Under the pieces are notes generated by a model. That model was not told where the DNA came from. It ran no database searches and saw nothing but the letters and a program-made list of their open reading frames with translations. This document shows positions 1 through 64,000 of a stretch of DNA of 64,000 nucleotides, one piece after another. The DNA comes from Silvibacterium acidisoli (GTDB lineage Bacteria > Acidobacteriota > Terriglobia > Terriglobales > Acidobacteriaceae). Numbering within the stretch: position 1 is the stretch's first letter; every line of letters begins with the position of its first letter. The stretch covers positions 1,054,001 through 1,118,000 of the forward strand of contig CP085323.1 in the NCBI GenBank assembly GCA_022870745.1, given 5' to 3'. A program made the position numbers and the translations under genes.

Positions 1-445
1 CAAGCCGTACTACAAAGAAGCTCCGCCGAAATCAGCAGGACGCGAAGAGTATGGGGCAGAGTTTGCCGCAAGTTTTCTGAATGCCTGTCAGAAGTTAAGC
101 AAAAAGCCGGAAGACGCCATCGCTACCGCGACCGCTCTAGCCGCGGAGAGCATCGCACTTGCCTACAGCAGCTTTGTGCAGAAAAAGATGACCGGCCCCG
201 TCGACTTTATCGCCTCCGGTGGAGGCACACGTAACCGCACACTGATGCAGCTGCTCGAACAGAAGCTCACTCCTCTTGGCTGCTCTGTTTCTACTATCGA
301 CGATGCAGGTATGCCTTCGCAGGCAAAAGAAGCCGTCGCGTTTGCATTGCTGGCGTGGCAGACATGGCATCATCTTCCTGGCAATCTGCCTTCGGCTACC
401 GGAGCGAAGCGCCCGGCGATTCTTGGCGAAGTCTGCTATGCGTAA
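1..445 (+). CDS. anmK: Anhydro-N-acetylmuramic acid kinase, C-terminal part (5' end outside window)
   Basis: The open frame enters from the left edge and ends at the TAA at 443-445, giving about 147 residues. AnmK phosphorylates and hydrolyses 1,6-anhydro-MurNAc to MurNAc-6-phosphate during recycling of cell-wall turnover products in the cytoplasm. Seen in the sequence: a PPKSAGREEYG stretch near the left edge and a glycine-rich ASGGGTRNRTLM segment, both characteristic of the C-terminal lobe of this kinase family (ASKHA fold). The next gene starts inside its last codons (ATGCGTAA overlap), so the two are probably cotranscribed. The N-terminal ATP-binding part cannot be seen. Confidence 0.88.
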   Translation, partial: KPYYKEAPPKSAGREEYGAEFAASFLNACQKLSKKPEDAIATATALAAESIALAYSSFVQKKMTGPVDFIASGGGTRNRTLMQLLEQKLTPLGCSVSTIDDAGMPSQAKEAVAFALLAWQTWHHLPGNLPSATGAKRPAILGEVCYA

Positions 446-1961
446 ACTTGCGTGGCTGCTGACTGCAATGTTCCTGACCGGCTGTAGTACGTCGCGTCCT
501 GATCCGAATACGGTGACCGTACTGATTGAAAGCAGCCCCTCGAATCTCGATCCGCGCATTGGCACCGATGCGCAGGCCGAGCGCATCGATCCGCTGATCT
601 TCGATTCGCTGCTGCGTCGCGATGCTCATTTCGGGCTTGGTCCCTGGCTGGCCGACAAGTGGGAGCAACCGGATAATCGCACCCTCGTCTTTCATCTCCA
701 TCCTGGCGTGCATTTTCAGGATGGCCGGCCGCTCACCTCGCGCGATGTGAAGTGGACGCTCGATTCGCTGACGAACGGCACTGTCATCACCATTCGCTCA
801 GGGGCCTATCGCAACATCTCAAGCGTGGACACGCCCGATCCGCTGACGGTGATCATTCACCAGTCGAAGCCCGATCCAGGACTGATCTGGAATCTCTGCG
901 ACGGGGCCATCGGCATCGTTCCCTACGGCAGCGGACGCGACTTCTGGCGGCATCCCATCGGCAGCGGGCCATTCCGCTTCGTTAGCCAGCAGGTGGATAA
1001 CGAAGTGATCGTGGAGCGATCCGCGAACTACTGGCGCACGCCTCCGAAGATTCAACGTGTTCGCTTCGCCGTCGTGCCGGATGCGACCACTCGCGCGCTC
1101 GAACTGCAGAAGGGGTCGGCGGATGTCGCCATCAACGCCTTCCCCGCCGACACGGTTCTGGCTTTAAAGAAGTCTCCGCGCCTCGTGGTCGAAGTTGGTC
1201 CGGGCACCGTGCTCAACTATGTCGTCTTCAACATGCGCGATCCCATTCTGAAAGACCAGCGGGTTCGCCAGGCCATCGCGCTGTCAATTGACCGGCGACT
1301 GATCATCCGTACGTTGCTGCGTGGTCAGGCGCGCATCTCGGAGAGCCTGTTGCCGCCCGAGCACTGGGCATGGGCCGCCGATACCGAGCAGCACCCCTTC
1401 GATCCCGCGCGCGCGAATGCCCTGCTTGATGCCGCAGGATACAAGCGCGGCGCAGACGGCGTTCGTTTTCATCTTGGAATGAAGACCTCTACCGACGAGA
1501 CGACGCGCCTGCTCTCCGTGATTATGCAACAGCAGCTGTCACAAGTCGGGATAGCGCTCGACATTCGCAGCTATGAGTTCGCGACCTTTTATGCCGATCT
1601 TGTGAAGGGCACCTTCCAGCTGGCTCCCTCACGCTGGATCGGCGGCAACGAACAGCCGGACATCTTCCATTACGCCTTCTCGCGTGAGAGTCTGCCGCCG
1701 CATGGCAGCAACCGTGGATACTATCTCAATCCTGAGTTGGACAAGCTGCTGGACGATGCCGCGCAGTCGGGCGACCAGCAGCATCAGCGCGCAGACTACG
1801 TGAAAGTGCAGCAGATAGTAGCCCACGATCTGCCTTCCATCAACCTCTGGTATCTCGACACGGTGCTGGTTCACAATCGCCGCCTGACCAATATGCACAC
1901 TTCACCGTCGGGCAACTATGAGTTCCTGCGCGACGCCGAAGTCATAGACAACTCACGCTGA
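438..1961 (+). CDS. ABC transporter substrate-binding lipoprotein, peptide/nickel type (family 5)
   Basis: A 507-residue extracytoplasmic solute-binding protein. The ATG at 438 overlaps the end of anmK by 8 nt and gives a lipoprotein signal, MRKLAWLLTAMFLTGC, with lipobox LTGC and the lipidated Cys at residue 16; longer in-frame starts would bury this signal, so I reject them. The rest matches SBP family 5: a DPRIGTD segment early, HPGVHFQDGRPLTSRDVKWTLDS typical of the family signature region, and a C-terminal region with multiple-site ligand cradle features. No permease or ATPase gene is next to it. Coupling to anmK suggests import of muropeptides or oligopeptides, but that is inference from position only. 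Confidence 0.86.
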   Translation: MRKLAWLLTAMFLTGCSTSRPDPNTVTVLIESSPSNLDPRIGTDAQAERIDPLIFDSLLRRDAHFGLGPWLADKWEQPDNRTLVFHLHPGVHFQDGRPLTSRDVKWTLDSLTNGTVITIRSGAYRNISSVDTPDPLTVIIHQSKPDPGLIWNLCDGAIGIVPYGSGRDFWRHPIGSGPFRFVSQQVDNEVIVERSANYWRTPPKIQRVRFAVVPDATTRALELQKGSADVAINAFPADTVLALKKSPRLVVEVGPGTVLNYVVFNMRDPILKDQRVRQAIALSIDRRLIIRTLLRGQARISESLLPPEHWAWAADTEQHPFDPARANALLDAAGYKRGADGVRFHLGMKTSTDETTRLLSVIMQQQLSQVGIALDIRSYEFATFYADLVKGTFQLAPSRWIGGNEQPDIFHYAFSRESLPPHGSNRGYYLNPELDKLLDDAAQSGDQQHQRADYVKVQQIVAHDLPSINLWYLDTVLVHNRRLTNMHTSPSGNYEFLRDAEVIDNSR

Positions 1962-1969
1962 CTTCGGCG
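1934..1969. terminator. Inverted repeat between convergent genes
   Basis: A perfect 10-bp inverted repeat (CGCCGAAGTC at 1934-1943 and GACTTCGGCG at 1960-1969) with a 16-nt loop spans the stop codon of the solute-binding protein gene. It lies 8 nt before the stop of the convergent GH2 gene. There is no clear T-run, so this is a possible bidirectional terminator rather than a canonical one. Confidence 0.45.
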
Positions 1970-1977
1970 CTGCCCGG

Positions 1978-4650
1978 TTATCTGCTCGCCGTCTGCACTT
2001 CGGAGGCAAGACGCAGCGTTGAGGAATTGATGTTCCAACCGCTGACCTCGATGCTGGCTCCTGCAACATGCTGAGGAAGTTGCGCGGTCAGCGTCATCGA
2101 CTCGCCGGGAAGCAGTTCGACATAGTTGTCTGACCAGAGAACCGGCGTGATGTCCTCTCCGTCTTTCGACTTCGCGGCCACTGCGACCTGGAAGGCGAGC
2201 GCCTTCGATGGATTGTGCAGTCGCACCTCGACGGTTTCACCGGCCTGCGAGTGCAGCAGGTGCGATTCCGCCTCGATGTGCGCAGCAGGGAGCGAACGCA
2301 GCGCGCTCATGTCTTCAGGCTTCAGAGGCAACGTGACCAGCCAGTTCGATTTCTCCCAATCCCACACGGTCGGCTTCTGCGGCAGCCAGTAGAAGTTGCG
2401 GCTCACAAGCTTGCCAGCCGCATCTTTCAACTCAAGCAGCACGAAGTGCACGCTTGAATCAGCCGCGAAGGCAGACTCAGGGATCGCGAAGGTTTTCTGT
2501 GCGCCATCCGCGGCTACGTCGATGCGATCGGCCTGGGCGAACTCTTCTTTCATCTTGAGGTCGTAGACTTTCACCGATGCTTCGAGATGCGATGCGGGTT
2601 CATACGTGCTGTTGATGACGTATACGCTGCGGTCGTCGTACGAATACTGGATATGCAGCGGCTCGCAGGCCTTCTTCGTGCCGAAATATCCACCGCCTGT
2701 ATCGAGATAGTAGTCATACAGGTGCCAGATCATCGAGGGCCATGCATTGTTGAGCATCCACTGGATCACGCCGGTCGAGGTGTACTTATTGCGCCCATAC
2801 GCCTCGAACATGGCGCGCTCAGCATCGTAGGTCATGGTCTGCGCAATGCGCAGATACTCTGCCTGGGCATCGGCCGAGCCATAGGTGGTCTTCATCGCGC
2901 TGTTGAAGATATCCATCTTCGCGAACTCGCCGATGCCGCTGTGATACTGCCAGACCTTGCTTGGCGGCCATACCTGGTCGGAAGGCATGAACTTCTTCAG
3001 CGAACTGAGTTGTGGCGGAGCAGGCCCGGGTCCTGTCTCCGTGTTGAAACCGAAGGCTCCGCCGGCTTTGCCCGGATCGGTCAGCCAGTACGATGGCCCG
3101 ACATAGTCGTAGGGGCCGCTCATCTTGACGCCGCTCTTTCCCGTGACCGATGTCGTCTTGGCGCTGGCGGAGGAGATGGTCGGATTCGGCCAGTGCGTCT
3201 GCTGCTCGATTGCAAGATAAGCGCTTTCGACATTCGCAGGCGGAGGATTGTCGCTGCCGTTCAGCCATACAAGCAAGCTGGCGTGACTGCGCAGGCGCAG
3301 CATCTGCGAAGTGAGCGAGGCCTTGGCGACGTCCATCGTTTCAGGCGTCCACTTGTCCCACTGCTCCCAGCGGTCGCAGCAGCACCAGCCGAGCATGACG
3401 AGAATGCCCTGCTCGTCGGTCTGGTGGAAGAAGTCTTCTGTCTCGAGCTTGCCCTCGAGGCGGATGGTGTTCAGATGCATGTCCTTCACAAGCTTGAGCT
3501 GGTCGCGCAAGCGATCAGGATTCTCGCGTAGCAGCATGTCCTGCGACCAGCCTGCGCCGCGGATGAGGATGGGCTTGTCATTTACCTTGAAGAGGCGATA
3601 TCCCTTGTCCGTGAGATCGGATGTCACTTCGCGAATGCCGAAGCGCACGGTCTGTTCGTCCGAGATCCTTCCGTCTTCGGTAAAGCGCAGTGTCGCGGTT
3701 TCGAGATTCGGCTTGCCCATCATGTAGGGCCACCACACTCGCGGGTTCTTCACCTTGAGTTGCGCGTACTGCTCCGGCGAGAAGGCGACGCTCTTGTCTT
3801 CGTTCGGCGCGAGGTCTACGCTCTGTTCGATCCTGACTCCGGCGACGGTTCCGTTGATCTTGCCGTGAATGGCGCGGTCTGTTGCGTTATGCAGCTCTGC
3901 GTAGACGGAGAGGTCGGCTTCCTTCAGCGTGTCGTCGGTAAAATGCGTCGTCACCAGCGGAGAGCGCAATGCCACTGGACCATCGGTCACGAGGCTCACG
4001 CCGCCCCAGAGGCCCATGTCCTTGTCCGGAGGAGCTGGGTTCCAGTCGACCCAGTTAATGCCGAGATCGTTTTCGGTCGGCGCGAAGGTTTCAACGGCAA
4101 CCGTATTTTGCTGCCCCGTGACGAGATTCGCCGTCACATCAAAATCGTAGGTGCGGTAGGCACCGGCGACCTTGCTGTCGTCGGCGATCTGCTTTCCGTT
4201 CACCCAGATGTTGGCGCGGTAGTTGATGCCGCCGAAGTGCAGCGAAAGCGTCTTGCCCTTGTCCGTGGCGGGCACGGCGAAGGTCTTGCGATACCACCAG
4301 CCGCAGCGGTAGGGGCTGTCCTGCGGCATGGGCAGGCGCGAGAAAACCTTGCCGTAGGGATAGTCGCCGCCGGGGATCTCCCGCATATTCATGCCGTAGT
4401 ACGGATCCTTGATCGCACCGGAGGCGACCTGCACGGCCATCACCGTTGCAGGCACCGGCGTTGCGAACCAGCCCTGCGGTTTGTAGGCATTCTTCGAGAT
4501 GGCAGCGCCGTCGTCCTGCAGCTTGCAGGCAGACTGAAGCGTCCAGCCATCGTGGAGAGGAGTCTGTTCGGCGTGAATTGCGGGCGCGGAGAGGCTCAGG
4601 CAAAGGAGCGCGGAAGAGAGACAGGCAGTCAAAACCGTTCGGCGGAACAT
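1978..4650 (-). CDS. GH2 glycoside hydrolase, exo-beta-D-glucosaminidase-like
   Basis: An 890-residue secreted GH2 enzyme with a signal peptide ending near AIHA-EQ (about residue 27). Order: jelly-roll sugar-binding domain (about 30-225), Ig-like domain (about 225-340), TIM barrel (about 345-640), then beta-rich C-terminal domains. In most GH2 enzymes the acid/base lies in an NE pair. Here the strand reads WLNGSDNPP with Asp467, and the nucleophile candidate is Glu538 in GFNTETGPG. As I recall, exo-chitosanases of the CsxA subfamily have just this Ser-Asp variant with Asp469 and Glu541, almost the same spacing. I therefore favour removal of glucosamine residues from chitosan-like chains over mannosidase or galactosidase activity. 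The ATG at 4650 is preceded by AAAGG. It is convergent with the lipoprotein gene and 44 nt downstream of the dehydrogenase gene on the same strand. Confidence 0.8.
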   Translation of the reverse strand: MFRRTVLTACLSSALLCLSLSAPAIHAEQTPLHDGWTLQSACKLQDDGAAISKNAYKPQGWFATPVPATVMAVQVASGAIKDPYYGMNMREIPGGDYPYGKVFSRLPMPQDSPYRCGWWYRKTFAVPATDKGKTLSLHFGGINYRANIWVNGKQIADDSKVAGAYRTYDFDVTANLVTGQQNTVAVETFAPTENDLGINWVDWNPAPPDKDMGLWGGVSLVTDGPVALRSPLVTTHFTDDTLKEADLSVYAELHNATDRAIHGKINGTVAGVRIEQSVDLAPNEDKSVAFSPEQYAQLKVKNPRVWWPYMMGKPNLETATLRFTEDGRISDEQTVRFGIREVTSDLTDKGYRLFKVNDKPILIRGAGWSQDMLLRENPDRLRDQLKLVKDMHLNTIRLEGKLETEDFFHQTDEQGILVMLGWCCCDRWEQWDKWTPETMDVAKASLTSQMLRLRSHASLLVWLNGSDNPPPANVESAYLAIEQQTHWPNPTISSASAKTTSVTGKSGVKMSGPYDYVGPSYWLTDPGKAGGAFGFNTETGPGPAPPQLSSLKKFMPSDQVWPPSKVWQYHSGIGEFAKMDIFNSAMKTTYGSADAQAEYLRIAQTMTYDAERAMFEAYGRNKYTSTGVIQWMLNNAWPSMIWHLYDYYLDTGGGYFGTKKACEPLHIQYSYDDRSVYVINSTYEPASHLEASVKVYDLKMKEEFAQADRIDVAADGAQKTFAIPESAFAADSSVHFVLLELKDAAGKLVSRNFYWLPQKPTVWDWEKSNWLVTLPLKPEDMSALRSLPAAHIEAESHLLHSQAGETVEVRLHNPSKALAFQVAVAAKSKDGEDITPVLWSDNYVELLPGESMTLTAQLPQHVAGASIEVSGWNINSSTLRLASEVQTASR

Positions 4651-4694
4651 GACTGCCTTTCTAACAGAAGTTCAGGTAGTTTGGCACCCTTGTG

Positions 4695-6074
4695 TCAGCA
4701 GCGGACGATCTTGTCGGAGACAATTCCCTTCGTCGCATTGCGGGTATCGACAACCAGCTTGGCCTGGTCGACGATGGCGCGGTAGTCGTAATCGGAGTGG
4801 TCGGTCACGATCAGCACGCAATCGTACTGGTCGAGATTCTCAAGCGGCACGCGGTGCATGTCGAGGTCGTAATGGCGTCCACGGCCTACATACGGGAAGT
4901 AAGGATCGTTGTAGGAAACCACAGCCTTGCGCTGACGAAGCAGTTCGATGATGGTCAGCGAGGGCGACTCGCGCAGGTCGTCCACGTCGCGTTTGTAGGA
5001 CATTCCCAGCACCAGCACTTTCGACCCATTGAGCGCCTTGCCGTGCTCGTTGAGTCCCGCAGCCGTCTGCTCGATCACGTAGTAGGGCATCGCCAGGTTT
5101 ACTTCACCCGCAAGCTCGATGAAGCGGGTGCGGAAGTCGAACTGCTTGGCCTTCCACGAGAGATAGAAAGGGTCGATCGGAATGCAGTGGCCGCCCAATC
5201 CAGGACCGGGGTAGAAAGCCTGGAAACCGAAGGGCTTCGTCTTCGCCGCATCGATAACTTCGAAGATGTCGATATCCATCCGCTGGCAAAGCTGCTTCAG
5301 TTCGTTAACCAGCGCGATGTTGACGCAGCGGTAGATGTTCTCGAGCAGCTTGGTCATCTCCGCCGCTGCGGGCGACGACACTGGCACGGTGCGGTCGAAG
5401 ATAGTTCCGTATACGGCGCACGCAAGCTCCTTCGCGTGCTCTCCTACTCCGCCGACAACTTTGGGAATATCGCGGCGCGCTACCGTGTTGTTGCCCGGGT
5501 CTTCACGCTCGGGAGAAAACGCTACGTAGAAGCCGCGGTCAGCGGGGTTACGGACGGTCTTCAGACCTGCGGCATTGCTTTCGAGGATGGGAATCAGCAC
5601 TTCCTCGGTGGTGCCGGGATAGGTTGTGCTCTCGAGGATGACCAGCTGGCCTTCGCGCAGGTAGGGCGCGATGGCGCGGGCTGTGTCCTGGATGTAGCTG
5701 AGGTCGGGCTCGTGGAATTCGCTCAGCGGGGTCGGAACGCAGATGGTGATCACGTCCATTTTGGCGATCTCGGCATAATCAGCCGTCGCACGAAATCCCT
5801 GCTGCTGTGCCTGCTGAATCTCGCTACCGGGTATACGCACAATGTAGGAATCACCCGCATTGAGCGTGGTGATCTTCTTGGCGTCGATATCGAAGCCGGT
5901 CACCTGGAAGCGCTGTTCACTGAAGAGCAGCGCCAGCGGCAGACCGACATATCCCATTCCGATGACGCCGATCCGCGCCGTCTTCGATTCGATCTTTTGC
6001 TTCAGTTCTTCTGCCAGTGCGGCGTGCGTCAACTCCATCCAGCTAACCTCGTTCTTCCCTGTAACCATGGGCAT
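4695..6074 (-). CDS. Nucleotide sugar dehydrogenase (UDP-N-acetyl-glucosamine/mannosamine 6-dehydrogenase type)
   Basis: A 459-residue UDP-glucose/GDP-mannose dehydrogenase family enzyme. It oxidises C6 of a UDP-hexose to the uronic acid with two NAD, in the cytoplasm, for surface polysaccharide synthesis. The N-terminal Rossmann motif IGVIGMGYVGLP is at about 35-46 and the catalytic Cys297 lies in GPGLGGHCIPIDPFY. The GGHCIP context and the C-terminal ...GMSYKRDVDDLRESP... favour the WbpA/TviB-like (UDP-HexNAc) branch over UDP-glucose dehydrogenase. Start is uncertain: ATGs at 6074, 6068 and 6038 are possible, and the last has the best spaced GAGG (8 nt). The DegT aminotransferase 5 kb away could use the product after C3 oxidation (WbpA/WbpE logic), but no WbpB-like oxidase is present in the window. 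Confidence 0.84.
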   Translation of the reverse strand: MPMVTGKNEVSWMELTHAALAEELKQKIESKTARIGVIGMGYVGLPLALLFSEQRFQVTGFDIDAKKITTLNAGDSYIVRIPGSEIQQAQQQGFRATADYAEIAKMDVITICVPTPLSEFHEPDLSYIQDTARAIAPYLREGQLVILESTTYPGTTEEVLIPILESNAAGLKTVRNPADRGFYVAFSPEREDPGNNTVARRDIPKVVGGVGEHAKELACAVYGTIFDRTVPVSSPAAAEMTKLLENIYRCVNIALVNELKQLCQRMDIDIFEVIDAAKTKPFGFQAFYPGPGLGGHCIPIDPFYLSWKAKQFDFRTRFIELAGEVNLAMPYYVIEQTAAGLNEHGKALNGSKVLVLGMSYKRDVDDLRESPSLTIIELLRQRKAVVSYNDPYFPYVGRGRHYDLDMHRVPLENLDQYDCVLIVTDHSDYDYRAIVDQAKLVVDTRNATKGIVSDKIVRC

Positions 6075-6223
6075 TTCGCCCGTTCCTCATTGATTTTAAA
6101 GGAATGGAGAACGTCGCGGAGACTGGCACCAAAGAAGGAGGGACAGGCGCTGCCAAAAGGGCGCATACTTACGTCTAACTGGTAGAGTTGCGTCCGCTCT
6201 GCCCTGGAGTTATGGAGTAGCCC

Positions 6224-7483
6224 ATGCAAAACCGCGATTTCCTCTTTCGCGTACGCGTTTCGTTGGCTCTTGCGGCCACGCTGGCGGTTGCACCTGCCGC
6301 AGTGGCCCAGTCCAGCAGCCAGCAGCCAGCGCAGCCCAGCACCCCGGCTTCGACACCTGCCCCTTCGTCCACACCCGACCAGCAGAACCCTGCCGACGAT
6401 AAGCAGGTCGGCACCGTTCCCGTGCCAAAGCCCGACGCTGCTCCGAGCACTCCTCCGCCAAAGGGATCGACCGACGATCCGAACAAAGCTAACACGGGCG
6501 ACCCCAACTCGATGGAGAAGGTAAAGGCAGGCAGCATCGACGACGTAAACGCCGTGGGTACGCGCGACATCGGCGGACGCGGCATGGGCAACTGGTACTC
6601 AACCGAGTCTGAGATCAAGATGGGCAAGTCGTACGCCATGCAGATCGAGAAGAGCACGAAGTTCGTGACCGATCCGGTGGTGACGGAGTACATCAATCGC
6701 ATCGGCCAGAACATCGTGCGCAACTCCGACTGCAAGGTGCCGTTCACGATCAAGGTGATCGACACCGACGTCATCAACGCCATGGCGCTGCCAGGCGGAT
6801 TTTTCTATGTAAATTCCGGCCTGATTCTAGCGGCCGATGAAGAGGCCGAGCTGGCGGGCGTGATGGCCCACGAGACGGCGCACGTCTGCGCTCACCATGC
6901 TGCCCGTGAGATGACCCGCGCAAACTACGCGCAGATCGGCAGCATCCCGTTGATCTTCATCGGTGGCTGGGCAGGATACGGTATTTACGAGGCTTCGAAC
7001 CTCGCCATCCCGATCACCTTCCTGGAATTCTCACGAGAGTTCGAGGCGCAGGCCGACTACCTGGGCATCCAGTACATGTACCGCGCGGGATACGATCCGC
7101 AGGCCTTCATTACGTTCTTTGAGAAGATTCAGGATCTTGAGAAGCACAAGCCGGGAGCGGTTGCCCGCGTCTTCTCCGACCATCCTCAGACACCCGACCG
7201 CATCGAGCACTCACAGGAAGAGATTGCCCGCATCCTGCCGCCGCGTGACGAGTACATGGTCACAACATCGGAGTTCGATGACGTGAAGGCCAGGCTGGCG
7301 CGCATTGAGAACAAGCGCAAACTCACCGATGGCAAGAATGGAAACAAGCCGACCCTGCGGCGGGTGAACTCAACCGATCCGAACACCCAGGGCAGCAGTC
7401 CAGACGATCGGCCTACACTGCACCGGCGGGATGACAGTGGAACGAGCACTACCGGTGGCAGCACCCCGAACTCAACAAACTAG
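6224..7483 (+). CDS. Secreted M48 family zinc metalloprotease with Pro/Ser-rich linkers
   Basis: A 419-residue protein with a signal peptide (cleavage about AVAQ-SS, residue 29). A low-complexity Pro/Ser/Thr segment (30-90) precedes the peptidase domain. The zinc motif HETAH is at residues 216-220 and the third ligand is probably the Glu in FSREFEAQADYLG. This resembles periplasmic M48 proteases such as BepA and LoiP, which handle outer-membrane protein quality control, but there is no TPR domain; the tail after about 345 is again low complexity. Start ATG at 6224 follows a GGAG box. It is divergent from the dehydrogenase gene (149-nt gap) and convergent with the anti-sigma gene (11-nt gap). 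Exact substrate unknown. Confidence 0.85.
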   Translation: MQNRDFLFRVRVSLALAATLAVAPAAVAQSSSQQPAQPSTPASTPAPSSTPDQQNPADDKQVGTVPVPKPDAAPSTPPPKGSTDDPNKANTGDPNSMEKVKAGSIDDVNAVGTRDIGGRGMGNWYSTESEIKMGKSYAMQIEKSTKFVTDPVVTEYINRIGQNIVRNSDCKVPFTIKVIDTDVINAMALPGGFFYVNSGLILAADEEAELAGVMAHETAHVCAHHAAREMTRANYAQIGSIPLIFIGGWAGYGIYEASNLAIPITFLEFSREFEAQADYLGIQYMYRAGYDPQAFITFFEKIQDLEKHKPGAVARVFSDHPQTPDRIEHSQEEIARILPPRDEYMVTTSEFDDVKARLARIENKRKLTDGKNGNKPTLRRVNSTDPNTQGSSPDDRPTLHRRDDSGTSTTGGSTPNSTN

Positions 7484-7494
7484 CAGTTGCGAAG

Positions 7495-7728
7495 CTAGCA
7501 GTTACGGCATTTGGACAGAATGGCCTTCTGCAGACGATCGCGAAGGTCATTTGGCAACTCGTAAATCTCGTGCTTGCGGTAGATCTCGATCGTCTTCCGG
7601 GTAGTGTTCAGCGTGATGACGCAATGCTCGCAGCCTTTGAGATGTGCTTCGAGATCCGCCCGCATCGTCACGGTTACGTTGTTATCCATCAGATCGTCGA
7701 GTTGCGCTAAAAACTCCGAGCAAGTCAC
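7495..7728 (-). CDS. Zinc-binding anti-sigma factor (ZAS family)
   Basis: A 77-residue protein with the ZAS signature: His29, Cys33 and Cys36 in HLKGCEHC, plus Cys3 at the N terminus, and a basic C terminus ending in a further Cys pair (Cys74, Cys77). There is no membrane segment, so it is a soluble, RsrA/ChrR-like cytosolic anti-sigma factor that probably releases its partner after thiol oxidation or metal loss. Its ATG overlaps the stop of the ECF sigma gene by 4 nt (ATGA), so it is translationally coupled to its cognate sigma factor. The redox-sensing role is inferred from the family. Confidence 0.82.
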   Translation of the reverse strand: MTCSEFLAQLDDLMDNNVTVTMRADLEAHLKGCEHCVITLNTTRKTIEIYRKHEIYELPNDLRDRLQKAILSKCRNC

Positions 7729-8351
7729 TTCGCACCATCCTTGTTTCTGTCGCGGAAATAACGGTTTAGCCGTTCCCGCAACTGTAGCCGAGCCCGCAAC
7801 AGGCGCGACTTTACCGCTGGAATACTTAAACCCAGGGTTTCGGCAGTTTCTTCTGTCGACAGCCCTTCCACGTCGCGCAGCACAAATACTACTCGGAAAC
7901 CCGGCGGCAGGCCCTGCACCGTCTTGCGCAGAATCTCGGCCATCTCGGACTGCCCGTACTGCTGCTCCGGATCCGGTCCCCAGTCCGCCAGGTCGCGCGG
8001 CATGGAGCCTTCTTCAGTCTCGACGTCTTCGTCAATCGAAACCATGCGACCGGTGCGCCGCTTGCGCAGGCGCATCAGCGACTCGTTTACGGCAATTCGA
8101 ACCAGCCAGGTATAGAACTTCGAATTCCCCTGGAACTGTTCGAGCTTCTCGTAAGCCTTTAGAAATGCATCCTGGACAACATCCTCGGCATCCTCGCGGT
8201 TCTGCGTGATGTGTTGAGCAATTCTGAAAACCTGGCGGTCATACTGCCGCACCAGCTTCTCGAATGCACTTACATCACCGGCCCGCGCCTGATTGACGAG
8301 CAGTACGTCCGGGTGAACTTCTTCCGTGCCTTCTGTTTGAATCGTTGACAT
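7725..8351 (-). CDS. ECF RNA polymerase sigma factor (RpoE/SigE type)
   Basis: A 208-residue group IV sigma factor. Region 2 (DAEDVVQDAFLKAYE, about 58-72) binds the -10 element and core enzyme, and region 4 (STEETAETLGLSIPAVKSRLLRAR, about 160-185) is a helix-turn-helix for the -35 element. The linker carries an acidic VETEEGS stretch. It sits directly upstream of, and overlaps, its ZAS anti-sigma partner. A terminator-like hairpin with a six-T run lies between 16 and 36 nt before the start codon, which could attenuate the operon. Divergent from the lytic transglycosylase gene across 254 nt. Confidence 0.88.
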   Translation of the reverse strand: MSTIQTEGTEEVHPDVLLVNQARAGDVSAFEKLVRQYDRQVFRIAQHITQNREDAEDVVQDAFLKAYEKLEQFQGNSKFYTWLVRIAVNESLMRLRKRRTGRMVSIDEDVETEEGSMPRDLADWGPDPEQQYGQSEMAEILRKTVQGLPPGFRVVFVLRDVEGLSTEETAETLGLSIPAVKSRLLRARLQLRERLNRYFRDRNKDGAK

Positions 8352-8366
8352 AGGCGATAGTTGCAG

Positions 8367-8388
8367 AAAAAACGCCGGGAAACGGCGC
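8367..8388 (-). promoter_or_regulatory. Terminator-like hairpin in the leader of the ECF sigma gene
   Basis: Read on the minus strand: stem CGCCG, loop TTTCC, stem CGGCG, extended by one G-U pair, then six T. This ends 15 nt before the sigma ATG at 8351. No minus-strand gene lies between this element and the divergent transglycosylase, so a plain terminator has nothing obvious to terminate. A leader attenuator is the alternative. The stem is short (5-6 bp). Confidence 0.45.
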
Positions 8389-8605
8389 TCTTGCTTTCTT
8401 CTATCCTAAATGCGCCGTGGCAGCCCGCGCAAAGCACTGATATTGCATCATTTCTGAGATCGCGGCCATAACCTGAGTCAGTGACGAGCCCGCCCGACCC
8501 GGGCCACTCTTGTCGAAGTAGGAAACAGTCTGCCATTACCGTGCCGGAAGCGGCAAATGTTCAGGGCTTTTCGCCTTACATTAAAAGACAGGAGCGCGCG
8601 AAAGA

Positions 8606-11041
8606 ATGAAGAACCTGGGGGCATTTTGGAGGAACGGCAGAGGCGGGCTTCTGCCCGGCATTGCTGCCTCCGGACTTTTGGCAATGCTGTTGACGACAGG
8701 AGCCGGGGCTCAATCCCACAAGACGGCTGCCCACAAAAAGACCTCGACGACGCACAAGTCCAGCGCAACGAAGGCATCCTCAACGCGCAAGGCTGGAGCT
8801 GCTTCGAAGAGAGGCGGACACGCAGCGCGTTCCACGTCGCGGGCCGCGGCTCGCCGCCGCAGCCGGAAGCCACTGAATGCCGCGCAGCGTGCACGCAGCG
8901 AAAAACTGCAGCAGGCATTCGTAGCCTCGTCCCAGCTTCGTCCCATGTCCCAGCAACTGGCGACCATGCGTTCTCCCGCTGCATACGCCGGCGTCAGCGC
9001 TTACGCGCATTCCCATACCGGCGAAGCGGCTGCGGCTGCGTACCTTGCCCTGGGTCATGCTTATTTGCTTGACCGCAAATTTCCTGAAGCTGTTGCGGCA
9101 CTGCGGTCCGCGAACGAGGTCGGGAAAGCGCTCGACGACTACGCCGACTACCTGACGGCCCAGGTGTATCTGCAGAGCAACCAGCTCGCGAACGCCGAAG
9201 ATGTATTGAACAAGTTCATCCAGAAGCACCCGGATTCGATCTTCGTGGCCAGCGTGCCGGTGCTTGAGGCAAATCTGTTTCTGCAGGAAGGCGATCCCCA
9301 GGCGGCGCTTCGCGCCCTGGCTCCGCATCGCAGCGAAAGCATCGCGAACAAGGCCGATTTCCAGCTCGCCGACGCCAAGGCTACATTGATGGCCGGGCGC
9401 AGCGCCGAGGCCCAGCAGATCTTCCGGCGCGTCTACCTGAACTTTCCTCTCAGCAATGAAGCAGCACAGGCACGCACCCAGCTCGTATCCTCCGGGACAA
9501 TCAACTCGCTGCCGGCCGAAGAGCGCCGTCATCACGCCGACTCCCTCTACGATGCGAAGCGCTACAGCGATGCCGAGGAAGAATACCGCTCGCTCGCGAA
9601 TGATCCTTCGATCAGCGCGGATACGCGCAATACCCTCCTGGTTGCAGCCGCAGCCTGCGAATGGAAGCTGAAGAGTCTGCGCAAGGGTGAGCTTGATCTG
9701 TTGCCCGACACAGCCACTGAGAGCGGCGCGCGAAGACTCTATCTACTGATGGAGCTGGCACGCGACAAGGACGACGGCGACACGCAGCGTTCTATCGTCC
9801 AGCAGATGGAGTCGCGCTTCCCCGAGAGCCCGTGGCTTGCGGAAGCACTCTACTCCAGCGGCAACATGTACCTGCTACGCAAGGATTTTCCTACGGCGAT
9901 CCAGTACTACGGCGAGCTGGCAAAGCGCTTTCCCCGGTCCTGCGAATCGCCGCACAGCGGCCCCTGCTCGAACTATTCCCCAAGCAGCCACTGGCGCGCT
10001 GCGTGGCTGAACTATCGCCTGGGGCAGTATGCCGAGGCAGCGCGGCTCTTTGACGAGCAGATCCAGTTCTATCGCGGCGGCAAAGAGATTCCCGCAGCCC
10101 TCTACTGGCGCGGCCGCGTCTACGACCAGGAAGAACACAAACCCGCGATGGCTGCGGCCTACTACCAGGCGGTCAGCCGCGTCTATCGCCACTATTACTA
10201 TGCCGCTCTCGCGGACCAACGCCTCACCGCGCTCGGGAGCGTTTCGCCTGCCAGCTTCTCCACTCTCAACTCGCTCGAGCCTGAGAGCATCCCCGAGCTG
10301 AGCGACGATGTACCGGAGGACGATCCTCACGTAGTCAAGGCCCGCCTGCTGGCCAATGCAGGCCTGAACGAATACATCGCCCCCGAGATTCGCGCCGCCG
10401 ACGGCAGCCGTGAATGGGGTGCCTTTGCCGAGGCCGAAATTTACTCTTCCTACGGCGAGACGGCTAAAGCTGTGCGTCTTCTGAAGCGGGCGATCCCCTT
10501 CTACACCTCGGCCCCTGTCGACTCGATGCCGCTTGCCTACTGGCACATCCTCTTCCCGCAGCCTTACTGGGGTGAGATCAAGGAAAGCTCCGAGCGGAAC
10601 GGCCTCGACCCTTACATGGTCGCTTCGCTGATCCGGCAGGAGTCTGAGTTCAATCCCCTGGCAGTCTCGAACAAGAACGCTTATGGACTGATGCAGTTGC
10701 TGCCGAGCGTGGGGAAGAGCATGGCGAAGCAGGAAGGCATCCACGGTCTGCGCACCGATCAGCTCCTCGATCCCATCATGAATATCCGCCTGGGGACACG
10801 CTACCTGCGGCAGACTCTCGACAAGTTCGGCGGCCATCCGGAATATGCCTTCGCAGCCTACAACGCGGGTGACAACCGGGTGACCGACTGGCAGTCCATC
10901 GGCAACTACCGCGACATGGACGAGTTCGTGGAGTCCATCCCCTTCACCGAAACCCGCGACTACGTGCAGGCCATCATCCGCAACCAGGAGATTTATCGCG
11001 AGGTCGACAAGGCCAGCTCGCAGCGCGCGGCGAACCAGTAA
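8606..11041 (+). CDS. Soluble lytic murein transglycosylase with TPR array (Slt family)
   Basis: An 811-residue exported protein: N-terminal membrane/signal segment (about 15-35), a Lys/Ser/Ala-rich basic linker (35-100), a long alpha-helical TPR-like region (about 120-640), then a C-terminal SLT catalytic domain (about 655-800). The catalytic Glu is residue 679 in LIRQESEFNP, followed by AYGLMQLLP and YAFAAYNAGDNRV, all standard for GH23 transglycosylases. These cleave peptidoglycan non-hydrolytically, giving 1,6-anhydro-MurNAc products, the substrate of the AnmK at the left edge. Start ATG follows AGGAG. The basic linker is longer than usual. Confidence 0.9.
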   Translation: MKNLGAFWRNGRGGLLPGIAASGLLAMLLTTGAGAQSHKTAAHKKTSTTHKSSATKASSTRKAGAASKRGGHAARSTSRAAARRRSRKPLNAAQRARSEKLQQAFVASSQLRPMSQQLATMRSPAAYAGVSAYAHSHTGEAAAAAYLALGHAYLLDRKFPEAVAALRSANEVGKALDDYADYLTAQVYLQSNQLANAEDVLNKFIQKHPDSIFVASVPVLEANLFLQEGDPQAALRALAPHRSESIANKADFQLADAKATLMAGRSAEAQQIFRRVYLNFPLSNEAAQARTQLVSSGTINSLPAEERRHHADSLYDAKRYSDAEEEYRSLANDPSISADTRNTLLVAAAACEWKLKSLRKGELDLLPDTATESGARRLYLLMELARDKDDGDTQRSIVQQMESRFPESPWLAEALYSSGNMYLLRKDFPTAIQYYGELAKRFPRSCESPHSGPCSNYSPSSHWRAAWLNYRLGQYAEAARLFDEQIQFYRGGKEIPAALYWRGRVYDQEEHKPAMAAAYYQAVSRVYRHYYYAALADQRLTALGSVSPASFSTLNSLEPESIPELSDDVPEDDPHVVKARLLANAGLNEYIAPEIRAADGSREWGAFAEAEIYSSYGETAKAVRLLKRAIPFYTSAPVDSMPLAYWHILFPQPYWGEIKESSERNGLDPYMVASLIRQESEFNPLAVSNKNAYGLMQLLPSVGKSMAKQEGIHGLRTDQLLDPIMNIRLGTRYLRQTLDKFGGHPEYAFAAYNAGDNRVTDWQSIGNYRDMDEFVESIPFTETRDYVQAIIRNQEIYREVDKASSQRAANQ

Positions 11042-11058
11042 CCTGCGACAATAAATGC

Positions 11059-12159
11059 ATGCAGTTTGTTGACCTGAAATCGCAGTATCGGCACCTGAAG
11101 TCTTCCATCGACACGCGCATCCACGCAGTCCTCGACCACGGCCAGTACATCCTCGGCCCGGAAGTGAAAGAGCTTGAGTCAAAGCTCGCCGCGAGAGCCG
11201 GCGCGAAGTATTGCATCGGCTGCGCCAGCGGCACCGACGCGTTGCTGCTCGCACTGCTCGCGCTGAACGTGAAGGCTGGCGATGAGGTCATTACCTCTGC
11301 TTTTACCTTCTTTGCCACAGGCGAAATGATCGCGCTGATCGGAGCGAAGCCGGTCTTCGTAGATATCGATCCGGTTACATACAACATCGATGCAGCAGCA
11401 ATCGAGGCGGCCATTACGCCCCGGACGAAGGCCATCATGCCGGTAAGCCTCTACGGCCAGCCTGCCGCTATGGATGAGATCAACGACATTGCGGCGAAGC
11501 ACAACCTGCCCGTCATCGAAGACGCCGCACAGAGTTTTGGATCGCTTTATAAAGGACGCCACTCCGGAAACCTAAGCACCATCGGCTGTACGAGTTTTTT
11601 TCCGTCGAAGCCACTCGGCTGCTATGGAGACGGCGGCGCCTGCTTCACCAACGACGACGCTCTTGCCGAATACATGCTTGAGCTGCGCAACCATGGGCAG
11701 CAGGGCCGCTACCATCACACCAGCATCGGCATCAACGGCAGGCTCGACACCATACAGGCAGCGGTACTGCTCGCCAAGCTCGAAGTCTTCGACAACGAAC
11801 TGCTCGCCCGCAACGAAGTAGCCGATCAGTACTCCGCCGCCCTGCACGAGGCAATTCCCGTTCCGCAGGTGACCCCGGACAACACCAGCGCCTGGGCACA
11901 GTACACCATCGAGGTGGATGACCGGGAGCAGCTCGCCGCCCGACTGCAGCAGGCCGGCATTCCAACGGCCGTGCACTATCCGGCCCCGCTCCATAAACAG
12001 CCCATTTTTGCCGAGGCAAATGGCGGCCTGTCACTGCCGCACTCCGAACGTGCCGCGGAGAGGGTGATCAGCCTGCCGATGCATCCCTATCTGGAGCCCG
12101 GAGAGATTCAGAAGGTCGCCAACGCAGTGAAGGGCGCCCTGGCCGAATCCAGGAAGTAA
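11059..12159 (+). CDS. DegT/DnrJ/EryC1/StrS-family sugar aminotransferase (WbpE-like)
   Basis: A 366-residue PLP-dependent fold type I aminotransferase that moves an amino group from glutamate to a keto nucleotide sugar. The N-terminal FVDLKSQYRHLK and GQYILGPEVKELE are typical of the WbpE/ArnB/PglE group. PLP contacts: Asp155 (VIEDAAQ) and Schiff-base Lys184 in FFPSKPLGCYGDGG. The length is normal. It lies 17 nt downstream of the transglycosylase gene and is probably cotranscribed. Together with the UDP-sugar dehydrogenase at 4.7 kb it suggests synthesis of an amino-uronic acid, but the exact sugar cannot be read from sequence. Confidence 0.85.
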   Translation: MQFVDLKSQYRHLKSSIDTRIHAVLDHGQYILGPEVKELESKLAARAGAKYCIGCASGTDALLLALLALNVKAGDEVITSAFTFFATGEMIALIGAKPVFVDIDPVTYNIDAAAIEAAITPRTKAIMPVSLYGQPAAMDEINDIAAKHNLPVIEDAAQSFGSLYKGRHSGNLSTIGCTSFFPSKPLGCYGDGGACFTNDDALAEYMLELRNHGQQGRYHHTSIGINGRLDTIQAAVLLAKLEVFDNELLARNEVADQYSAALHEAIPVPQVTPDNTSAWAQYTIEVDDREQLAARLQQAGIPTAVHYPAPLHKQPIFAEANGGLSLPHSERAAERVISLPMHPYLEPGEIQKVANAVKGALAESRK

Positions 12160-12180
12160 TCCACCAATAGAAAGAATTGT

Positions 12181-12241
12181 TTGACAGGCGGACCGGGCCG
12201 CGGAAGAATACTCCCAAACATTCCTTCCCTCGAATGTTTGG
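12181..12241 (+). promoter_or_regulatory. Candidate MerR-type promoter and operator
   Basis: A TTGACA hexamer at 12181-12186 is followed by an over-long spacer (19-20 nt) and a GAATAC/AATACT hexamer, as is usual for MerR-controlled promoters. Directly after it is a perfect 10-bp inverted repeat, CCAAACATTC (12214-12223) and GAATGTTTGG (12232-12241), with an 8-nt spacer. It ends 18 nt before the ATG of the MerR-like gene. I infer autoregulation; alternatively the repeat is a terminator for the aminotransferase gene, but it lacks a T-run. Confidence 0.5.
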
Positions 12242-12259
12242 AACTTGAAGCGCCAACGA

Positions 12260-12766
12260 ATGCTGCAAAACAGCTTCAGTACACGCGAAGTTCTCGAAGT
12301 GACCGGCGTCTCGGCCCGGCAGCTTCAGTGGTGGGATGAGCGCCGCATCGTAATTCCAGCACGGTCCGGCCGCATTCGCGTTTACTCCCTTTCAAACCTC
12401 GTCGACATTCTTCTTATCGAGCAGCTTCGGCGGCGCGGCGTCTCTCTGGCGCAGGTACGCCGAGTACTCCGCATGCTTCGCGCTGAGTTACCGGACGGCA
12501 TCGAAGACCTTCTCGAAGGCCGCAGCCAGTATCACCTGCTCCTCGACGGCCGGCGTGTCTTTCTTGAGACCGATACCCGTCAGGTTCTTGACCTGTTGCA
12601 GAGCTCGATGCAGCCGATGCTTCTGATAAGTCTCGCGGAGACGGTCAAGCCTTTGACAATTTCGCTGCCAAATCTGCTGGAGGAGCCGACAGGCAAGATT
12701 TCTTCATCCAGTACAACTTCACCCGCCACAACAGGGAGGCACATCAAGAAGCGAAGCATCGCGTAG
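12260..12766 (+). CDS. MerR-family transcriptional regulator
   Basis: A 168-residue DNA-binding protein. The first 70 residues are a MerR winged helix: FSTREVLEVTGVSARQLQWW, then RIRVYSLSNLVDILLIEQLRRRGVSLAQVRRVL. Residues after about 80 form a short effector region without the Cys ligands of metal-sensing MerR proteins, so the signal is unknown. Start chosen as the ATG at 12260; a TTG at 12245 is in frame, but it sits against the inverted repeat and lacks a good ribosome-binding site. The upstream promoter-like sequence suggests autoregulation. Confidence 0.78.
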   Translation: MLQNSFSTREVLEVTGVSARQLQWWDERRIVIPARSGRIRVYSLSNLVDILLIEQLRRRGVSLAQVRRVLRMLRAELPDGIEDLLEGRSQYHLLLDGRRVFLETDTRQVLDLLQSSMQPMLLISLAETVKPLTISLPNLLEEPTGKISSSSTTSPATTGRHIKKRSIA

Positions 12767-12836
12767 CGCAGGCAAGCCAACGGAGGAAGACCATTTCCTT
12801 CTATATAAAAGATCCGCAGCAACGAGGAGGTTTGGC

Positions 12837-13100
12837 ATGTCATCGGAACTGGAAACGCTCGAACAATGGATTCCTGAACAAATGGAACCGGGAACACTTT
12901 TCGTACTTGAAAATGCCGGGTCGCTCGGCAGCGCGCAAAATCCTTTCTGGGCGGTGCTGGCATGCCCCTGTTGCGGCACACTCGGTTTGATCACGCGCGC
13001 ACAATTCACGGGAATCGAAGCGATGATCTGCGGGTCGGACACCTGCTCGGCCGAGTACTATTTACGCGAAGACGAGATCGAATACCGCAAGCCAAATTAA
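12837..13100 (+). CDS. Small zinc-ribbon-like hypothetical protein
   Basis: 87 residues, start ATG at 12837 after a strong GGAGG box. Two Cys clusters, Cys43-Pro-Cys45-Cys46 and Cys65 with Cys70 (CGSDTC), suggest a zinc knuckle or ribbon. The N terminus is acidic (LETLEQWIPEQMEPG), and the C terminus is YYLREDEIEYRKPN. No enzymatic motif. A strong terminator follows at 13123. I do not recognise a named family. Confidence 0.7.
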   Translation: MSSELETLEQWIPEQMEPGTLFVLENAGSLGSAQNPFWAVLACPCCGTLGLITRAQFTGIEAMICGSDTCSAEYYLREDEIEYRKPN

Positions 13101-13122
13101 CCGCCCGGCCTACCAGCAGCAA

Positions 13123-13155
13123 GCAGAGGGTCCTCGATGGGACCCTCTGCTTTCT
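13123..13155 (+). terminator. Rho-independent terminator after the zinc-ribbon gene
   Basis: An 11-bp perfect GC-rich stem, GCAGAGGGTCC (13123-13133) with GGACCCTCTGC (13140-13150), 6-nt loop, then TTTCT. It separates the zinc-ribbon gene from tRNA-Leu. Confidence 0.88.
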
Positions 13156-13189
13156 GCTCGCCTGCATTTTCAGCTACGATAGCCAAAGA

Positions 13190-13276
13190 GCCTGGATGGC
13201 GGAATCGGCAGACGCAGCGGACTTAAAATCCGCAGACCGCAAGGTCGTGGGGGTTCAAGTCCCCCTCCGGGCACCA
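13190..13276 (+). tRNA. tRNA-Leu, anticodon TAA
   Basis: An 87-nt class II tRNA with encoded CCA (13274-13276). The acceptor stem pairs GCCTGGA (13190-13196) with TCCGGGC (13266-13272), with one G-T pair. The anticodon stem GCGGA/TCCGC closes the loop CTTAAAA, so the anticodon is TAA, reading UUA. The variable arm (GACCGCAAGGTC) and T arm (GGGGGTTCAAGTCCCCC) are intact. It marks the left border of the unusual 13-44 kb region, but I see no second copy of its 3' end and no integrase. Confidence 0.95.
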
Positions 13277-13304
13277 AAGAAAATAACTATTCAAGTCCGG
13301 ATGA

Positions 13305-13331
13305 CCACTCCTGTGAGAGTGGCCATTTTCA
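13305..13331 (+). terminator. Possible terminator of tRNA-Leu
   Basis: Stem CCACTC/GAGTGG (13305-13310 and 13317-13322) with a 6-nt loop, followed by CCATTTTCA. Weak by stem length but well placed, 29 nt after the tRNA. Confidence 0.5.
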
Positions 13332-13712
13332 TTAGGGGACCAAGAGTTCCTTATGGAATCCGCTCCGCAGATCGGCGGGGATGGATTGCTGTATCCTGCG
13401 CTGGAACCTCCCTGAAAACGTGCTGCGCTCATATAGCCCTGTTCAAGCCCTCGCGGCAGTCGCTGCATCCGTCGCAATCAGGAATGGCAGGATTTTAGCG
13501 AGGAATCTTTGTTGAGGAATAACAAAGGCACTTCTCTTTAATTGGCAATTACTGACGAGAACGCGACTTATCAGGAGTAACCCTTCTGTCGCGCGTACGC
13601 ATAAGTTCCCTGTGTGTGAGCGCCAGGCGTACGCCTCTCTTCAGGAAAGAAGATATCCGATGCCTGGCGCTCATACACTTGGGTTCGGGCCTGCTTCGAA
13701 ACAGCCGAAGCG
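13332..13712. other. Non-coding stretch between tRNA-Leu and the peptide genes
   Basis: I see no convincing gene on either strand here; short open frames are shadows with no ribosome-binding site or family signal. The only clear structure is the long inverted repeat at 13612-13678, listed separately. The segment 13500-13560 is AT-rich. Confidence 0.5.
13612..13678. repeat. 17-bp inverted repeat with internal palindrome, downstream of the peptide genes
   Basis: GTGTGTGAGCGCCAGGC (13612-13628) pairs with GCCTGGCGCTCATACAC (13662-13678) with one mismatch and a 33-nt loop. A second perfect palindrome, AGGCGTACGCCT (13625-13636), overlaps the left arm, so alternative folds are possible. It begins 35 nt after the stop codon of the second peptide gene on the minus strand and could end or protect that transcript. 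There is no T-run. Confidence 0.6.
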
Positions 13713-13940
13713 TCAGCAGGCTACGGCCAGACCGCCTCCCTGCCAACTGATGGCGCCGCGCAATGCACAGCATGCGGCACAATTCCAGTTGCCTGGAATA
13801 TTGCCATTCTGATCAAAGCAGCGACCGATGATGCTGGTGGGAACGCCCGCGCAGGATGAAGGCGTAACTCCTGTGGCAGACGGATTGTTTTCGGTGAAGA
13901 GGGCGCGGCGGACGGGCTGTTGCTGTTGGGGAAGTCTCAT
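13713..13940 (-). CDS. Cyanobactin-like RiPP precursor peptide B (Cys-rich)
   Basis: A 75-residue peptide, ATG at 13940 after a strong AAGGAG box (5-nt spacing). Leader: residues 3-12 are LPQQQQPVRR, an exact match to the cyanobactin leader pattern LPxQxxPVxR. Residues 24-28 are GVTPS, matching the GVEPS/GLEAS elements that precede core peptides in PatE and are cut by PatA. The predicted core (29-75) has six Cys (30, 41, 54, 57, 58, 75), a CAACC cluster, and a hydrophobic, Gly-rich end. It lacks the heterocyclase-binding LAELSEEAL segment and a C-terminal AYD-type macrocyclisation signal. It lies 29 nt after peptide A and shares its leader without gaps. Structure of the mature product unknown; disulfide or thioether links are possible. 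Confidence 0.72.
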   Translation of the reverse strand: MRLPQQQQPVRRALFTENNPSATGVTPSSCAGVPTSIIGRCFDQNGNIPGNWNCAACCALRGAISWQGGGLAVAC

Positions 13941-13969
13941 GGTTTCTCCTTGTCTTTCTGCGCGATACG

Positions 13970-14143
13970 TTATTCGGATTGGCAGATCTGGCCGGTGTTG
14001 CAGTTACAGAGGCATCCGTATCTGCATTCTCGATTCTGGCCGCAGCACATGCACATGTCGGATGGCCTGACGCCTGCCCCGCTGCGCTTATCGCTCGAAA
14101 GCAGACTGCGAGGAATGGGTGGAACCTGGTTGGGAATTCTCAT
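13970..14143 (-). CDS. Cyanobactin-like RiPP precursor peptide A (Cys-rich)
   Basis: A 57-residue peptide. I place the start at the ATG at 14143 (MRIPNQ), since this aligns with peptide B from the first residue; an AAAGGAG box lies upstream. Residues 3-12, IPNQVPPIPR, are a conservative form of LPxQxxPVxR, and residues 24-28 are GVRPS at the same position as in peptide B; 12 of the first 28 residues are identical. The core (29-57) carries eight Cys (31, 33, 34, 40, 44, 46, 48, 54), over a quarter of its residues, including CMCC and CLCNC. Such density fits a metal-binding or multiply cross-linked peptide. It follows the protease gene by 68 nt on the same strand. Too short for most gene finders. 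Confidence 0.72.
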   Translation of the reverse strand: MRIPNQVPPIPRSLLSSDKRSGAGVRPSDMCMCCGQNRECRYGCLCNCNTGQICQSE

Positions 14144-14211
14144 GATGTGCATTTCTCCTTTCAATCCTGATGGAGTGAGGGGTTTTATTAGCTCAACGAA
14201 GGAACAGGAGG

Positions 14212-16149
14212 CTATTGATATACCTCCCAGTGACGAACCTTGCCAACGGTGACAGGGATGACATCGCTGACGTCGACGGTGAAGCGGTAGACCTGTTTGG
14301 CCTGCTCAAAGCGGCGCGAAGGATTGAAGAAACTAAGCTTGATATCCCAGCAATCGGAGCGAGGACGACAAAGCGGGCTGCGCTCGTATTCGATCCGATC
14401 CAGCGTCAGAGACGAGACAATCGCATTCTCGAAAACCTTATCGATCTGGTGAGCGTTGGTTGCCGCGAAGTTGATGGCACGTTCATGAGGAGCCGATCCA
14501 AGGTTTCGCAACTCGTAGTAGACACGATCGAGGAAATTGCCGATGTGGGCCTGGCGGGCCTGCAGTGCGCCGGAGTCGTGCGTAACCTCCGCAGTGACAG
14601 CTTGAACCAGTGCGGCCTTTGACCAGTGATACATGCCGCGAATTTCCGGAGCGATGATGGGGACAGACTGTCCGTTGAAGAGCATTACACTGCCAGCGAC
14701 ATAGCCCGGAATCGACACGACGTCGACTCCTTCAGCGATCTGGCTGTGCAGCGATTCACGTAGGCGCTCATAGCCGATAGTGGCATAGGCGCCCACAGGC
14801 TGAATCGCATAGATCGGGGTAGCATCCTGAACGACGATCCAGATGAACGCTGGAGCAAATTCGGGGTGTTCGGTGACAAAGCTGACCACAGCAGATCCAT
14901 CCTGAGGTTGAGACAGACCTGCCTGCAAAAGAGAGTCGCGCCGGGCTTCGGTGCCGAAGTCGTATGCAACCTGGCCCAGAACGTAGACGAGACGTGGAGC
15001 GGCGGATGCGCTACCACCGCATCCACATCCAGCCGGTATGACCTGGGTGTCGGCGGCACACTGCGGAATAACAGCCGGCGGAAAAGATTCCGATGGCACG
15101 GCTTCCGCCGTGCTGATTTCCAGCTCTTGCATAGAAATTTCTCCTTGAGCAGATGGTTGATCGGATTGGGACGCAGCACGGACTGCAGTAGGGTTAAGCT
15201 CCTGGCTGCGAGACGTTACGGGAAAGTGTTCGGCAGAGGATTCAATAAGAATTTTCTGAAGCGCGCCATCAACGTTGAGGATGCCGGCAAGACAGCGCTT
15301 CGAGAGCGCGTTGCCGGGATCGCAAATAGAAGCGCTTTCGATCAGCGCTTTACGCACGACACGGGCATCGGTCTTTCCTGACCGCTGCAACTGCAAAGAC
15401 AACAAAAGCGCAGCCACGCCAGCGACAAGAGCATTCGCAAAACTGGTTCCGGACTTCTCGGCAACATCCGGGCCAGGAACGGCGCCAGGAATAGATTCTC
15501 CGGGAGCAATAATCCCGTGATGGCAATAGCCAGGATCCCAGTTGCTAAGAGCCATCGGCTCGCCTTTTGCACTGAGCGCGCCAACGGCGAGGACGGATGG
15601 TATGGCAGCGGGCACATTTGCGCACTCACAACCCTCATTGCCGGCTGCTGCGACGACGAGAACATTGCCGTCTTCACAGTCCTTGAGTGCATCAAGCAGA
15701 TAGCGGTCAGCGCTGGTGGCGGGACCGAACTGCCCTCCGCTGATGGAGATTAGGTTTGCGCCGGCATCGATTGCAACGCGAATGGCACGCGCCAGATCAA
15801 GCTGAGAACAAGGGATTAAAGATCCGTCGATCGCCTGGTGAAAGATTGGGATCAGGAAACCCGTGCAGCGAGGCGCCACACCAGGGACAGGGCCTTCAGG
15901 CTGGCCAAAGATGAGACTCGCTACGTGAGTTCCATGCCGCGCGGCAGTGCCACTGAGGTCGACCGGTTGAGTCTCGATGTATTGAAGACTGGCACCGGCG
16001 AAAGCCGGGTGCGCAAGATCTGCTGGGCCATCGAGAATCGCGACGCGTATGGCGGGGTGTCCCTGGGTGAAGGCCAACAGAGCATTCAATCCAGGAAGAA
16101 CAAAAGACAACTCACGTGGATCTCGGCAATGGCTTGCAGTCGACTGCAT
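14212..16149 (-). CDS. PatA/PatG-family cyanobactin-maturation-type subtilisin protease
   Basis: A 645-residue protein, start ATG at 16149 after AGGAG. Residues about 20-260 are a subtilase (S8) domain with Asp40 (ILDGPADLAHP), His72 (RHGTHVAS), oxyanion Asn171 (AAAGNEG) and Ser236 (SGTSFANA). A linker with GCGCGG leads to a C-terminal part (about 395-645) with LVYVLGQVAYDFGTEARRDS, PIYAIQPVG, RGMYHWSKAALV, RVYYELRNLG and RFTVDVSDVIPVTVGKV. This is the conserved accessory domain pair of the cyanobactin PatA/PatG proteases. These cut leader from core; PatG also joins core ends. There is no oxidase domain and no signal peptide. It heads an operon with peptides A and B, its likely substrates. 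Whether it cleaves only or also cyclises is not visible. Confidence 0.86.
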   Translation of the reverse strand: MQSTASHCRDPRELSFVLPGLNALLAFTQGHPAIRVAILDGPADLAHPAFAGASLQYIETQPVDLSGTAARHGTHVASLIFGQPEGPVPGVAPRCTGFLIPIFHQAIDGSLIPCSQLDLARAIRVAIDAGANLISISGGQFGPATSADRYLLDALKDCEDGNVLVVAAAGNEGCECANVPAAIPSVLAVGALSAKGEPMALSNWDPGYCHHGIIAPGESIPGAVPGPDVAEKSGTSFANALVAGVAALLLSLQLQRSGKTDARVVRKALIESASICDPGNALSKRCLAGILNVDGALQKILIESSAEHFPVTSRSQELNPTAVRAASQSDQPSAQGEISMQELEISTAEAVPSESFPPAVIPQCAADTQVIPAGCGCGGSASAAPRLVYVLGQVAYDFGTEARRDSLLQAGLSQPQDGSAVVSFVTEHPEFAPAFIWIVVQDATPIYAIQPVGAYATIGYERLRESLHSQIAEGVDVVSIPGYVAGSVMLFNGQSVPIIAPEIRGMYHWSKAALVQAVTAEVTHDSGALQARQAHIGNFLDRVYYELRNLGSAPHERAINFAATNAHQIDKVFENAIVSSLTLDRIEYERSPLCRPRSDCWDIKLSFFNPSRRFEQAKQVYRFTVDVSDVIPVTVGKVRHWEVYQ

Positions 16150-17037
16150 CCCCACTCCTCATCACGCTGCCAGACAAAAGCCCGGCATGCATTGGCCGGA
16201 TCAGACTTCGCTGCGAGCAACAAAGCGCTATATACATAGCGACTTATGCAGATCTGCCACAAGCATTACGTTGTTCTGGGAAAACCACAGTTACAGTCGC
16301 ATCTCGTAAGAACCAATCTTTGCGCTGCATGGTGCGCTGGATCTTCGAGTACTTTTAAAGACGGCGAAAGTATGCACTCACTTTAAAGATTCGTCTAGTT
16401 AAAATCTGCTAGCACCCCACCATATACCGCAACGAACCTGAACTACATTCGCTCTGACCGGAGACCTCAATAAGTCAGATCGCGTCACCAATGCAACATC
16501 GAGCAATAAATCCGAGATACAAATACGGCTTAAAAGTAAATGCGTATCAATCGCTTGCGCATAGCAAAAGACATCCTGGTAGCTGAATAATTAGATAAAA
16601 ACGTTGCCCATAATGGATGCAACGCATGATTGCCGCAACAGTTATGCATTTTGAAGCGACACGTAAGTCATCTACCCAACTTACGACTCGCCTTCGCATT
16701 TTAAATTGAGAAGAATTCCGCAAAATAACTCAAAATTACTTGCAATATAGAATCAAGTCGTGTAATCCTGCTCCAGTTCTCGCAGCGTACGAAGAGATTC
16801 GCTAAGCAGAGATGATGTATTCAATCTCAATCATCGACATTGAGATTGTGTTTGGGTTATTGCTTCAACTCTTACTTCCTATCTTCACCCAAACACTTAT
16901 TTAACTCTTGGCAGTTCACTGGTATTTGCCAAAGGCCTGTAGGCGAGATCGTGCCTGGTGGCTGCGATCCGTCCTTCTCCGCACTTCGCCTGCCGGGAAG
17001 GATAAACACCGCTATGTCTGGCGGATATGGAGGACAC
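16150..17037. promoter_or_regulatory. 888-nt AT-rich divergent intergenic region
   Basis: This gene-free stretch separates the protease-peptide operon (minus) from the plus-strand giant-protein series. From about 16300 to 16900 it is much more AT-rich than the flanks. It should contain promoters for both directions. No long open frame here has a ribosome-binding site and family signal. One clear element, an inverted repeat, is at 16822-16848. Its length and base bias suggest extensive regulation or an acquired segment. Confidence 0.6.
16822..16848. repeat. Perfect 10-bp inverted repeat (candidate operator)
   Basis: CAATCTCAAT (16822-16831) and ATTGAGATTG (16839-16848) with a 7-nt spacer, about 190 nt upstream of the first gene of the plus-strand series. 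The geometry suits a dimeric regulator; a leader RNA hairpin is also possible. Confidence 0.55.
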
Positions 17038-17643
17038 ATGTCTAAAAAGTTTGCCGACCTTACCGAGGAACAAAAGCAGAAGTTCAACACGCAACTGGCG
17101 TCTTTCGGTATCTCACCGAAGGACGTTCCGGCAACCATCGTGGCTGATGGGAAGGTGCATATGCACCATGACCCGGAACTCGCCACGGTGAAGACCTTCA
17201 CCTGCCAGGTAAAGGATCTGGCGCAACTCAAGCGGCTTTGCGGGGTGCCCGATAAAGTCTTCCAGCAGCCCGGTTCGGATGCGCATATTCCCTACCCAGC
17301 GAAGTTCGCCGCCGACCGCGTCCGCCTGCTCGCCGGCGGCAAGAAGGAAGTTGCAGCCGCCGCGCTGACTGAAAGCGAACGCAAGCTGGTTGACTCCTCG
17401 ATGGTTTCCTACATGCTCGGCAACTCTTCCCGCGTCGCTCCTGAAAATGTGCAGGCAGTCAATGCTCTCAACTTTCCCATGACCATCAGTGTCGCTGCAG
17501 CACAGGATCTGGTCGTTTCGGGACCCTACCAAGTGACGCAATCTCTGGTATGCGGCACCATCACGATCGAGCCGAGCGGCTATCTCGAAATCATCGGCGA
17601 TGCGTCCATTCAGACGCAGGTTTTTACCGTGGAGGGTAGGTAA
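17038..17643 (+). CDS. Uncharacterised soluble protein, first gene of the giant-protein series
   Basis: A 201-residue protein. Start chosen as the ATG at 17038, 5 nt after a GGAGG box; longer frames run into AT-rich non-coding DNA. No signal peptide. Residues 1-60 are charged and helical (MSKKFADLTEEQKQKFNTQL); the C terminus (about 150-201) is beta-like and ends in a SGYLEIIGDASIQTQVFTVE segment that resembles the strand modules of the downstream Gly-rich proteins. It is followed 6 nt later by the first collagen-like gene. I do not recognise the family; a chaperone, anchor or first subunit of the assembly is possible. Confidence 0.65.
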   Translation: MSKKFADLTEEQKQKFNTQLASFGISPKDVPATIVADGKVHMHHDPELATVKTFTCQVKDLAQLKRLCGVPDKVFQQPGSDAHIPYPAKFAADRVRLLAGGKKEVAAAALTESERKLVDSSMVSYMLGNSSRVAPENVQAVNALNFPMTISVAAAQDLVVSGPYQVTQSLVCGTITIEPSGYLEIIGDASIQTQVFTVEGR

Positions 17644-17649
17644 GCACTT

Positions 17650-18351
17650 ATGAGCACTCACGCGAATCTGTGGGTTGGACTTGGCGCCGACGAAACTCCT
17701 GCTCTTTCAACGGTAGGAGTTGCAGGCACGGCAGGCACAAATGGCACAAACGGTACGGGAACGGGCGGGTCTGGCACCAACGGCTCCGCAGGCAGCCCCG
17801 GCAAGAACTCATGCGCCACCCAGGCAACGGCCGGGTCGGCCGGAGCAGAGGGCGCAGCGGGTGGTGACGGTTCCAACGGAGGAGCGGGGGGAGCGGCGTT
17901 GAACGTCAACCTGCAGGCCGGGGAAATCAGCGGCACCTTCATCGTCTACAACTCCGGCGGAAATGGCGGAAATGGCGGCAACGGCGGCACGGGGCAGACC
18001 GGAGGCACAGGAGGTTCAGGTGGCGCCGCAAACGGCAACTGCGCGCAGGCACCGGGCGGTAACGGCGGCACAGGCGGCAAGGGTGGAAGCGGTGGAAGTG
18101 GCGCGAACGGCGGCAATGGAGCCATCGTCAATGTCACTTATTCCAGCCTCGCGTCCGGAGCACAACTTGTAGCCAAGGTGCCTCTAAGCGCCGGAGGCTC
18201 AACCGGCTCGGGCGGGACAGGCGGCACCGGTGGTGCCGGAGGAGCCGGGAACCCAAACGGGCAGCAAGGTGCGTCTGGAGGACCCGGCGCGAACGGCACC
18301 ACGACCGGCAATGCGGGTGCCGCTGGCACGGTCAACTTCAACCTTGGCTAA
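17650..18351 (+). CDS. Collagen-like Gly/Asn-rich protein 1
   Basis: A 233-residue protein, ATG at 17650. More than a third of its residues are Gly, in blocks such as GGNGGNGGNGGTG, with Ala, Ser, Thr and Asn. The blocks are broken by two strand-like modules: one near residue 90 (GEISGTFIVYNSGG) and one near 160 (IVNVTYSSLASGAQLV). No signal peptide, no Lys-rich or Pro-hydroxylation repeat as in true collagen, and no PE or PPE domain. Related modules occur in the next two genes. A polyglycine-II type structural role outside the cell is possible, but no export route is seen. A hairpin follows the stop codon. Confidence 0.75.
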   Translation: MSTHANLWVGLGADETPALSTVGVAGTAGTNGTNGTGTGGSGTNGSAGSPGKNSCATQATAGSAGAEGAAGGDGSNGGAGGAALNVNLQAGEISGTFIVYNSGGNGGNGGNGGTGQTGGTGGSGGAANGNCAQAPGGNGGTGGKGGSGGSGANGGNGAIVNVTYSSLASGAQLVAKVPLSAGGSTGSGGTGGTGGAGGAGNPNGQQGASGGPGANGTTTGNAGAAGTVNFNLG

Positions 18352-18354
18352 TCC

Positions 18355-18391
18355 GGCTCAACGGGAAGGTATCTTTGCTTTCCGTTGAACC
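18355..18391 (+). terminator. Intercistronic hairpin after Gly-rich gene 1
   Basis: GGCTCAACGGGAAG (18355-18368) pairs with CTTTCCGTTGAACC (18378-18391) with one mismatch and one G-U pair; 9-nt loop. It starts 3 nt after the stop codon. There is no T-run after it, so RNA stabilisation or partial termination is more likely than full termination. Confidence 0.5.
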
Positions 18392-18435
18392 GCTTCTGCG
18401 AACGGCAGAACAGCATCGCTGCCGAGGAGAGTCAT

Positions 18436-19170
18436 ATGTCTGCTTCGATCAATCCAGCAATTGTCTCCAATGGAGTCGCGGGCATAGCCGGCAAGACAGG
18501 ATCAGCCGGAAATGCCGGCCAGAATGGCACTGCGGGCAAAGATGGCACAGGCGAGCGCGGCGCCTGGGGGAAATGGAAATGCACCTGCTCTGGCAACGGA
18601 GGAGCAGGTGGCGTAGGCACCTCCGGGAACACTGGCTCTGCGGGAACGGACGGCTATTCAGCTCCGAACTTAGGACTTACTTACTCCGAACTGAACGGAA
18701 ACCTTTACATCCAGAGCACATCTGGTGATGGCGGCGATGGTGGAACAGGCGGAGCAGGAGGAACTGGAGGCATGGGCGGTAATGCCGGACAAAATCCGGT
18801 TCCGCAATGTCTTGGAACAGGCAATTTCTGTCCTTATCCAGCCATTGGCGGGAATGGTGGCAACGGCGGCAATGGTGGTCCGGGTGCTAATGGTGGCGTG
18901 GGTGCACTGGGAGGCGCGATCTATGTTGGAGGTCCCACACCTGCGGCTCCTCTGAACCTGACCATGGGCTCTATCGGCGGAGCCGGCGGAGCAGGAGGCG
19001 ATGGCGGCGCGGGGGGCAATGGCGGCGCGGGCGGCCTGAACGAGAAAGTGGATCAAGACGATCCGGACACTTATGCCCAGAGCGGTAATCCCGGCGCAAC
19101 GGGAGCACCTGGAAACGCCGGCAATGCAGGCAATAACGGTTCCACGACCTATTACCAGAACCAGGCGTAA
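18436..19170 (+). CDS. Collagen-like Gly/Asn-rich protein 2
   Basis: A 244-residue paralogue of the preceding protein; start ATG at 18436 after GAGGAG. Gly-rich blocks (GGNGGNGGNGGPG and similar) alternate with strand-like modules: LTYSELNGNLYIQSTSG near residue 80 and LNLTMGSIGG near 175. It has paired Cys (CTC near residue 51; two more near 120-130) that could form disulfides. No signal peptide. Its function probably mirrors that of Gly-rich protein 1: a filament or scaffold component of the same assembly (inference). Confidence 0.72.
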   Translation: MSASINPAIVSNGVAGIAGKTGSAGNAGQNGTAGKDGTGERGAWGKWKCTCSGNGGAGGVGTSGNTGSAGTDGYSAPNLGLTYSELNGNLYIQSTSGDGGDGGTGGAGGTGGMGGNAGQNPVPQCLGTGNFCPYPAIGGNGGNGGNGGPGANGGVGALGGAIYVGGPTPAAPLNLTMGSIGGAGGAGGDGGAGGNGGAGGLNEKVDQDDPDTYAQSGNPGATGAPGNAGNAGNNGSTTYYQNQA

Positions 19171-19178
19171 GGTGCGTG

Positions 19179-21773
19179 ATGACACAGAGCAATGCGACTC
19201 CTGCTGCCGCCTTCAGCGCACTCGACGCCACATCACTGTTCTCGCTGGCCACAGTTGTGAATTACCCGATGGGAAAGGCTCCGGTCATCGATCCTTTCCA
19301 ATTGGTCGGAGTGATGCAGCCCACGCAATACACGGCAACAGCGCAGGGGCTGGTCGGGTTTGGAACACTGCTTTCTACGGGGGCGACAGTAGCGGTCGCG
19401 GTGATGGGCTGGCAATGGGCCAGCTTTCTCGCCAAGTACAGCGATTCCTTGCACGTACTTTCCTCTTTGATGTTCACGTATCCCAATATGCCTGCGCAGC
19501 CGCCGCCATCCTTCGACTACGGCTACAGCCTGCAGTACAACCTGTTCCGTCAATCGTTGTGGAAGCTGATTCAAACCACGAAGAGTACGGTCCTGCAATT
19601 CAAGACCGTGATGCCGTTGGTTACGATAGGATACGGGCCGTCGGCTCCGCTGGCGCAACTGGCGGCACTCGACCTGCAACCGGGCAACAGCTACACGCCA
19701 CCCGGTGGCTCGAAAATCACCTCGCCCATCACATCCGTCGGGTGCTATGCGTATTCGTGTCCGGCAGCAGGCGATGCCGCCTTTGCAAGCAGCTTTAACC
19801 AGTGCGTTCCGGCGGCATATTCCGTCAATCTGAGCACCAGCAGCAACAATCCTGTCGATGTTTACCCGACGGTCTCCGGGCCAGCCTCTGCCGGCTATAC
19901 GGCAGCAGGACAGGCGCAAGGGCTCTCTGCGGTGGTGCCTGAGCCGGTGTGTCCCTGGCTCGAACGCGAGTGGTACAACTACGGAAATTCTCTCAATGCC
20001 GCGGAAGCAGTCGAAGCCGGTGAATCCGTGCCTACGATCCCAGGACAGCAGCCGGGCGTCGATACAGGCAACATCGTTCCAGCCGCACCAGCTGGATACG
20101 ATGTCAATCTTGCCTATAACTTCACATTGTTGTGCTCGGCGGTCTACTCGCTTTACGAGCACCCGGCCGATGCTCTGAACCTGCCGGATCCCTACTCCCT
20201 GGTGCAGAGTTTCGCAGACAGCAGCGGCGACCTCTGGGCTGCGATGTTCACAGCTCCGGGCATGCTGGTGGTAGCGTTTCGCGGCCCGGACACGTGGGCT
20301 GAGACAAACTCGATCTTCGGCGATCCAACCCTTTCGTTCGACAACCCGAGCGGCGTTCTCAACAGCTACCTCACGCTCTTCCAGCAGTTGCAGCCGGCGA
20401 TATGGGATGCGCTCAACAGTGTTGGCATCTCGGCGCAAACCATCTATCTCACCGGTCATTGCGGTGGTGGATGCCTGGCCTCGCTTGCGCTGTACACACT
20501 GATAAAGAATCCCCTGCCAGGACTTACGGTAGGCCCGCTCTACACGTATGGCGCACCGCCGGTCGGCAATTCAGGCTTCGCGACTACGTTTAACGCTGCC
20601 TGTGCCACACAAAGCTTTCAGATCGCGCGGCCCAAAGACATCTTCCCCAAACTGTTTTCTACAACGCTGAGGACAACGGGCACAACGATCCAGCTGAATG
20701 GCGGTTTGGCGGACACGCGCAATTGCTTCAGCTACCACGACATTGCTGTTTACGCTGCGCTGCTCGATCCCGAATCTTCAAGCCTGAAAGTTCCCATGGA
20801 ACTGTCGGCATCAGGAGCCGAGCAAAGTTATCGGCAGAAATTGAAGGCCACGCAGCTTTCCTACCAAAGTGACGTGCACAAATGCGTCCTCAACACCAAC
20901 GAGAATCGCGGGCAAATTATTCTCTCCTGGGACAAAGGCCGCTCCTGGCTGCCCGCAACACAATATGACGGCGACGGAGTTGCGCACCTTGGCCTGCAGG
21001 ACGTCCTGATTCAGGCAGGACATGAGTTGCGTATCGAAGCTCCGCACCAGCAAAAGATCCACGTCGCGGCGCGTTCGATCCTCATGGGACCTGGATCAAA
21101 ACTCACGATCAACACCGGCTGCAAACTGGCGGCCGGCGAACTCCGCGCGGTCCCCAACAGCAGTTCCGCACAACCTCCGACCATCCTGGTGGTCGGACCC
21201 GATGGCACGAACGGCGCGCCAGGTTTTACCGGGTCAAACGGCTCGCCTGGCGGCCAGGGTATGGCGGGCGGGACAGGTTGCGCAGGCAGCAACGGCGGAT
21301 ATGGCGCGAATGGTGGAGCATGCCCGGATACACAATTCTCCTTCCACACCTTGAGCGGAACCATCTCGGTCGTGTGCCACGGCGGCGCAGGCGGTAGTGG
21401 GGGCGCAGGAGGAAATGGTGGTGCAGGTGGGACGGGTGGCTGGCTCGATGGCGGACGCATGGCTCCGGGAGGAAGTGGCGGCTGCGGTGGCAATGGAGGA
21501 CTCGGCGGTAACGGCGGGGCAGGCGGTACCGTCACGATCTCTTACGTCGAAATGGAGCCGGGCACCATCCTCAATATCGATACGACTCCTGCTCCAGGTG
21601 GATCGGGCGGAGCCGGTGGCGCAGGCGGTAACGGCGGGTATGGTGGGCCGCCTGGACTCAACGGTACTCCCGGCACTTCCGGACAGCCCGGCGCGCCCGG
21701 GACAGACAGCAAGGTCGTCATGATTCAACAGGCACAGGATTCAACATCGTCAAGAGCGTCTTCGCCGGGTTAG
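19179..21773 (+). CDS. Lipase class 3-like alpha/beta hydrolase with Cys nucleophile and Gly-rich tail
   Basis: An 864-residue protein; ATG at 19179 preferred over GTG at 19176. Residues about 300-535 are an alpha/beta hydrolase like fungal-type lipase 3: MLVVAFRGPDTW, then the elbow TGHCGGGCLASLAL, TYGAPPVGN, RPKDIFP and YHDIAVY. The usual elbow is GHSLGG; here the nucleophile position is Cys428, with Asp487 and His520 as the remaining triad. Residues about 570-680 are beta-rich, and 680-850 are a Gly-rich tail with two modules (SGTISVVCHGG and VTISYVEMEPGTIL) that match Gly-rich protein 1. N-terminal 300 residues unrecognised. No signal peptide. It could be an acyl hydrolase or transferase fused to the scaffold type of its neighbours. 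Confidence 0.75.
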   Translation: MTQSNATPAAAFSALDATSLFSLATVVNYPMGKAPVIDPFQLVGVMQPTQYTATAQGLVGFGTLLSTGATVAVAVMGWQWASFLAKYSDSLHVLSSLMFTYPNMPAQPPPSFDYGYSLQYNLFRQSLWKLIQTTKSTVLQFKTVMPLVTIGYGPSAPLAQLAALDLQPGNSYTPPGGSKITSPITSVGCYAYSCPAAGDAAFASSFNQCVPAAYSVNLSTSSNNPVDVYPTVSGPASAGYTAAGQAQGLSAVVPEPVCPWLEREWYNYGNSLNAAEAVEAGESVPTIPGQQPGVDTGNIVPAAPAGYDVNLAYNFTLLCSAVYSLYEHPADALNLPDPYSLVQSFADSSGDLWAAMFTAPGMLVVAFRGPDTWAETNSIFGDPTLSFDNPSGVLNSYLTLFQQLQPAIWDALNSVGISAQTIYLTGHCGGGCLASLALYTLIKNPLPGLTVGPLYTYGAPPVGNSGFATTFNAACATQSFQIARPKDIFPKLFSTTLRTTGTTIQLNGGLADTRNCFSYHDIAVYAALLDPESSSLKVPMELSASGAEQSYRQKLKATQLSYQSDVHKCVLNTNENRGQIILSWDKGRSWLPATQYDGDGVAHLGLQDVLIQAGHELRIEAPHQQKIHVAARSILMGPGSKLTINTGCKLAAGELRAVPNSSSAQPPTILVVGPDGTNGAPGFTGSNGSPGGQGMAGGTGCAGSNGGYGANGGACPDTQFSFHTLSGTISVVCHGGAGGSGGAGGNGGAGGTGGWLDGGRMAPGGSGGCGGNGGLGGNGGAGGTVTISYVEMEPGTILNIDTTPAPGGSGGAGGAGGNGGYGGPPGLNGTPGTSGQPGAPGTDSKVVMIQQAQDSTSSRASSPG

Positions 21774-21859
21774 CAGCGTAGACCAACAGCAGCTTCACGC
21801 CATGCAGCGATCGCAGTGCGTGCGTTCTTTCGAGAAACGCAACCGAAGGTGGACTGACT

Positions 21860-24800
21860 ATGGGTACGCAAACCATTCGATACGCCGACATCGGCGCCGG
21901 AGACAATTCTCCGATCGAGATCAGCGGACTCGATCCTACGGTGGCCAAGCTGGGACTGGCCGTCGGGCTCCTTCAGCCTGGTGAGGGTGTCGATACCTAT
22001 TTGCTCAATACAGCCTGGTTCGCCGATCCGCTTGGCGCCACGCAGCTGTCCCTCACCACAAACGGTCCGCAACTCGCCGATCTGATCGCGGCCTTGCTGG
22101 GCAGCCTGGGAGGCACAGCTCTGGGCATTCCGCTCGAGAACACGCGCAATCTCGGCACCTGGTACCCGATCCTCAATCCATCCACCGGACAGCCCACCGG
22201 CCTGTATCTTGTCTCGCAGACTACCGGTGCCCTTTCAATCTTCAGCCTTGGCATCAACTACAACTGGCCTCTCGGAGACACCTTCGCCATTCGTGCCTGG
22301 GGGTTGCTGCCCATCCTTCAGGTTGGAAATGCCTCTTACGAACTCATCATCGGGCAGGATAGTGCTCCGCTCACTGTCGGCATTGAGACAGCTTCTTCTA
22401 CTCCATTGATCAACGCATATGGGCTGCAGCTTGCGGGAATGCGTTTAACCGGAAGCCTGGCATTACTGCCTGATGCTTCGGCATCCATCTCGCTTGAGGC
22501 CGTGGGTCTGCAGCTCCCGGGCGAGAGCGAACCGAAGGACCGCTCTCTGTCCGACCTGGAACAACTCACGGGCACGCAGATTCTGGCCACGGTCTCCACG
22601 ATCTTTGTGGCAGCCATGTCGGACGCGTTGGGTACGCCCGATAACCCTCAGCTCGGCTACGTGCTGCCTGTGCTCGGAATGTCGCCTGTACTGCCGCAGG
22701 CGGTCCAGACGCTCTTTCCCGATGCGGTCATGCCGTTGCTGCGCTGGGACGAGATGATCACCGCGGCAATCAACGGTGGTAATCCGGCGCAACCCTTTAA
22801 AAACTGGTTTAGCGCACTACTCTCAACTCCGGATGTTATGGGAGCATGGCTCGCGTCCATCCAGGGGCTCGAAGGTTTAACGCCGAGCGCGGCAACTGGG
22901 TCGGGAACACGCGAGAATCCCTGGAACATCGCAATTCTGAGCAATTCCGTTGGCGCATTGTCTTTCCAGTTCGCCACCCTTGTGAACAAGGATGGCTCGC
23001 GAACGTTTTATCCGGGTCTGGCGTTTCGCTCCTCCAAGGTACAGCTCGGGACATCGCAGGCGGCACTCCAGATGGCTGCCGATCTGGAGCTCGCGCAGTT
23101 CAATCTGTCGCTGGGCGGAGTAAGCGGCGATCCCACCAACCTTGCCTTCGCATCGACCATGATGCTGGTTGGGTTCGGAGAGACGAGCGGCGTCAACAAT
23201 CCACTGTTTTCAGGATCCATCGCCGGGCAGCAATACACCTTTGGCTCCCTCGTTGCCGGACTGCGCATTGGCTACGCGAACGGTCAGCTGAATGTCGTTC
23301 CCTCATTCACATTGACCGGCCTCGATACGCCCGCCGGAACATTTCTCGCACTCGATCTGCTGCAGCCCATGAAGGTCCTGCAGGAAACCCAGACCGTGGT
23401 GGCAGGCCTGATCAACAGCGCGTTGCAACAGATGTTCGGCATCACGGCCGATTCAGCTGGCACCCCATCTTATGCGCTTGCCGCACTGCTGGGCGTGGTG
23501 CCACCGGGTGTGGGAACGGGCAACACCTGGCCTGCGAATCTCGATCCGCCACTGAGCGCTACGCAGCTATTCAACTCGGTGCAAAATCCCGTGCAGGCCA
23601 TGGCGACGTACTACTACAACATCGTCAACTCGACGGCCACGATCGGCAGCCAGGCTCCTTTCTTTTACATGCTGCGCGAGATGGCAACGCTGCTGCAGGC
23701 TCTCACGCAAGTCGCGACGCCGTCAGTAACTGGAACCGGTTCGCCACTCGATCCATGGAAGGCTTCGCTGACCGATCCGGGCACTCTGGTCGCGGACGTG
23801 ATTGCCTACACCGCACCTCAGCCAAACGGAGCGGACCGATTGGTTCTTGGCATCGACCTTGGACTGCAGCTCGTGCCCACGGCCGGTCTCAACGTCAATC
23901 TCATCCTGTCCCTCGAATTGCTGGCGCTGGATCTCTCGCTGGCTAACGGCGCGGTCAGTTGTGCGCCGCAAATTCTTCCCGGTCTTGGCCTCTCGCTTTC
24001 GCTGCCTGACGGCTATACCTCGCCCGCCGTATGCGGCACATCCATCTCCGTGAGCGCGAGCAGCGCGCAGATGGGTTGGAGTCCCTACAGCGGATGGTCA
24101 TGGTCGATGGAGGTTGGGCAGCCTGCGCTCATCTCCGGAGGCCACAGCTACCCTGTCGGCCAGAACATGGTCTACACGCAGGGACAAAGCCTTGAAGATC
24201 TGGTGTTGCAACAGGCCGCGACCTTCGGACAGATCCTGGTCGGCGTGCTCGGACTGGCGACAATGCAGGCCAACGATCGCGCAGGACTCGCCTTCGCGGG
24301 CATTCTCGGCCTCTTACCGAACCTCGGCCCGTTGATGCCTGAGGGGCTTACCTGGCCCGGCAGCATGCCGACGCTGACGGTCACCAGTTTCAACGATCCA
24401 TTTCAGATTCTGCGCACGCAGCTCGTGGGCATCTTCAGCACGCCGGCAAATCTGCAAGCGGCGCTGCAGCTGCTCGCCTGGGCCTCATCGAACTCGGCAA
24501 CGGTGCCTGCAATTCCCGGCTCGGGTACGCTCGAAGATCCTTTCCACGTGCCACTTGGCCTGCCGGCCAACATTGGCATGGCCATCTGGTCGGATGGGAC
24601 CGCAGGCACAGCGGGCATCGGGCTTGATAACTACGGCGTGCTCAATGTCTCGAGCTCCGTGCAATGCACCAGCAGCATCGTTGTCCGCCTGCTCAACGTA
24701 ACCCTGTCAACCGGCGCGCCGGTTGTTGTTGCGGGCGTTCCCGGTCTTAGCGTCACCTGCAAAATGGCCAACCCTGGCGGCCAACTCCTGCCACCGACGG

Positions 24801-27800
24801 CGGACGGCACCTCACTTGACTGGCTCGTGGTTGGCGCAGCGGTTGGAATCAGCGGAACCTTCTCCGCGCCGCAGGTAACGGTCACCCCTACGTTCCTGCT
24901 GTTCAATCTCACATTACCGGGACAAAGTGCTGTTCCGGTTGCGAATCTGGCTGACCCCGGCTCGCTCACGCCGCAGCTTGTGCAGGACGCATTCCGCCTC
25001 GGCCTGCAGGTGGTGCTGCCAACCGCTGTAACCATGGAGCCTTTTCGCACCGCCTACAATCTGCTGGCTACCATGGGGCTGGCGCTGCCCAACGAGGCGG
25101 GGCAGCAGCTGGGCATCAACCCTGCAGGGTGGCGCGGCCTGCTTGCTGATCCACTTAGCTTCTGCAAGGACCGGCTGATCGCACTGGCTGCCGATCCTGC
25201 CACGCAGTCGAGCTTCCTGACCATCCTGCAACAGCTCACAGGAGTTACGCTGCCGACGATTCCGGCAAGCGTGCTGGATTTTCTCGCAGCAATGGGACTC
25301 ACACGGTCCAAGGAAGCGGGATATGTCGTCATTCCCTCGAACTACGTTGCGCTCTTCTCGCACCCGGTTGTTTATGTGCAGACAGCCTTTGCAGCTCTGC
25401 TGGCCGACGAAGTACGGCTCGCTGCGCTACTGGCCTCGCTGCAACAAAGCAGTGGCGTTATAACCTTCAGCAAATTTCAGCTACAAGTATTCTCCGGCCC
25501 GGTGGTGCAGATCACGTTGCCGCCCGGCTCGGTTTCTGCCGGAACCATGCTGGAGGTTTCGGGTGTGCTGCGCGTGGCGCTCAATGCAGGAGCGCAGAGC
25601 TTCAGCCTGGCCATGACGCTCTACAATCCGCAGATCGGCATCGGTTTCGCACCGACACTGACGGGCAACTTCTCCGGCGACTTTGCGATCACGCAATTTA
25701 TCACCTTCGGCGACGGCACACAGCCTGCTCCCGCTCCGCTTAAGATATGGCCATTCAACAGCACAGAATTTGTCAACGCTTTCGCTACGGTTGCACCGTT
25801 CTACGCGCTGTCGATCATGATTTCTCAGGTCATCGATCCGCAACTGTTACAGAAATACACGCTGGTGCAGGCACTCTTCGCCATCCTCGGCATCGCTGAA
25901 CAGGATCAGGACGGCACATGGCACACCAAGGCCCTGCTGGGTCTGTTCGAGGATCCGCTTGGCTGGCTGTTAAGTGACGCCGTTCTCGGCGCGGATGGCA
26001 AGCTCAACATCCCGCAACTGAACAAGCTGCTCCTGCAGGTTCCCAACGTTACCGGCACAAAGCCCACGATTCAGCAGATCGCAAACGGTATCCAACTAGG
26101 AGCATTGCCATACAACCTGCAGATTGCACTCACCGCAGACAAGGCCACAAACCAGGTTGTGATCTCGCCCAGCATCACCGGTACGATCCCTGTTGCAGGA
26201 GGGGCCGCTTCCGTCACGGGTCTTGTCTTCAACCTGTCGCTTGGACCGGATTTCCAACCGGGATTTGGCGGCACCGTCACGATGGCGATCAAATCGCCAT
26301 CACTCAGCGTGACAACCGGCTACGACAAAGCATTCCTGCTCTCGGTAACGTTGAGCGGCGATCCACCTGCGGTCCTGCAACTGGTGCCTTTTACCGGCTG
26401 GCAGCAACTGCTGAGCACTCTGGCATCGTATGCCGCCGCTCAAATCGTTCCACAACTCACGACTCAGCTCCTGCAGGCTCTCTCAGAGAACGGCGCAGCC
26501 GCGTTCGCCACAGCCATGCAGACGGCTGGTACGAATCTCAACGTGAGCGCCCTGTTAAGTGCCCTGGTCGCTTCTGGAGGCACGCTGGACGATCTCGAAA
26601 CCGCCGCGCTCAACTGGCTCGGCCAGAGGTTGACTGCGACGAACATGACGCAGACCGCGCAAGCCGTCGTAGCTCTTCTACAGCTTGCCCTGGGCAACAG
26701 CGTCACCTCCAGCGGAGGGCTGGTCAGCTACATCCCCTCGCAATCTTTGCCACTCTCGCTGCAAGCGGGAGCGCAGGGCAACACCCTGGGAGTATGGGCA
26801 TCCATCACGATGCCTTCAAACCTTGCGGTACAGCTCTCCGTCGCGCCTACGGGCCTAGCCCTGCCTTACGATCCCGCCACAGGAGCCATTACCGGCGGTC
26901 CCGAGTTTTCTTTCGGGCTGGGCATCGGTATTCCCATCAAGGGTGAAACGAATATGCCGTTGCTCTCGATGGGATTCGCCAACCAGAAGTTCACTGCCGG
27001 CTTCGATCCCATGGGCACGCCCAGCACGCAAAGCGATCTTTACGTCGAATTACTGCCGCAATTTTTCTCCAACCCTCAAAACCTTGAGCAGGAGGTAGAA
27101 GCATGGCTGTTAGATGTCTTCACGCAGGTGGTTCCGCGTTATCTCTCGCTTGTCATGCTGAACCAATCCACGGTCAAGGGCTGGCTGGATAGCTCCCTCT
27201 TCAGCACCACCACGCCGGGAACAGTCCTCGTCGCATCCGGACTGCTGGTCAAGAACGAAAATCTCTACCTGTTACAAACCTTCGCCGCGCTGAGCAGCCT
27301 GACAGTGAGCGCATTCCTGGCCAATCTCCTGAAAGCGCTTCTCTCGGTACAGGTCAAGATTCTGGACTTCGGTGCGAAAGGTCAGGTCTGGATTGGTCCC
27401 AACGAGGCGGGGTCGAGCAATTACGGCATCATGATTGCCGCGCAGAACCTGAGCCTCGACGTCGCGCCCAACTTCGTCTTCCAGCTCGGAGCATCGGACT
27501 CCGCCTGGATCACCGCTGCCGGCGGCCCAACCGGCCTGCATGCCGGACTGAATGTCTTTGTCCCGATCGATGAGAACGGCATTTACTTCGAGAAGCTCCT
27601 GCTGCAGTTAGTCAACATCGGAGTGGACTTTGTAGGACGCAACAAGGCGCCCCTGATCGATCTAAGCCGCTTCACCGTGCGGGCAATTCAACCACGCGGC
27701 CTGCTGCTGTTCGATTTTGCCAAAGGTGGCACGCCTAACGTGTGGGGTGGCGAGGTCACGATTGCGGACATTGGCATCTCGCTTTCTCCGCAGTCCATCG

Positions 27801-30800
27801 GCTCGGGGGGGAATCCGGTAGCGCAGAATCTGCTCGGGTCCGGCTCTTCTGACGGCGGCGCAGGCACGGAAGGAAACGCTGCCAATCCGCCATTCTCGTT
27901 CCAGGCAGGTTATGTCTCGAACAATGGAACCGGTAAATCCGTCGTGGAACTGCTGCAGGGCGGGCAGGTGGCACAGGAGCTCTGGTTCCCCGTGCAAAGC
28001 GGATTCGGACCGATCCATGTCAATCTACTGGGCGTCAAATGGATCTCCCCACAAACCGCGGGCGTGGGCTTCGATGGAAACCTCAATCTCGCGGGGTTGG
28101 GTGTCGCGGTTAAAAAGCTCACTGTCAGCTTCAATGTTTTTGCGCCCACTGACTACACGCAATACCAGCTCGATCTTGCCGGCCTTGATGTGACCTTCAA
28201 CAATGGCCCGGTCGCCATTGCAGGCGGTTTCCTCAAACAGACCAATCCGCTGCAATATACCGGAACCGCGACGCTGAGCTGCGCCAGCTTCACCTTCAAC
28301 GCAATCGGCTCTTACGCGGTGGTTCCGGTAAACGCGTCGCTGCCCGGCTGCCAGCAGGCAGGTGGAGACTGCCCCACGGCCGCATCACTCTTCATCTTCG
28401 TGAACCTCAATGCTCCGCTCGGCGGGCCGCCTGCGTTCTTCATTACCGGACTTGCCGCCGGGTTTGGTTACAACCGGAACATCCTCATTCCCGCAGTCGG
28501 CGATATCTCCACGTTCCCATTTGTCATGGGAGCCACCGATCCGAGCTACTTCACTTCGGATGATCCCGCGACTGTGCTCACCCAGATTTCAAACATCGTT
28601 CCTCCGGAAATCGGCGCGTACTGGGTCGCCGCCGGGATCAAGTTCACCAGCTTCGAGCTGCTGAATACCTTTGCGCTGCTCTTTGTGAAGTTCGGCAAGG
28701 GCTTCGAGCTGGACCTGGTAGGCGTAACCTCGGCCGCGCTACCGCCAAGGAGCCCGCTGACGCTCGCCTACATGGAGCTTGGCATCCTGATCTCGTTCCG
28801 TCCCGACGAGGGCTACATCGCCGTGCAGGCGCAGCTTACTCCGAACTCTTATTTACTGGCTCCACCCTGCAGGCTTACCGGAGGATTCGCATTCATTCTC
28901 TGGTTTTCAGGCGACTTCGTGCTTACCCTGGGCGGCTACAACCCGCTCTTCAGCAAGCCGCCGCAATATCCTGAGGTCCCACGCCTCGGCTTCACATGGC
29001 CGGTGTCGGTCTCCGCAGGCGAGCTGAAGATCGCTGGCGGAGCCTATTTCGCGCTCACTCCCACGGCCATCATGGCGGGCGGTTATCTGCAGGTGGCCTT
29101 CACACTTGGCCCGATCCGCGCATGGCTCAACGCAGGTGCTGACTTCCTCATCCAGTGGAAACCTTTCTATTACGACATCTCTGTCGAGGTCTCCATCGGC
29201 GTGGCTTTCCATACCGAGATTCTGGGAATTTCCATCACGATCTCCGCCTCGCTCGGAGCGGCGCTTCACATCTGGGGACCTGAGACCGCCGGATATGCGG
29301 AAATCAACTGGTATGTGATCTCGTTCACGATCCCCATCGGCGACCAGAACAAGAATCTCCAGACCCAGCCACTGGGTACCTGGGACGATTTCGCAAACGC
29401 CTTCCTGCCGCCTGCGGACACGTCTGTACATAGCGGGATCGAGAGCGAAGATCCTCAGCCTCCGGGCGCGGTCCTGACACTCAGCGCAAGCGCCGGTGCG
29501 CTCTCCGGGCCTGCGGGTAATGGAGCCAACGGACAACCCAATGCGTGGGCCCTGACCATGGCCAACTGGCAGATCCAGGTCAGCACGGCGGTGCCAGCCA
29601 CATCCCTGCAGCTCAACGGAGTGGCGCAGGCTAGCGGCAAACCCATGGGCGTCCGCCCGATGAACCTGTCTTCCGCTACCACGCCGCTTTCCGTCACGCT
29701 TTCCTCCTGGAACGCTCCAACGAGTACATGGATACCGCTGACGCTCAGCGAAACCACCCTCACGCTCGGCATACTCAGCAACGATGCGCCCATGGCCCTC
29801 TGGGGTCAGGGCGCACTCAACCTCGACTCGCCGCCTACTGCGCCCTTCAGTATCGCCGGAGCCTGCGTTGGCCTTACCGTCTCCGGTGTCGATTTCACCT
29901 ACAGCAATCCAATCGGCCCCATTCCCTTGCAACAGGCGTTTGCCTTTGCTCCGGCCACGCCACGCAGCTTTCCGAATCAGCCGCAATGGACAGCTCCGCC
30001 AGCCAATACACAAAGCGGCGCCTTGCAGCGGTTGAGCGAAACCGTCATGGCGCCAGCGGTTATCGACATGCGTAACCAGGTGCTGGCGGCACTGGAAGGC
30101 ATGGGGATGAATGTCTTAAAGAACCCTCAACTCCCGGTCATCGCTGCGTATGCGGACGCTCTTTTTCAGGCGCCACCCTATCTCGCTCCGGTAGGAGTCG
30201 ACTCCGCGCCGGCGCCAGCGACCATCGGATCGGCGCCGCAACTTGCCGCAGCGACGAAGTCTCAAACCGTTACGCCGCAGACGCCGGCATCCATCCAGCT
30301 CATCGGCGGCATTTATCGCAACTCCTGGCCCGGCAATCAGGCCGTTCGCAAAGTTCGCAGCCGGGGCGGCGAGGAAGGGATGCGCCTTCAGATGCCGGTG
30401 GCACGACAGACCGGCCGGTGGATTGGTCCACTTCGCTCCGGTGTGCCCAATTCCAACCTGTCGCTGCTGCGAGCACAAATGCCGCAGACCGGCAACGCTT
30501 CAGAACCGGTGGGAGAGCGGCTCAGTGTGGCCCCTGGTGCAGCCTTGCTCGTCGAAACCAGCCTTCCTGCCGGAGCTAAGGCAATCGCAAGCGTTTCAGG
30601 AAATATCCCCGTAAGAGTCTGGGCATTGAACGCATATGACGAGCTGGTCGGTGCAAATCTAGTGGAGCCCGGCAACAACGTTACGTTGCCCTCCGATATC
30701 TCGCATGCCGTGATGAGCGGCGAAAGCCGTCGCACCGTGCAATCGGATAAGACGGTTGGCTGGCAACTCTCCAGCACACTCACGCAGGTGGGCCGTTACA

Positions 30801-31417
30801 GCTTCATCGGCGACGCCTGCCTGGTTCGTCCGCAGGCCACGCCGGCCCGCATGCAGGATCGTCGTCATACCTGCCACGGATCAGTCGATGGCGCCTGCAT
30901 TCTCCGCAACAACACGGTACATATCGGCGGCAGGAATGTTCCGGGATGGGTGGAAACGATGCTTGCAGGGGCAATGATCGGGCCGTCAGGGTCGGTCGCA
31001 GTCTGTCTCCGTAACATCACGGCGGAGGCCGCCGGCAAAACAAACATCAGCCTGGCGTGGACAGCGGAACCGTGGCAGCCCACGTATGAATTCTCGTTCG
31101 CCCCTCAGCAGGTTCTTTCTGCCACGGACGGTTGCATCCTCGTCTTCAACGTGCCCGCGGGCACGGTCGAAGCATGGCTCGCGGTGCTTGTTCCGGGCAG
31201 CATCGAGTATCAGCTCGAAGGTGTCTGGGGTATCAGCGCTCCTCCGGGACAGGTGGCTCGTCTCTGGCCAGGCCTGACCGGCCTGGTCGACGGAATTCCG
31301 CCCACGTTGGACCAGACAGAGTGGAGCACGGTGTCCGTCAACATTCCTCAACAATCGGTGAGCCAGCAGCCCGACAGCTCCGCACCGGTCTCTGGCGTGA
31401 AGGGAGTTACCAAGTGA
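21860..31417 (+). CDS. Giant 3185-residue protein with DUF6603-like core
   Basis: One uninterrupted frame of 9.6 kb; ATG at 21860 after a GGTGGA box. No signal peptide or membrane anchor. The N-terminal half has repeats of about 260-280 residues, each with a GSGT..P-aromatic motif (ATGSGTRENPWNIAI, VTGTGSPLDPWKASL, IPGSGTLEDPFHVPL). It is rich in Leu, Ala, Gly, Thr and poor in charge, suggesting long beta-sheets. Residues about 2010-2500 resemble DUF6603: AGLDVTFNNGPVAIAGGFL, GGYNPLFSKPPQYPEVPRLGF, FALTPTAIMAGGYLQVAF. The C-terminal third (2500-3185) has Ala/Pro-rich linkers, a basic patch near 2830 and a beta-rich end. Its stop overlaps the next start (GTGA). Role unknown: scaffold, toxin-like cargo or lipid conduit are guesses. 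Confidence 0.82.
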   Translation: MGTQTIRYADIGAGDNSPIEISGLDPTVAKLGLAVGLLQPGEGVDTYLLNTAWFADPLGATQLSLTTNGPQLADLIAALLGSLGGTALGIPLENTRNLGTWYPILNPSTGQPTGLYLVSQTTGALSIFSLGINYNWPLGDTFAIRAWGLLPILQVGNASYELIIGQDSAPLTVGIETASSTPLINAYGLQLAGMRLTGSLALLPDASASISLEAVGLQLPGESEPKDRSLSDLEQLTGTQILATVSTIFVAAMSDALGTPDNPQLGYVLPVLGMSPVLPQAVQTLFPDAVMPLLRWDEMITAAINGGNPAQPFKNWFSALLSTPDVMGAWLASIQGLEGLTPSAATGSGTRENPWNIAILSNSVGALSFQFATLVNKDGSRTFYPGLAFRSSKVQLGTSQAALQMAADLELAQFNLSLGGVSGDPTNLAFASTMMLVGFGETSGVNNPLFSGSIAGQQYTFGSLVAGLRIGYANGQLNVVPSFTLTGLDTPAGTFLALDLLQPMKVLQETQTVVAGLINSALQQMFGITADSAGTPSYALAALLGVVPPGVGTGNTWPANLDPPLSATQLFNSVQNPVQAMATYYYNIVNSTATIGSQAPFFYMLREMATLLQALTQVATPSVTGTGSPLDPWKASLTDPGTLVADVIAYTAPQPNGADRLVLGIDLGLQLVPTAGLNVNLILSLELLALDLSLANGAVSCAPQILPGLGLSLSLPDGYTSPAVCGTSISVSASSAQMGWSPYSGWSWSMEVGQPALISGGHSYPVGQNMVYTQGQSLEDLVLQQAATFGQILVGVLGLATMQANDRAGLAFAGILGLLPNLGPLMPEGLTWPGSMPTLTVTSFNDPFQILRTQLVGIFSTPANLQAALQLLAWASSNSATVPAIPGSGTLEDPFHVPLGLPANIGMAIWSDGTAGTAGIGLDNYGVLNVSSSVQCTSSIVVRLLNVTLSTGAPVVVAGVPGLSVTCKMANPGGQLLPPTADGTSLDWLVVGAAVGISGTFSAPQVTVTPTFLLFNLTLPGQSAVPVANLADPGSLTPQLVQDAFRLGLQVVLPTAVTMEPFRTAYNLLATMGLALPNEAGQQLGINPAGWRGLLADPLSFCKDRLIALAADPATQSSFLTILQQLTGVTLPTIPASVLDFLAAMGLTRSKEAGYVVIPSNYVALFSHPVVYVQTAFAALLADEVRLAALLASLQQSSGVITFSKFQLQVFSGPVVQITLPPGSVSAGTMLEVSGVLRVALNAGAQSFSLAMTLYNPQIGIGFAPTLTGNFSGDFAITQFITFGDGTQPAPAPLKIWPFNSTEFVNAFATVAPFYALSIMISQVIDPQLLQKYTLVQALFAILGIAEQDQDGTWHTKALLGLFEDPLGWLLSDAVLGADGKLNIPQLNKLLLQVPNVTGTKPTIQQIANGIQLGALPYNLQIALTADKATNQVVISPSITGTIPVAGGAASVTGLVFNLSLGPDFQPGFGGTVTMAIKSPSLSVTTGYDKAFLLSVTLSGDPPAVLQLVPFTGWQQLLSTLASYAAAQIVPQLTTQLLQALSENGAAAFATAMQTAGTNLNVSALLSALVASGGTLDDLETAALNWLGQRLTATNMTQTAQAVVALLQLALGNSVTSSGGLVSYIPSQSLPLSLQAGAQGNTLGVWASITMPSNLAVQLSVAPTGLALPYDPATGAITGGPEFSFGLGIGIPIKGETNMPLLSMGFANQKFTAGFDPMGTPSTQSDLYVELLPQFFSNPQNLEQEVEAWLLDVFTQVVPRYLSLVMLNQSTVKGWLDSSLFSTTTPGTVLVASGLLVKNENLYLLQTFAALSSLTVSAFLANLLKALLSVQVKILDFGAKGQVWIGPNEAGSSNYGIMIAAQNLSLDVAPNFVFQLGASDSAWITAAGGPTGLHAGLNVFVPIDENGIYFEKLLLQLVNIGVDFVGRNKAPLIDLSRFTVRAIQPRGLLLFDFAKGGTPNVWGGEVTIADIGISLSPQSIGSGGNPVAQNLLGSGSSDGGAGTEGNAANPPFSFQAGYVSNNGTGKSVVELLQGGQVAQELWFPVQSGFGPIHVNLLGVKWISPQTAGVGFDGNLNLAGLGVAVKKLTVSFNVFAPTDYTQYQLDLAGLDVTFNNGPVAIAGGFLKQTNPLQYTGTATLSCASFTFNAIGSYAVVPVNASLPGCQQAGGDCPTAASLFIFVNLNAPLGGPPAFFITGLAAGFGYNRNILIPAVGDISTFPFVMGATDPSYFTSDDPATVLTQISNIVPPEIGAYWVAAGIKFTSFELLNTFALLFVKFGKGFELDLVGVTSAALPPRSPLTLAYMELGILISFRPDEGYIAVQAQLTPNSYLLAPPCRLTGGFAFILWFSGDFVLTLGGYNPLFSKPPQYPEVPRLGFTWPVSVSAGELKIAGGAYFALTPTAIMAGGYLQVAFTLGPIRAWLNAGADFLIQWKPFYYDISVEVSIGVAFHTEILGISITISASLGAALHIWGPETAGYAEINWYVISFTIPIGDQNKNLQTQPLGTWDDFANAFLPPADTSVHSGIESEDPQPPGAVLTLSASAGALSGPAGNGANGQPNAWALTMANWQIQVSTAVPATSLQLNGVAQASGKPMGVRPMNLSSATTPLSVTLSSWNAPTSTWIPLTLSETTLTLGILSNDAPMALWGQGALNLDSPPTAPFSIAGACVGLTVSGVDFTYSNPIGPIPLQQAFAFAPATPRSFPNQPQWTAPPANTQSGALQRLSETVMAPAVIDMRNQVLAALEGMGMNVLKNPQLPVIAAYADALFQAPPYLAPVGVDSAPAPATIGSAPQLAAATKSQTVTPQTPASIQLIGGIYRNSWPGNQAVRKVRSRGGEEGMRLQMPVARQTGRWIGPLRSGVPNSNLSLLRAQMPQTGNASEPVGERLSVAPGAALLVETSLPAGAKAIASVSGNIPVRVWALNAYDELVGANLVEPGNNVTLPSDISHAVMSGESRRTVQSDKTVGWQLSSTLTQVGRYSFIGDACLVRPQATPARMQDRRHTCHGSVDGACILRNNTVHIGGRNVPGWVETMLAGAMIGPSGSVAVCLRNITAEAAGKTNISLAWTAEPWQPTYEFSFAPQQVLSATDGCILVFNVPAGTVEAWLAVLVPGSIEYQLEGVWGISAPPGQVARLWPGLTGLVDGIPPTLDQTEWSTVSVNIPQQSVSQQPDSSAPVSGVKGVTK

Positions 31418-33015
31418 GCCGCCCAATCCGCAAGGGCAATATCGCCATGGCTGCCGATGGAGCTCCCCTGCAGCCCGGTCAGGTGCAGTTCTACCAGGCC
31501 ATTCTGCCACCTCTGCCCGCACTCGATTATCAACTCGCCGCAACGCTGCCAATACAGCTCGCGGGACAAACCGGCAATCCGCCCACGTATCTGAGCACGC
31601 AGCAGTTTTCCATCACCGGCCCGCGTTTCCTGCTGGAGCCCAATACAGTGCAGCAGGTCTATCCGCCTGCCAACCTCGCCGGTGTATACAACGAAGTCAT
31701 TCCCCACGCAGTGCTGCGCGCGCGCACGCTGCCGTGGGCGCGCTCCATCGACGGGTCGTCTCCGCAGCCTGGGGTCGTGCCGCCAACATGGATGGCGCTG
31801 CTGACTCTATACCCCGCTGACCTCGTTTATCAGTCCAATCCCATTCCCGTGCAGCAGGGCCCGCTCAGCGCGTTCCTCGCCCCGGCCAGTGGAGTCATTG
31901 TTCCGGACATTCCCGCGACTGAATTCACCGCGGACCAGCTCAGTCAACCGCTGCTCTACATCGAGTTGCCGCAGAGCACGTTCTGGGGCATCGCTCCTAC
32001 GCTTGCCGATCTGCCTTATCTCGCGCATGCCCGCGAAGTGAACACCGACGGCAAAGAGATCCTTGGCCTCGATGAGGACGGCTATTTCTCCGTGGTGGTG
32101 GGCGAGCGCCTGCTCATGGCAGGCACGCAGGCTGGCCCGACGATTAACACGATGTTGCTGGTCTCGCTCGAAGGCCTGTCCGCGCAACTGCCGGTCGATG
32201 GCCAATCAGCACCGAGCGGAGCGGAGAGCACGCTGGTGCGCATCTGTGTGCTGGCGAGCTGGGCTGTTCCCTGCACGCAATCCTCGGGCGACTTCCTTGA
32301 AATTATGCAGAACCTGAGCATCGATCTGCTGCGCATGCCCGCCGGTGGGCCTGCCGCGTCAACTGACGCGCAGACCATTGCCGAACATGCGGTGGGCTGG
32401 GGCTACGTGCCACTGCTCAACAACACCCGCTCCGGAGAAGAGACCACTTCCTGGTATCGCGGTCCGTGTACACCGGTGGGCACATCGATCGATCCGGGCG
32501 GCCCTTACCAATACAGCGACCACGCCATCCGTTATGATCCTGGCCCGGACGACAACAGTCAGCCAGGTACCGGAATGTTCGATATGAGCTATGCCTGCGC
32601 CTGGCAAATCGGACGCCTGCTTGCCCTATCCAATGGCGCCTTCTGCTCAGCGCTTGCGGAATGGCGCACACAGCTCGCCAATCAGCAAAACGAAGCGGAA
32701 GCTACAAGCGGCATGCTGCTGCGGGTGCCGGGCGGCGTGACTGCACTCGGCGCGCCTGCCACTGCCGCCGGCCTGATGTCCAATGCCCGGTCCGCTCTGC
32801 GTGGATTCCTGGCGCAGGCAGGACAGGCAGCCGCGGACGGGGCTGTTCCTCACAAGATTCCACACACCGACCGTGATCTGGCCCGCATGCCTGGCGCTCT
32901 TAGCTCCGCAGACATCGAGGACATTCTTGCGCAGCCGGGCGATCCGGTGCTCAACCTCGTTCACAAAGCACTGGGCACAGTTCCGGGCAGAACATCGGGA
33001 GAGAGACAGTTATGA
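31414..33015 (+). CDS. Uncharacterised 533-residue protein coupled to the giant protein
   Basis: Start is a GTG at 31414 after GGGAG, overlapping the giant gene's stop by 4 nt. No signal peptide. The N-terminal 110 residues are beta-like (LPPLPALDYQLAATLPIQL, FSITGPRFLLEPNTV), followed by HAVLRARTLPWARSIDG and WMALLTLYPADLVYQ. The middle has conserved-looking YIELPQSTFWGIAPTLADLPYLAH. The C-terminal third is helical. Six or more Cys occur without a clear motif. I do not recognise the family. Tight coupling implies stoichiometric production with the giant protein, perhaps as a baseplate-like or cap subunit (inference). Confidence 0.72.
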   Translation: MSRPIRKGNIAMAADGAPLQPGQVQFYQAILPPLPALDYQLAATLPIQLAGQTGNPPTYLSTQQFSITGPRFLLEPNTVQQVYPPANLAGVYNEVIPHAVLRARTLPWARSIDGSSPQPGVVPPTWMALLTLYPADLVYQSNPIPVQQGPLSAFLAPASGVIVPDIPATEFTADQLSQPLLYIELPQSTFWGIAPTLADLPYLAHAREVNTDGKEILGLDEDGYFSVVVGERLLMAGTQAGPTINTMLLVSLEGLSAQLPVDGQSAPSGAESTLVRICVLASWAVPCTQSSGDFLEIMQNLSIDLLRMPAGGPAASTDAQTIAEHAVGWGYVPLLNNTRSGEETTSWYRGPCTPVGTSIDPGGPYQYSDHAIRYDPGPDDNSQPGTGMFDMSYACAWQIGRLLALSNGAFCSALAEWRTQLANQQNEAEATSGMLLRVPGGVTALGAPATAAGLMSNARSALRGFLAQAGQAAADGAVPHKIPHTDRDLARMPGALSSADIEDILAQPGDPVLNLVHKALGTVPGRTSGERQL

Positions 33016-33893
33016 TCAGCGCCCTGCAACGCGCTTCTCTCAGCTTCCATTCGCTTGTGGCCCGTGCCGCAGGTCCGCAGCAGGAAGCTACGCCAGCGGT
33101 CCCAAAGGTCATCCTTGACTGGTTGGCGAGACTCTTCACGCTCGAAGGGGTACCGTTCGAGTATCTCGTCGTTAACCCAGTCATGCTGCCGCAGGAGTCG
33201 GTCCGCTTTTTCGTGATCGACGCCAACTGGCTCTACCGCGCGGTCGAAGGAGCAGTCAGCGCCGGCGTCTCTTCCAGCCGCGATGTCATCGCCACGCTGA
33301 GACTGCTGGAAAGCCAGCTCGGCAAGCAGCTGCCCAGCTACGCAATGACCCTGCGCTCCCGTGCTCGCGGCCTCGCCGTGGAGGATCCGCCGCCACCCGC
33401 TCCAAACGTTGCATGGAGCGGCTGCCTGATTCGTTCGATCGCAGTCTCCGGCTGGCCCGGAATCGAAGTTGCGGCCACGGACAGCACCGGCAAAGCCTGC
33501 AAGCTCATCCGCATGGATCGGCTCTCGCCCAGCGTTCTGTTTTGCCTCTTCGCGGGAGTGGCGACCACGGTCAACGTCATGGAGCCGCCGGAAACCCTTC
33601 ATTTTGGCGTCTTTTTCAACCAATCGCAGGGATATGTCTTTCTTCGCAGCCTTGGCTACAACGGTTCCACACCGGGCAAGCAGGTCACGCCCAATATCGA
33701 GCAGAACGTTGCCTTCCGGTCTTCTACTGCGTACCCCGGCGTTGTCAAAACCGCGTCCACGGCCGTTGGCCTTCAGAACGCACTTCTCCAGAACGGGCTG
33801 ATGGCGCCCGGATCCACAATCACCGCCGCGGAATACGCGGTTCAGATGGTTCAGGCCGCCGGCCTGCAAAGCTTCGAGCAGGGGGCATCATGA
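33012..33893 (+). CDS. Uncharacterised 293-residue protein
   Basis: ATG at 33012 overlaps the upstream stop by 4 nt (ATGA). Its N terminus could form an amphipathic helix (MISALQRASLSFHSLVARAAG) but lacks a clear signal-peptide cleavage site. Central features: VPFEYLVVNPVMLPQESVRFFVIDANWLYRAVEGAVS and SGWPGIEVAATDSTGKACKLIRMDRLSPSVLFCLFAG. The C-terminal half reads like a beta-sandwich subunit (LHFGVFFNQSQGYVFLRSLG). No enzyme motif. It probably forms part of one complex with the giant protein and its neighbours; function not known. Confidence 0.7.
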   Translation: MISALQRASLSFHSLVARAAGPQQEATPAVPKVILDWLARLFTLEGVPFEYLVVNPVMLPQESVRFFVIDANWLYRAVEGAVSAGVSSSRDVIATLRLLESQLGKQLPSYAMTLRSRARGLAVEDPPPPAPNVAWSGCLIRSIAVSGWPGIEVAATDSTGKACKLIRMDRLSPSVLFCLFAGVATTVNVMEPPETLHFGVFFNQSQGYVFLRSLGYNGSTPGKQVTPNIEQNVAFRSSTAYPGVVKTASTAVGLQNALLQNGLMAPGSTITAAEYAVQMVQAAGLQSFEQGAS

Positions 33894-36800
33894 GCACCAA
33901 TAGCAATTCGCTCTGGGGCGGCCCATGCCTCTACACGCCCATCCATGTGGATGCCATGATGATCGGCACTCCTAACCAGACGCAGACCTTTGCCAACGTG
34001 CAGATGAACTACGCGAACCTTCTACGCGGACTCAACCCCGCGCCTCTGCCATTCACACTGGCTCCGATACCCCCGGCCACAGGCATTTATGTCCACTGGA
34101 CACTTCCCTATGCGCTGCGTCGCGGTCATCAGGATCCCCAGGGCAACGTTACATTTCCCTACAGTCCCAACCGCTGGCTGGTCACCCGCTTTCAGATACT
34201 GACACCGGGGTCCGCGCCGGTAGCCACTGCCTGGGTTGTGCAGAGCGACTACTTTGCTCCTACACCTGCCGAAGGTGGCACCAATCTCTTTCCCAGCCCG
34301 TTGACCGCTGGCCAGATCGGCTATCTTGGGCGGCAGATTCCGCTTGCTCAGTGGGTCACGCCAGCCGACACGCCACTCTTCCTCGAAGCCCAGGGTCCTG
34401 GCGAAATGAGCTGGGCCGCAGTCTTCCAGAATGTCGGCAACGTTTTCGGTTTCTTCGATCCCGTGGGCCAATCGGGTACATGCGCCTACTCGGTGCTCGG
34501 CTGGTACTCGCAGCCTGCGGCCGACCCGCTCTACGGCTACGACGGGAAAGGCTTTACGACCCCGGAAGAATGGCAGACGATCATGGACGCGCAGGGTTGG
34601 GCATTGGCCAGTCCCGACGATCGCGAAACGCTTACGGAACAGGCGGTACAGGCCTTCGCGGAATGGATCGAAGCCAATCCGCAACAGAATCCTCCTCCAG
34701 CCACAGACGCGCAACTCCAGTACGCCAGCCAGACGCTTTGCCAGGGAATGGTCTTCGATCTGCCCTGGACTGGACCGGCAACCGCCTATCCGCAACCCAC
34801 GATCCTCACCGGTGGCGCAGTGCCGGCCGTGGCAGTTGGTTCGACCGCAGCAGAGGCGGTCGCCGCATTCATGGGCGATCAACTCCAATCCACCGGGCAG
34901 GATCCGCTGGCAGTGGAGAACCTTTTACTCGCCTTCCAGACCGACTCCCTCACCACCTATTTGAAAGAGCCGTCGCAGTTCCTTTTCACCTGCCAGGAGA
35001 ATCGCTTCGATCGCGCAGCCGCCGGAACTCTCTGGACAGTCGTGCTCCCCAAAGCGAATCAAAGCGAGACCGACGGCTCACAGGAGATCCCTCTTAGTCC
35101 TGAACAGACACAGGCTCTCAGCACGCTGCAGACCACTCAAAATCTGCTCGACACTGCCGTGCAGCAATTTGGTTCTGACCGATGGGAGCTTTACTCGGCT
35201 TGGTGGAAACTGCAGGCAGCCAAAGGCGCGGGTTCACCCTACCAGCCGCAGATTCAGCAGTACATCACGCAGCTTACGGGCACCACCATGCCGGCGCTGG
35301 CCCAGCAAATTACCAACCTGACCGCGCAGCGCGACAGCCAGCAAACGGCGCTTGAAGGATTGCTCGGCAAAGACTATGAGCTCAAGGCTTCGAACGCTAC
35401 GCAATACACAAATCCAACCGATCCCGTGGTGCTGATTTCTTCCGCGAACACAGATACCAAGCTCGACGGTCCGCAGGATCTCGGCGCAGACCTCTTTACC
35501 CGCTTCACCGGTCAGGCGGTGGGTGGCCTCATCGTCGATTTCACAAACATTATCCCCAACGTTTCTCCGGTCACACTCGAGGCCGCCGAGCTCAGTGCGC
35601 CGGTGACAGCCCTGCCAACCGCCGGGTTGCCCAAGGAGGCCACCGATGCGTGGATCGAAAGCATTCTGCTCGATCCCGGCAACAGCACCTGGCTTGCCCA
35701 GATGGCATGCACAAAAGCGAATATTCAGGCCACCCCGGAGCAGCTTACCCAGCTTGCAGCGCGCATCGCCACGCAACAAACGCTGGTCTGGAATCCCCTG
35801 GCCAAAGACCTCGATCAGCGAACCGTTGCCGAGGCTGCCGGGCTGCTGCCGCAGTTCCCCGATCTGGATGTGCACGTACCCAGCAAGCAGGCGGTTGCCG
35901 CTTGGATTCCACCATGGACGCCGCTTTATCTCGATTGGGAAATTCAATGGATGCCTTCGGCAACAACGCCCGGAGGCATGTATGGTCCATGGCAACTGGC
36001 TGAAAGCGACTTTGTCTACACCGGTTCTTCTGTCGCGCCGGTAGCAGCCACCATGCAGATGCGCTCTTTGCTCACGTCGAATTATCCCGATGGCCTTACC
36101 GCCAAGATTGCCGACTTCCTCGACACCGATCCGGACATTCCGGCGTTTGAGATTCGCGATCTCAAGCTCACCGTGGAAGCCATGGCCAAGCTCGACGTCA
36201 TGGTCCAGTCCCTCACGGGCCTCGATGCATGGATGGAGTCGCGCACTCCAATGCCGACTCAACCCATCACCGATCCCACCGTCGCGAAGTGGACCGAGGG
36301 GGTGCTCACCTGGGTGGCTAATACTCCTGGCGGAGTCGCTCCTATCTTCAATCCCCTGCGCGCGGGCCACTTCCGCATCACCAGGCTCCAGGTGGTGGAC
36401 GCCTTCGGCCAGGTGATGCCCGGCAATGCGGGACAAGGCAATATCCTCCCTATCCGCTCGCAGTCGCTCATGCCGCCCTCCTGGAATACGGATCAGAGCC
36501 TGATGCAGCTTGTGCCGCGCGTCGCGCAGGGTGCACGCCTCATCCAGCAGCTCATCGACCGCGACGACGACACGATAGCCAGCAATAGCTCCGATCTCAC
36601 CAACCCAATCTGCGGCTGGTTGCTGCCGAATCATCTGGACGAGAGCCTGATGGTTTTCGACTCCGCCGGCGTTTCGCTGGGCGAGATCATCAAGGTCGTG
36701 ACCGATTCAGGCAAAAGCCTTCGCTGGGATGCCGCTCCAGGCAGCGACGCCGCTCTCGGCAGTCCACCGCAGATCGCGAACCGGCATCTCCAGGCGCTGG

Positions 36801-37678
36801 TCAGCTCGCTGCTGAGCCTGGGCCTCACGACCACCGAACCGCTCGACGAATTGCTGGACCTCATCGACGTCACCCTATGGTCTTCCTCCGCGCTTCCGTC
36901 CGCCGGCGGAGCCCGGCTCTCGGTGATGCTCGGCCAGCCCATCGCCGTAGTACGCACCGCGTTCTACTGCAACCTGCAGGGAAATCCTATCTATCAACAA
37001 GACTGGTCGCAGACGGGCAAGAACAATGACCTCAATTTCCCGACAGTGCAACTGCCGTTTCAAATCGGGGATATGGCTCTGGCCACGAACGGATCTTTTG
37101 GCTACTACGTTGGTGACGATTACTCCGGTTGTTACGCCATGTATGGCTACCAGCCGGACATGGGCTACGTCCGCCGCGCCCTGCGAAATACCGCCAGCGG
37201 CCGCTCCAATCTGACAGCACACATCGACAGCTTCCGGAGCCGCCTGCAGAACACCCTGTCCAGCTCAGGCGGCTATGTGAAAACCGACAATAAGCTCTAC
37301 CTGCAATGCGGCGGAGCCGACAAAATTTTCGCAACCGTCCTGGTCGATCCACGAGGCAAGATCACCACGGTTTCCGGAACAGCGCCGATGTTTCCGGGAC
37401 CGTTACCGAATGGTCCGGTCGCCTCTGCGCTCGACAATCTATGCGCCACTTTCCGCATGGGGCCGTTGCTCCTCGATCCCGTGGTAACAACGATGCCATT
37501 GCCCACCGGAACCTCCGGCAAGTGGGATTGGATCGAACGCACCGGCGTCTCTTTCTGGCGCGAACAAGGCCCCGTTCGGCCCGCAAATCCAACCGCTGAA
37601 CTGCCTGTCACGATTCCCACACTGCGCGAAGGGTGGCTCTCGCTCAGTGAGGCCCTGGGATCCGGACAAGGAGAGTAA
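33890..37678 (+). CDS. Uncharacterised 1262-residue protein with coiled coil
   Basis: ATG at 33890 overlaps the upstream stop by 4 nt; the longer in-frame extension is a shadow over the previous gene. No signal peptide. Near the N terminus is a motif block GIYVHWTLPYALRRG with FPYSPNRWLVTRFQ, which looks like a conserved domain signature, though I cannot name it. Residues about 410-500 predict a helical coiled coil (QQITNLTAQRDSQQTALEGL). The second half alternates beta segments with VHVPSKQAVAAWIPPWTPLYLDWEIQW and RITRLQVVDAFGQVM. Together with the three proteins before it, it forms a translationally coupled block. Large structural subunit is my best guess. Confidence 0.72.
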   Translation: MSTNSNSLWGGPCLYTPIHVDAMMIGTPNQTQTFANVQMNYANLLRGLNPAPLPFTLAPIPPATGIYVHWTLPYALRRGHQDPQGNVTFPYSPNRWLVTRFQILTPGSAPVATAWVVQSDYFAPTPAEGGTNLFPSPLTAGQIGYLGRQIPLAQWVTPADTPLFLEAQGPGEMSWAAVFQNVGNVFGFFDPVGQSGTCAYSVLGWYSQPAADPLYGYDGKGFTTPEEWQTIMDAQGWALASPDDRETLTEQAVQAFAEWIEANPQQNPPPATDAQLQYASQTLCQGMVFDLPWTGPATAYPQPTILTGGAVPAVAVGSTAAEAVAAFMGDQLQSTGQDPLAVENLLLAFQTDSLTTYLKEPSQFLFTCQENRFDRAAAGTLWTVVLPKANQSETDGSQEIPLSPEQTQALSTLQTTQNLLDTAVQQFGSDRWELYSAWWKLQAAKGAGSPYQPQIQQYITQLTGTTMPALAQQITNLTAQRDSQQTALEGLLGKDYELKASNATQYTNPTDPVVLISSANTDTKLDGPQDLGADLFTRFTGQAVGGLIVDFTNIIPNVSPVTLEAAELSAPVTALPTAGLPKEATDAWIESILLDPGNSTWLAQMACTKANIQATPEQLTQLAARIATQQTLVWNPLAKDLDQRTVAEAAGLLPQFPDLDVHVPSKQAVAAWIPPWTPLYLDWEIQWMPSATTPGGMYGPWQLAESDFVYTGSSVAPVAATMQMRSLLTSNYPDGLTAKIADFLDTDPDIPAFEIRDLKLTVEAMAKLDVMVQSLTGLDAWMESRTPMPTQPITDPTVAKWTEGVLTWVANTPGGVAPIFNPLRAGHFRITRLQVVDAFGQVMPGNAGQGNILPIRSQSLMPPSWNTDQSLMQLVPRVAQGARLIQQLIDRDDDTIASNSSDLTNPICGWLLPNHLDESLMVFDSAGVSLGEIIKVVTDSGKSLRWDAAPGSDAALGSPPQIANRHLQALVSSLLSLGLTTTEPLDELLDLIDVTLWSSSALPSAGGARLSVMLGQPIAVVRTAFYCNLQGNPIYQQDWSQTGKNNDLNFPTVQLPFQIGDMALATNGSFGYYVGDDYSGCYAMYGYQPDMGYVRRALRNTASGRSNLTAHIDSFRSRLQNTLSSSGGYVKTDNKLYLQCGGADKIFATVLVDPRGKITTVSGTAPMFPGPLPNGPVASALDNLCATFRMGPLLLDPVVTTMPLPTGTSGKWDWIERTGVSFWREQGPVRPANPTAELPVTIPTLREGWLSLSEALGSGQGE

Positions 37679-37682
37679 CCCG

Positions 37683-39092
37683 ATGACGACACGTTCCGCC
37701 CCCGCCGCAAAGTTTCGAGCACGTTCGCGCACAAAGAACGAAGCCGCTCTCATCGCCGCTTCGAACCAGTCAGGCGCGGCCGTACTCACCTACTCGATCA
37801 CGCCGAATGCCGTACCTGTAGGCAGTCTGCAGACCTTCACCTTTACGGCAACCAACAATAGCGGCGCTCCCGTTACGATCCAGGCGATTACGGATTCAAT
37901 TACGCTGGGCAATCTCAATCAGCTCACGAACAGCCCGGTCAGCCCGCAGGGTGTGGCATACCCATGGCAGGCAACGCCCAACGGCGCCACGCTGGAGTTC
38001 TGGGCTCTTGCCGCAGTCACCCTGAACGACAGCGAAGGTGTGAGCTTTAATTTTGTCGCCACGATGATTAACACACCCGGCACGGCCACCCTCAGCGTCA
38101 CGGAAGTGATTGGCGGCAACTCTGCCGACGCCCCCGCACTGCCTGTTTTGTTGCAGGACGCGCTTTCCATCACCGCCTTCGCCAACCCCTGCACTGTTGG
38201 ACAGCAGCGAGCCGTGGTTTTGCAGTGGAACACCATCGGCGGCCAGTATGTAACGATCTCTCCCGGGACGGACCAGCAATATCCAGCCGGAACCGCCAAC
38301 ACACTCGTCACACCCAGCCAGAACGCACCGAACACGGTCTACACGCTCACCGTTCATCAGGATGATCAGACAGCCGACTACCAAGTCACCGTCACTCTGG
38401 GCACGCCGGTGATCAAGAGTTTTCAGATCAAGCCGTCTCATGGGCTCCGGATCAAAGACTTCGTACAGGCCTCGTGGTCCACGCAATATGCCACCCAGGT
38501 CACGATGTCTCCGCCTCTCGATGAATCTCCTTTTGTGCAGGCCTCCGACGCGCGCAGCTTCGACCCTTCCGCCGATCTGCCAGCCAATGCGATGAGTGAG
38601 CCATACACCATCACACTGTATGGCTACCAGGGGCCGGTACAACAAACGCTTACGGTCGACTACCTGCCCATGCGCATCCTCTACCTGCGCTACTCCACGT
38701 TTCCCACGCAACAGAACCCGAATCCGCCGGTTATCTATGACGTTTTCAACGCACAGCCAGGCACCTCACTGAACCTCACCGGCAACCCCATTCAGCTCAC
38801 TGCAGTCGGCCCTGGCGGCCCGGCCTACGCACAGCTTGGTGGAACCGGCCCGGAAGTTCAGGTGATGCTCGCAGATCCTTCGCCTGTGCCCAGCGGCCAG
38901 AGCACGACGATCAGTTACCTCGTGAAGAATGCCACCTCGCTTACGCTGCAACCTGGCAATCAGCCGCTATCGTTCGATAGCAACGGCAACGGTTCCGTTA
39001 GCGTTCAGCCACAGCAAAGTACAACCTATGTTCTTCTCGCCTCCAATGGCGGGGTTACCGTAACAAGCGAACTCGGTGTCTCGGTCTCCTGA
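37683..39092 (+). CDS. Protein with tandem Ig-like beta-sandwich domains
   Basis: A 469-residue protein; ATG at 37683, 4 nt after the upstream stop. A basic N terminus (MTTRSAPAAKFRARSRTK) is followed by an Ig-like domain (YSITPNAVPVGSLQTFTFTA, about 37-160). After it come two or three repeats with the common pattern of a strand ending in Ser-Trp or Gln-Trp, then V-x-I-S/x-P, and an end of TTTYTLTV type (NTVYTLTVHQDD; STTYVLLASNGG). Such chains occur in extracellular spacers and adhesive stalks. No export signal. Last of the five tightly packed genes; probably a linker or stalk of the assembly. Confidence 0.72.
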   Translation: MTTRSAPAAKFRARSRTKNEAALIAASNQSGAAVLTYSITPNAVPVGSLQTFTFTATNNSGAPVTIQAITDSITLGNLNQLTNSPVSPQGVAYPWQATPNGATLEFWALAAVTLNDSEGVSFNFVATMINTPGTATLSVTEVIGGNSADAPALPVLLQDALSITAFANPCTVGQQRAVVLQWNTIGGQYVTISPGTDQQYPAGTANTLVTPSQNAPNTVYTLTVHQDDQTADYQVTVTLGTPVIKSFQIKPSHGLRIKDFVQASWSTQYATQVTMSPPLDESPFVQASDARSFDPSADLPANAMSEPYTITLYGYQGPVQQTLTVDYLPMRILYLRYSTFPTQQNPNPPVIYDVFNAQPGTSLNLTGNPIQLTAVGPGGPAYAQLGGTGPEVQVMLADPSPVPSGQSTTISYLVKNATSLTLQPGNQPLSFDSNGNGSVSVQPQQSTTYVLLASNGGVTVTSELGVSVS

Positions 39093-39129
39093 GCACCTGT
39101 TCCTATCATTCATTTCTTTGAGGCATTCT

Positions 39130-39417
39130 ATGGACATACCTCACGACACAGCCATTGAACAGGCCATCTACGAATCGATCTGGCGGGTAAAACCATCACT
39201 GCAGGCCATGCCCATGACGCCAGCCACGCGCCTCTCCAGCCTTGGGCTGGCATCTATCGAGATCATGTCCGTCGTCTTCGAGATGGAAGACGTCTTCGAA
39301 GTTTCCATTGTCGACCGCCAGCTTGATACCTTCCGTACCATTGGTGAGGGCAGAGACGTAGTTCGCAAATTACTGGACGAGCGCAATGGGCATGTTCCGG
39401 CCCTGGCAGCGGAGTAG
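39130..39417 (+). CDS. Acyl carrier protein
   Basis: A 95-residue carrier protein. ATG at 39130 preferred over an upstream in-frame codon. The phosphopantetheine site is Ser42 in LSSLGLASIEIMSVVFEMEDVF; the usual Asp before Ser (DSL) is Ala here, a known variation in specialised carriers but not in housekeeping FabD/FabF partner AcpP. It is followed 3 nt later by its likely partner ketoacyl synthase. The pair suggests that a dedicated acyl chain is made or elongated for the neighbouring system. No ketoreductase, dehydratase or malonyl transferase is nearby, so housekeeping enzymes would have to complete the cycle. Confidence 0.85.
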   Translation: MDIPHDTAIEQAIYESIWRVKPSLQAMPMTPATRLSSLGLASIEIMSVVFEMEDVFEVSIVDRQLDTFRTIGEGRDVVRKLLDERNGHVPALAAE

Positions 39418-39420
39418 AGC

Positions 39421-40641
39421 ATGGCGCATCGCGTGGTGATCACCGGCATGGGGTGCGTCTCTGGCATGGGCGTGGGAGTTGAGGCGCTCTGGGATGGCCT
39501 GATGCGCGCCCAATCCGCCATCACGCCCACACACCTCGTTGCCGGGCAACATCAGACCACCCTGCCCGCTGTTCGTGTAGCGGGATATTGCCCACTCAAC
39601 CACTTCACCGCCGACGAACTCATTATGCGCGACCGTTACGCGCAGTTTGCCATCGTCGCTGCGCGCGAAGCCGTGCAGCAGGCCGGCCTCGGCTGTGGCG
39701 AGCAAACGCCCGGAGATACCGGAGTTGTACTCGGCTCAGGAGGCGGTGGCGAACTGGCACGCGAAGAGGCTGCTGTGCGCATGTTCTATGAGGGCAAGAT
39801 CCGCTGCAATCCGATCACCGTCCCGAAAGTGAATAACCAGGCATCCGTCGGGCTTGTCTCCATGGAATTCGGTTTTACCGGCCCGTCCTTCATCGTGGCC
39901 ACCGGCTGCGCTGCAGCGACCCATGCCATGTGCCAGGCCTACCTCCTGATTCAGTCGGGCGTGCTGGTGCGTGCGCTTACGGGCGGCACCGAGGCGCCCG
40001 TCATGCTCAGCGTCTTCCAGGCGTTCGATGCGGCCCGCGTGATGTCCCACACGACCTGCCGGCCTTTCTCGCGCGATCGCGATGGCATGGTCATCGGCGA
40101 AGGAGGAGCCGTGGTCGTGATGGAAGAGCTTCAGGCCGCACGCGCCCGCGGCGCCAATATTCTCGCCGAGGTCTGCGGCATCGGCATGAGCTCCGATGCC
40201 AGCAATACTCTCTATCCAACCGAGGCCGGACCGGCCCAGGCAATCACATGCGCACTCGCCATGAGCCGCATCCACGCAGAAGAGGTTGACTACGTCAACG
40301 CTCATGGCACCGGTACGCAGGCGAATGATCGCATCGAGACAGCAGCCATTCGCCGGGCTCTCGGTCATCATGCCGACAACATCACCGTATCCTCCACCAA
40401 AGCGCTCCACGGACACGCTTTCGGTGGAGCAGGCGGCATCGAACTCGTCGCCACGGTCCTGGCCCTGCAGCACGGCGTTGCGCCGCCCACGGCCAACTAC
40501 CTCGGGCACGATGAAGGATGCGACCTTGATTACGCTCCCAACGCTCCACGAGAGCGCCGTATCGACATGGCAATCAAACAGTCTTTTGCATTCGGAGGCG
40601 TGAACGCCGTCTTAGCCCTGCGCCGCGACATCCGGCTGTGA
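39421..40641 (+). CDS. Beta-ketoacyl-ACP synthase (FabF-like)
   Basis: A 406-residue KAS. ATG at 39421 after GGAG. Catalytic triad: Cys163 (VATGCAAATHA), His295 (NAHGTGTQAND) and His332 (STKALHGHAFGGAGG), with Lys327 in the SSTK motif. It catalyses decarboxylative condensation of malonyl-ACP with an acyl chain. The Cys context TGCAAA departs from the TACSS/TACAT of housekeeping FabF, which together with the paired unusual ACP points to a specialised role. No chain-length-factor partner (Cys to Gln) is present, so not a classical type II aromatic PKS. Confidence 0.9.
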   Translation: MAHRVVITGMGCVSGMGVGVEALWDGLMRAQSAITPTHLVAGQHQTTLPAVRVAGYCPLNHFTADELIMRDRYAQFAIVAAREAVQQAGLGCGEQTPGDTGVVLGSGGGGELAREEAAVRMFYEGKIRCNPITVPKVNNQASVGLVSMEFGFTGPSFIVATGCAAATHAMCQAYLLIQSGVLVRALTGGTEAPVMLSVFQAFDAARVMSHTTCRPFSRDRDGMVIGEGGAVVVMEELQAARARGANILAEVCGIGMSSDASNTLYPTEAGPAQAITCALAMSRIHAEEVDYVNAHGTGTQANDRIETAAIRRALGHHADNITVSSTKALHGHAFGGAGGIELVATVLALQHGVAPPTANYLGHDEGCDLDYAPNAPRERRIDMAIKQSFAFGGVNAVLALRRDIRL

Positions 40642-40684
40642 TTGCTCGAGCACACAACCCTATACCCATAAGGAAGATTTCGTC

Positions 40685-41458
40685 ATGGGATTAAGACAAT
40701 GGACACTCAAAGTCCGCCGCAACGCCGGACTCTATAATTTCTCTCGCATCTGTAACCCGGTCTATGGCATTTTCACTGGCGGCAAGAAGCGTCCTGCGTT
40801 TTACGACATCGACTCCACCATTCCAACCCTGCGGCAGGTGGATGCAGCTTATCCGGTGATTCGCGCCGAACTTGATCGCATTCTGCTTCAGCAGGACGCA
40901 ATGCCTCGTTATCACGAGCTCGACACCGATCTTATCTACTCCTCCGGGCGCTATCATCGCAGCAGCCGCTGGAACGTGTTCATGCTGTACTGCTACGACA
41001 GTCTGCCAGAGGCCAACCGGGAGCTCTGCCCACGCACCTGCGAGGCCATTGCGAAGATTCCTCACCTTAACCAGGCCTTCTTTTCTATTCTCGATCCTGG
41101 TAAGTCCATTCCCGCACACACTGGCCCGACGCAGGCATACCTGCGCTATCATCTCGGCCTTGTCGTTCCCGAAAACAACGCCCCCAGCATCCGCATTCGG
41201 GATGAGTTCTATACCTGGAAAGAGGGCGAAAGCGTTCTTTTCGATGACAGCCTCGACCATGAGGTCATTAACAAGTCTGATGGCATTCGAGCGGTGCTCA
41301 TCCTCGATGTCATGCGGCCTTTCCCCGAGCCCATCTTCACCGCGAATCGCATTTTTCGCCACCTCGGCGTCTGGTTCTATGGCCCCAGGCTGGTCCGTAA
41401 AGCGAATGCCTTTCGTTTGCAGAATTCGCCAGCTCAACAGTCAGAAAAGCTCCCTTGA
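40685..41458 (+). CDS. Aspartyl/asparaginyl beta-hydroxylase-family oxygenase (Fe(II)/2OG, LpxO-like)
   Basis: A 257-residue 2-oxoglutarate dioxygenase of the Asp_Arg_Hydrox family. Start ATG after AAGGAAG. The two iron-binding His are probably His145 (IPAHTGPTQAYLRYHLGL) and His192 (DDSLDHEVINKSDGIRAV); the cosubstrate carboxylate binders are Arg154 and Arg202. Members hydroxylate Asp/Asn side chains or the 2-position of lipid A acyl chains (LpxO). Beside an ACP, a KAS and an acyltransferase-like gene, acyl-chain hydroxylation is as likely as peptide hydroxylation. The N-terminal about 30 residues are weakly amphipathic, and no clear membrane span is seen. Confidence 0.83.
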   Translation: MGLRQWTLKVRRNAGLYNFSRICNPVYGIFTGGKKRPAFYDIDSTIPTLRQVDAAYPVIRAELDRILLQQDAMPRYHELDTDLIYSSGRYHRSSRWNVFMLYCYDSLPEANRELCPRTCEAIAKIPHLNQAFFSILDPGKSIPAHTGPTQAYLRYHLGLVVPENNAPSIRIRDEFYTWKEGESVLFDDSLDHEVINKSDGIRAVLILDVMRPFPEPIFTANRIFRHLGVWFYGPRLVRKANAFRLQNSPAQQSEKLP

Positions 41459-41713
41459 GCCTTGTGTCGCCTTACCAAAAGGCCGCTTGTCTGACTTGCG
41501 GCATATCAATGAAGCCCCTGCGAGTTTCGAGGCATCGTCATAGAGGATTGGCGGCGTTGACGAAACACCTTCTGCTTATCGTTGGGCCTCAGATTTACTG
41601 CGCCTTGCAGTGTTCCGGGCACGCTTCTCCACGCTTGCTGTTGCCAGTATTACTGGTGTCTCCCCCGGTTTAGCAACTCAACCCGGTCAACGAATAAGGC
41701 TGGATAAGACTCG

Positions 41714-43297
41714 ATGCCCGCTGTGAATTTGCAGAATCCGACTGGCGAGAGCAGAACTCGCGTCTATGGCCGTAATGTCGTCATCAGCTCCATGCGCCTG
41801 TTTGTCATGGCGGCAAGCGGCCTTGCTCTGCCTGCTTTTCTGACACACCATCTGCCTCCTTCAACTTACAGCGCATGGGTTCTGATCCTCCAGGTTGCCG
41901 GATATGTCAGCTATCTCGAATTTGGGGTCACCACTGCTATCTCCAAATATGTCGCGGAGCATGCAGCAGCGAACGACATGGAAGCATGCAACCGGCACGC
42001 GAGCGCGGGTGTAACAATCACCTGCGTCAGCGGAGTAATCGGCGTGCTGATCAGCATTCTGCTCGCGTTCTCCGTGCCAACGCTCTTCCACGACATTCCC
42101 GCGACTCTTGTCTCCGATGTGTCGAGAGGCATTTTCCTGGTTGGAACCTCTCTTGCCATCCTGCTCGCGGCTACGGCTTTCGGAGGGATCTTCATGGGCC
42201 TTCAGCGTTTTGCATTGCCCATGTCGCTTATCACTCTGAACAAGCTCGTCTACGTCATCGTTGTACTAATCGCAGTCGCCCGCCACTTATCACTCACGGA
42301 AATGGGCGCCGCGGTTGCCATCGTCAACGTACTTACAGCAATCGCCGTTGTCGTCGCCTGGAAGCTGATGATCCCTGAAGTGCAGGTGCACCCCAGGCTG
42401 GTAATCTCGGCAACTGTCAGGAAGATGCTGGGCTATTGCGCCGTCCTTGGGATATGGACATCGGGAATGTTGCTGATCAACGGCCTCGATACCACGATCG
42501 TAGGCCACTTCGACTTCCGCAGAACGGCCTTCTACGCAGTCGCAGCGACACCGAGCAGCTTTCTCACGCTTGCGCTCCAGGCTGTGCTGGGGCCGCTCAT
42601 GCCGGCAGTGTCAGCCGCGAGCATCGATCACACGCCCCGGCAGATGGGAGATCTGCTGGATAAGAGCAGCCGTCAATCCTTCATCCTCGCCCAGTTATCG
42701 GGACTACCCTTCCTGCTCTTTGCTTATTGGATTCTTTCCATCTGGGTAGGACACACGTATGCCGAGAACGGCTACATGTTGATGCGCATTCTTATCACCG
42801 CCAACATCCTGCGGCTCTTCTTCGGCCCTTACACAACAATGGTCATCGCAACCGGCCTGCAGAAGTACGCCACGCTCTCCGGCGTCTGCGAGGCGGTCGT
42901 GAATCTCATCTTCAGCATATGGCTGGGCAAGCATTACGGCGCTCTGGGAGTCGCCTGCGGAACGCTCATCGGCGCCCTGGTCGGCATCTGCGTGCACTTC
43001 TCCGTAAGCGTGCCAAAGACGAACGGGACATTTGCCATTACCCCATTGAGATTGCTTCTTTCAGGCATGCTTCGCCCCGGCGTCGCGTCTCTCCCAACCG
43101 TTGCCCTGCTTTTTCTTTACTGGTCGCCGAACGACCACAATCGCGGCTCCGCGTTTTTGGCAGCTTCTACCATCGCCTGGGCGATCGCTACGCTCCTCCT
43201 TGCATGGCAGTTTGGGCTTCTGAAAGCCGAACGTTTACGGCTCGTGAAAGCCCTGGCTGCACGCACTCACGGAAGAGCAGTAACAAGCGAACTGTGA
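41714..43297 (+). CDS. Wzx-like polysaccharide/lipid flippase (MOP superfamily)
   Basis: A 527-residue integral membrane protein with about 12-14 hydrophobic segments, for example VVISSMRLFVMAASGLALPAF near the N terminus, and a positively charged end. Features of the oligosaccharide flippase family: RNVVISSMRL and the FGVTTAISKYVAEHAA loop. Such proteins turn undecaprenyl-linked sugars (or other lipids) across the inner membrane. The preceding 255 nt (41459-41713) is non-coding or holds only a doubtful 72-codon frame. No polymerase or glycosyltransferase genes are adjacent, so the substrate may be a lipid made by the ACP/KAS pair. Confidence 0.83.
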   Translation: MPAVNLQNPTGESRTRVYGRNVVISSMRLFVMAASGLALPAFLTHHLPPSTYSAWVLILQVAGYVSYLEFGVTTAISKYVAEHAAANDMEACNRHASAGVTITCVSGVIGVLISILLAFSVPTLFHDIPATLVSDVSRGIFLVGTSLAILLAATAFGGIFMGLQRFALPMSLITLNKLVYVIVVLIAVARHLSLTEMGAAVAIVNVLTAIAVVVAWKLMIPEVQVHPRLVISATVRKMLGYCAVLGIWTSGMLLINGLDTTIVGHFDFRRTAFYAVAATPSSFLTLALQAVLGPLMPAVSAASIDHTPRQMGDLLDKSSRQSFILAQLSGLPFLLFAYWILSIWVGHTYAENGYMLMRILITANILRLFFGPYTTMVIATGLQKYATLSGVCEAVVNLIFSIWLGKHYGALGVACGTLIGALVGICVHFSVSVPKTNGTFAITPLRLLLSGMLRPGVASLPTVALLFLYWSPNDHNRGSAFLAASTIAWAIATLLLAWQFGLLKAERLRLVKALAARTHGRAVTSEL

Positions 43298-43495
43298 GCA
43301 CCCGGCGCCTACTGATGGATTGGACGAGGGACTTTCATCCAGCCACGCAGGCACTCTTCGTTGACTGACATCAATGAGACTTGTTCCAGAACGTGACAAT
43401 TTATCTCTAAAGCGCTCTTTTGGGACGGACCTCCCCAAAACCTATGCCAAATGAGCGACAAGAGTTCTGTGGTTCACCTGTTCTGCGCGTCGCGA

Positions 43496-43513
43496 CGATC
43501 GGACTACCGATCG
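43496..43513. repeat. Short perfect hairpin upstream of the acyltransferase-like gene
   Basis: CGATCGG (43496-43502), loop ACTA, CCGATCG (43507-43513). It lies in the 277-nt gap between the flippase and acyltransferase-like genes. No T-run; operator or RNA hairpin. Confidence 0.4.
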
Positions 43514-43574
43514 GGGGCGATGCGTTTGATTTTCATTTGTCTGTTGTCGTCCCTTCTACAGCCGGAGTTGCCCG

Positions 43575-44360
43575 ATGGCATCAGTAAACAGAGTCATTGC
43601 TTTGGTCAGAAGCCTGATGCCGCTCTCGCGTAGAGTTCGCATCCTTACGTTCTTCATCCCGCGCGCCTGGTGGTTCCGCACCAGCGTGATTCTCGCGTCT
43701 GGTCAGACCAGGTTGACTCGGCTTCTTGGCCGGCGTGACGCGTATCTGCAGGATTCATTGCTGCTCGATTACTGGCTCGTTCAACTCACAAACGTGGGAC
43801 CATTCCCTATCCCCTATGAAGTTATCGGAGCCCGGCATCTTTATCACCGGCCCGGCGACAAGAACGGCCTGGTTTATGTTGGAGTCCATCTTCCCTGCTA
43901 CACCGTCGCAATTCGCTCCCTGGAAGATCTGCAAGCGAAGCCAAACCTGGCTATCGCCGCCGCAGTCAGCATCGGCAGCGATGGCTGCTATCCGCTCGTG
44001 GGTCTGAAGGAAAGATTGCCGGCAGTGGAGCCCGGAGCCGCCGCATTTATGAGGACAAAGCGCGAGCTTAAGGCCAACGGCGCGGTAGTCTCCATGCTGG
44101 ACGGTCACATCGGAATGCCGCTGACACATCAACTGCTTCAACTCGCCGGCAAGATCGGTGCAAGAGTTATAGCATTCTGGACGGAGTTCTCCGCGGACGG
44201 CACTATCAGGATCGTCTTCTCCGATCCGCCTTATCCGGTCTGCGACACAGACGAAAAGGTAAAGGCCAATATGGACGCCATTCACATTGAACGGGAGCGG
44301 ATTCTGACTTCCATTGCTCCGCCAAATATCACGCAACAGAGCTGTGCGGCGACATCCTGA
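43575..44360 (+). CDS. LpxL-like acyltransferase homologue lacking the HX4D/E acid
   Basis: A 261-residue protein; ATG at 43575 after GGAG. Its middle reads like the lysophospholipid/lipid A acyltransferase fold (LpxL/HtrB): LVYVGVHLPCYTVAIR aligns with the HX4(D/E) segment and GAVVSMLDGHIGMPLTHQLLQLAGKIGARVIAFWTEF with the region that places the acyl-chain groove. The position that should be Glu or Asp is Thr (H-L-P-C-Y-T), so classical acyl transfer chemistry looks impaired or changed. A membrane-associated hydrophobic N terminus is present (IPRAWWFRTSVILASG). Last gene of the plus-strand series, convergent with the PKHD gene (9-nt gap). It could bind rather than transfer acyl-ACP. Confidence 0.65.
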   Translation: MASVNRVIALVRSLMPLSRRVRILTFFIPRAWWFRTSVILASGQTRLTRLLGRRDAYLQDSLLLDYWLVQLTNVGPFPIPYEVIGARHLYHRPGDKNGLVYVGVHLPCYTVAIRSLEDLQAKPNLAIAAAVSIGSDGCYPLVGLKERLPAVEPGAAAFMRTKRELKANGAVVSMLDGHIGMPLTHQLLQLAGKIGARVIAFWTEFSADGTIRIVFSDPPYPVCDTDEKVKANMDAIHIERERILTSIAPPNITQQSCAATS

Positions 44361-44369
44361 CGTTACGCG

Positions 44370-45050
44370 CTATACCTCCGCCCATTCACGCAACAGGTTG
44401 TGATAAATGGCGGTCAGTTCGACGATCGAAGAATGACCTTCCAGATCGCGGCCTATTTTCTGGACGGCTACGTCCAGGTTGAGCAATAAGCTGCGATGAG
44501 CGTCGTGCCGAACCATGCTCTGCAGCCAGAAGAAAGAAGACACCCGGCTGCCACGCGTTACCGGCAACACACGGTGCAGGCTGGTCGAAGGATAGAGCAC
44601 CATGTGGCCCGCAGGCAGTTTTACGGAGTGGCCTCCGTACGTGTCCTCGATAATCAACTCCCCGCCGTCGTACTCTTCCGGACTGCTGAGAAAAAGTGTT
44701 ACCGACAGATCGGTACGAATCGATTCTCCGGTGGCGGGAATACGGCGTATCGAATTATCTACATGATTGCCAAATGAGTGGCCGCCGTCGTAACGGTTGA
44801 AGAGCGGCGGGAAGATCTTGGCAGGCAATGCCGCAGAGATGAACAACGGATTCTGCTCCAGCGCCTGAATGATTCTCCGGCCCAGCGCAATCGCAACGGG
44901 ACTCGTCTCAGGCAACTGCATGTTCTCTTTCACGCGCGCAGACTGATAGCCGGCCGTCACCCTGCCATCGACCCAGTTGGTACTATCGAGCTCTTTGCGA
45001 AAATGACTCACTTCTTCCTGAGTGAGTACGTCGGGAATTTGTACAAGCAT
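44370..45050 (-). CDS. piuC: PKHD-type Fe(II)/2OG hydroxylase (PiuC/YbiX)
   Basis: A 226-residue dioxygenase. Iron ligands His96 and Asp98 ([10 protein letters not shown]) and His159 (STSLHRVLP), with Arg169 for 2-oxoglutarate (TRGSR). The N-terminal [21 protein letters not shown] is typical for this family. PiuC genes accompany catecholate/TonB siderophore receptors in Proteobacteria and are iron-regulated; the substrate is not settled. Here it follows the Sel1 repeat gene (63 nt) and the receptor gene on the same strand, the same three-gene set as around piuA/piuC in Pseudomonas (recalled gene order). Confidence 0.86.
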
Positions 45051-45113
45051 CGTGCTACCTCGAACAAAAAATGCTGTCTGTTATCAAAGTTCTGGTGCTT
45101 TGGTCGCGCACTG

Positions 45114-45806
45114 TTACGCCTGCATGCAAGGTGTGAGACCGGCGACAAAATCCCTGATCTCGCCTTGCGGCATGCCTTCCAGAAAAGTTGTCATCTTTTC
45201 GATGAAAGCGGGCGTTGCCGTGGCTGGCACCTGCCTAAGCCAGTGCACCGCCCCGAGCAGGTCGCCTTCCTCTATCAGGAAGCGCGCGTAGTTGAACTGC
45301 CCGCGAAAGTCTCCGCCCACCGCAGCCTGGCGATAGAGATCCCTCGCCGTGGCGCGACTGGCGCGCACGACCCATCCATCCTCGTAAAACCCGCCCAGCA
45401 GATTGATGGATTTTACGTGGCCGAGTTCCGCGGCTTTGCGGAGCCAGAAGAATGCCTCCGTCCTGTCCTGAGTAATGCCGTCTTCGCCGAGAGTAAGCAG
45501 CGTGGCGAGGTTGTACATTCCCCAGTCCAGGCCGCGTTCGGCAGCTTTACGAAACCACTTTTCAGCAAGGATCGCGTTGCGCGTGATTCCCCAGCCCTGA
45601 TCGAAACAACGACCCACCATATTCACGGCCATGAGGTTGCCGCCCTGCGCGGCGCGCTCAAACCAGAAAAATGCCGCCGATGCATCGCGCTCGACATATT
45701 CTCCATCCAGCAACATCTGCCCATAGAGAACCTGGGCCTGGTGCACGCCGCGAAGCGCCGCGGCGCGCACCAGGTGGAGAGATTGTTCGTCAGGTTGATT
45801 GCTCAT
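45114..45806 (-). CDS. Sel1-repeat (TPR-like) protein of the piu locus
   Basis: A 230-residue helical-repeat protein with five or six Sel1 motifs of about 36 residues, for example AAFFWFERAAQGGNLMAVNMVGRC and AEKWFRKAAERGLDWGMYNLATLL. No signal peptide, so it is cytosolic. The gene starts 8 nt after the receptor stop. Sel1 proteins are protein-interaction adaptors; a similar protein lies beside piuC in Pseudomonas. Its role in iron uptake or hydroxylase function is unknown. Confidence 0.82.
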   Translation of the reverse strand: MSNQPDEQSLHLVRAAALRGVHQAQVLYGQMLLDGEYVERDASAAFFWFERAAQGGNLMAVNMVGRCFDQGWGITRNAILAEKWFRKAAERGLDWGMYNLATLLTLGEDGITQDRTEAFFWLRKAAELGHVKSINLLGGFYEDGWVVRASRATARDLYRQAAVGGDFRGQFNYARFLIEEGDLLGAVHWLRQVPATATPAFIEKMTTFLEGMPQGEIRDFVAGLTPCMQA

Positions 45807-45814
45807 GAATCCGC

Positions 45815-48502
45815 TCAGAACTTCACGTTGAGTCCAAACACTGCAGAGCGGCCCGGCGCCAGCGTCGCATAGTGCGTGGCGTATGCCTGGCTGAAGTAAT
45901 AGCGGTTGCTAAGGTTCAGCACATTCGCCTGCAGGTTGAAGTGCTTGTTGAACTCGTAGCTGCCAAACAGGTCCTCGCGGACGTAACCCGGCACCCATTT
46001 ATTATTCGCCTGGCTTCCCCACACCTTGGTCAGCCCATAAATGCCGCCGCCGACACGCAGCTTCGGCAACACCTGGTAGTTGCTGGTCACGCTTACGCCG
46101 TGCTTTGCGGTATTCGGCATGGCCTGACCGTTCGTGCTTCCAAGTCCCAGGGTCGCGGCATAGCTCGTAGCTGTGAGCGTCGCATCGATGTAGCTATAGC
46201 CACCGAAGAAGTCCCACTTGCGAGTGATATTGCCGCTGAGGCCGGCCTGCGCTCCGAGCGTGCGGTCGCTTCCCGCAGCTGCCACATCGCCCGCCGAGTC
46301 AATCGTGATGCGAACGTTCTGGATGTCTTCGCGGTAGAAGTCGATCCTGGCCAGAGCACGGCCGCCACGCAGCTCACGCTTGGCGCCGAATTCCTCTTCC
46401 CGGATCGTCTCGGGTTGCAGGAAGTTGTTCCCCGCCGTGCTGAGGTTGGAAGTATCGACACCCTGGGCCAACGCGTTGCCACTGGGAATAGCCGCAGTGC
46501 TTACCGTGCCATAGACACTGCTCGCATGATCCGGCTTGTAGACGAGGCTGGCCATGTAGGTGCCGATATTGTTGACGACTTCCTGCTTCGGAATCGCCGT
46601 GGCCGAAGCAGCTGGTGTGAAGCTGGAATCATAGTGGTCGTAGCGGCCACCCACCGTGCTCTGGAAGCGAGAGTTGAAGACGATCGTATCGAAGCCGTAG
46701 ACAGACCGCGTGTCCGTTGTCGAGTGCGTTGGATTGTGATTCAGCTTGATCGTGCCGGTGTCCGTCCAGGGATCTTTATCGTTCGGAGAATACAGATTCA
46801 CGCAGTTGTATCCCGAAGCAGCACCCGCACCGTTCGGGCAGAATTCCGCACCCGCTGAGAATGCCGTGGTATTCAGCGTGTATGCGTCGTTGTTGCCGCG
46901 CTCGCTCGAAAACTCGGTACCCGTGGCATACGTGTGCTTGATCTTCCCCGTGCTGAGTGATCCGGAAAGATCCGTCTGGTCATCGCCCGTAAACACCGCG
47001 CTCACGCGGTCATTCGCACGGCGGAAGAGCAGCCCATAGTAAATGTTGCCTTTGCTGTCGTCCGGAAGTGTCCAGATATAGTCCTGTTCCGTGCGTTCGT
47101 AACGATAGGTGTTACGAATCAGGGCGCGCTCATGCCACAGGTCGCGCTCCACGCGGCCGGTTGCAATCTTGGTCGTGTCGCGATCATGATCGCGGTCCGT
47201 GAGTCCGTAGAAGATGCTGCGATAAGGAACCTTGAGCGGCTCGCCGTTGCCTGGTTGAAGAATGCGAGGACCGGGATCGACCGTAGGCACGGTCGACGGG
47301 TTGTTATACGGGATGCCCGAATCCGGAATGTTGTTCTGTACCAGGTGGTAGTAGTCGAGATAGGCTCGGGTTGGCTTTCCCAGACCAATGGCCAGGCTCG
47401 GCGCCACACCCCAGCGCGCGTAATGCACGCCGTCACGGCCCGGCTCGTCAGCGTCATGCCATAGGCCTGTGAGGCGACCGGTCACAAGGGGGCCCATCTC
47501 GAGGTTTCCATCCACAGTGAGGCGCTTGTAGTTCGAGGTGCCAGGCATGAAGCTGCCTGCAAGGAAATTGCCGCGACGGGCGAGCTTACTGTCGATGTTG
47601 ATACTGCCGCCGCCCGTTCCGCGTCCGCCATATGCGCCGCCCGGTCCTTCCTGCACCTCGATGCTCTCTACGTCGAACGTCTCGCGCGACTGTGCTGCGA
47701 TATCTCTCATTCCGTCGATATAGAGGCTGGACTGCGAGTCCAGACCGCGAATGAAGGGGCGATCGCCGATGGGGTTTCCGCCCTCGCCCGCGCCAAAGGT
47801 GATGCCGGGAACGGTGCGAAGCGCTTCCTGGAGGGTAGTCGAAGCGGTAGCCTGCAGCGTCTGCTGGCCGATCACGGTAACCGTTTGCGGCAGATCAACC
47901 AGCGGTGCCGTGTACTTCGGGGAAGAGGGCGCCACGGCATTCACCTCTACCGAACTGTTACTTCCCGCTCCATTTACTGAAAGAACCACACGATCCGGGC
48001 CTTCAAAGCGTGCCGAAACACCGGTGCCCTCCAGCGCATGGATCAATGCCTCCTGCGCCGTAAGCACGCCATTCACGCCGGGCGACTGCACCTGGCCAAT
48101 GGAATCGGTGGCCATGCCGAAGGTGATGCCCGTCTCTTTCTTTAGCGCATCGAGGACCTCGTTGAGGGTACCGGCACCGATCTTGAAATTGTGAACAGTT
48201 TGCGATGGCCCGGTCTGCCCATCCGGGGCGGGCGCGGGAGCGCTCTCGGCTTCAGGCAGATCCTTTGCGTCATTTGTAACAGGCGCGGCCTCGGCACCGC
48301 GGGCCATGAACCCGGCAATCGCAAGCGCCGCCACTGCAATGATCGACGGCTTCTTACCTCGTGCAACGGCCGGCCGCGCGCTAATGCTCAATTCGTTCCT
48401 TAAAGGCTCTCCGGAAATTTCAGGCACGGTCACATCTGGACGCCCACTGAAAAAGATCGAGGTGCTTCCCATCAGGCTGCCTGTCTTTGAAGCTTGCTTC
48501 AC
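45815..48502 (-). CDS. TonB-dependent siderophore receptor with STN domain
   Basis: An 895-residue outer-membrane receptor. I choose the GTG at 48502, which has AGGAG 6 nt upstream, over a longer ATG at 48592 with no site; a signal segment IIAVAALAIAGFMARGAEAAP follows a 50-residue charged N-terminal extension. Order: STN domain (about 105-185, GTLNEVLDALKKETGITF), plug (about 210-330, DLPQTVTVIGQQTL; SIEVQEGPGGAYGGRGTGGGSINI), 22-strand barrel, C-terminal Phe in FGLNVKF. It imports ferric siderophores, probably catecholates given the piuC neighbour. An STN domain normally signals to a FecR/FecI pair, but none is adjacent. Confidence 0.88.
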   Translation of the reverse strand: MKQASKTGSLMGSTSIFFSGRPDVTVPEISGEPLRNELSISARPAVARGKKPSIIAVAALAIAGFMARGAEAAPVTNDAKDLPEAESAPAPAPDGQTGPSQTVHNFKIGAGTLNEVLDALKKETGITFGMATDSIGQVQSPGVNGVLTAQEALIHALEGTGVSARFEGPDRVVLSVNGAGSNSSVEVNAVAPSSPKYTAPLVDLPQTVTVIGQQTLQATASTTLQEALRTVPGITFGAGEGGNPIGDRPFIRGLDSQSSLYIDGMRDIAAQSRETFDVESIEVQEGPGGAYGGRGTGGGSINIDSKLARRGNFLAGSFMPGTSNYKRLTVDGNLEMGPLVTGRLTGLWHDADEPGRDGVHYARWGVAPSLAIGLGKPTRAYLDYYHLVQNNIPDSGIPYNNPSTVPTVDPGPRILQPGNGEPLKVPYRSIFYGLTDRDHDRDTTKIATGRVERDLWHERALIRNTYRYERTEQDYIWTLPDDSKGNIYYGLLFRRANDRVSAVFTGDDQTDLSGSLSTGKIKHTYATGTEFSSERGNNDAYTLNTTAFSAGAEFCPNGAGAASGYNCVNLYSPNDKDPWTDTGTIKLNHNPTHSTTDTRSVYGFDTIVFNSRFQSTVGGRYDHYDSSFTPAASATAIPKQEVVNNIGTYMASLVYKPDHASSVYGTVSTAAIPSGNALAQGVDTSNLSTAGNNFLQPETIREEEFGAKRELRGGRALARIDFYREDIQNVRITIDSAGDVAAAGSDRTLGAQAGLSGNITRKWDFFGGYSYIDATLTATSYAATLGLGSTNGQAMPNTAKHGVSVTSNYQVLPKLRVGGGIYGLTKVWGSQANNKWVPGYVREDLFGSYEFNKHFNLQANVLNLSNRYYFSQAYATHYATLAPGRSAVFGLNVKF

Positions 48503-48709
48503 TATCGTCTCCTTCTCTTGCTGGAAGAAATCATCTGAAAACAAAGAACTTGCATGCGTCACACGCAATAACTGCAAAATGCATGCCAGCACCCTCGCCG
48601 GCCCAAGGCCTGGTCAATATAAGACCATTCTTGTCGCATTTAAAGACACAGGAGTTCCCGTGTGGCATTCCTCTTTACTATGAACATCGCGTCTGAGAAT
48701 TTCCTGAAA

Positions 48710-48730
48710 ATCCGACAAATTTTGTCGGAT
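48710..48730 (-). terminator. Palindrome downstream of the response-regulator gene
   Basis: ATCCGACAA, a 3-nt centre, TTGTCGGAT: a perfect 9-bp stem. On the minus strand it is followed by TTTTC, and flanking CTGAAA/TTTCAG extends the pairing with one bulge. It lies 37 nt after the regulator's stop and about 210 nt before the receptor's start, so it is either the regulator's terminator or an operator for the receptor. It does not look like a Fur box. Confidence 0.5.
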
Positions 48731-48766
48731 ATTTCAGATTTATCCGAAATACCCTGGTGAGGTGAC

Positions 48767-49441
48767 CTAACGGGCGGAATCCCGGAGGTAATATCCGACT
48801 CCCCGTTCGGTGTGGATCAGGCGCGGCATGCCGGGCGGATCCACCTTCTGCCGGAGATAGCGGATGAAAGTTTCGAGATTGTTTTCGGACACGTCTTTGT
48901 CCGGCCAGATCGACTCGATGATCAGCCTTCTCTGCGCAATTCTCCCCCTGGACTGCATGAGGTAGTGCAGGACAGAAAACTCCGTGCGGGTGAGGTCAAG
49001 CTTGCGGCCCGCGCGCATTGCCTCTCTCTTTTCCATATCCAGATAAAGCCCGGCAAAGCGGAGCTTCTCAGCCTGTCCGCGAACAGCGGCACGCACCCTG
49101 GCGCGCAAACGCGCAACTAGCACTTCAAAATCGAAGGGCTTGGTTATGTAATCATCGGCGCCCTGATTAAGACCTCGAACGATATCCTGCGGCGTGTCCA
49201 GAGTTGTAAGAAAAACAATGGGAAGGCTTAGCCCCTGCAGGCGAAGGCGTCTCGTAAGCTCGAAACCATCGAGAACTGGAAGAGTCGCTTCGAGCAGCAG
49301 GACGTCGAAATCGTGCAACTCCGCCTGGCGGAGCCCCGCACCACCGTCAAAGCAATGTGTGACTTCCCCACCTTCGTCTTCCAACCGGATGCGTATAGAA
49401 GCTGCAAGCTCCCTGTCGTCTTCGACAACAAGGATTCGCAT
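48767..49441 (-). CDS. OmpR/PhoB-type response regulator with Glu at the phosphoacceptor site
   Basis: A 224-residue protein from the ATG at 49441 (MRILVVEDDRE), the usual family length; longer in-frame ATGs at 49489 and 49510 are possible. Receiver domain 1-120 with acidic pocket Glu7/Asp8/Asp9 and Lys in YITKPF. The phosphoacceptor position reads LLLEATLPVLDG: Glu51 (codon GAA) replaces Asp. The winged-helix output domain (about 130-224) has FIRYLRQKV and a GVGYYL end. Glu at this site is often a permanent mimic of the phosphorylated state, so activity may not depend on a kinase; no histidine kinase is nearby. Target genes unknown; the receptor gene downstream is a candidate. Confidence 0.82.
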   Translation of the reverse strand: MRILVVEDDRELAASIRIRLEDEGGEVTHCFDGGAGLRQAELHDFDVLLLEATLPVLDGFELTRRLRLQGLSLPIVFLTTLDTPQDIVRGLNQGADDYITKPFDFEVLVARLRARVRAAVRGQAEKLRFAGLYLDMEKREAMRAGRKLDLTRTEFSVLHYLMQSRGRIAQRRLIIESIWPDKDVSENNLETFIRYLRQKVDPPGMPRLIHTERGVGYYLRDSAR

Positions 49442-49729
49442 CCTCGACAAGGACGGATCGCTGCGCTGAGTTTTTTCTGAACCGTGCATCTTCCTGCAGC
49501 CACCACGCATGTGCGATTCACCGGTTGCTGGAGAGGTAAAGAGTACGAGCCGGATAGAAACTATGACGGGCAACAACTGGCGCCTGCTCCGCGCATATCC
49601 TTGTTGTTTCGCAAGGCGTTTCGCCAATGAAGACGCAGGCTTTCTACCGATCCAACAGTCAGTGGACTTAAAGTACGACAATTTCAGTCTTATTTCAAGA
49701 GTAGAAAATAGTCCGTCGCCTCTAACCGA

Positions 49730-51352
49730 TCAGTTCGCTGCGCTGTCGACGTATGTGAGCTTGTAAAGCCGCTGGCACTGCCACGCATGGCCTGTGTAGT
49801 TGAATCCCCGCAACCACATTCCGAATGGGCTGCAGAACTGCGCCAGTTGCTGCAGCTTTACCTCCGACTCGTCCAGGTCGAGCATTTCGTCATCGTCAAT
49901 AACCGGCTGTACAACGTACTGGATATGGTATTTCGCGAGGTATTCCGGGATATCGTCGTCCATCAGGTAAGGCAGGTATCCGCTATCCGCAAGGCCGCCG
50001 AGATCGGTGACGGACTGCGGAAGTGTATAGCTGATGCGTCCGCTATCGAATGCTCCGACGCGAGCGTTCTGTGGCAGATGAGTCGCAATCCATCGAGCCA
50101 TCGCGCCATGGGTTTCGTCGATGTGAGTGATGCCGTCTATCGCAATCGAACGCCAGCCGGCCAGCGAAAAAACGCCTCCGGCAAGGACCGCGAGTATCAG
50201 GCACCGTTGCGGCCATGAAGCTCGTGCAGATGCGAGCAGAGGCTGCAGCAGCGAATAAAGACCGGAGAACACTGCCGGAAAAATCAGCAGAAGCAGGAAG
50301 GACTGATAGCGGCCACCGTGCCCGAGCACGGGGAACAGTGCGAGATACATAAAAAACTGCACTCCCGCAAGCGCGAGCAACATTCCGAATCGCGCACTGA
50401 GTTTCCGCAACCACGCAATCAGCCCTATCACCGCGAGCACAAATATTGCGCACGCCAGGATCGTGTAAAGACGATCGGCACCTTCAGCTGAAATCTGCTG
50501 CGTACCAAACACGGAAGAAAAGATGCGAGGCAGGTGCGCGAGCCACGAAAGGAAGAAGGACTTTATCGCACGCAGGCTATGCGGGCCACCCTGAAAACGA
50601 AACCATAACCACAGACGGCCCTGCATCGTAACAGGCATCAGCGTGTGTGACGTGTACAGGTTAATGCCAAAGAAGCCGGCGACGAATACTGCCCATACCG
50701 CCAGCATGGAAGCCGCCTCTCGCACAGAGCGGTGAGCCCTGCGGATTGCCAGGGCCAGCAACGGCCCAAGTGGCGCGCCTTCCGGCCGCGTGATCACCAG
50801 CAGACCCACCATCAGGCCAACGAGCAGACTGGAACGGCTCCCTGGCTCCTCTTCCTGCCGAAACCAGAGGCAGATAGATGCGAGAGCAAGAACGATCAGG
50901 AGCAGGTGCTCCATCCCGATGAGGCCGAGCCATAAAAAATTTCCGCAGAACGCGGGTGAAGCGGCAAGGATCCACCTGGCTGGTGTGGACAATCCATCCC
51001 GGGTTGCCAGAAGCAGCAGGAGCTGCCCGATACACAGCAGCAGAATCCAGCTCAGAACCAGATTGAACAGGACTGGGGAAATGTGACCACCGGTGACAAA
51101 ATTGAGCGACTGGATGCAGACCCACAAGAAGCTTGTCGCTCCCGCCCCCGCTCGCCCCGGATAAAAACCCGAACTCCCGTGTGCCAGTGCGCGGGCAACG
51201 GTCTGGTAAAGGTAGGAGTCATCCAGCGGAAATCCCCATATTGTGAGTAGCGAGCTGGCAACGACCGCAAAGCCCGCCGTATAGAGAAGAATCAGCACAA
51301 GCTGTTGCCAGCGCGGCGGCGAGGGAATGTCGTAAGTTGTTTCCTGCGTCAT
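49730..51352 (-). CDS. GT-C-fold-like integral membrane protein (glycosyltransferase 39/83-type topology)
   Basis: A 540-residue protein with about 10-11 hydrophobic spans and a soluble C-terminal periplasmic part of about 120 residues. After the first span comes a loop with GFPLDDSYLYQTVARAL, an Asp pair at the place where GT-C enzymes keep their catalytic acid (early loop D-D/E). Such enzymes use polyprenyl-phosphate sugars to glycosylate lipids or proteins outside the inner membrane. The C-terminal tail (SVTDLGGLADSGYLPYLMDDDIPEYL) resembles periplasmic tails of actinobacterial arabinofuranosyl and mannosyl transferase-like proteins. Divergent from the LacI gene (247 nt) and monocistronic. 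Sugar unknown. Confidence 0.72.
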   Translation of the reverse strand: MTQETTYDIPSPPRWQQLVLILLYTAGFAVVASSLLTIWGFPLDDSYLYQTVARALAHGSSGFYPGRAGAGATSFLWVCIQSLNFVTGGHISPVLFNLVLSWILLLCIGQLLLLLATRDGLSTPARWILAASPAFCGNFLWLGLIGMEHLLLIVLALASICLWFRQEEEPGSRSSLLVGLMVGLLVITRPEGAPLGPLLALAIRRAHRSVREAASMLAVWAVFVAGFFGINLYTSHTLMPVTMQGRLWLWFRFQGGPHSLRAIKSFFLSWLAHLPRIFSSVFGTQQISAEGADRLYTILACAIFVLAVIGLIAWLRKLSARFGMLLALAGVQFFMYLALFPVLGHGGRYQSFLLLLIFPAVFSGLYSLLQPLLASARASWPQRCLILAVLAGGVFSLAGWRSIAIDGITHIDETHGAMARWIATHLPQNARVGAFDSGRISYTLPQSVTDLGGLADSGYLPYLMDDDIPEYLAKYHIQYVVQPVIDDDEMLDLDESEVKLQQLAQFCSPFGMWLRGFNYTGHAWQCQRLYKLTYVDSAAN

Positions 51353-51516
51353 CGTTTTACGAAGTTTGGATTACGGGGGCGGCCTTGCGAAATTGCGGCC
51401 GCGTTGAACAGCGCATTTCGCTATGTCCACCTGATCATTCTATGGCAGTAAAGCCTTTCGACCGTTTGGAGTAGGACCTCTGTCGTGGGGGCGACCCGGC
51501 AAAGACATGCATGTTT

Positions 51517-51524
51517 AAACGTTT
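51517..51524. promoter_or_regulatory. LacI-type operator core candidate
   Basis: AAACGTTT, a palindrome with central CpG inside TTTAAACGTTTTATC, 76 nt before the start of the LacI-family gene. LacI-family operators usually have a central CG with AT-rich arms. Short, so weak on its own; it could serve autoregulation. Confidence 0.4.
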
Positions 51525-51599
51525 TATCCGTTTCTTCGCTTGTTGTACAGTACACGGATAGGCTGTAGTGGACCCCGAACAGGAACGAGGGATTCAGCA

Positions 51600-52658
51600 A
51601 TGTCGACCATCGTAGAGGTGGCAAAGCGCGCGGACGTCTCCATCGCCACGGTCTCGAATGTAATCCGGGGAACAAAAAAGGTTAGTGCGGAGTTGCGTCA
51701 GCGCGTGGAAGCCGCGATCCGCGAGCTCGATTACTACCCCAACGAAATTGCGCGCAGCCTTAAGGTCAAGCAGACACGCATGCTCGGCATGGTGTTGCCG
51801 GACATCACCAATCCCTTCTTTCCCGAGATCATCCGTGGAGCCGAAGACAGCGCGTTCGAACGCGGATACTTCCTCGTCACCGCCAACACCGATGAGCAGA
51901 TCGGACGCGAAAAGCGAATCGTCGCAGCACTGCGCTCCTATCGAGTGGACGGTATCCTGCTTGCTTCCGCTCCGGGTAACGACACAACGCACATCCGCAA
52001 CACCATTGCCTCTGGACTTGCAGTCGTATGCCTCGACCGTCCCGTCGCAGGAGTCGAAGCCGATGCCGTGCTGCTCGACAATGTGCGTGGCGGACGCGAG
52101 TGCGTGCGCCACCTGATACAGGCGGGCCATCGGCGCATCGCCGTCATCACCGGGCAGATGAATTCCGAGATCGCGCGTGAACGACTCAAGGGATACGAAG
52201 ACGCATTGCATGAGGGCGGCATCCCCATCGATCCGTCGCTGATCCTTGAAGGCGACTTCAAGGATGAATCTGGATACCGGCTGGCGAAGCAGTCGTTGAG
52301 CAGGCAGTCCAGGCCAACTGCATTTTTCGTCTGCAACGGTGTGATGACACTAGGAGCGCTCAAAGCCTTCGAAGAGCTGGGCGTGCGATGCCCGGACGAT
52401 GTTGCACTCGCTACATTCGACGACCTCACCGCCGACCGGCACTTCCATCCTCACCTGACCGCAGTGGTGCAGCCAAGCTACGAGATGGGAGCACGCGCGG
52501 CGAATGTTCTGATGGATCGTATTGAGGGCAAGGTCACCGGCGCGCCCGTCGCCGTGCGTATCGTGCCCACCCTGGTCATTCGCGAGTCAACCCGCTCGCA
52601 GTCGGACGCGACTGCCAGCCAGGCCGGAAATCTTCGTCGCGGCACTTTTGCCAGCTGA
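51600..52658 (+). CDS. LacI-family transcriptional regulator
   Basis: A 352-residue repressor. ATG at 51600 after GAGGG. N-terminal HTH TIVEVAKRADVSIATVSNVIRGTKKVSAELRQRV and hinge YYPNEIARSLKVKQTRMLGMVLPD; a periplasmic-binding-protein-like sensor domain from about 60 to 335 (FPEIIRGAEDSAFERGY, CLDRPV, LIQAGHRRIAVITG, ATFDDLTADRHFHPHLTAVVQP). It is convergent with, and 4 nt from, the end of the glycosidase operon, and is the natural candidate to regulate that sugar locus, with the free sugar or its phosphate as inducer (inference). Confidence 0.9.
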   Translation: MSTIVEVAKRADVSIATVSNVIRGTKKVSAELRQRVEAAIRELDYYPNEIARSLKVKQTRMLGMVLPDITNPFFPEIIRGAEDSAFERGYFLVTANTDEQIGREKRIVAALRSYRVDGILLASAPGNDTTHIRNTIASGLAVVCLDRPVAGVEADAVLLDNVRGGRECVRHLIQAGHRRIAVITGQMNSEIARERLKGYEDALHEGGIPIDPSLILEGDFKDESGYRLAKQSLSRQSRPTAFFVCNGVMTLGALKAFEELGVRCPDDVALATFDDLTADRHFHPHLTAVVQPSYEMGARAANVLMDRIEGKVTGAPVAVRIVPTLVIRESTRSQSDATASQAGNLRRGTFAS

Positions 52659-52662
52659 GCTG

Positions 52663-55026
52663 CTACACCGTAACGACGTAACCTTCCTGCGCGAGTACCG
52701 CACCCATCACGGTTGCGGCAGGATTTCCATTCACAGAAATTCTGTACTTTGCATGGGGATCGACGCCGGCAAAGCGAATCCTGATCGAACGTTGCGCGGG
52801 AAAAGTCTCGACTTCGAAAGCGATGGCGGTCTTATCGATGCGCAGGTTGTGCAGCGAACAGGCATTGAAGCCGACCGCAGCCTGATTCGCAAGATCGACA
52901 AAGGCATCTCCAAGCGTCGGCATCATCATCTCGATCGACGTCATGCCACTGCCCGCACCCCAGTGAAAGCCCGTTAACGCACCGGACTCATCCTCGAAGC
53001 CGACATGCGCCCAGTTCTCCCACGGAGCTACGGCGAAGGTCGAACGAGCGGCCGCGACACTGCGCTCCAGATATTCGCTGTTTCCGGTCGCCTTGTAGTA
53101 GTCCCACAAAAGTGTCGCCGCGTAGGCTTCGCGTGCGTCACTCCACTCTGCGTCAGTATTCTGCGTCGTGAAGCCACCAACAACTTTAGGCCGCAGGGCA
53201 GGATTGTTCCAGACCTGCTGTGTGAGTAAGAGGTAGTCGAGTACGCGCTTGCCGGTTTCGAAATACTGCGGCTTCTTATTGGCTTCAAAAAGCTCCAGAT
53301 AAGCCTGCGCCGCAAGAATCTGCGAAAGATTATTCTGCGGATATTGGGCTGTCCAGCGGTCGTAAAAAGAAAACGGCTTGCGCGCGCACGAGAGATAGGT
53401 CTCAAAGTCGAACCAGCGCTGCCGCGGCAACACATCGTGCGTGATGAAATCCATCGCCTTTTGCGCCGAGTCGAGATACTTCTGGTCTCCGGTTGCCTTA
53501 TACAGCGCTACAAGAAACAGCGCTGAACCCGCGGTCTCTGCATTGAACTCGCCGAACTCGGTTCTGGCCTGCAGCTGGCTGTTGTACCACGAAGGAATTA
53601 CGCCGTCGGGAAGCTGATGCTTGATCAGGAAGTCTCCGTATGGGCGAACGAAGTCGAGGATTTCCTTATTCCGTTCGGGCTGCAGGTCTCGCCCCCATAG
53701 CAGCATCCAGTAAGCGGTCCACGACATATCCAGCGCGTGATAGTCATCGCCGAATCCCGCCCATGAATCTGACCGCAACCAGCGTTGATCATTCACCAGG
53801 TAGATTGTCGAGAAGGCACCATCCTGCCGTGGGCTGGAGAGCGCGAGGTTCAAAATCGTTTCAGCCTTTGCCTGAATCTCTTTATTGTTCGTTCGCCTGC
53901 CGTAGATGTACCAGCCATAAGCGCTTCGAAGCGTCTCGAACCACGTGTTGAACCATGCATCAGGCGCGCGTTTCGTCCAGATGCCAGAAGGATTGCGATC
54001 GCTGGCGAGGGTGCCACATTGGCGGTTTCCGCATGGGAAGCTGTGATACACATCATCGGCATATCGACCCCACGTATCGGTTGCCCAGTCATCGAACGTC
54101 ACCAGCTCCGGCCTCAGCACATTCTGTTGAAGGTCATTCGAGGTCATCAGCTCCTGATGTCCTTCCTCTGCCCACAGTCGCCGCACAACGCGACGGTAGC
54201 CGGATTTGTAAGGCTGCTCCGAGGCGACGATCGAATACTCATACTGCACGGTCCCGATTGGATACCCGGCTTTGTTCTGGCCCTTCACGATCCGCGGAAA
54301 GCCCTCTGAATATCGTGAAAAGTAACTGTGTCCATAAGGCTGTGTTGAAAAAGCGCCAAAGGAAAGCCACGGGCGGGCTGTGGAAGTCACATCTAGATCG
54401 AGCGCGAGAGGATCGTTGTGGCGATCGTTCACTGTCGGCATGAGTGCGGCAAAAACGCTTCCCTGCTGCATCATGATCACCGGCGACTTAAATGCCCAGT
54501 TCGCGATCACGTCCGATGGATTGCTCTTGATGTCCTGGCTCCAGACAAAATCGAGCGGCCCTGCCGGATCATTTGCATCCCGCCGAGCGGGCATAAAGTC
54601 GAAGCGATCCTCAACAGCGCGCACATCGATGCCAGGGTTGGCGTTGAATGTCGTCACAACATGAATGACATCCGCATCCTTTGTCGATAGCATCCGCTGT
54701 TCGAATATGCCTACGTCACAGTTTCCTTTGACAAGAATCCCATGAGGGATCTGCGTTGCAGTCTCGACACGGCAGGCGTGAGTGAAATCGGGAATACCAG
54801 CAGCGACCACGGACGTTGCAGCGTAGGCCGAGGAAAGAGCAGGCACCCACTGGCCCTGACTTTTTATGAAGATCTGTTCCGCTGCGGAACTGCCCGGATT
54901 GACCTGCAGTTGAATCTGTCCGCTCGGAGATTCGAGCGTTGCCCCACTCGCATGAGAAATGAGGCAGAACGCGGCGGCCACCAGCGCCGCAAGACGAAGC
55001 GAGCAGTCCGCGTTGTGCCTCATCAT
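52663..55026 (-). CDS. Putative secreted (alpha/alpha)6-barrel glycoside hydrolase
   Basis: A 787-residue protein with a signal peptide (LAALVAAAFCLISHASGA-TL, about residue 29). N-terminal 260 residues are a beta-sandwich; residues about 300-690 are helix-hairpin repeats of six-hairpin glycosidases (WFNTWFETLRSAYGWYIYGRR; FNAETAGSALFLVALYKATGDQKYLDSAQ; REAYAATLLWDYYKATGN). The C-terminal 90 residues are a beta domain. Candidate acids: the DDYHALD and EFGEFNAE segments. I cannot assign a CAZy family. It starts 2 nt after the GH172 stop, so the two are coexpressed and probably attack the same glycan. Confidence 0.68.
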   Translation of the reverse strand: MMRHNADCSLRLAALVAAAFCLISHASGATLESPSGQIQLQVNPGSSAAEQIFIKSQGQWVPALSSAYAATSVVAAGIPDFTHACRVETATQIPHGILVKGNCDVGIFEQRMLSTKDADVIHVVTTFNANPGIDVRAVEDRFDFMPARRDANDPAGPLDFVWSQDIKSNPSDVIANWAFKSPVIMMQQGSVFAALMPTVNDRHNDPLALDLDVTSTARPWLSFGAFSTQPYGHSYFSRYSEGFPRIVKGQNKAGYPIGTVQYEYSIVASEQPYKSGYRRVVRRLWAEEGHQELMTSNDLQQNVLRPELVTFDDWATDTWGRYADDVYHSFPCGNRQCGTLASDRNPSGIWTKRAPDAWFNTWFETLRSAYGWYIYGRRTNNKEIQAKAETILNLALSSPRQDGAFSTIYLVNDQRWLRSDSWAGFGDDYHALDMSWTAYWMLLWGRDLQPERNKEILDFVRPYGDFLIKHQLPDGVIPSWYNSQLQARTEFGEFNAETAGSALFLVALYKATGDQKYLDSAQKAMDFITHDVLPRQRWFDFETYLSCARKPFSFYDRWTAQYPQNNLSQILAAQAYLELFEANKKPQYFETGKRVLDYLLLTQQVWNNPALRPKVVGGFTTQNTDAEWSDAREAYAATLLWDYYKATGNSEYLERSVAAARSTFAVAPWENWAHVGFEDESGALTGFHWGAGSGMTSIEMMMPTLGDAFVDLANQAAVGFNACSLHNLRIDKTAIAFEVETFPAQRSIRIRFAGVDPHAKYRISVNGNPAATVMGAVLAQEGYVVTV

Positions 55027-55028
55027 GA

Positions 55029-56177
55029 TTAATTCGCCGCCGGAGCAGGAGGCAGAGGTCCAGGGTTGCTCCCGGGGCCACCAACAGGCTGCAACTCCGG
55101 AATCCGCTGATCGACCGGAGGAAGCGGCGGGAAGGCCTCATGCGGCTCGGCCTGGTACCAATACGCGACAGAGTAGAAGTTATCCGAGCGGCCATTCGCC
55201 GTTCCGTGTTCGATGGTGGCCTTAAAGGATTTCGAGAACGGAATCGGCTGATCCAGATGGAAGCGGTAGACACTCGAGCGGCTGCCTGCCTTTTCATCAC
55301 CGACGACCGGCGCGCCGTAGAGCCGGTACGAGAAAGGATGGCCGCCAAAGTCCCATGCTCCAAGGAAGTAGTCTTCAGTGCCGGTGCCTACGATCGATGG
55401 CTTGTCTTCCCCATCGATGAAGAACATATCGTCGCCTTCGCCCCACCAGTAATCCTGGTTTTGGACAACAGACATGGTGACACCCGCGAACTGGCCATGT
55501 CCCTTGGCTTCCATCCAGACGTAGTTATCTTTGCCGTCGAGGTTGGGCTTGTTATTGAAGCTTGGAGTGCCGTTGTTTTCAAAATCCGTTGTCCAGCCGC
55601 GATTCGGCTGTGCCTGGCGGTACTGTGCGTGGAAGTAAAGCGTGCCCGACGGCAGCGAGTGGGAATAGGTGCGGTAATCGACGTTGTAATAGAGCGAGAA
55701 GATCGGCGTCTTGCCCTCATTTGTAACCGTGATCTTTGCGTGATGTGCATACGGCATGGGGAAGAAAGAGTTCATCCCTTTATCGCTGCCGACAGAAAGC
55801 AGTTCCGACTCCCAGTTGTAATACTCGCCGAGGCCAAGGCCGAAGAAGTCTCCGATAGGCGCCTCAACACTGGGGCTGGTCTCGCCATCCCAGTAGATGC
55901 GCAGGACGATGCGCTTGAGGTGAAAAGGCTCGTTATCCGCAATCGTGAACCAGATATGAGAGATCGTGCCGGGACCATCGGTATCGAGCACGGTGTAAGT
56001 CTCTCCCGGGGCCACTCTGCGCGCATCCGCATTGGCACCCAGCGGATCGGTGCTCGACGCTCGGTGTGGCGTATAGGTCTGTTGCTTCGTAAGATCCGGT
56101 TCCCAGTCATGAGACTGCGCGACGGCCATCATAGGCCCTCCCGCCAATAGAACAACGAGTGCGATGAGTCGCTTCAT
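55029..56177 (-). CDS. GH172 (DUF2961) glycoside hydrolase
   Basis: A 382-residue secreted enzyme; ATG at 56177 after GGAGG, signal peptide MKRLIALVVLLAGGPMMAVAQ. The DUF2961 core has DTDGPGTISHIWFT, RIYWDGETSPSVEAPIGDFFG, SFFPMPYAHHAKITV, VGTGTEDYFLGAWDFGG and YRFHLDQPIPFSKSF. Characterised GH172 members cleave fructose-anhydride or alpha-D-arabinofuranosides, and some act on mycobacterial D-arabinan (family knowledge, recalled). Glu in the APIGDFFG/TGTEDYF segments are candidate catalytic residues. It sits in an operon with a sugar porter and a fucose/arabinose isomerase-like protein, which supports a D-arabinose- or fucose-related substrate. Confidence 0.85.
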   Translation of the reverse strand: MKRLIALVVLLAGGPMMAVAQSHDWEPDLTKQQTYTPHRASSTDPLGANADARRVAPGETYTVLDTDGPGTISHIWFTIADNEPFHLKRIVLRIYWDGETSPSVEAPIGDFFGLGLGEYYNWESELLSVGSDKGMNSFFPMPYAHHAKITVTNEGKTPIFSLYYNVDYRTYSHSLPSGTLYFHAQYRQAQPNRGWTTDFENNGTPSFNNKPNLDGKDNYVWMEAKGHGQFAGVTMSVVQNQDYWWGEGDDMFFIDGEDKPSIVGTGTEDYFLGAWDFGGHPFSYRLYGAPVVGDEKAGSRSSVYRFHLDQPIPFSKSFKATIEHGTANGRSDNFYSVAYWYQAEPHEAFPPLPPVDQRIPELQPVGGPGSNPGPLPPAPAAN

Positions 56178-56202
56178 AAAGCGTCCTCCGTTCATCGATG
56201 AA

Positions 56203-57531
56203 TTAGTGAATGCCAAGGCGATGCTGCATCTGTTCAAGCGAGACCCCGGATGTTTCCGGGTAGTAGAACCACACGAGGAAAAAGTCGAACACCATCATCG
56301 CAGCGAAAAAGAAAAACGGTGAAGACCCCGATGAATTCGCCATGACTGGAAATACCAGCGAGATGATTGCATTCGTGACCCAGTGCGCGGAGCTGCCCAG
56401 GCTTTGTCCCTTGGCGCGCACCCGATTCGGAAAGACCTCGCTGATGTAAACCCACACGACCGCGCCCTGCGAAACCGCAAACAGAGCAATGTAGATCATC
56501 AGCAGGTAAATCAGCCACGCCATATGCGCGTGCGTGTAAAAGATCGCCGCTATCACTGTGAGACATACCGCGAGGCCGGCCGTACCGAAAAGCAGAAGCT
56601 TCTTGCGTCCGAAATGATCGATCACTGTCATGGCAAGCAGGGTAGCGACAAGGTTCATAGCGCCGACAGCGACCGCCTGCAGGCTTCCGGACATCTTGCT
56701 CGCGCCGGCAAGCGCAAAGATATCGTTGAGGTAATAAAGAATCGCGTTGATTCCTGAAAGCTGGCAGAACAGGCCCACCGTGAGCGCGAGGATCACCGGT
56801 TTGCGATACTGCCGGGAAAAAAGAGGATCGGAAGCACCGGACTTTTCGAGGTGGACTGAAGCAATAATTTCATCAAGTTCTTCCTTCGAGTTCTCGACGC
56901 CCGTCACCTGCAATACTCGGAGAGCTTCATCGACGCGAGACTGCGTGACCAGCCAGCGCGGGCTGCGGGGAATGAAGAACAGCGCAATCAGAAAGAAAAC
57001 AGCAGGGACGCCGGAGATGCCCAGCTCCCAACGCCACTCGTTCGCTCCGAAATGAAGATTGCCGATGATAGCGTTCGACATATATGCAAGCAGAATGCCG
57101 ATCACTACGTTCGTCTGGAAAGAGCCAACCAGACGGCCGCGCCACTTCGGCGGCGCTATTTCGGCAATGTACATGGGGCCAAGCACAGACGAGCCGCCAA
57201 TACCGAGGCCACCGATGAACCGGAAAACGATCAACGAGCTCCAGTTCCATGCAAAGGCGCATCCGAGCGCCGAAAGGATGTAAAAGAACGCCATAACCCG
57301 CAACGTGTCACGGCGGCCAAAGCGCTGGCCGGGAACACCCGCGCCGATCGATGCGACTACCGTTCCAGCCAGGGCGCTGAATACCGTTACGCCGAGCATG
57401 AACGGAGAGAGATGGTATGCGTTTGTCAGGCCCTGGGTCGCGCCCGAGATAACCGCCGTATCAAAACCAAAGAGAAGTCCGCCAAGTGCGCCTACAATTG
57501 TTCCCTTTACAACATGCGAGTTTATGCTCAT
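56203..57531 (-). CDS. MFS sugar porter (SP family)
   Basis: A 442-residue 12-TM transporter; ATG at 57531 after AGGAAG (a longer frame to 57588 has no site). SP-family motifs: GGLLFGFDTAVISGA (TM1), GQRFGRRDTLR (loop 2-3), RFIGGLGIGGSSVLGPMYIAEIAPPKWRGRLVG (TM4-5), VWVYISEVFPNRVRAKGQSLGS (TM10-11) and the C-terminal YYPETSGVSLEQM. It is likely a proton-driven monosaccharide importer that takes sugar released by the two glycosidases downstream. 25 nt separate it from the GH172 gene. Substrate inferred only from neighbours. Confidence 0.9.
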   Translation of the reverse strand: MSINSHVVKGTIVGALGGLLFGFDTAVISGATQGLTNAYHLSPFMLGVTVFSALAGTVVASIGAGVPGQRFGRRDTLRVMAFFYILSALGCAFAWNWSSLIVFRFIGGLGIGGSSVLGPMYIAEIAPPKWRGRLVGSFQTNVVIGILLAYMSNAIIGNLHFGANEWRWELGISGVPAVFFLIALFFIPRSPRWLVTQSRVDEALRVLQVTGVENSKEELDEIIASVHLEKSGASDPLFSRQYRKPVILALTVGLFCQLSGINAILYYLNDIFALAGASKMSGSLQAVAVGAMNLVATLLAMTVIDHFGRKKLLLFGTAGLAVCLTVIAAIFYTHAHMAWLIYLLMIYIALFAVSQGAVVWVYISEVFPNRVRAKGQSLGSSAHWVTNAIISLVFPVMANSSGSSPFFFFAAMMVFDFFLVWFYYPETSGVSLEQMQHRLGIH

Positions 57532-57679
57532 TGACTTCCTGTCAGCATTGCGCCCGGACGATCTATGCGGGCCGATTTCGAGATCCACCAGGGTGTGAGC
57601 AGCCTGCCTTCTGAGCTGCCCGGAACAGAGCGATGAAGCAGCGCGGTTCGAGGATTCCTCATCACCGCGCCCGCATTCC

Positions 57680-59308
57680 TCACAAGCTCACATCACCGCA
57701 CAGGTGAACGTCAACACCTAACGCATGAAACATGGCAGCTTTTGTCGCAAGGGCATTCGTTGCAGCATCATCATCAGGGACATAGGCGATATTGACGTGG
57801 TTGGCCCGATGACGCGCCATCAGCATGTCCCGGGAGATGCCGTCGAAGACCGCGCTCACCATCGGCCACTGGGTGGTCGTATGCTCCCAGCGGCGCTTCG
57901 TTTCTTCAGCCGGCAGATCCACGACCGATCCGAGTCCCATGTCAACGTGCAGCCGGCCGGCTTCTACAAAGACGCGGCTCCAGACGATCCTGCCCGCCCG
58001 GCCGATACCTTTCAGCGTGCCGCCTCCTAGCGGAAAGTACATCGGCGGCTGGCGATCACTGGAAGATCCTTTGTATCCACCGGCGAAGTGGCTGGCCGGA
58101 GCCGCGCCGGAAATCTGGAGAACCCAGACGAATCCGTCTACGCCGTTTCCGCTGAAATCCTCGCCCCAGCGAACGTCATGTAATGTCGTCGCGGGATCGA
58201 GTCCCAGAGCCTTCCAGCAGCGATTCGTCACCAGGGCGTCGACACCCGCGCATTCATCCACCTCGTTGAAGTGAGGCAATGGACCACCCGGGTACAACTC
58301 TTCACCTTCTTCCGAGTGGGCCGGCGGACGCTCGGTGTTATTCAGCAGGCCCTCGACAAGATCGGAAGCCGGCACCATGTCCTTCAGGCCCTGCTGGTAC
58401 TGAATTCCAATGGCGTCGCAGCGGAAATCATGAGCGATGCGCAGCGCGGCAATATACATCCTGCACTGCTCTAAAACCTGCTCATCCGTAAGTTCCGTCT
58501 TCGGATCCTTGCCTGTATGAAACTTCACACCGCTCTTATCCAGCCATTCACGAACAGCCCTTGCTTCGTCATCCTTTACCGTCCGCATGCGCGCCACCAG
58601 AGCAGACTGGCTGAGCCGCTCCTTGAAGATGCCAAGCGGATTCAACAGCTCGTCGTCGATGATGGCGTTGTACATGCCCATGCAGCCTTCATCGAAGATT
58701 CCGAAGATGGCTTTCTTCTTTTTCAGCGCCGCCGCGAGATCTTCGCCGGTCTTTTTCGCAGATGACGGAAGCTTGCCGGGGTCGAGTGCTCGGACATGGC
58801 TAAGATCGTGCGTCACCTTTCCGGTCTCGATCCATTCGCGCAAGCGGCTGAGAAAATACTCGTCGTCGAAGTCTTTGCTCCAAAGCGAGTCGAACTTTAC
58901 GCTCGCTTTTACCAGCGATCCGTTCAGGTTAAGCAGGCCGACGAGGCCGGGCCACTGGCCTGACCAGTTTGCAATCGTAATGATCGGACCAAGGTGACTG
59001 CGCATTCCCGGCAATACATGGTGCGAGTACTGCCATGCAGCAGTTGCGAAAACAAGATTCGCGTGAGGATCAATGCCCTCGAAGATATCCATGCCCATCC
59101 GCTGACTGGAGATAAAGCCGTGCCCCTTGGCCTTGTCGATCGGGAAAGCGCGGCGTACCTTTACACCTTCCTTCTCGAAGCATTCGGTCAGGCGCTTCTC
59201 CAGATCCCGTTGCGCCGGCCAGCAGACCTCATTGGCAGACTGCCTCAGGTCTCCGCTCGTGATCAGCACAACCTCGTTCATTCGCTTGCTCTCAGCCGAT
59301 GCGGCCAT
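57680..59308 (-). CDS. L-fucose/D-arabinose isomerase-like protein
   Basis: A 542-residue cytosolic protein; ATG at 59308 after GGGAAGGGATG. The N-terminal EVCWPAQRDLEKRLTECFEKEG, GQWPGLVGLLNL, FGIFDEGCMGMYNAI and the C-terminal FAGGYKGSSSDRQPPMYFPLGGGTLKGIGRAGRIVWSR fit the FucIase superfamily, Mn-dependent aldose-ketose isomerases. E. coli-type FucI also accepts D-arabinose. I cannot verify the metal-binding Glu/Asp/His triad by eye, so substrate and even activity are open. 148 nt upstream of the sugar porter; cotranscription is probable. It would convert the imported aldose to ketose. Confidence 0.72.
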   Translation of the reverse strand: MAASAESKRMNEVVLITSGDLRQSANEVCWPAQRDLEKRLTECFEKEGVKVRRAFPIDKAKGHGFISSQRMGMDIFEGIDPHANLVFATAAWQYSHHVLPGMRSHLGPIITIANWSGQWPGLVGLLNLNGSLVKASVKFDSLWSKDFDDEYFLSRLREWIETGKVTHDLSHVRALDPGKLPSSAKKTGEDLAAALKKKKAIFGIFDEGCMGMYNAIIDDELLNPLGIFKERLSQSALVARMRTVKDDEARAVREWLDKSGVKFHTGKDPKTELTDEQVLEQCRMYIAALRIAHDFRCDAIGIQYQQGLKDMVPASDLVEGLLNNTERPPAHSEEGEELYPGGPLPHFNEVDECAGVDALVTNRCWKALGLDPATTLHDVRWGEDFSGNGVDGFVWVLQISGAAPASHFAGGYKGSSSDRQPPMYFPLGGGTLKGIGRAGRIVWSRVFVEAGRLHVDMGLGSVVDLPAEETKRRWEHTTTQWPMVSAVFDGISRDMLMARHRANHVNIAYVPDDDAATNALATKAAMFHALGVDVHLCGDVSL

Positions 59309-59371
59309 TTCTCATCCCTTCCCGTCGCTCATAAGTTGTTGGTCGTTTGAGTGAAAGATCTTCGATCTTCA

Positions 59372-60802
59372 TCAGTTGATTGTTTCCGCCTGCTCGTTGT
59401 CCTTTGCGAACATCGCGACGGCCCGGCGTGCGCGCTCGCGTTCCTTCACGTCCGTTGACGTGCGCTTATAAGCGCTGATAGCTTCCTGCATTTTCACCGT
59501 CTCGCCATCTGCTCGATAGGCTGCGGCCAGCAGGTACCAGCCCGCAGAATCCTCGGGCATCGCCGCGGTATAGTGGCCCAGCACAGCAATGGCATCTTTG
59601 AAGTTCCTCTGATTCACATCCACTTTTCCCATCAGCCGGTATGCTTCGATGGGCGGCCTGTCAAGATGCAGCGCTCTCTGCAGCATCTCTCCTGCTTCGT
59701 CATAGTTTCCCTGCAGTGTGAGCACGCGCCCGACTGCTTCGCATGCCGCAGAAGAGTTTGGCTGGAGCGCCAACTCTGCTTTGAATTCCCTCAGAGCTTC
59801 GTCTGGCTGGCTCAGGCGCAGATAGTTGTTTGCTATTGCCGCATGCAGATTGGGAAGGTCGGGTTTGAGGGCCAGCGCGGCGCGATACTCTTTGATGGCT
59901 TCCTCTGAACGCTGCTGGGCCGAGAGTGAATCTCCCATCACCTGATGCGCGCGGTACGAGTCCGGAGCCAACTCCCCGATCCTGCTGAATGCCTCTTCCG
60001 CATGTTTCTCGCTCTCGTGAGCCTGGCGGTAAAGACCGTCTTCAAGCGAGCGCTGGCTTTCGGAAATTTCCCGCGCGGGAGCCGGCGGAACCTTTCCGCC
60101 CATCTGCATGACCGCCTCATGAAGCTCGGCAATATCTGGACGCCGTTCCAACGCGCCCTCGAACATGGCGTTTGCCTTGTCGCGATCACCCCTTAACAGA
60201 TACTGCTCGCCAGCAAGCTGCCACGCGCGTCCACCATCCCCCGCCACAGCGAAAAGTTTTCCCGTCGCAGCTTCTCCAATCTTCATGTAGCTCTGCCCGG
60301 CCCCGTACCATGCATCGATATTCTCCGGCTGCAGCTTGCTCGCGGCTTCGAACTCGGCCAGCGCAGCTTCGTCGCGAGACTGCGCCGAATAGGCGTAGCC
60401 AAGCCAGAGGTGCGCAGTTACATCGGAATCGTTCAAATGAACAGCACGCTCCAGCTCTCGCGCAGCCTTGTCCGGCTGCGAGAGCTGAAAGAGTGCCAGC
60501 CCTGAAAACAGGTGTGGCACAAACAGATTCGGATTGCCTGCAAGAGCTTTCTGCATGACGGTAAGAGTACGAGCCTTGTCCCCGGCAAAATACAGAGCCA
60601 CACCAAGATTGCTTTCCATCTCGGCATTGCCCGGAAGCATCTTTACTACAGTTTCGTATTCGTGGACGGCAGCGGAAAAATCATTTTGCGCCTCTGCCTG
60701 CTGTGCAGCATGCGCGTGGGCCGCAGCCTGCTCCTGTATCGATTGCGACCAGAGGCGCGGAATCGTGATGACGAGCAACGTCGATATCAGGATCCCGCGC
60801 AT
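59372..60802 (-). CDS. Secreted TPR-repeat protein paired with the TonB-dependent receptor
   Basis: A 476-residue protein with a signal peptide (MRGILISTLLVITIPRLWSQ) and ten or more TPR motifs, for example SNLGVALYFAGDKARTLTVMQKAL and HAAIANNYLRLSQPDEALREFKAELAL. It begins 7 nt after the receptor stop, so it is translationally close. In Acidobacteriota, TPR proteins commonly follow large Oar-like receptors (recalled pattern). Probable role: periplasmic partner of the receptor or of a degradation complex. Confidence 0.85.
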   Translation of the reverse strand: MRGILISTLLVITIPRLWSQSIQEQAAAHAHAAQQAEAQNDFSAAVHEYETVVKMLPGNAEMESNLGVALYFAGDKARTLTVMQKALAGNPNLFVPHLFSGLALFQLSQPDKAARELERAVHLNDSDVTAHLWLGYAYSAQSRDEAALAEFEAASKLQPENIDAWYGAGQSYMKIGEAATGKLFAVAGDGGRAWQLAGEQYLLRGDRDKANAMFEGALERRPDIAELHEAVMQMGGKVPPAPAREISESQRSLEDGLYRQAHESEKHAEEAFSRIGELAPDSYRAHQVMGDSLSAQQRSEEAIKEYRAALALKPDLPNLHAAIANNYLRLSQPDEALREFKAELALQPNSSAACEAVGRVLTLQGNYDEAGEMLQRALHLDRPPIEAYRLMGKVDVNQRNFKDAIAVLGHYTAAMPEDSAGWYLLAAAYRADGETVKMQEAISAYKRTSTDVKERERARRAVAMFAKDNEQAETIN

Positions 60803-60809
60803 AACTCCG

Positions 60810-63800
60810 TTAGAACTCCAGTCTCAAGCCAAACTGTATGATTCTCGGCGCGTTTTGCTGCGAAGTCATGATACCGAAAACCGTGGTTGAATTTGCGAGG
60901 TTCGTGGCACTCAGATTTGGTGGCGCAAAATTCTGAATATACGTAGTCGCGTCTCCGCCGTCGGAGAAAATCGTCCGGTTCACAGCGTTGAACATGTTCG
61001 CCTGGAACTGGAGATCAGACTGCTTGTAGATCTTGAACCGTTTCGAGATCGAGATATCCTCGTCAAGATACGCCGGTACGCGCAACGCTGAGATGAAGTT
61101 AGGCGCGTTGCCGAAAGTACCGACAGCAGGCGCGGTAAATGCACCGGGGTTGATGTAGAACTGGCAAGGGTTTCGTCCAGCCGCCTGCTGGATCGGCCCC
61201 GAGCAGCTTCTGCGGTAGGCAGGGTTCTTGAAAGGCTGATGCGGCACAATGTTCGGACGGAAGCTGTACCCGTCGCCCGCCGCAAAGAAGGGATTCGCCG
61301 CACCCACCGCGTCATACTCGATGTGCACCGGCCGTCCGCTCTGATACTGGTGAATCGCCGACACCGACCATCCGCCGACGACTTCGTTCACCACCCCACC
61401 CTTGTTCAGGAACTTCTTGCCCTGTCCGACGGGAAGCTCATAGGTATAGCTCAGAGAGACAACATGCGGTATGTCGGAACTGGTTACTGATCGCTCCGAC
61501 TTGGGGTTGTAGTAGTCCTGAAAATACGAGCCCGCGTAGATCGCATTCTCCGCACCGGAAGACGGACCATCGTTTGAGTCTGCATTGCCAATGGTCTTCG
61601 AGAATGTGTACGAAAGAAGGAACGTCAATCCCTGCGACATACGCTTCTGCAGACTGGCCTGCATGCCGTTATAGGAGACGCTGGCAATGGGGTTGAGAGG
61701 ATTATCCACGTCGCCATACTGAGGCCACGGACGCAGCGCCTGCCCGATGGTTGCGCCGGCGCCGAAGACCGATTCAAAGTCCGGCCACGGCGAGGTGACT
61801 CCGGCAGCTGCAGCCCTTGGGTCGCTGATCGGCAGCAAAAGGAACTGGCTCAGCGGAATGCCATCCGCCGCTGCCGTAGCTCCATACTTCTGCTGCGCCA
61901 CGAGGGGATTCACCTCGTTCGGCTTCGACCAGACACCGATGTGATATGTGTGCATGCCGACGTATCCAAGGTTGAAGACTATACTGCTGCTCACCTGCTG
62001 CTGTAACTGCAGCGACCAGTAAAGCTGGGTGGGCGGCATGCCAGCGGTCGGGTGAATCATCGTGGAGTTGTTATTGCCGACCAGCAGGCCAGGGTTGAGC
62101 GTCTGCCCGGACACGGAAGCGGCTGGGTAGGGATTATCCCAGTAGTACGCAGGCGATCCTACAACATCCCCAGGGCGGTTTGCCGTCGCGAGACCCGAGT
62201 AGCCGGTGTTGTAGAGGGCGCCGCTAATGTCGTCCTCATTGTTGTCATTGCCAATCGGCCGCGTGATGGCAAAACCGCCGCGCAGAGCGGTCCTGCTGTC
62301 GGTTCCGGGCGAATACGCAAAACCGATGCGGGGCTGAATACCGCCGCGATAGATGTTGCCGATGCGGCTGATACCGTTGCGTCCCGGGCCGTTCCCATAA
62401 AACGTGTACGCGCCCGGCAGCCCTCCAGCAGCGGGGTTCGGCAGCGTCGGATCCATGGTCGACACCTCGCCATGAGCCTCGGTACGGGGAATCTGCAGAT
62501 CGTAGCGCAGTCCCAGGTTCAACGTAAGGTTGCGGCGCACCTTCCAGTCATCCTGAGCAAACAGACCTGCCTGCCACCAGCGAAAACCGGATTCAGCCGG
62601 GTAGCTGATGTAAGAGAAGTCCGTTCCACCGAAGAGGAAGCTGGCACGCGGGTCGCCCGTCGAAGCCGGCAGCGAAACAGCCTGGTTTCCATTGATGAAG
62701 CCGGTTCCGTTGAGCGCCGTTTCCGGTGACGCGAAGTTAATGGAACCTCCGGACAACAGCGTCTCATTGCGCTGCAGGTACCGAAGCTCTCCACCAAAGG
62801 TAAAGGCATGCGAACCGCGAAGCAGCGTCACATTGTCGTTGAGGAAGTAGCGATTTTCCGCCACGGTCGATCCGCCGCTACCGCCGATGCTGTTTTGAAC
62901 AGTGCCAAGACCGATCAGCGGATAGTAGCTCTCTGGATTCAGAGCAGGAAGCCCCTGCATGCCGAGCGCCGCGAATCCAGGGCCGGGCTGCACCGGTCCG
63001 CTGAGGTTCGTATCGCGCAGAAAGCCGATGTTCAGGTTGTTCAACAAGGTCGGCGAGTGCGTGTAGTTGTACGAGAAGCGAATCTGCTTGGTTGGGGTAT
63101 TTGTCTGCGTGGCGTCGTACAGGTTAAGCCCGCCGTTGTCAGAAGAGCTGTAGCCGCCGGTAAACACGCTGCCTGAAATCGCATGCTTCTCGGAGATATG
63201 CTCGTCGATCTTCACGACCAGGCGATGCTCGTCAATCTTCGAGCTTTGCAAACGAACGAAGTTATTGTTGAGCGCGTTATTCGTCGCCTGCGGAAACGAC
63301 TGAAGCACCGTCTGCGAAACCGTGCTCAGACCGGCTGTTCCTGAAGGAATGATGTTGCCCGGGAATGGATCGCGGATGGTATATGTGTTGCCGTCCGGAC
63401 CGATTACATTATGCGCAGAGAGCGGATTGTAAATTGCACCGCTGTATACGGGGTTACCGGCCGGATCAAAGATGGGCGCGCCCGTGGTTGGGTCTGTCAC
63501 CTGCGGTCCGAGCAATTGTGAAAAGTCTCCATTGCGGAAGGCGTTCGGGATCGTGGTGAGCGTCGCATCGTTCGAACTCGGACGGTACTTGAACTCCGTG
63601 AAGTCTACGAAGAAGAACGTCTTGTCGTGCCCCTTGTAGATCTTCGGAATGTAGACCGGGCCACCGAAGGTTCCACCAAATTCATTCTGCTTGAGCGGTG
63701 CTTTCTTGATCCCCAGCGCATCGGTCACATATCCGGCCGCATTGAGCGCATCGTTCTGCAGGTACTCGAACAGGCTGCCGTGAAACTGATTCGTTCCCGA

Positions 63801-64000
63801 AGCGAAGGCAAAGGAGACAATGCCGCTCGATAGCCCATACTGCGCGGTCTGGTTGTTATTGATGACCTTAAACTGGCTGATTGCATCCATCGGCGGATGG
63901 TTGCTGCCGATGTCACCGGCAAGGTCCGTCTCCATGATCGGCACGCCGTCGATATAAACCTCGTTGGCGTAGCTGACCGAGCCGCTGAAGTGCAGGCGAT
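60810..64000 (-). CDS. TonB-dependent receptor (Oar-like), N terminus outside window
   Basis: The frame is open to the right edge; an internal GTG at 63944 is not the start, since residues before it (SYANEVYIDGVP) continue the plug domain. At least 1063 residues are visible. They include the plug end (NQFHGSLFEYLQNDALNAAG; NEFGGTFGGPVYIPKIYKGHDKTFFFVDFTEFKYR), typical of Oar/CarboxypepD_reg-plug receptors of Acidobacteriota, a long beta barrel, and a C-terminal ...IQFGLRLEF with Phe last. It should import an oligosaccharide or related ligand for the glycosidase-isomerase locus downstream. The carboxypeptidase-like N-terminal domain cannot be seen. Confidence 0.9.
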   Translation of the reverse strand, partial: RLHFSGSVSYANEVYIDGVPIMETDLAGDIGSNHPPMDAISQFKVINNNQTAQYGLSSGIVSFAFASGTNQFHGSLFEYLQNDALNAAGYVTDALGIKKAPLKQNEFGGTFGGPVYIPKIYKGHDKTFFFVDFTEFKYRPSSNDATLTTIPNAFRNGDFSQLLGPQVTDPTTGAPIFDPAGNPVYSGAIYNPLSAHNVIGPDGNTYTIRDPFPGNIIPSGTAGLSTVSQTVLQSFPQATNNALNNNFVRLQSSKIDEHRLVVKIDEHISEKHAISGSVFTGGYSSSDNGGLNLYDATQTNTPTKQIRFSYNYTHSPTLLNNLNIGFLRDTNLSGPVQPGPGFAALGMQGLPALNPESYYPLIGLGTVQNSIGGSGGSTVAENRYFLNDNVTLLRGSHAFTFGGELRYLQRNETLLSGGSINFASPETALNGTGFINGNQAVSLPASTGDPRASFLFGGTDFSYISYPAESGFRWWQAGLFAQDDWKVRRNLTLNLGLRYDLQIPRTEAHGEVSTMDPTLPNPAAGGLPGAYTFYGNGPGRNGISRIGNIYRGGIQPRIGFAYSPGTDSRTALRGGFAITRPIGNDNNEDDISGALYNTGYSGLATANRPGDVVGSPAYYWDNPYPAASVSGQTLNPGLLVGNNNSTMIHPTAGMPPTQLYWSLQLQQQVSSSIVFNLGYVGMHTYHIGVWSKPNEVNPLVAQQKYGATAAADGIPLSQFLLLPISDPRAAAAGVTSPWPDFESVFGAGATIGQALRPWPQYGDVDNPLNPIASVSYNGMQASLQKRMSQGLTFLLSYTFSKTIGNADSNDGPSSGAENAIYAGSYFQDYYNPKSERSVTSSDIPHVVSLSYTYELPVGQGKKFLNKGGVVNEVVGGWSVSAIHQYQSGRPVHIEYDAVGAANPFFAAGDGYSFRPNIVPHQPFKNPAYRRSCSGPIQQAAGRNPCQFYINPGAFTAPAVGTFGNAPNFISALRVPAYLDEDISISKRFKIYKQSDLQFQANMFNAVNRTIFSDGGDATTYIQNFAPPNLSATNLANSTTVFGIMTSQQNAPRIIQFGLRLEF

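Follow-up and report, generated by a model that had tools for sequence, protein, structure and literature searches.

A PatA-type protease encoded with two Cys-rich peptides in an acidobacterium: a putative heterocyclase-free relative of the cyanobactin pathway

What does a cyanobactin-type maturation protease act on in a genome with no match to the YcaO heterocyclase? This question is raised by a locus of Silvibacterium acidisoli, a soil acidobacterium whose genome is complete in a single contig of 5.36 Mb. In the 64,000-nucleotide stretch of DNA that was analyzed, referred to here as the window, three consecutive genes on the minus strand encode a protease, peptide A and peptide B in this order, with gaps of 68 bases between protease and peptide A and 29 bases between peptides A and B. 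As read from the sequence, each gene has a Shine-Dalgarno-like sequence immediately 5' of it. An initial annotation had described the two Cys-rich peptides as lying 3' of the protease on its own strand; its coordinates, strands and motifs were correct on re-reading, and the following features bear out this arrangement.

14212..16149, minus strand: PatA-type cyanobactin maturation protease, S8 domain, disordered linker, PatG_D and PatG_C (TIGR03895, Pfam)
ATG at 16149, stop at 14212, minus strand: protease start, with AGGAG at 16155-16159
15331..16050, minus strand: S8 subtilase domain (PF00082, 83 bits, residues 36-275)
15019..15042, minus strand: linker motif VIPAGCGC, putative self-cleavage or pseudosubstrate site in the disordered linker
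14719..14988, minus strand: PatG_D domain (PF18047, 34.5 bits, residues 390-479)
14227..14556, minus strand: PatG_C domain (PF18065, 134 bits, residues 534-643)
14154-14161, minus strand: ribosome-binding sequence AAAGGAGA, upstream of the peptide A start
13970..14143, minus strand: peptide A, 57 aa, leader MRIPNQVPPIPR, predicted 29-aa core with 8 Cys
14060..14074, minus strand: GVRPS, predicted cut site at residues 24-28 of peptide A, fitting the RSII consensus, at the same position as in peptide B
13946-13951, minus strand: ribosome-binding sequence AAGGAG of peptide B
13713..13940, minus strand: peptide B, 75 aa, leader MRLPQQQQPVRR, predicted 47-aa core with 6 Cys
13857..13871, minus strand: GVTPS, predicted cut site at residues 24-28 of peptide B
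13190..13276, plus strand: tRNA-Leu(taa) adjoining the locus, possible insertion site

The open frame of the protease extends to a GTG at 16155. The left flank of the tRNA-Leu is kept within the genus and the right-hand sequence differs in the 4 congeners examined; the right side is likely a variable spot. The divergent neighbours (window 17038-31417, plus strand) encode Gly-rich repeat proteins, a lipase class 3 with a collagen-like tail and a DUF6603 protein of 3185 aa.

Does the protease belong to the PatA/PatG family, as first proposed together with its C-terminal domain pair? A profile search, which had been suggested as a check, agrees: the protein scores 621 bits against TIGR03895 (cut-off 421) over model positions 1-605 of 606, and S8, PatG_D and PatG_C follow one another with scores above their Pfam cut-offs. 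The catalytic Asp, His (HGTH), Asn and Ser (GTSFA) are present, and the triad columns are invariant in two homologue alignments. Against solved structures the S8 part scores 261-269 bits over PagA (4h6w, 269) and PatA (4h6v, 264; 3zxx; 3zxy), with 47-51% identity, and 159-162 bits against the macrocyclase PatG (4h6x, 162). Since it is nearer to PagA and PatA than to PatG, we classify it as an A-type leader protease and not a macrocyclase; it meets the A-type test and fails the G-type test. The C-terminal part matches the PatG DUF structure 4uvq, and an AlphaFold model (mean pLDDT 83) agrees with these structure matches. There is only one PatG_C gene in the whole 5.36-Mb genome, and it is A-type. 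The S8 domain is identical between genome G213, which is of the same class as the window, and the Terriglobia contig L106, which places the window in Terriglobia. The DUF domains of PatA/PatG have a novel fold for which substrate binding was not detected (PMC4259220). A claim that they bind the leader was dropped, as by NMR the PatG DUF did not bind PatE', with heterocycles or without; this contradiction covers the PatG DUF, not the DUFs of A-type proteases (PMC4259220).

Both peptides begin with MR[LI]PxQ. The initial annotation had recognized LPQQQQPVRR at residues 3-12 of peptide B as a cyanobactin leader, and it is indeed an exact LPxQxxPVxR, of which residues 3-12 of peptide A (IPNQVPPIPR) are a looser version. 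GVxPS occupies residues 24-28 of both, where it had been placed, and is an exact RSII in each, so that the leader and the predicted cut site can be read directly from the peptides. In the entire window the leader/site pattern has only these two matches. Neither peptide matches any Pfam or NCBIfam model, including TIGR03678, TIGR04446 and PF19155; a genuine PatE in L083, used as positive control, matches TIGR03678 and PF19155. The two cores end in ...TGQICQSE and ...GGGLAVAC, no AYDG-like RSIII site is present at either C-terminus, and the heterocyclase-binding segment LAELSEEAL is absent, as had been remarked at the outset.

Are these short frames translated into proteins that matter? The whole peptide B precursor aligns with an Oxalobacteraceae precursor at 59% identity, further homologues occur in two Janthinobacterium, Shewanella hanedai and one alphaproteobacterium, and the core is conserved in these five proteobacterial genomes. 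Different codons are used at 54-70% of the identical residues. This conservation of the protein while the codons diverge means that selection acts on the reading frame as protein, and peptide B thereby withstands the codon-level check on which the initial proposal could have failed. In 299 Terriglobia genomes, and likewise on plasmids, peptide B was found nowhere beyond its own genome; the locus is therefore patchy. An AlphaFold fold of peptide B was set aside for its low confidence (pLDDT 57).

The modifying enzymes were sought at different scales. YcaO (PF02624) has no match in the complete genome, with positive controls detected; tblastn with the PatB and PatC of L018 found neither in the window; and no PatD or SagB-type oxidase lies near the locus. 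The lack of cyclodehydratase and oxidase described initially thus holds genome-wide for YcaO and nearby for the oxidase. Of the label cyanobactin-like, the likeness stands, as protease, leader and RSII are related, but the system should not be called a cyanobactin. Judged by its sequences it is related to cyanobactins and not itself one, because it is without a G-type macrocyclase, PatB/PatC and an AYDG-like C-terminal site, and because its precursors match neither TIGR03678 nor PF19155. Among the criteria for cyanobactins, the leader with an RSII of G(L/V)x(A/P)S is met (more loosely in the peptide A leader), and G-type macrocyclase, PatE-family precursor, PatB plus PatC, and RSIII are not. 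The criterion for azol(in)e peptides (TOMM/LAP), a YcaO cyclodehydratase, is likewise unmet.

How far does this layout reach? When GTDB genomes were scanned with an alignment of the protease, the best 80 of 338 relatives were retained, and the addition of plasmid and Terriglobia loci gave about 88, 60 of which are without PatB, PatC, PatD or oxidase. When the leader pattern is widened slightly, 86 peptides are found directly 3' on the strand of the protease at 49 stand-alone loci; one of these, L060, contains a cyanobactin-type cluster as well, at a distance of some kilobases. The hosts belong to Cyanobacteriota, Planctomycetota, Acidobacteriota, Bacillota (clostridia), Gemmatimonadota and the alpha-, beta- and gammaproteobacteria, and include a Hydrogenedentota MAG, a Streptomyces plasmid and an archaeal MAG, whose contig is possibly mis-binned. 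The strict pattern has 78 matches on the same strand within 2.5 kb downstream of proteases (226 kb of strand sequence) and 19 elsewhere (2.0 Mb), a concentration that places the matches beyond chance; inspection showed each of the 19 outlying ones to be a precursor of this type as well, in most cases the PatE gene of a cyanobactin cluster.

Because the same layout recurs across many bacterial phyla, the two-part arrangement looks like a widespread, undescribed relative of the cyanobactin pathway. A text search of the open-access literature found no description of such systems; papers on Acetobacteraceae and Saccharopolyspora mention only lone 'cyanobactin-like' genes. The search for such peptides beside homologous proteases that had been called for succeeded in related as well as distant genomes, and a minimal protease-plus-precursor system with long Cys-rich products remains the best reading. 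The locus had been placed in an apparent acidobacterium; it does occur in one, but as part of a multi-phylum family. When neighbour genes were clustered, no enzyme or exporter emerged as a third conserved component of the loci. Viral spread was rejected, since a protein query found no relatives in viral contigs. In a cyanobacterial subgroup (L065, L070, L074 and relatives) a SAM-methyltransferase-like gene lies 3' of the locus and the cores are two-Cys or Cys-free (..GLARNLCMAAY); this is perhaps a modified sub-branch.

The peptides of these loci show what the cores have in common. An RSII-like motif occurs in 37 of 65 strict-leader peptides (shuffles: mean 3.3, maximum 10), and the other 28 have no clear GVxPS-like motif. 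Cores most frequently contain 6 or 8 Cys, and of the 36 families with Cys 33 have an even number (binomial p = 1e-7), each family being counted once as the sequences inside a family are related. This parity points to disulfides and not azolines, and speaks against heterocycles in the product; it would also fit metal binding. A minority of core families is free of Cys, for example in L065, L070 and L106, so disulfides cannot be universal. Core families recur across phyla (Nostoc with Shewanella, Calothrix with an alphaproteobacterium), and two to five peptides with unrelated cores often share one protease.

A related motif is found within the enzyme itself. Linkers of 38 of the 46 stand-alone proteases carry [VIL]-x-[PA]-[SAQ] with CxC or CxxC no more than a few residues behind it (shuffle control: mean 0.36, maximum 3). 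The motif, VIPAGCGC in the window, sits just before PatG_D, and the linker between S8 and the C-terminal part (residues 300-373 of the AlphaFold model) is disordered, with pLDDT <50. Canonical cyanobactin A-proteases have VTASQ or VTPSQ in this linker, without Cys and resembling their own RSII. In a split type from other Terriglobia (L002, L003, L005, L006, L010, L013, L015 and the extended loci L024-L035), S8 and the PatG_D/PatG_C protein are separate genes, followed 3' by up to five Cys-rich peptides with a leader M..PGFTAEASL and a VxPQ site, which no family model covers and whose Cys numbers are again even if two cysteines of the leader are left out of the count. Here the N-terminus of the DUF protein carries [VLI]xPQ[AS]C..C; as split linker and peptides both have VxPQ, enzyme and substrate motifs change together between types. 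The linker motif copies, within the enzyme, the motif at which the substrates are predicted to be cut. A self-cleaved PatA protease domain is known from the title of PDB 3zxx, which does not state the bond. The protease probably cleaves its linker or is controlled by way of it, the cut being inferred. A tight pairing of P or A at P2 between linker and own peptides is not claimed, as exceptions occur both ways. Between the split S8 and DUF genes lies a conserved protein of 68-69 aa (..GLGDAIKRATYAMGIKPCGGC..R.AALNRW..; L002:663-869, plus strand; L003:2457-2666, minus strand) with no Pfam or NCBIfam match.

Taken together, family identity, operon, leader with site and the absence of YcaO are well supported by sequence, and we are fairly confident in a two-component system in which removal of the leader after GVxPS releases a linear, disulfide-rich peptide. 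Two precursors with an LPxQxxPVxR-type N-terminal leader and a GVxPS processing site would be produced with no modifying enzyme involved. The PatA-type serine protease encoded beside them is inferred to read the leader, any other enzyme being absent, and to cut after GVxPS, because PatA is known to cut the RSII consensus G(L/V)E(A/P)S in cyanobactins (PMC10885120). This would release a core of 29 aa and 8 Cys from peptide A and one of 47 aa and 6 Cys from peptide B, and both would then form disulfide bonds, probably outside the cytoplasm; these bonds too are inferred. Ring closure is not expected, a linear product being inferred from the absence of a macrocyclase. The self-processing of the protease at its motif-bearing linker, or its regulation there, belongs to the same inferred steps. 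Most likely the products are exported and bioactive, directed against competitors or serving as signals; both this role and the export route are guesses, the former prompted by the many cores, their patchy spread and the position at a tRNA-Leu beyond which congeners differ. Against the two-component reading count the lack of cleavage, expression or mass data and of a linked dedicated exporter, as well as the strict-leader peptides without a clear site, the Cys-free cores, the fit of even Cys numbers to metal binding and the low-confidence fold of peptide B.

Could the locus instead be what remains visible of a genuine pathway for cyanobactins or azoline peptides, its modifying genes having been lost or being located in another part of the genome? 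Its protease, leader motif and RSII site are all of cyanobactin type, and a heterocyclase is missing from some cyanobactin clusters, where clusters without the D protein have been noted (PMC4603692). We nevertheless find this hardly credible: YcaO is absent from a complete single-contig genome that has one PatG_C only, the AYDG-like C-terminal site and the LAELSEEAL segment are missing, Cys parity is even, and the gene-poor layout is repeated in the 60 loci counted above. Rather than natural products, the peptides might also be proteins that regulate or inhibit the protease, or Cys-rich proteins with a structural or metal-binding role, activated intracellularly by leader removal. An inhibitory peptide-protease complex could form, as the linker with CxC resembles a substrate, and metal clusters also suit even Cys numbers, yet peptides with unrelated cores, two to five of them, often depend on a single protease, and core families are common to several phyla regardless of species. 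Many cores shared across phyla fit secreted effectors better than the regulator of one enzyme, and we hold this alternative to be unlikely.

The same linker gives rise to another doubt, namely that its motif is a Zn- or disulfide-binding CxC/CxxC or a disulfide-forming redox element in which V-x-P-S is incidental. CxC or CxxC does follow the motif in most stand-alone and split systems, and the canonical linkers with VTASQ/VTPSQ manage without Cys. That they keep the V-x-[AP]-S part in the absence of Cys, however, speaks for the cut motif, as do the joint switch of split systems and their peptides to VxPQ and the co-occurrence of CxC linkers with Cys-less cores (L097, L106); a mere Cys element is possible but on the improbable side.

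In which order did cyanobactins and stand-alone systems arise? A quick tree placed cyanobactins within the stand-alone proteases. This claim was dropped after AU tests, which rejected neither a single stand-alone clade (p 0.88) nor a single clade of canonical A and G proteases (p 0.86), both constrained trees scoring higher than the quick tree; from these sequences the order is not resolved. It is conceivable, if somewhat doubtful, that cyanobactin leader proteases fall within a much larger multi-phylum class of systems made up of a protease and Cys-rich peptides. In this class the protease, not the heterocyclase, would read the LPxQxxPVxR leader, and enzyme and substrates would co-evolve a common cut motif (V-x-P/A-S or V-x-P-Q) that also serves self-processing, with cyanobactins as a specialised branch.

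With protease and precursor only, the leader-cutting half of cyanobactin biosynthesis is separated from the modifying half, and functions of the leader motif and the PatA/PatG DUFs become testable directly in vitro. The loci offer a simple two-gene toolkit for leader removal and reveal a large, mostly unannotated pool of peptides of the disulfide type, spread over many phyla, whose core families move from one phylum to another.

How does the system compare with known ones? Disulfide-containing bacteriocins and other Cys-rich peptides follow the same proposed logic of leader removal and a disulfide-stabilised product. Their leader is cut by a dedicated protease, and export is of the double-glycine or Sec kind, whereas the locus encodes a cytoplasmic subtilase that carries the DUF pair, and no exporter is linked to it. 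Heterocyclase-free cyanobactins (anacyclamide/piricyclamide type) share an A-type protease and the lack of YcaO; however, they retain the G macrocyclase and PatB/PatC and yield short macrocycles, and their precursor model TIGR04446 does not match peptide A or B. PatB (TIGR04220) at L108:8161-8397 (plus strand) and at other cyanobactin loci begins with MRLPKQSPPVKR, the precursor leader motif, and for this reason may be cut by the protease or may once have been a precursor. With cyanobactins such as the patellamides (PatA, PatE, PatG of the pat cluster) the system has in common the A-type protease with its DUF domains, the LPxQxxPVxR leader and the GVxPS-type RSII. It differs in the absence of the PatG macrocyclase, PatB, PatC, PatD/YcaO, oxidase and RSIII, in its long even-Cys cores, one per peptide, and in its occurrence far outside cyanobacteria.

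Follow-up and report, generated by a model that had tools for sequence, protein, structure and literature searches.

In the window, by which we mean the whole analysed stretch of 64,000 nucleotides from Silvibacterium acidisoli, we observed three consecutive genes on the minus strand: one for a PatA-type protease, followed by those for two small cysteine-rich peptides, B and then A (Table 1). The first-pass annotation had described the two peptides and missed the protease gene, which lies just upstream of them on the same strand. The intergenic gaps measure 68 bases between the protease gene and B and 29 bases between B and A, and the three genes apparently form one transcription unit. The hairpin that follows A (z of -4.4, no shuffle equally stable, T-run absent) is the probable end of this unit. 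Ribosome-binding sites of the AAGGAG type, as previously noted, are present ahead of both peptide genes. For A, AAGGAG lies 5 nt ahead of the ATG; for B, it lies 11 nt ahead of the ATG at 14143 or 2 nt ahead of an in-frame ATG at 14152. The longest open reading frame for B begins at a TTG at 14164, and homologues begin with M-x-[LI]-P, matching the start at 14143. Further along the window, an open frame of 3185 aa extends over 21860-31417, and no Pfam match was found for its first 713 aa; the adjoining region between 31132 and 39092 holds large unnamed ORFs, which likewise gave no Pfam match.

Table 1 Positions of the protease, the precursor peptides and associated features in the window
Feature	Position	Strand	Details
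tRNA-Leu (taa)	13190..13276	+	Same-genus synteny ends here
Strong hairpin, 17-nt arms	13612..13678	.	Directly past the stop codon of A; no T-run
Precursor peptide A	13940..13713	-	75 aa; 6 Cys in the 47-aa core
Leader of A, 28 codons	13857..13940	-	Start MRLPQQQQPVRR; disordered in model
GVTPS at residues 24-28 of A, predicted cleavage site	13857..13871	-	PatA consensus and family-wide site
Precursor peptide B	14143..13970	-	57 aa; 8 Cys in the 29-aa core
Leader of B, 28 codons, LPxQxxPVxR-type start	14060..14143	-	Start MRIPNQVPPIPR
GVRPS at residues 24-28 of B, predicted cleavage site	14060..14074	-	PatA consensus and family-wide site
PatA-type cyanobactin-maturation protease, 647 aa	14212..16155	-	TIGR03895, PF18065, PF00082 and PDB matches
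Substrate-like element VIPAGCGCGG, protease residues 372-381	15013..15042	-	In disordered linker, window 15004-15228

The protease matched TIGR03895 (E 2.3e-186, 621 bits against a cut-off of 421 bits), PF18065 (PatG_C, E 2.3e-39) and PF00082 (S8, E 2.7e-23). It consists of a subtilisin (S8) domain at about residues 20-310, a disordered linker at 310-384 and a PatG_D/PatG_C region (DUF) at 385-647, and the columns of its catalytic triad, D42/H74/S238, were invariant across 42 homologues. An A-type protease with S8 and DUF domains, which is one criterion for a cyanobactin cluster, is thus present in the window. The S8 part was nearer to the PatA type (PDB 4h6w, E 9e-79) than to the PatG macrocyclase (4h6x, E 2e-46), and the COOH-terminal part matched the solved PatG DUF (4uvq, E 2e-53). 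An AlphaFold model obtained from 42 sequences had a mean pLDDT of 83, with the linker at 310-384 disordered; Foldseek searches with this model ranked PagA and PatA structures first, and the TM-score was 0.94 for 4h6w (normalised to the target) and 0.79 for the PatG macrocyclase. The spacing between the catalytic Asp and His is 32 residues in the window protease, compared with 34-35 in PatA-type proteins of YcaO loci and about 70 in the PatG-like protein of locus L106, and the window protease therefore has no macrocyclase insert. The family had a single match in the whole genome, with no G-type protease carrying such an insert. Variant architectures were also seen. A protease of 459 aa on a Nostoc plasmid (L039:6944-8320) lacks the part of S8 with the catalytic Ser, yet a precursor adjoins it. 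In two other genomes of the phylum, S8 and DUF are separate neighbouring genes (L043:5974-6912 and 7157-8032; L044:5629-6516 and 6761-7708), with the DUF gene beginning with a segment that carries VSPxxCxxCG; a search for leader ORFs beside these split genes found none.

The two peptides had been reported to share an ungapped leader of 28 residues with 12 identities, and exactly the listed identities were confirmed, as were the lengths and cysteine counts of the two cores. The likeness of the leaders is beyond chance: among 80,594 non-overlapping pairs drawn from the 403 small ORFs of the window, the maximum ungapped identity was 10 of 28 residues, and when leader A was shuffled against leader B, 12 identities were not attained in any of 200,000 trials. 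According to the review PMC10885120, the consensus at which PatA cleaves is G(L/V)E(A/P)S, with the cut following the S. GVTPS of A and GVRPS of B match this consensus at four of five positions, with T or R in place of E as the third residue, so that the region shared by A and B ends exactly at the predicted cut. Neither A nor B matched a family in Pfam, NCBIfam or PADLOC.

To place the locus among its relatives, we scanned contigs with an alignment of four proteases and took the best 80 of 92 confirmed loci, which span 11 phylum-level groups by record title, many of them metagenome bins. The same gene order was present on four Streptomyces plasmids and on several cyanobacterial plasmids. At least one ORF with the strict leader motif was found in 50 of the 80 loci (in L069 and L106 only upstream). 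These ORFs number 88, and 82 of them are on the protease strand no more than 3 kb downstream of the protease, compared with 0.85 expected from shuffles; one lies further downstream, five lie upstream and none is on the strand opposite the protease. A leader profile at 5 bits covered 64 of the 80 loci and selected 143 of 1,525 downstream same-strand ORFs, 5 of 1,659 opposite-strand ORFs and 18 of 3,869 upstream ORFs, a count that is partly circular because the profile was trained on the 82 strict-motif ORFs of the same loci. On this profile B scored 12.4 bits and A 9.0 bits. The remaining 16 loci had no leader ORF at 5 bits; some of them (L079, L098, L104, L110 and L123) have a weaker MxxP-type start, and the available downstream sequence is short in L107 (2 bases) and L125 (344 bases). 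With eight further loci and the window included, the collection comprised 158 precursor ORFs in 72 of 89 loci.

An alignment of 89 selected precursors gave the leader consensus MxLPxQxxPVxR...GVxPS, in which P4, Q6 and R12 are each at least 90% conserved. Searched over the whole genome, the profile of this alignment, to which A and B themselves belong, matched only A (E 5.4e-12) and B (E 8.5e-11). The site G[VIL]x[PA][SN] occurs in 56 of the 158 precursor ORFs (2.6 in shuffles), and in 53 of these it begins 9-14 residues past the leader R. Two ORFs (L073:3493-3681 and L075:7967-8155) carry the leader fused to a stretch weakly like the end of PatG_C (E 0.065 for L073).

A test of selection and codon periodicity was performed on homologues rather than on the window genes themselves. 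Nine pairs of close homologous precursors gave a pN/pS of 0.21, and third codon positions accounted for 100 of 159 substitutions; exceptions were one Janthinobacterium pair near 0.7 and one pair of Okeania paralogues with non-synonymous changes only. As judged from these substitution patterns, the homologous precursors are real genes under purifying selection. The possibility that A and B are chance small ORFs was rejected on the basis of the likeness of their leaders above shuffles, the coupling of strand and position to the protease, and the purifying selection in homologues.

The first-pass annotation had characterized the cores as fully divergent and hypervariable. The former holds for A against B, which agree at two of the first 29 core residues when aligned without gaps, and fails elsewhere, because the core of A belongs to a conserved family. 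Cores sharing 47-53% identity with it occur in Trinickia (E 2e-21) and, at E 2e-14 to 8e-16, in three Janthinobacterium and one alphaproteobacterium; Cys 30, 41, 54, 57 and 58 are invariant. Hypervariability was rejected: when homologous leaders were collected, the leader was indeed conserved and the cores recurred as families common to several phyla. For the core of B, we obtained weak matches only, at E 1e-4 and in part via the end of the leader, to a Mesorhizobium family of the DCCGAG type. In the model of A, one of five models only, the leader is disordered (residues 6-27 under 50) and the core, near 80, forms a hairpin-helix-hairpin. A PDB sequence search with the family of A gave no match, and Foldseek with the model of A gave meaningless matches only (best E 3.7). 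Among 154 distinct precursors, 118 have at least two cysteines, and in 113 of these the number is even, which points to disulfides. The computed oxidised [M+H]+ values are 3257.10 for the core of B and 4676.09 for that of A. Cysteine-free cores exist in the same leader family; those of L046, L068 and L075 are short hydrophobic segments.

The linker of the protease itself resembles a substrate. The linker could be delimited by pattern in 68 of the 89 proteases (21 were dropped), and in 50 of these 68 it contained residues of the [VIL]x[PA] type followed by CxC or CxxC, compared with 0.92 in shuffles. The PatA-type proteins of the YcaO-type loci L038, L083 and L095, and that of L094, have VT[PA]S without Cys at the linker. 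The title of PDB 3zxx, 'self-cleaved protease domain of PatA', is our sole source for self-cleavage of PatA. We infer that the VxPS-like and CxC element is a candidate self-cleavage or pseudosubstrate site.

YcaO heterocyclases occur in many, though not all, cyanobactin clusters. The genome of the window gave no match to YcaO (PF02624), and a TOMM or full cyanobactin cluster, for each of which this heterocyclase (the D protein) is a criterion, was therefore rejected. Most homologous protease loci are without a YcaO heterocyclase, and 35 of 78 genomes with such loci have no YcaO at all (17 of 40 and 18 of 38, with L108 left out). Within the loci, long YcaO matches were found in L083, L095, L106, L109 and L127, a partial match in L112 and one of 27 residues in L063. 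A quick tree of 89 protease rows separated 66 rows, including the window, from 23 with a branch support of 99; it gives no direction, and because the window protease sits on a long branch, its position inside the clade is uncertain. The group of 23 contains every row of the five loci with long YcaO matches and the annotated cyanobactin PatA of L038, together with rows, for example those of the Streptomyces plasmids, whose loci gave no YcaO match; L112 and L063 fall in the group of 66.

The protease was found in one of nine genomes of the genus (none of the other eight); in the order, 1 genome out of 200 had a match above the family cut-off. In four loci of the same genus, the upstream genes and the tRNA-Leu are shared with the window, and none of 14 downstream window genes was found within the 3 to 17 kb that follow the tRNA-Leu in these loci. 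The region past the tRNA-Leu looks like an acquired island, and the system was probably acquired.

We consider it likely that the locus is a minimal cyanobactin-like system, in which the PatA-type protease cuts after GVxPS and frees unmodified disulfide-rich peptides. From the computed family memberships, gene order, conservation of leader and site, absence of YcaO and even cysteine counts, we infer a course of docking, cleavage, disulfide formation, self-cleavage, export and activity. The LPxQxxPVxR start of the leader would most likely dock on the protease, and the S8 domain, given its family and the site, would cut after GVxPS, that is, after S28. This cut would free a 29-residue peptide with eight cysteines from B and a 47-residue peptide with six from A. 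The freed cores would be neither heterocyclised nor macrocyclised and, as their even cysteine counts suggest, would probably fold with four (B) and three (A) disulfides once exported. The VxPS-like site and CxC of the linker would probably serve self-cleavage or self-inhibition of the protease. The products would most likely be secreted small disulfide-rich effectors acting in antibacterial competition or signalling.

The reading of A and B as RiPP precursors, proposed previously, stands in so far as they are precursors with a common conserved leader, different cores and a cognate protease directly upstream, the leader recurring beside homologous proteases in many phyla; a leader-core precursor and a dedicated leader protease are thus present at the level of sequence. 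Strict RiPP status is not established, given that no modification enzyme recurs beside the protease and that the genome is without YcaO, so that the product may carry disulfides only. A full RiPP pathway, with modification enzymes elsewhere in the genome and cysteines modified (for example, to thioethers or thiazolines) before PatA-type cleavage, seems unlikely to us. Precursors usually carry a leader because modification depends on it, and a gene that we take to be methyltransferase-like, recurring in 5 of 89 loci, also counts for such a pathway. Cyanobactins, moreover, are modified, as stated in PMC4663559. Against it are the lack of YcaO in the window genome and in nearly half of the genomes with such loci, the even cysteine counts, which fit disulfides, and the neighbourhood: the protease recurs in 87 of 89 loci and the next commonest family in only 13.

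The eight cysteines within the 29 residues of the core of B, including CxCC and CxCxC, would fit metal-binding cores of the metallothionein type, and no exporter or oxidising enzyme recurs beside the genes in the 89 loci. Metal binding in place of disulfides nevertheless has a low probability in our estimation, given the prevalence of even cysteine numbers, the many related cores with few metal-like CxC pairs and the several families that are Cys-free. We regard it as most improbable that the small genes are non-working, degenerate remains of a transferred cyanobactin cluster. The sporadic occurrence of the protease in genus and order and the start of the locus at a synteny break by the tRNA-Leu would fit such remains, but the catalytic triad is intact, the precursors are intact with ribosome-binding sites, the architecture is kept in many phyla with homologues under purifying selection, and the tree puts the window protease in the clade of 66 rows, where long YcaO matches are absent, and outside the cyanobactin enzymes.

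A wider proposal goes beyond the minimal cyanobactin-like system favoured here, and we offer it tentatively. The relatives may constitute a cross-phylum class distinct from cyanobactins, with one self-cleaving PatA-like protease that carries a substrate copy (VxPS followed by CxC) in its own linker, and with unmodified disulfide-rich peptides drawn from shared core families. Heterocyclising, macrocyclising cyanobactins might then have arisen as one branch, by gaining YcaO, the docking segment LAELSEE and the PatG macrocyclase on top of an older two-gene core, and the NH2-terminal leader motif and the DUF of cyanobactins might be the pair by which precursor and protease dock. PMC4259220 describes the role of the conserved DUF domain of cyanobactin proteases as unknown and reports that PatG-DUF did not bind PatE' in NMR, a result that speaks against docking by the DUF.

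PatA and PatG proteases are named for cyanobactins; most of the homologues here stand with Cys-rich precursors and no adjoining ring-forming enzyme. Among the open-access (CC-licensed) papers searched, none was found to describe PatA systems that lack YcaO and have Cys-rich precursors. If confirmed, the system would add numerous peptide genes of soil and aquatic bacteria that have so far drawn little notice. As a two-gene system it would be easily reconstituted, and the roles of the NH2-terminal LPxQxxPVxR part of the leader and of the conserved DUF domain in cyanobactins would become testable.

Several known peptide families share parts of this arrangement. Cys-free cores of L046, L068 and L075 presumably resemble linear amphipathic bacteriocin-like peptides, and these loci branch elsewhere in the protease tree, away from the window. 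Members of the PatB/AcyB/McaB family (TIGR04220) at L038:11562-11777, L083:9120-9350 and L094:8574-8804 start with LPxxxxPVxR, which suggests that PatB may bind the same site of the protease; unlike the precursors, they lack a GVxPS site and share a conserved body (VDVVHG...LLHGANYNDP), and neither A nor B matched TIGR04220. The leaders of several YcaO-free relatives align weakly (E 0.0014-0.08) with the precursor models TIGR04446 (anacyclamide/piricyclamide) or TIGR03678 (microcyclamide/patellamide), which A and B do not match. All matches of relatives to cyanobactin models are under the curated cut-offs except that to PF19155 (2.5e-8) of the precursor of L095, a locus with YcaO, which also matches TIGR03678 (1e-5).

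The closest comparison is with the cyanobactins (PatA/PatG/PatE; patellamide, anacyclamide and aeruginosamide). These have in common with the window system the PatA-type protease with S8 and DUF, the LPxQxxPVxR start, the G[VIL]x[PA]S site and precursors that adjoin the protease, often several per locus. The start is found in the true cyanobactin precursors of L106 (LMPQQAQPVNR), L083 and L095, and only these three, all from loci with YcaO, have the additional LAELSEE. In contrast, the window system has no YcaO, PatG macrocyclase, LAELSEE stretch or COOH-terminal RSIII (AYDG-like) tail, with A ending in LAVAC and B in ICQSE, and its cores, at 29 and 47 residues, are rich in cysteine, that of A being conserved as a family.
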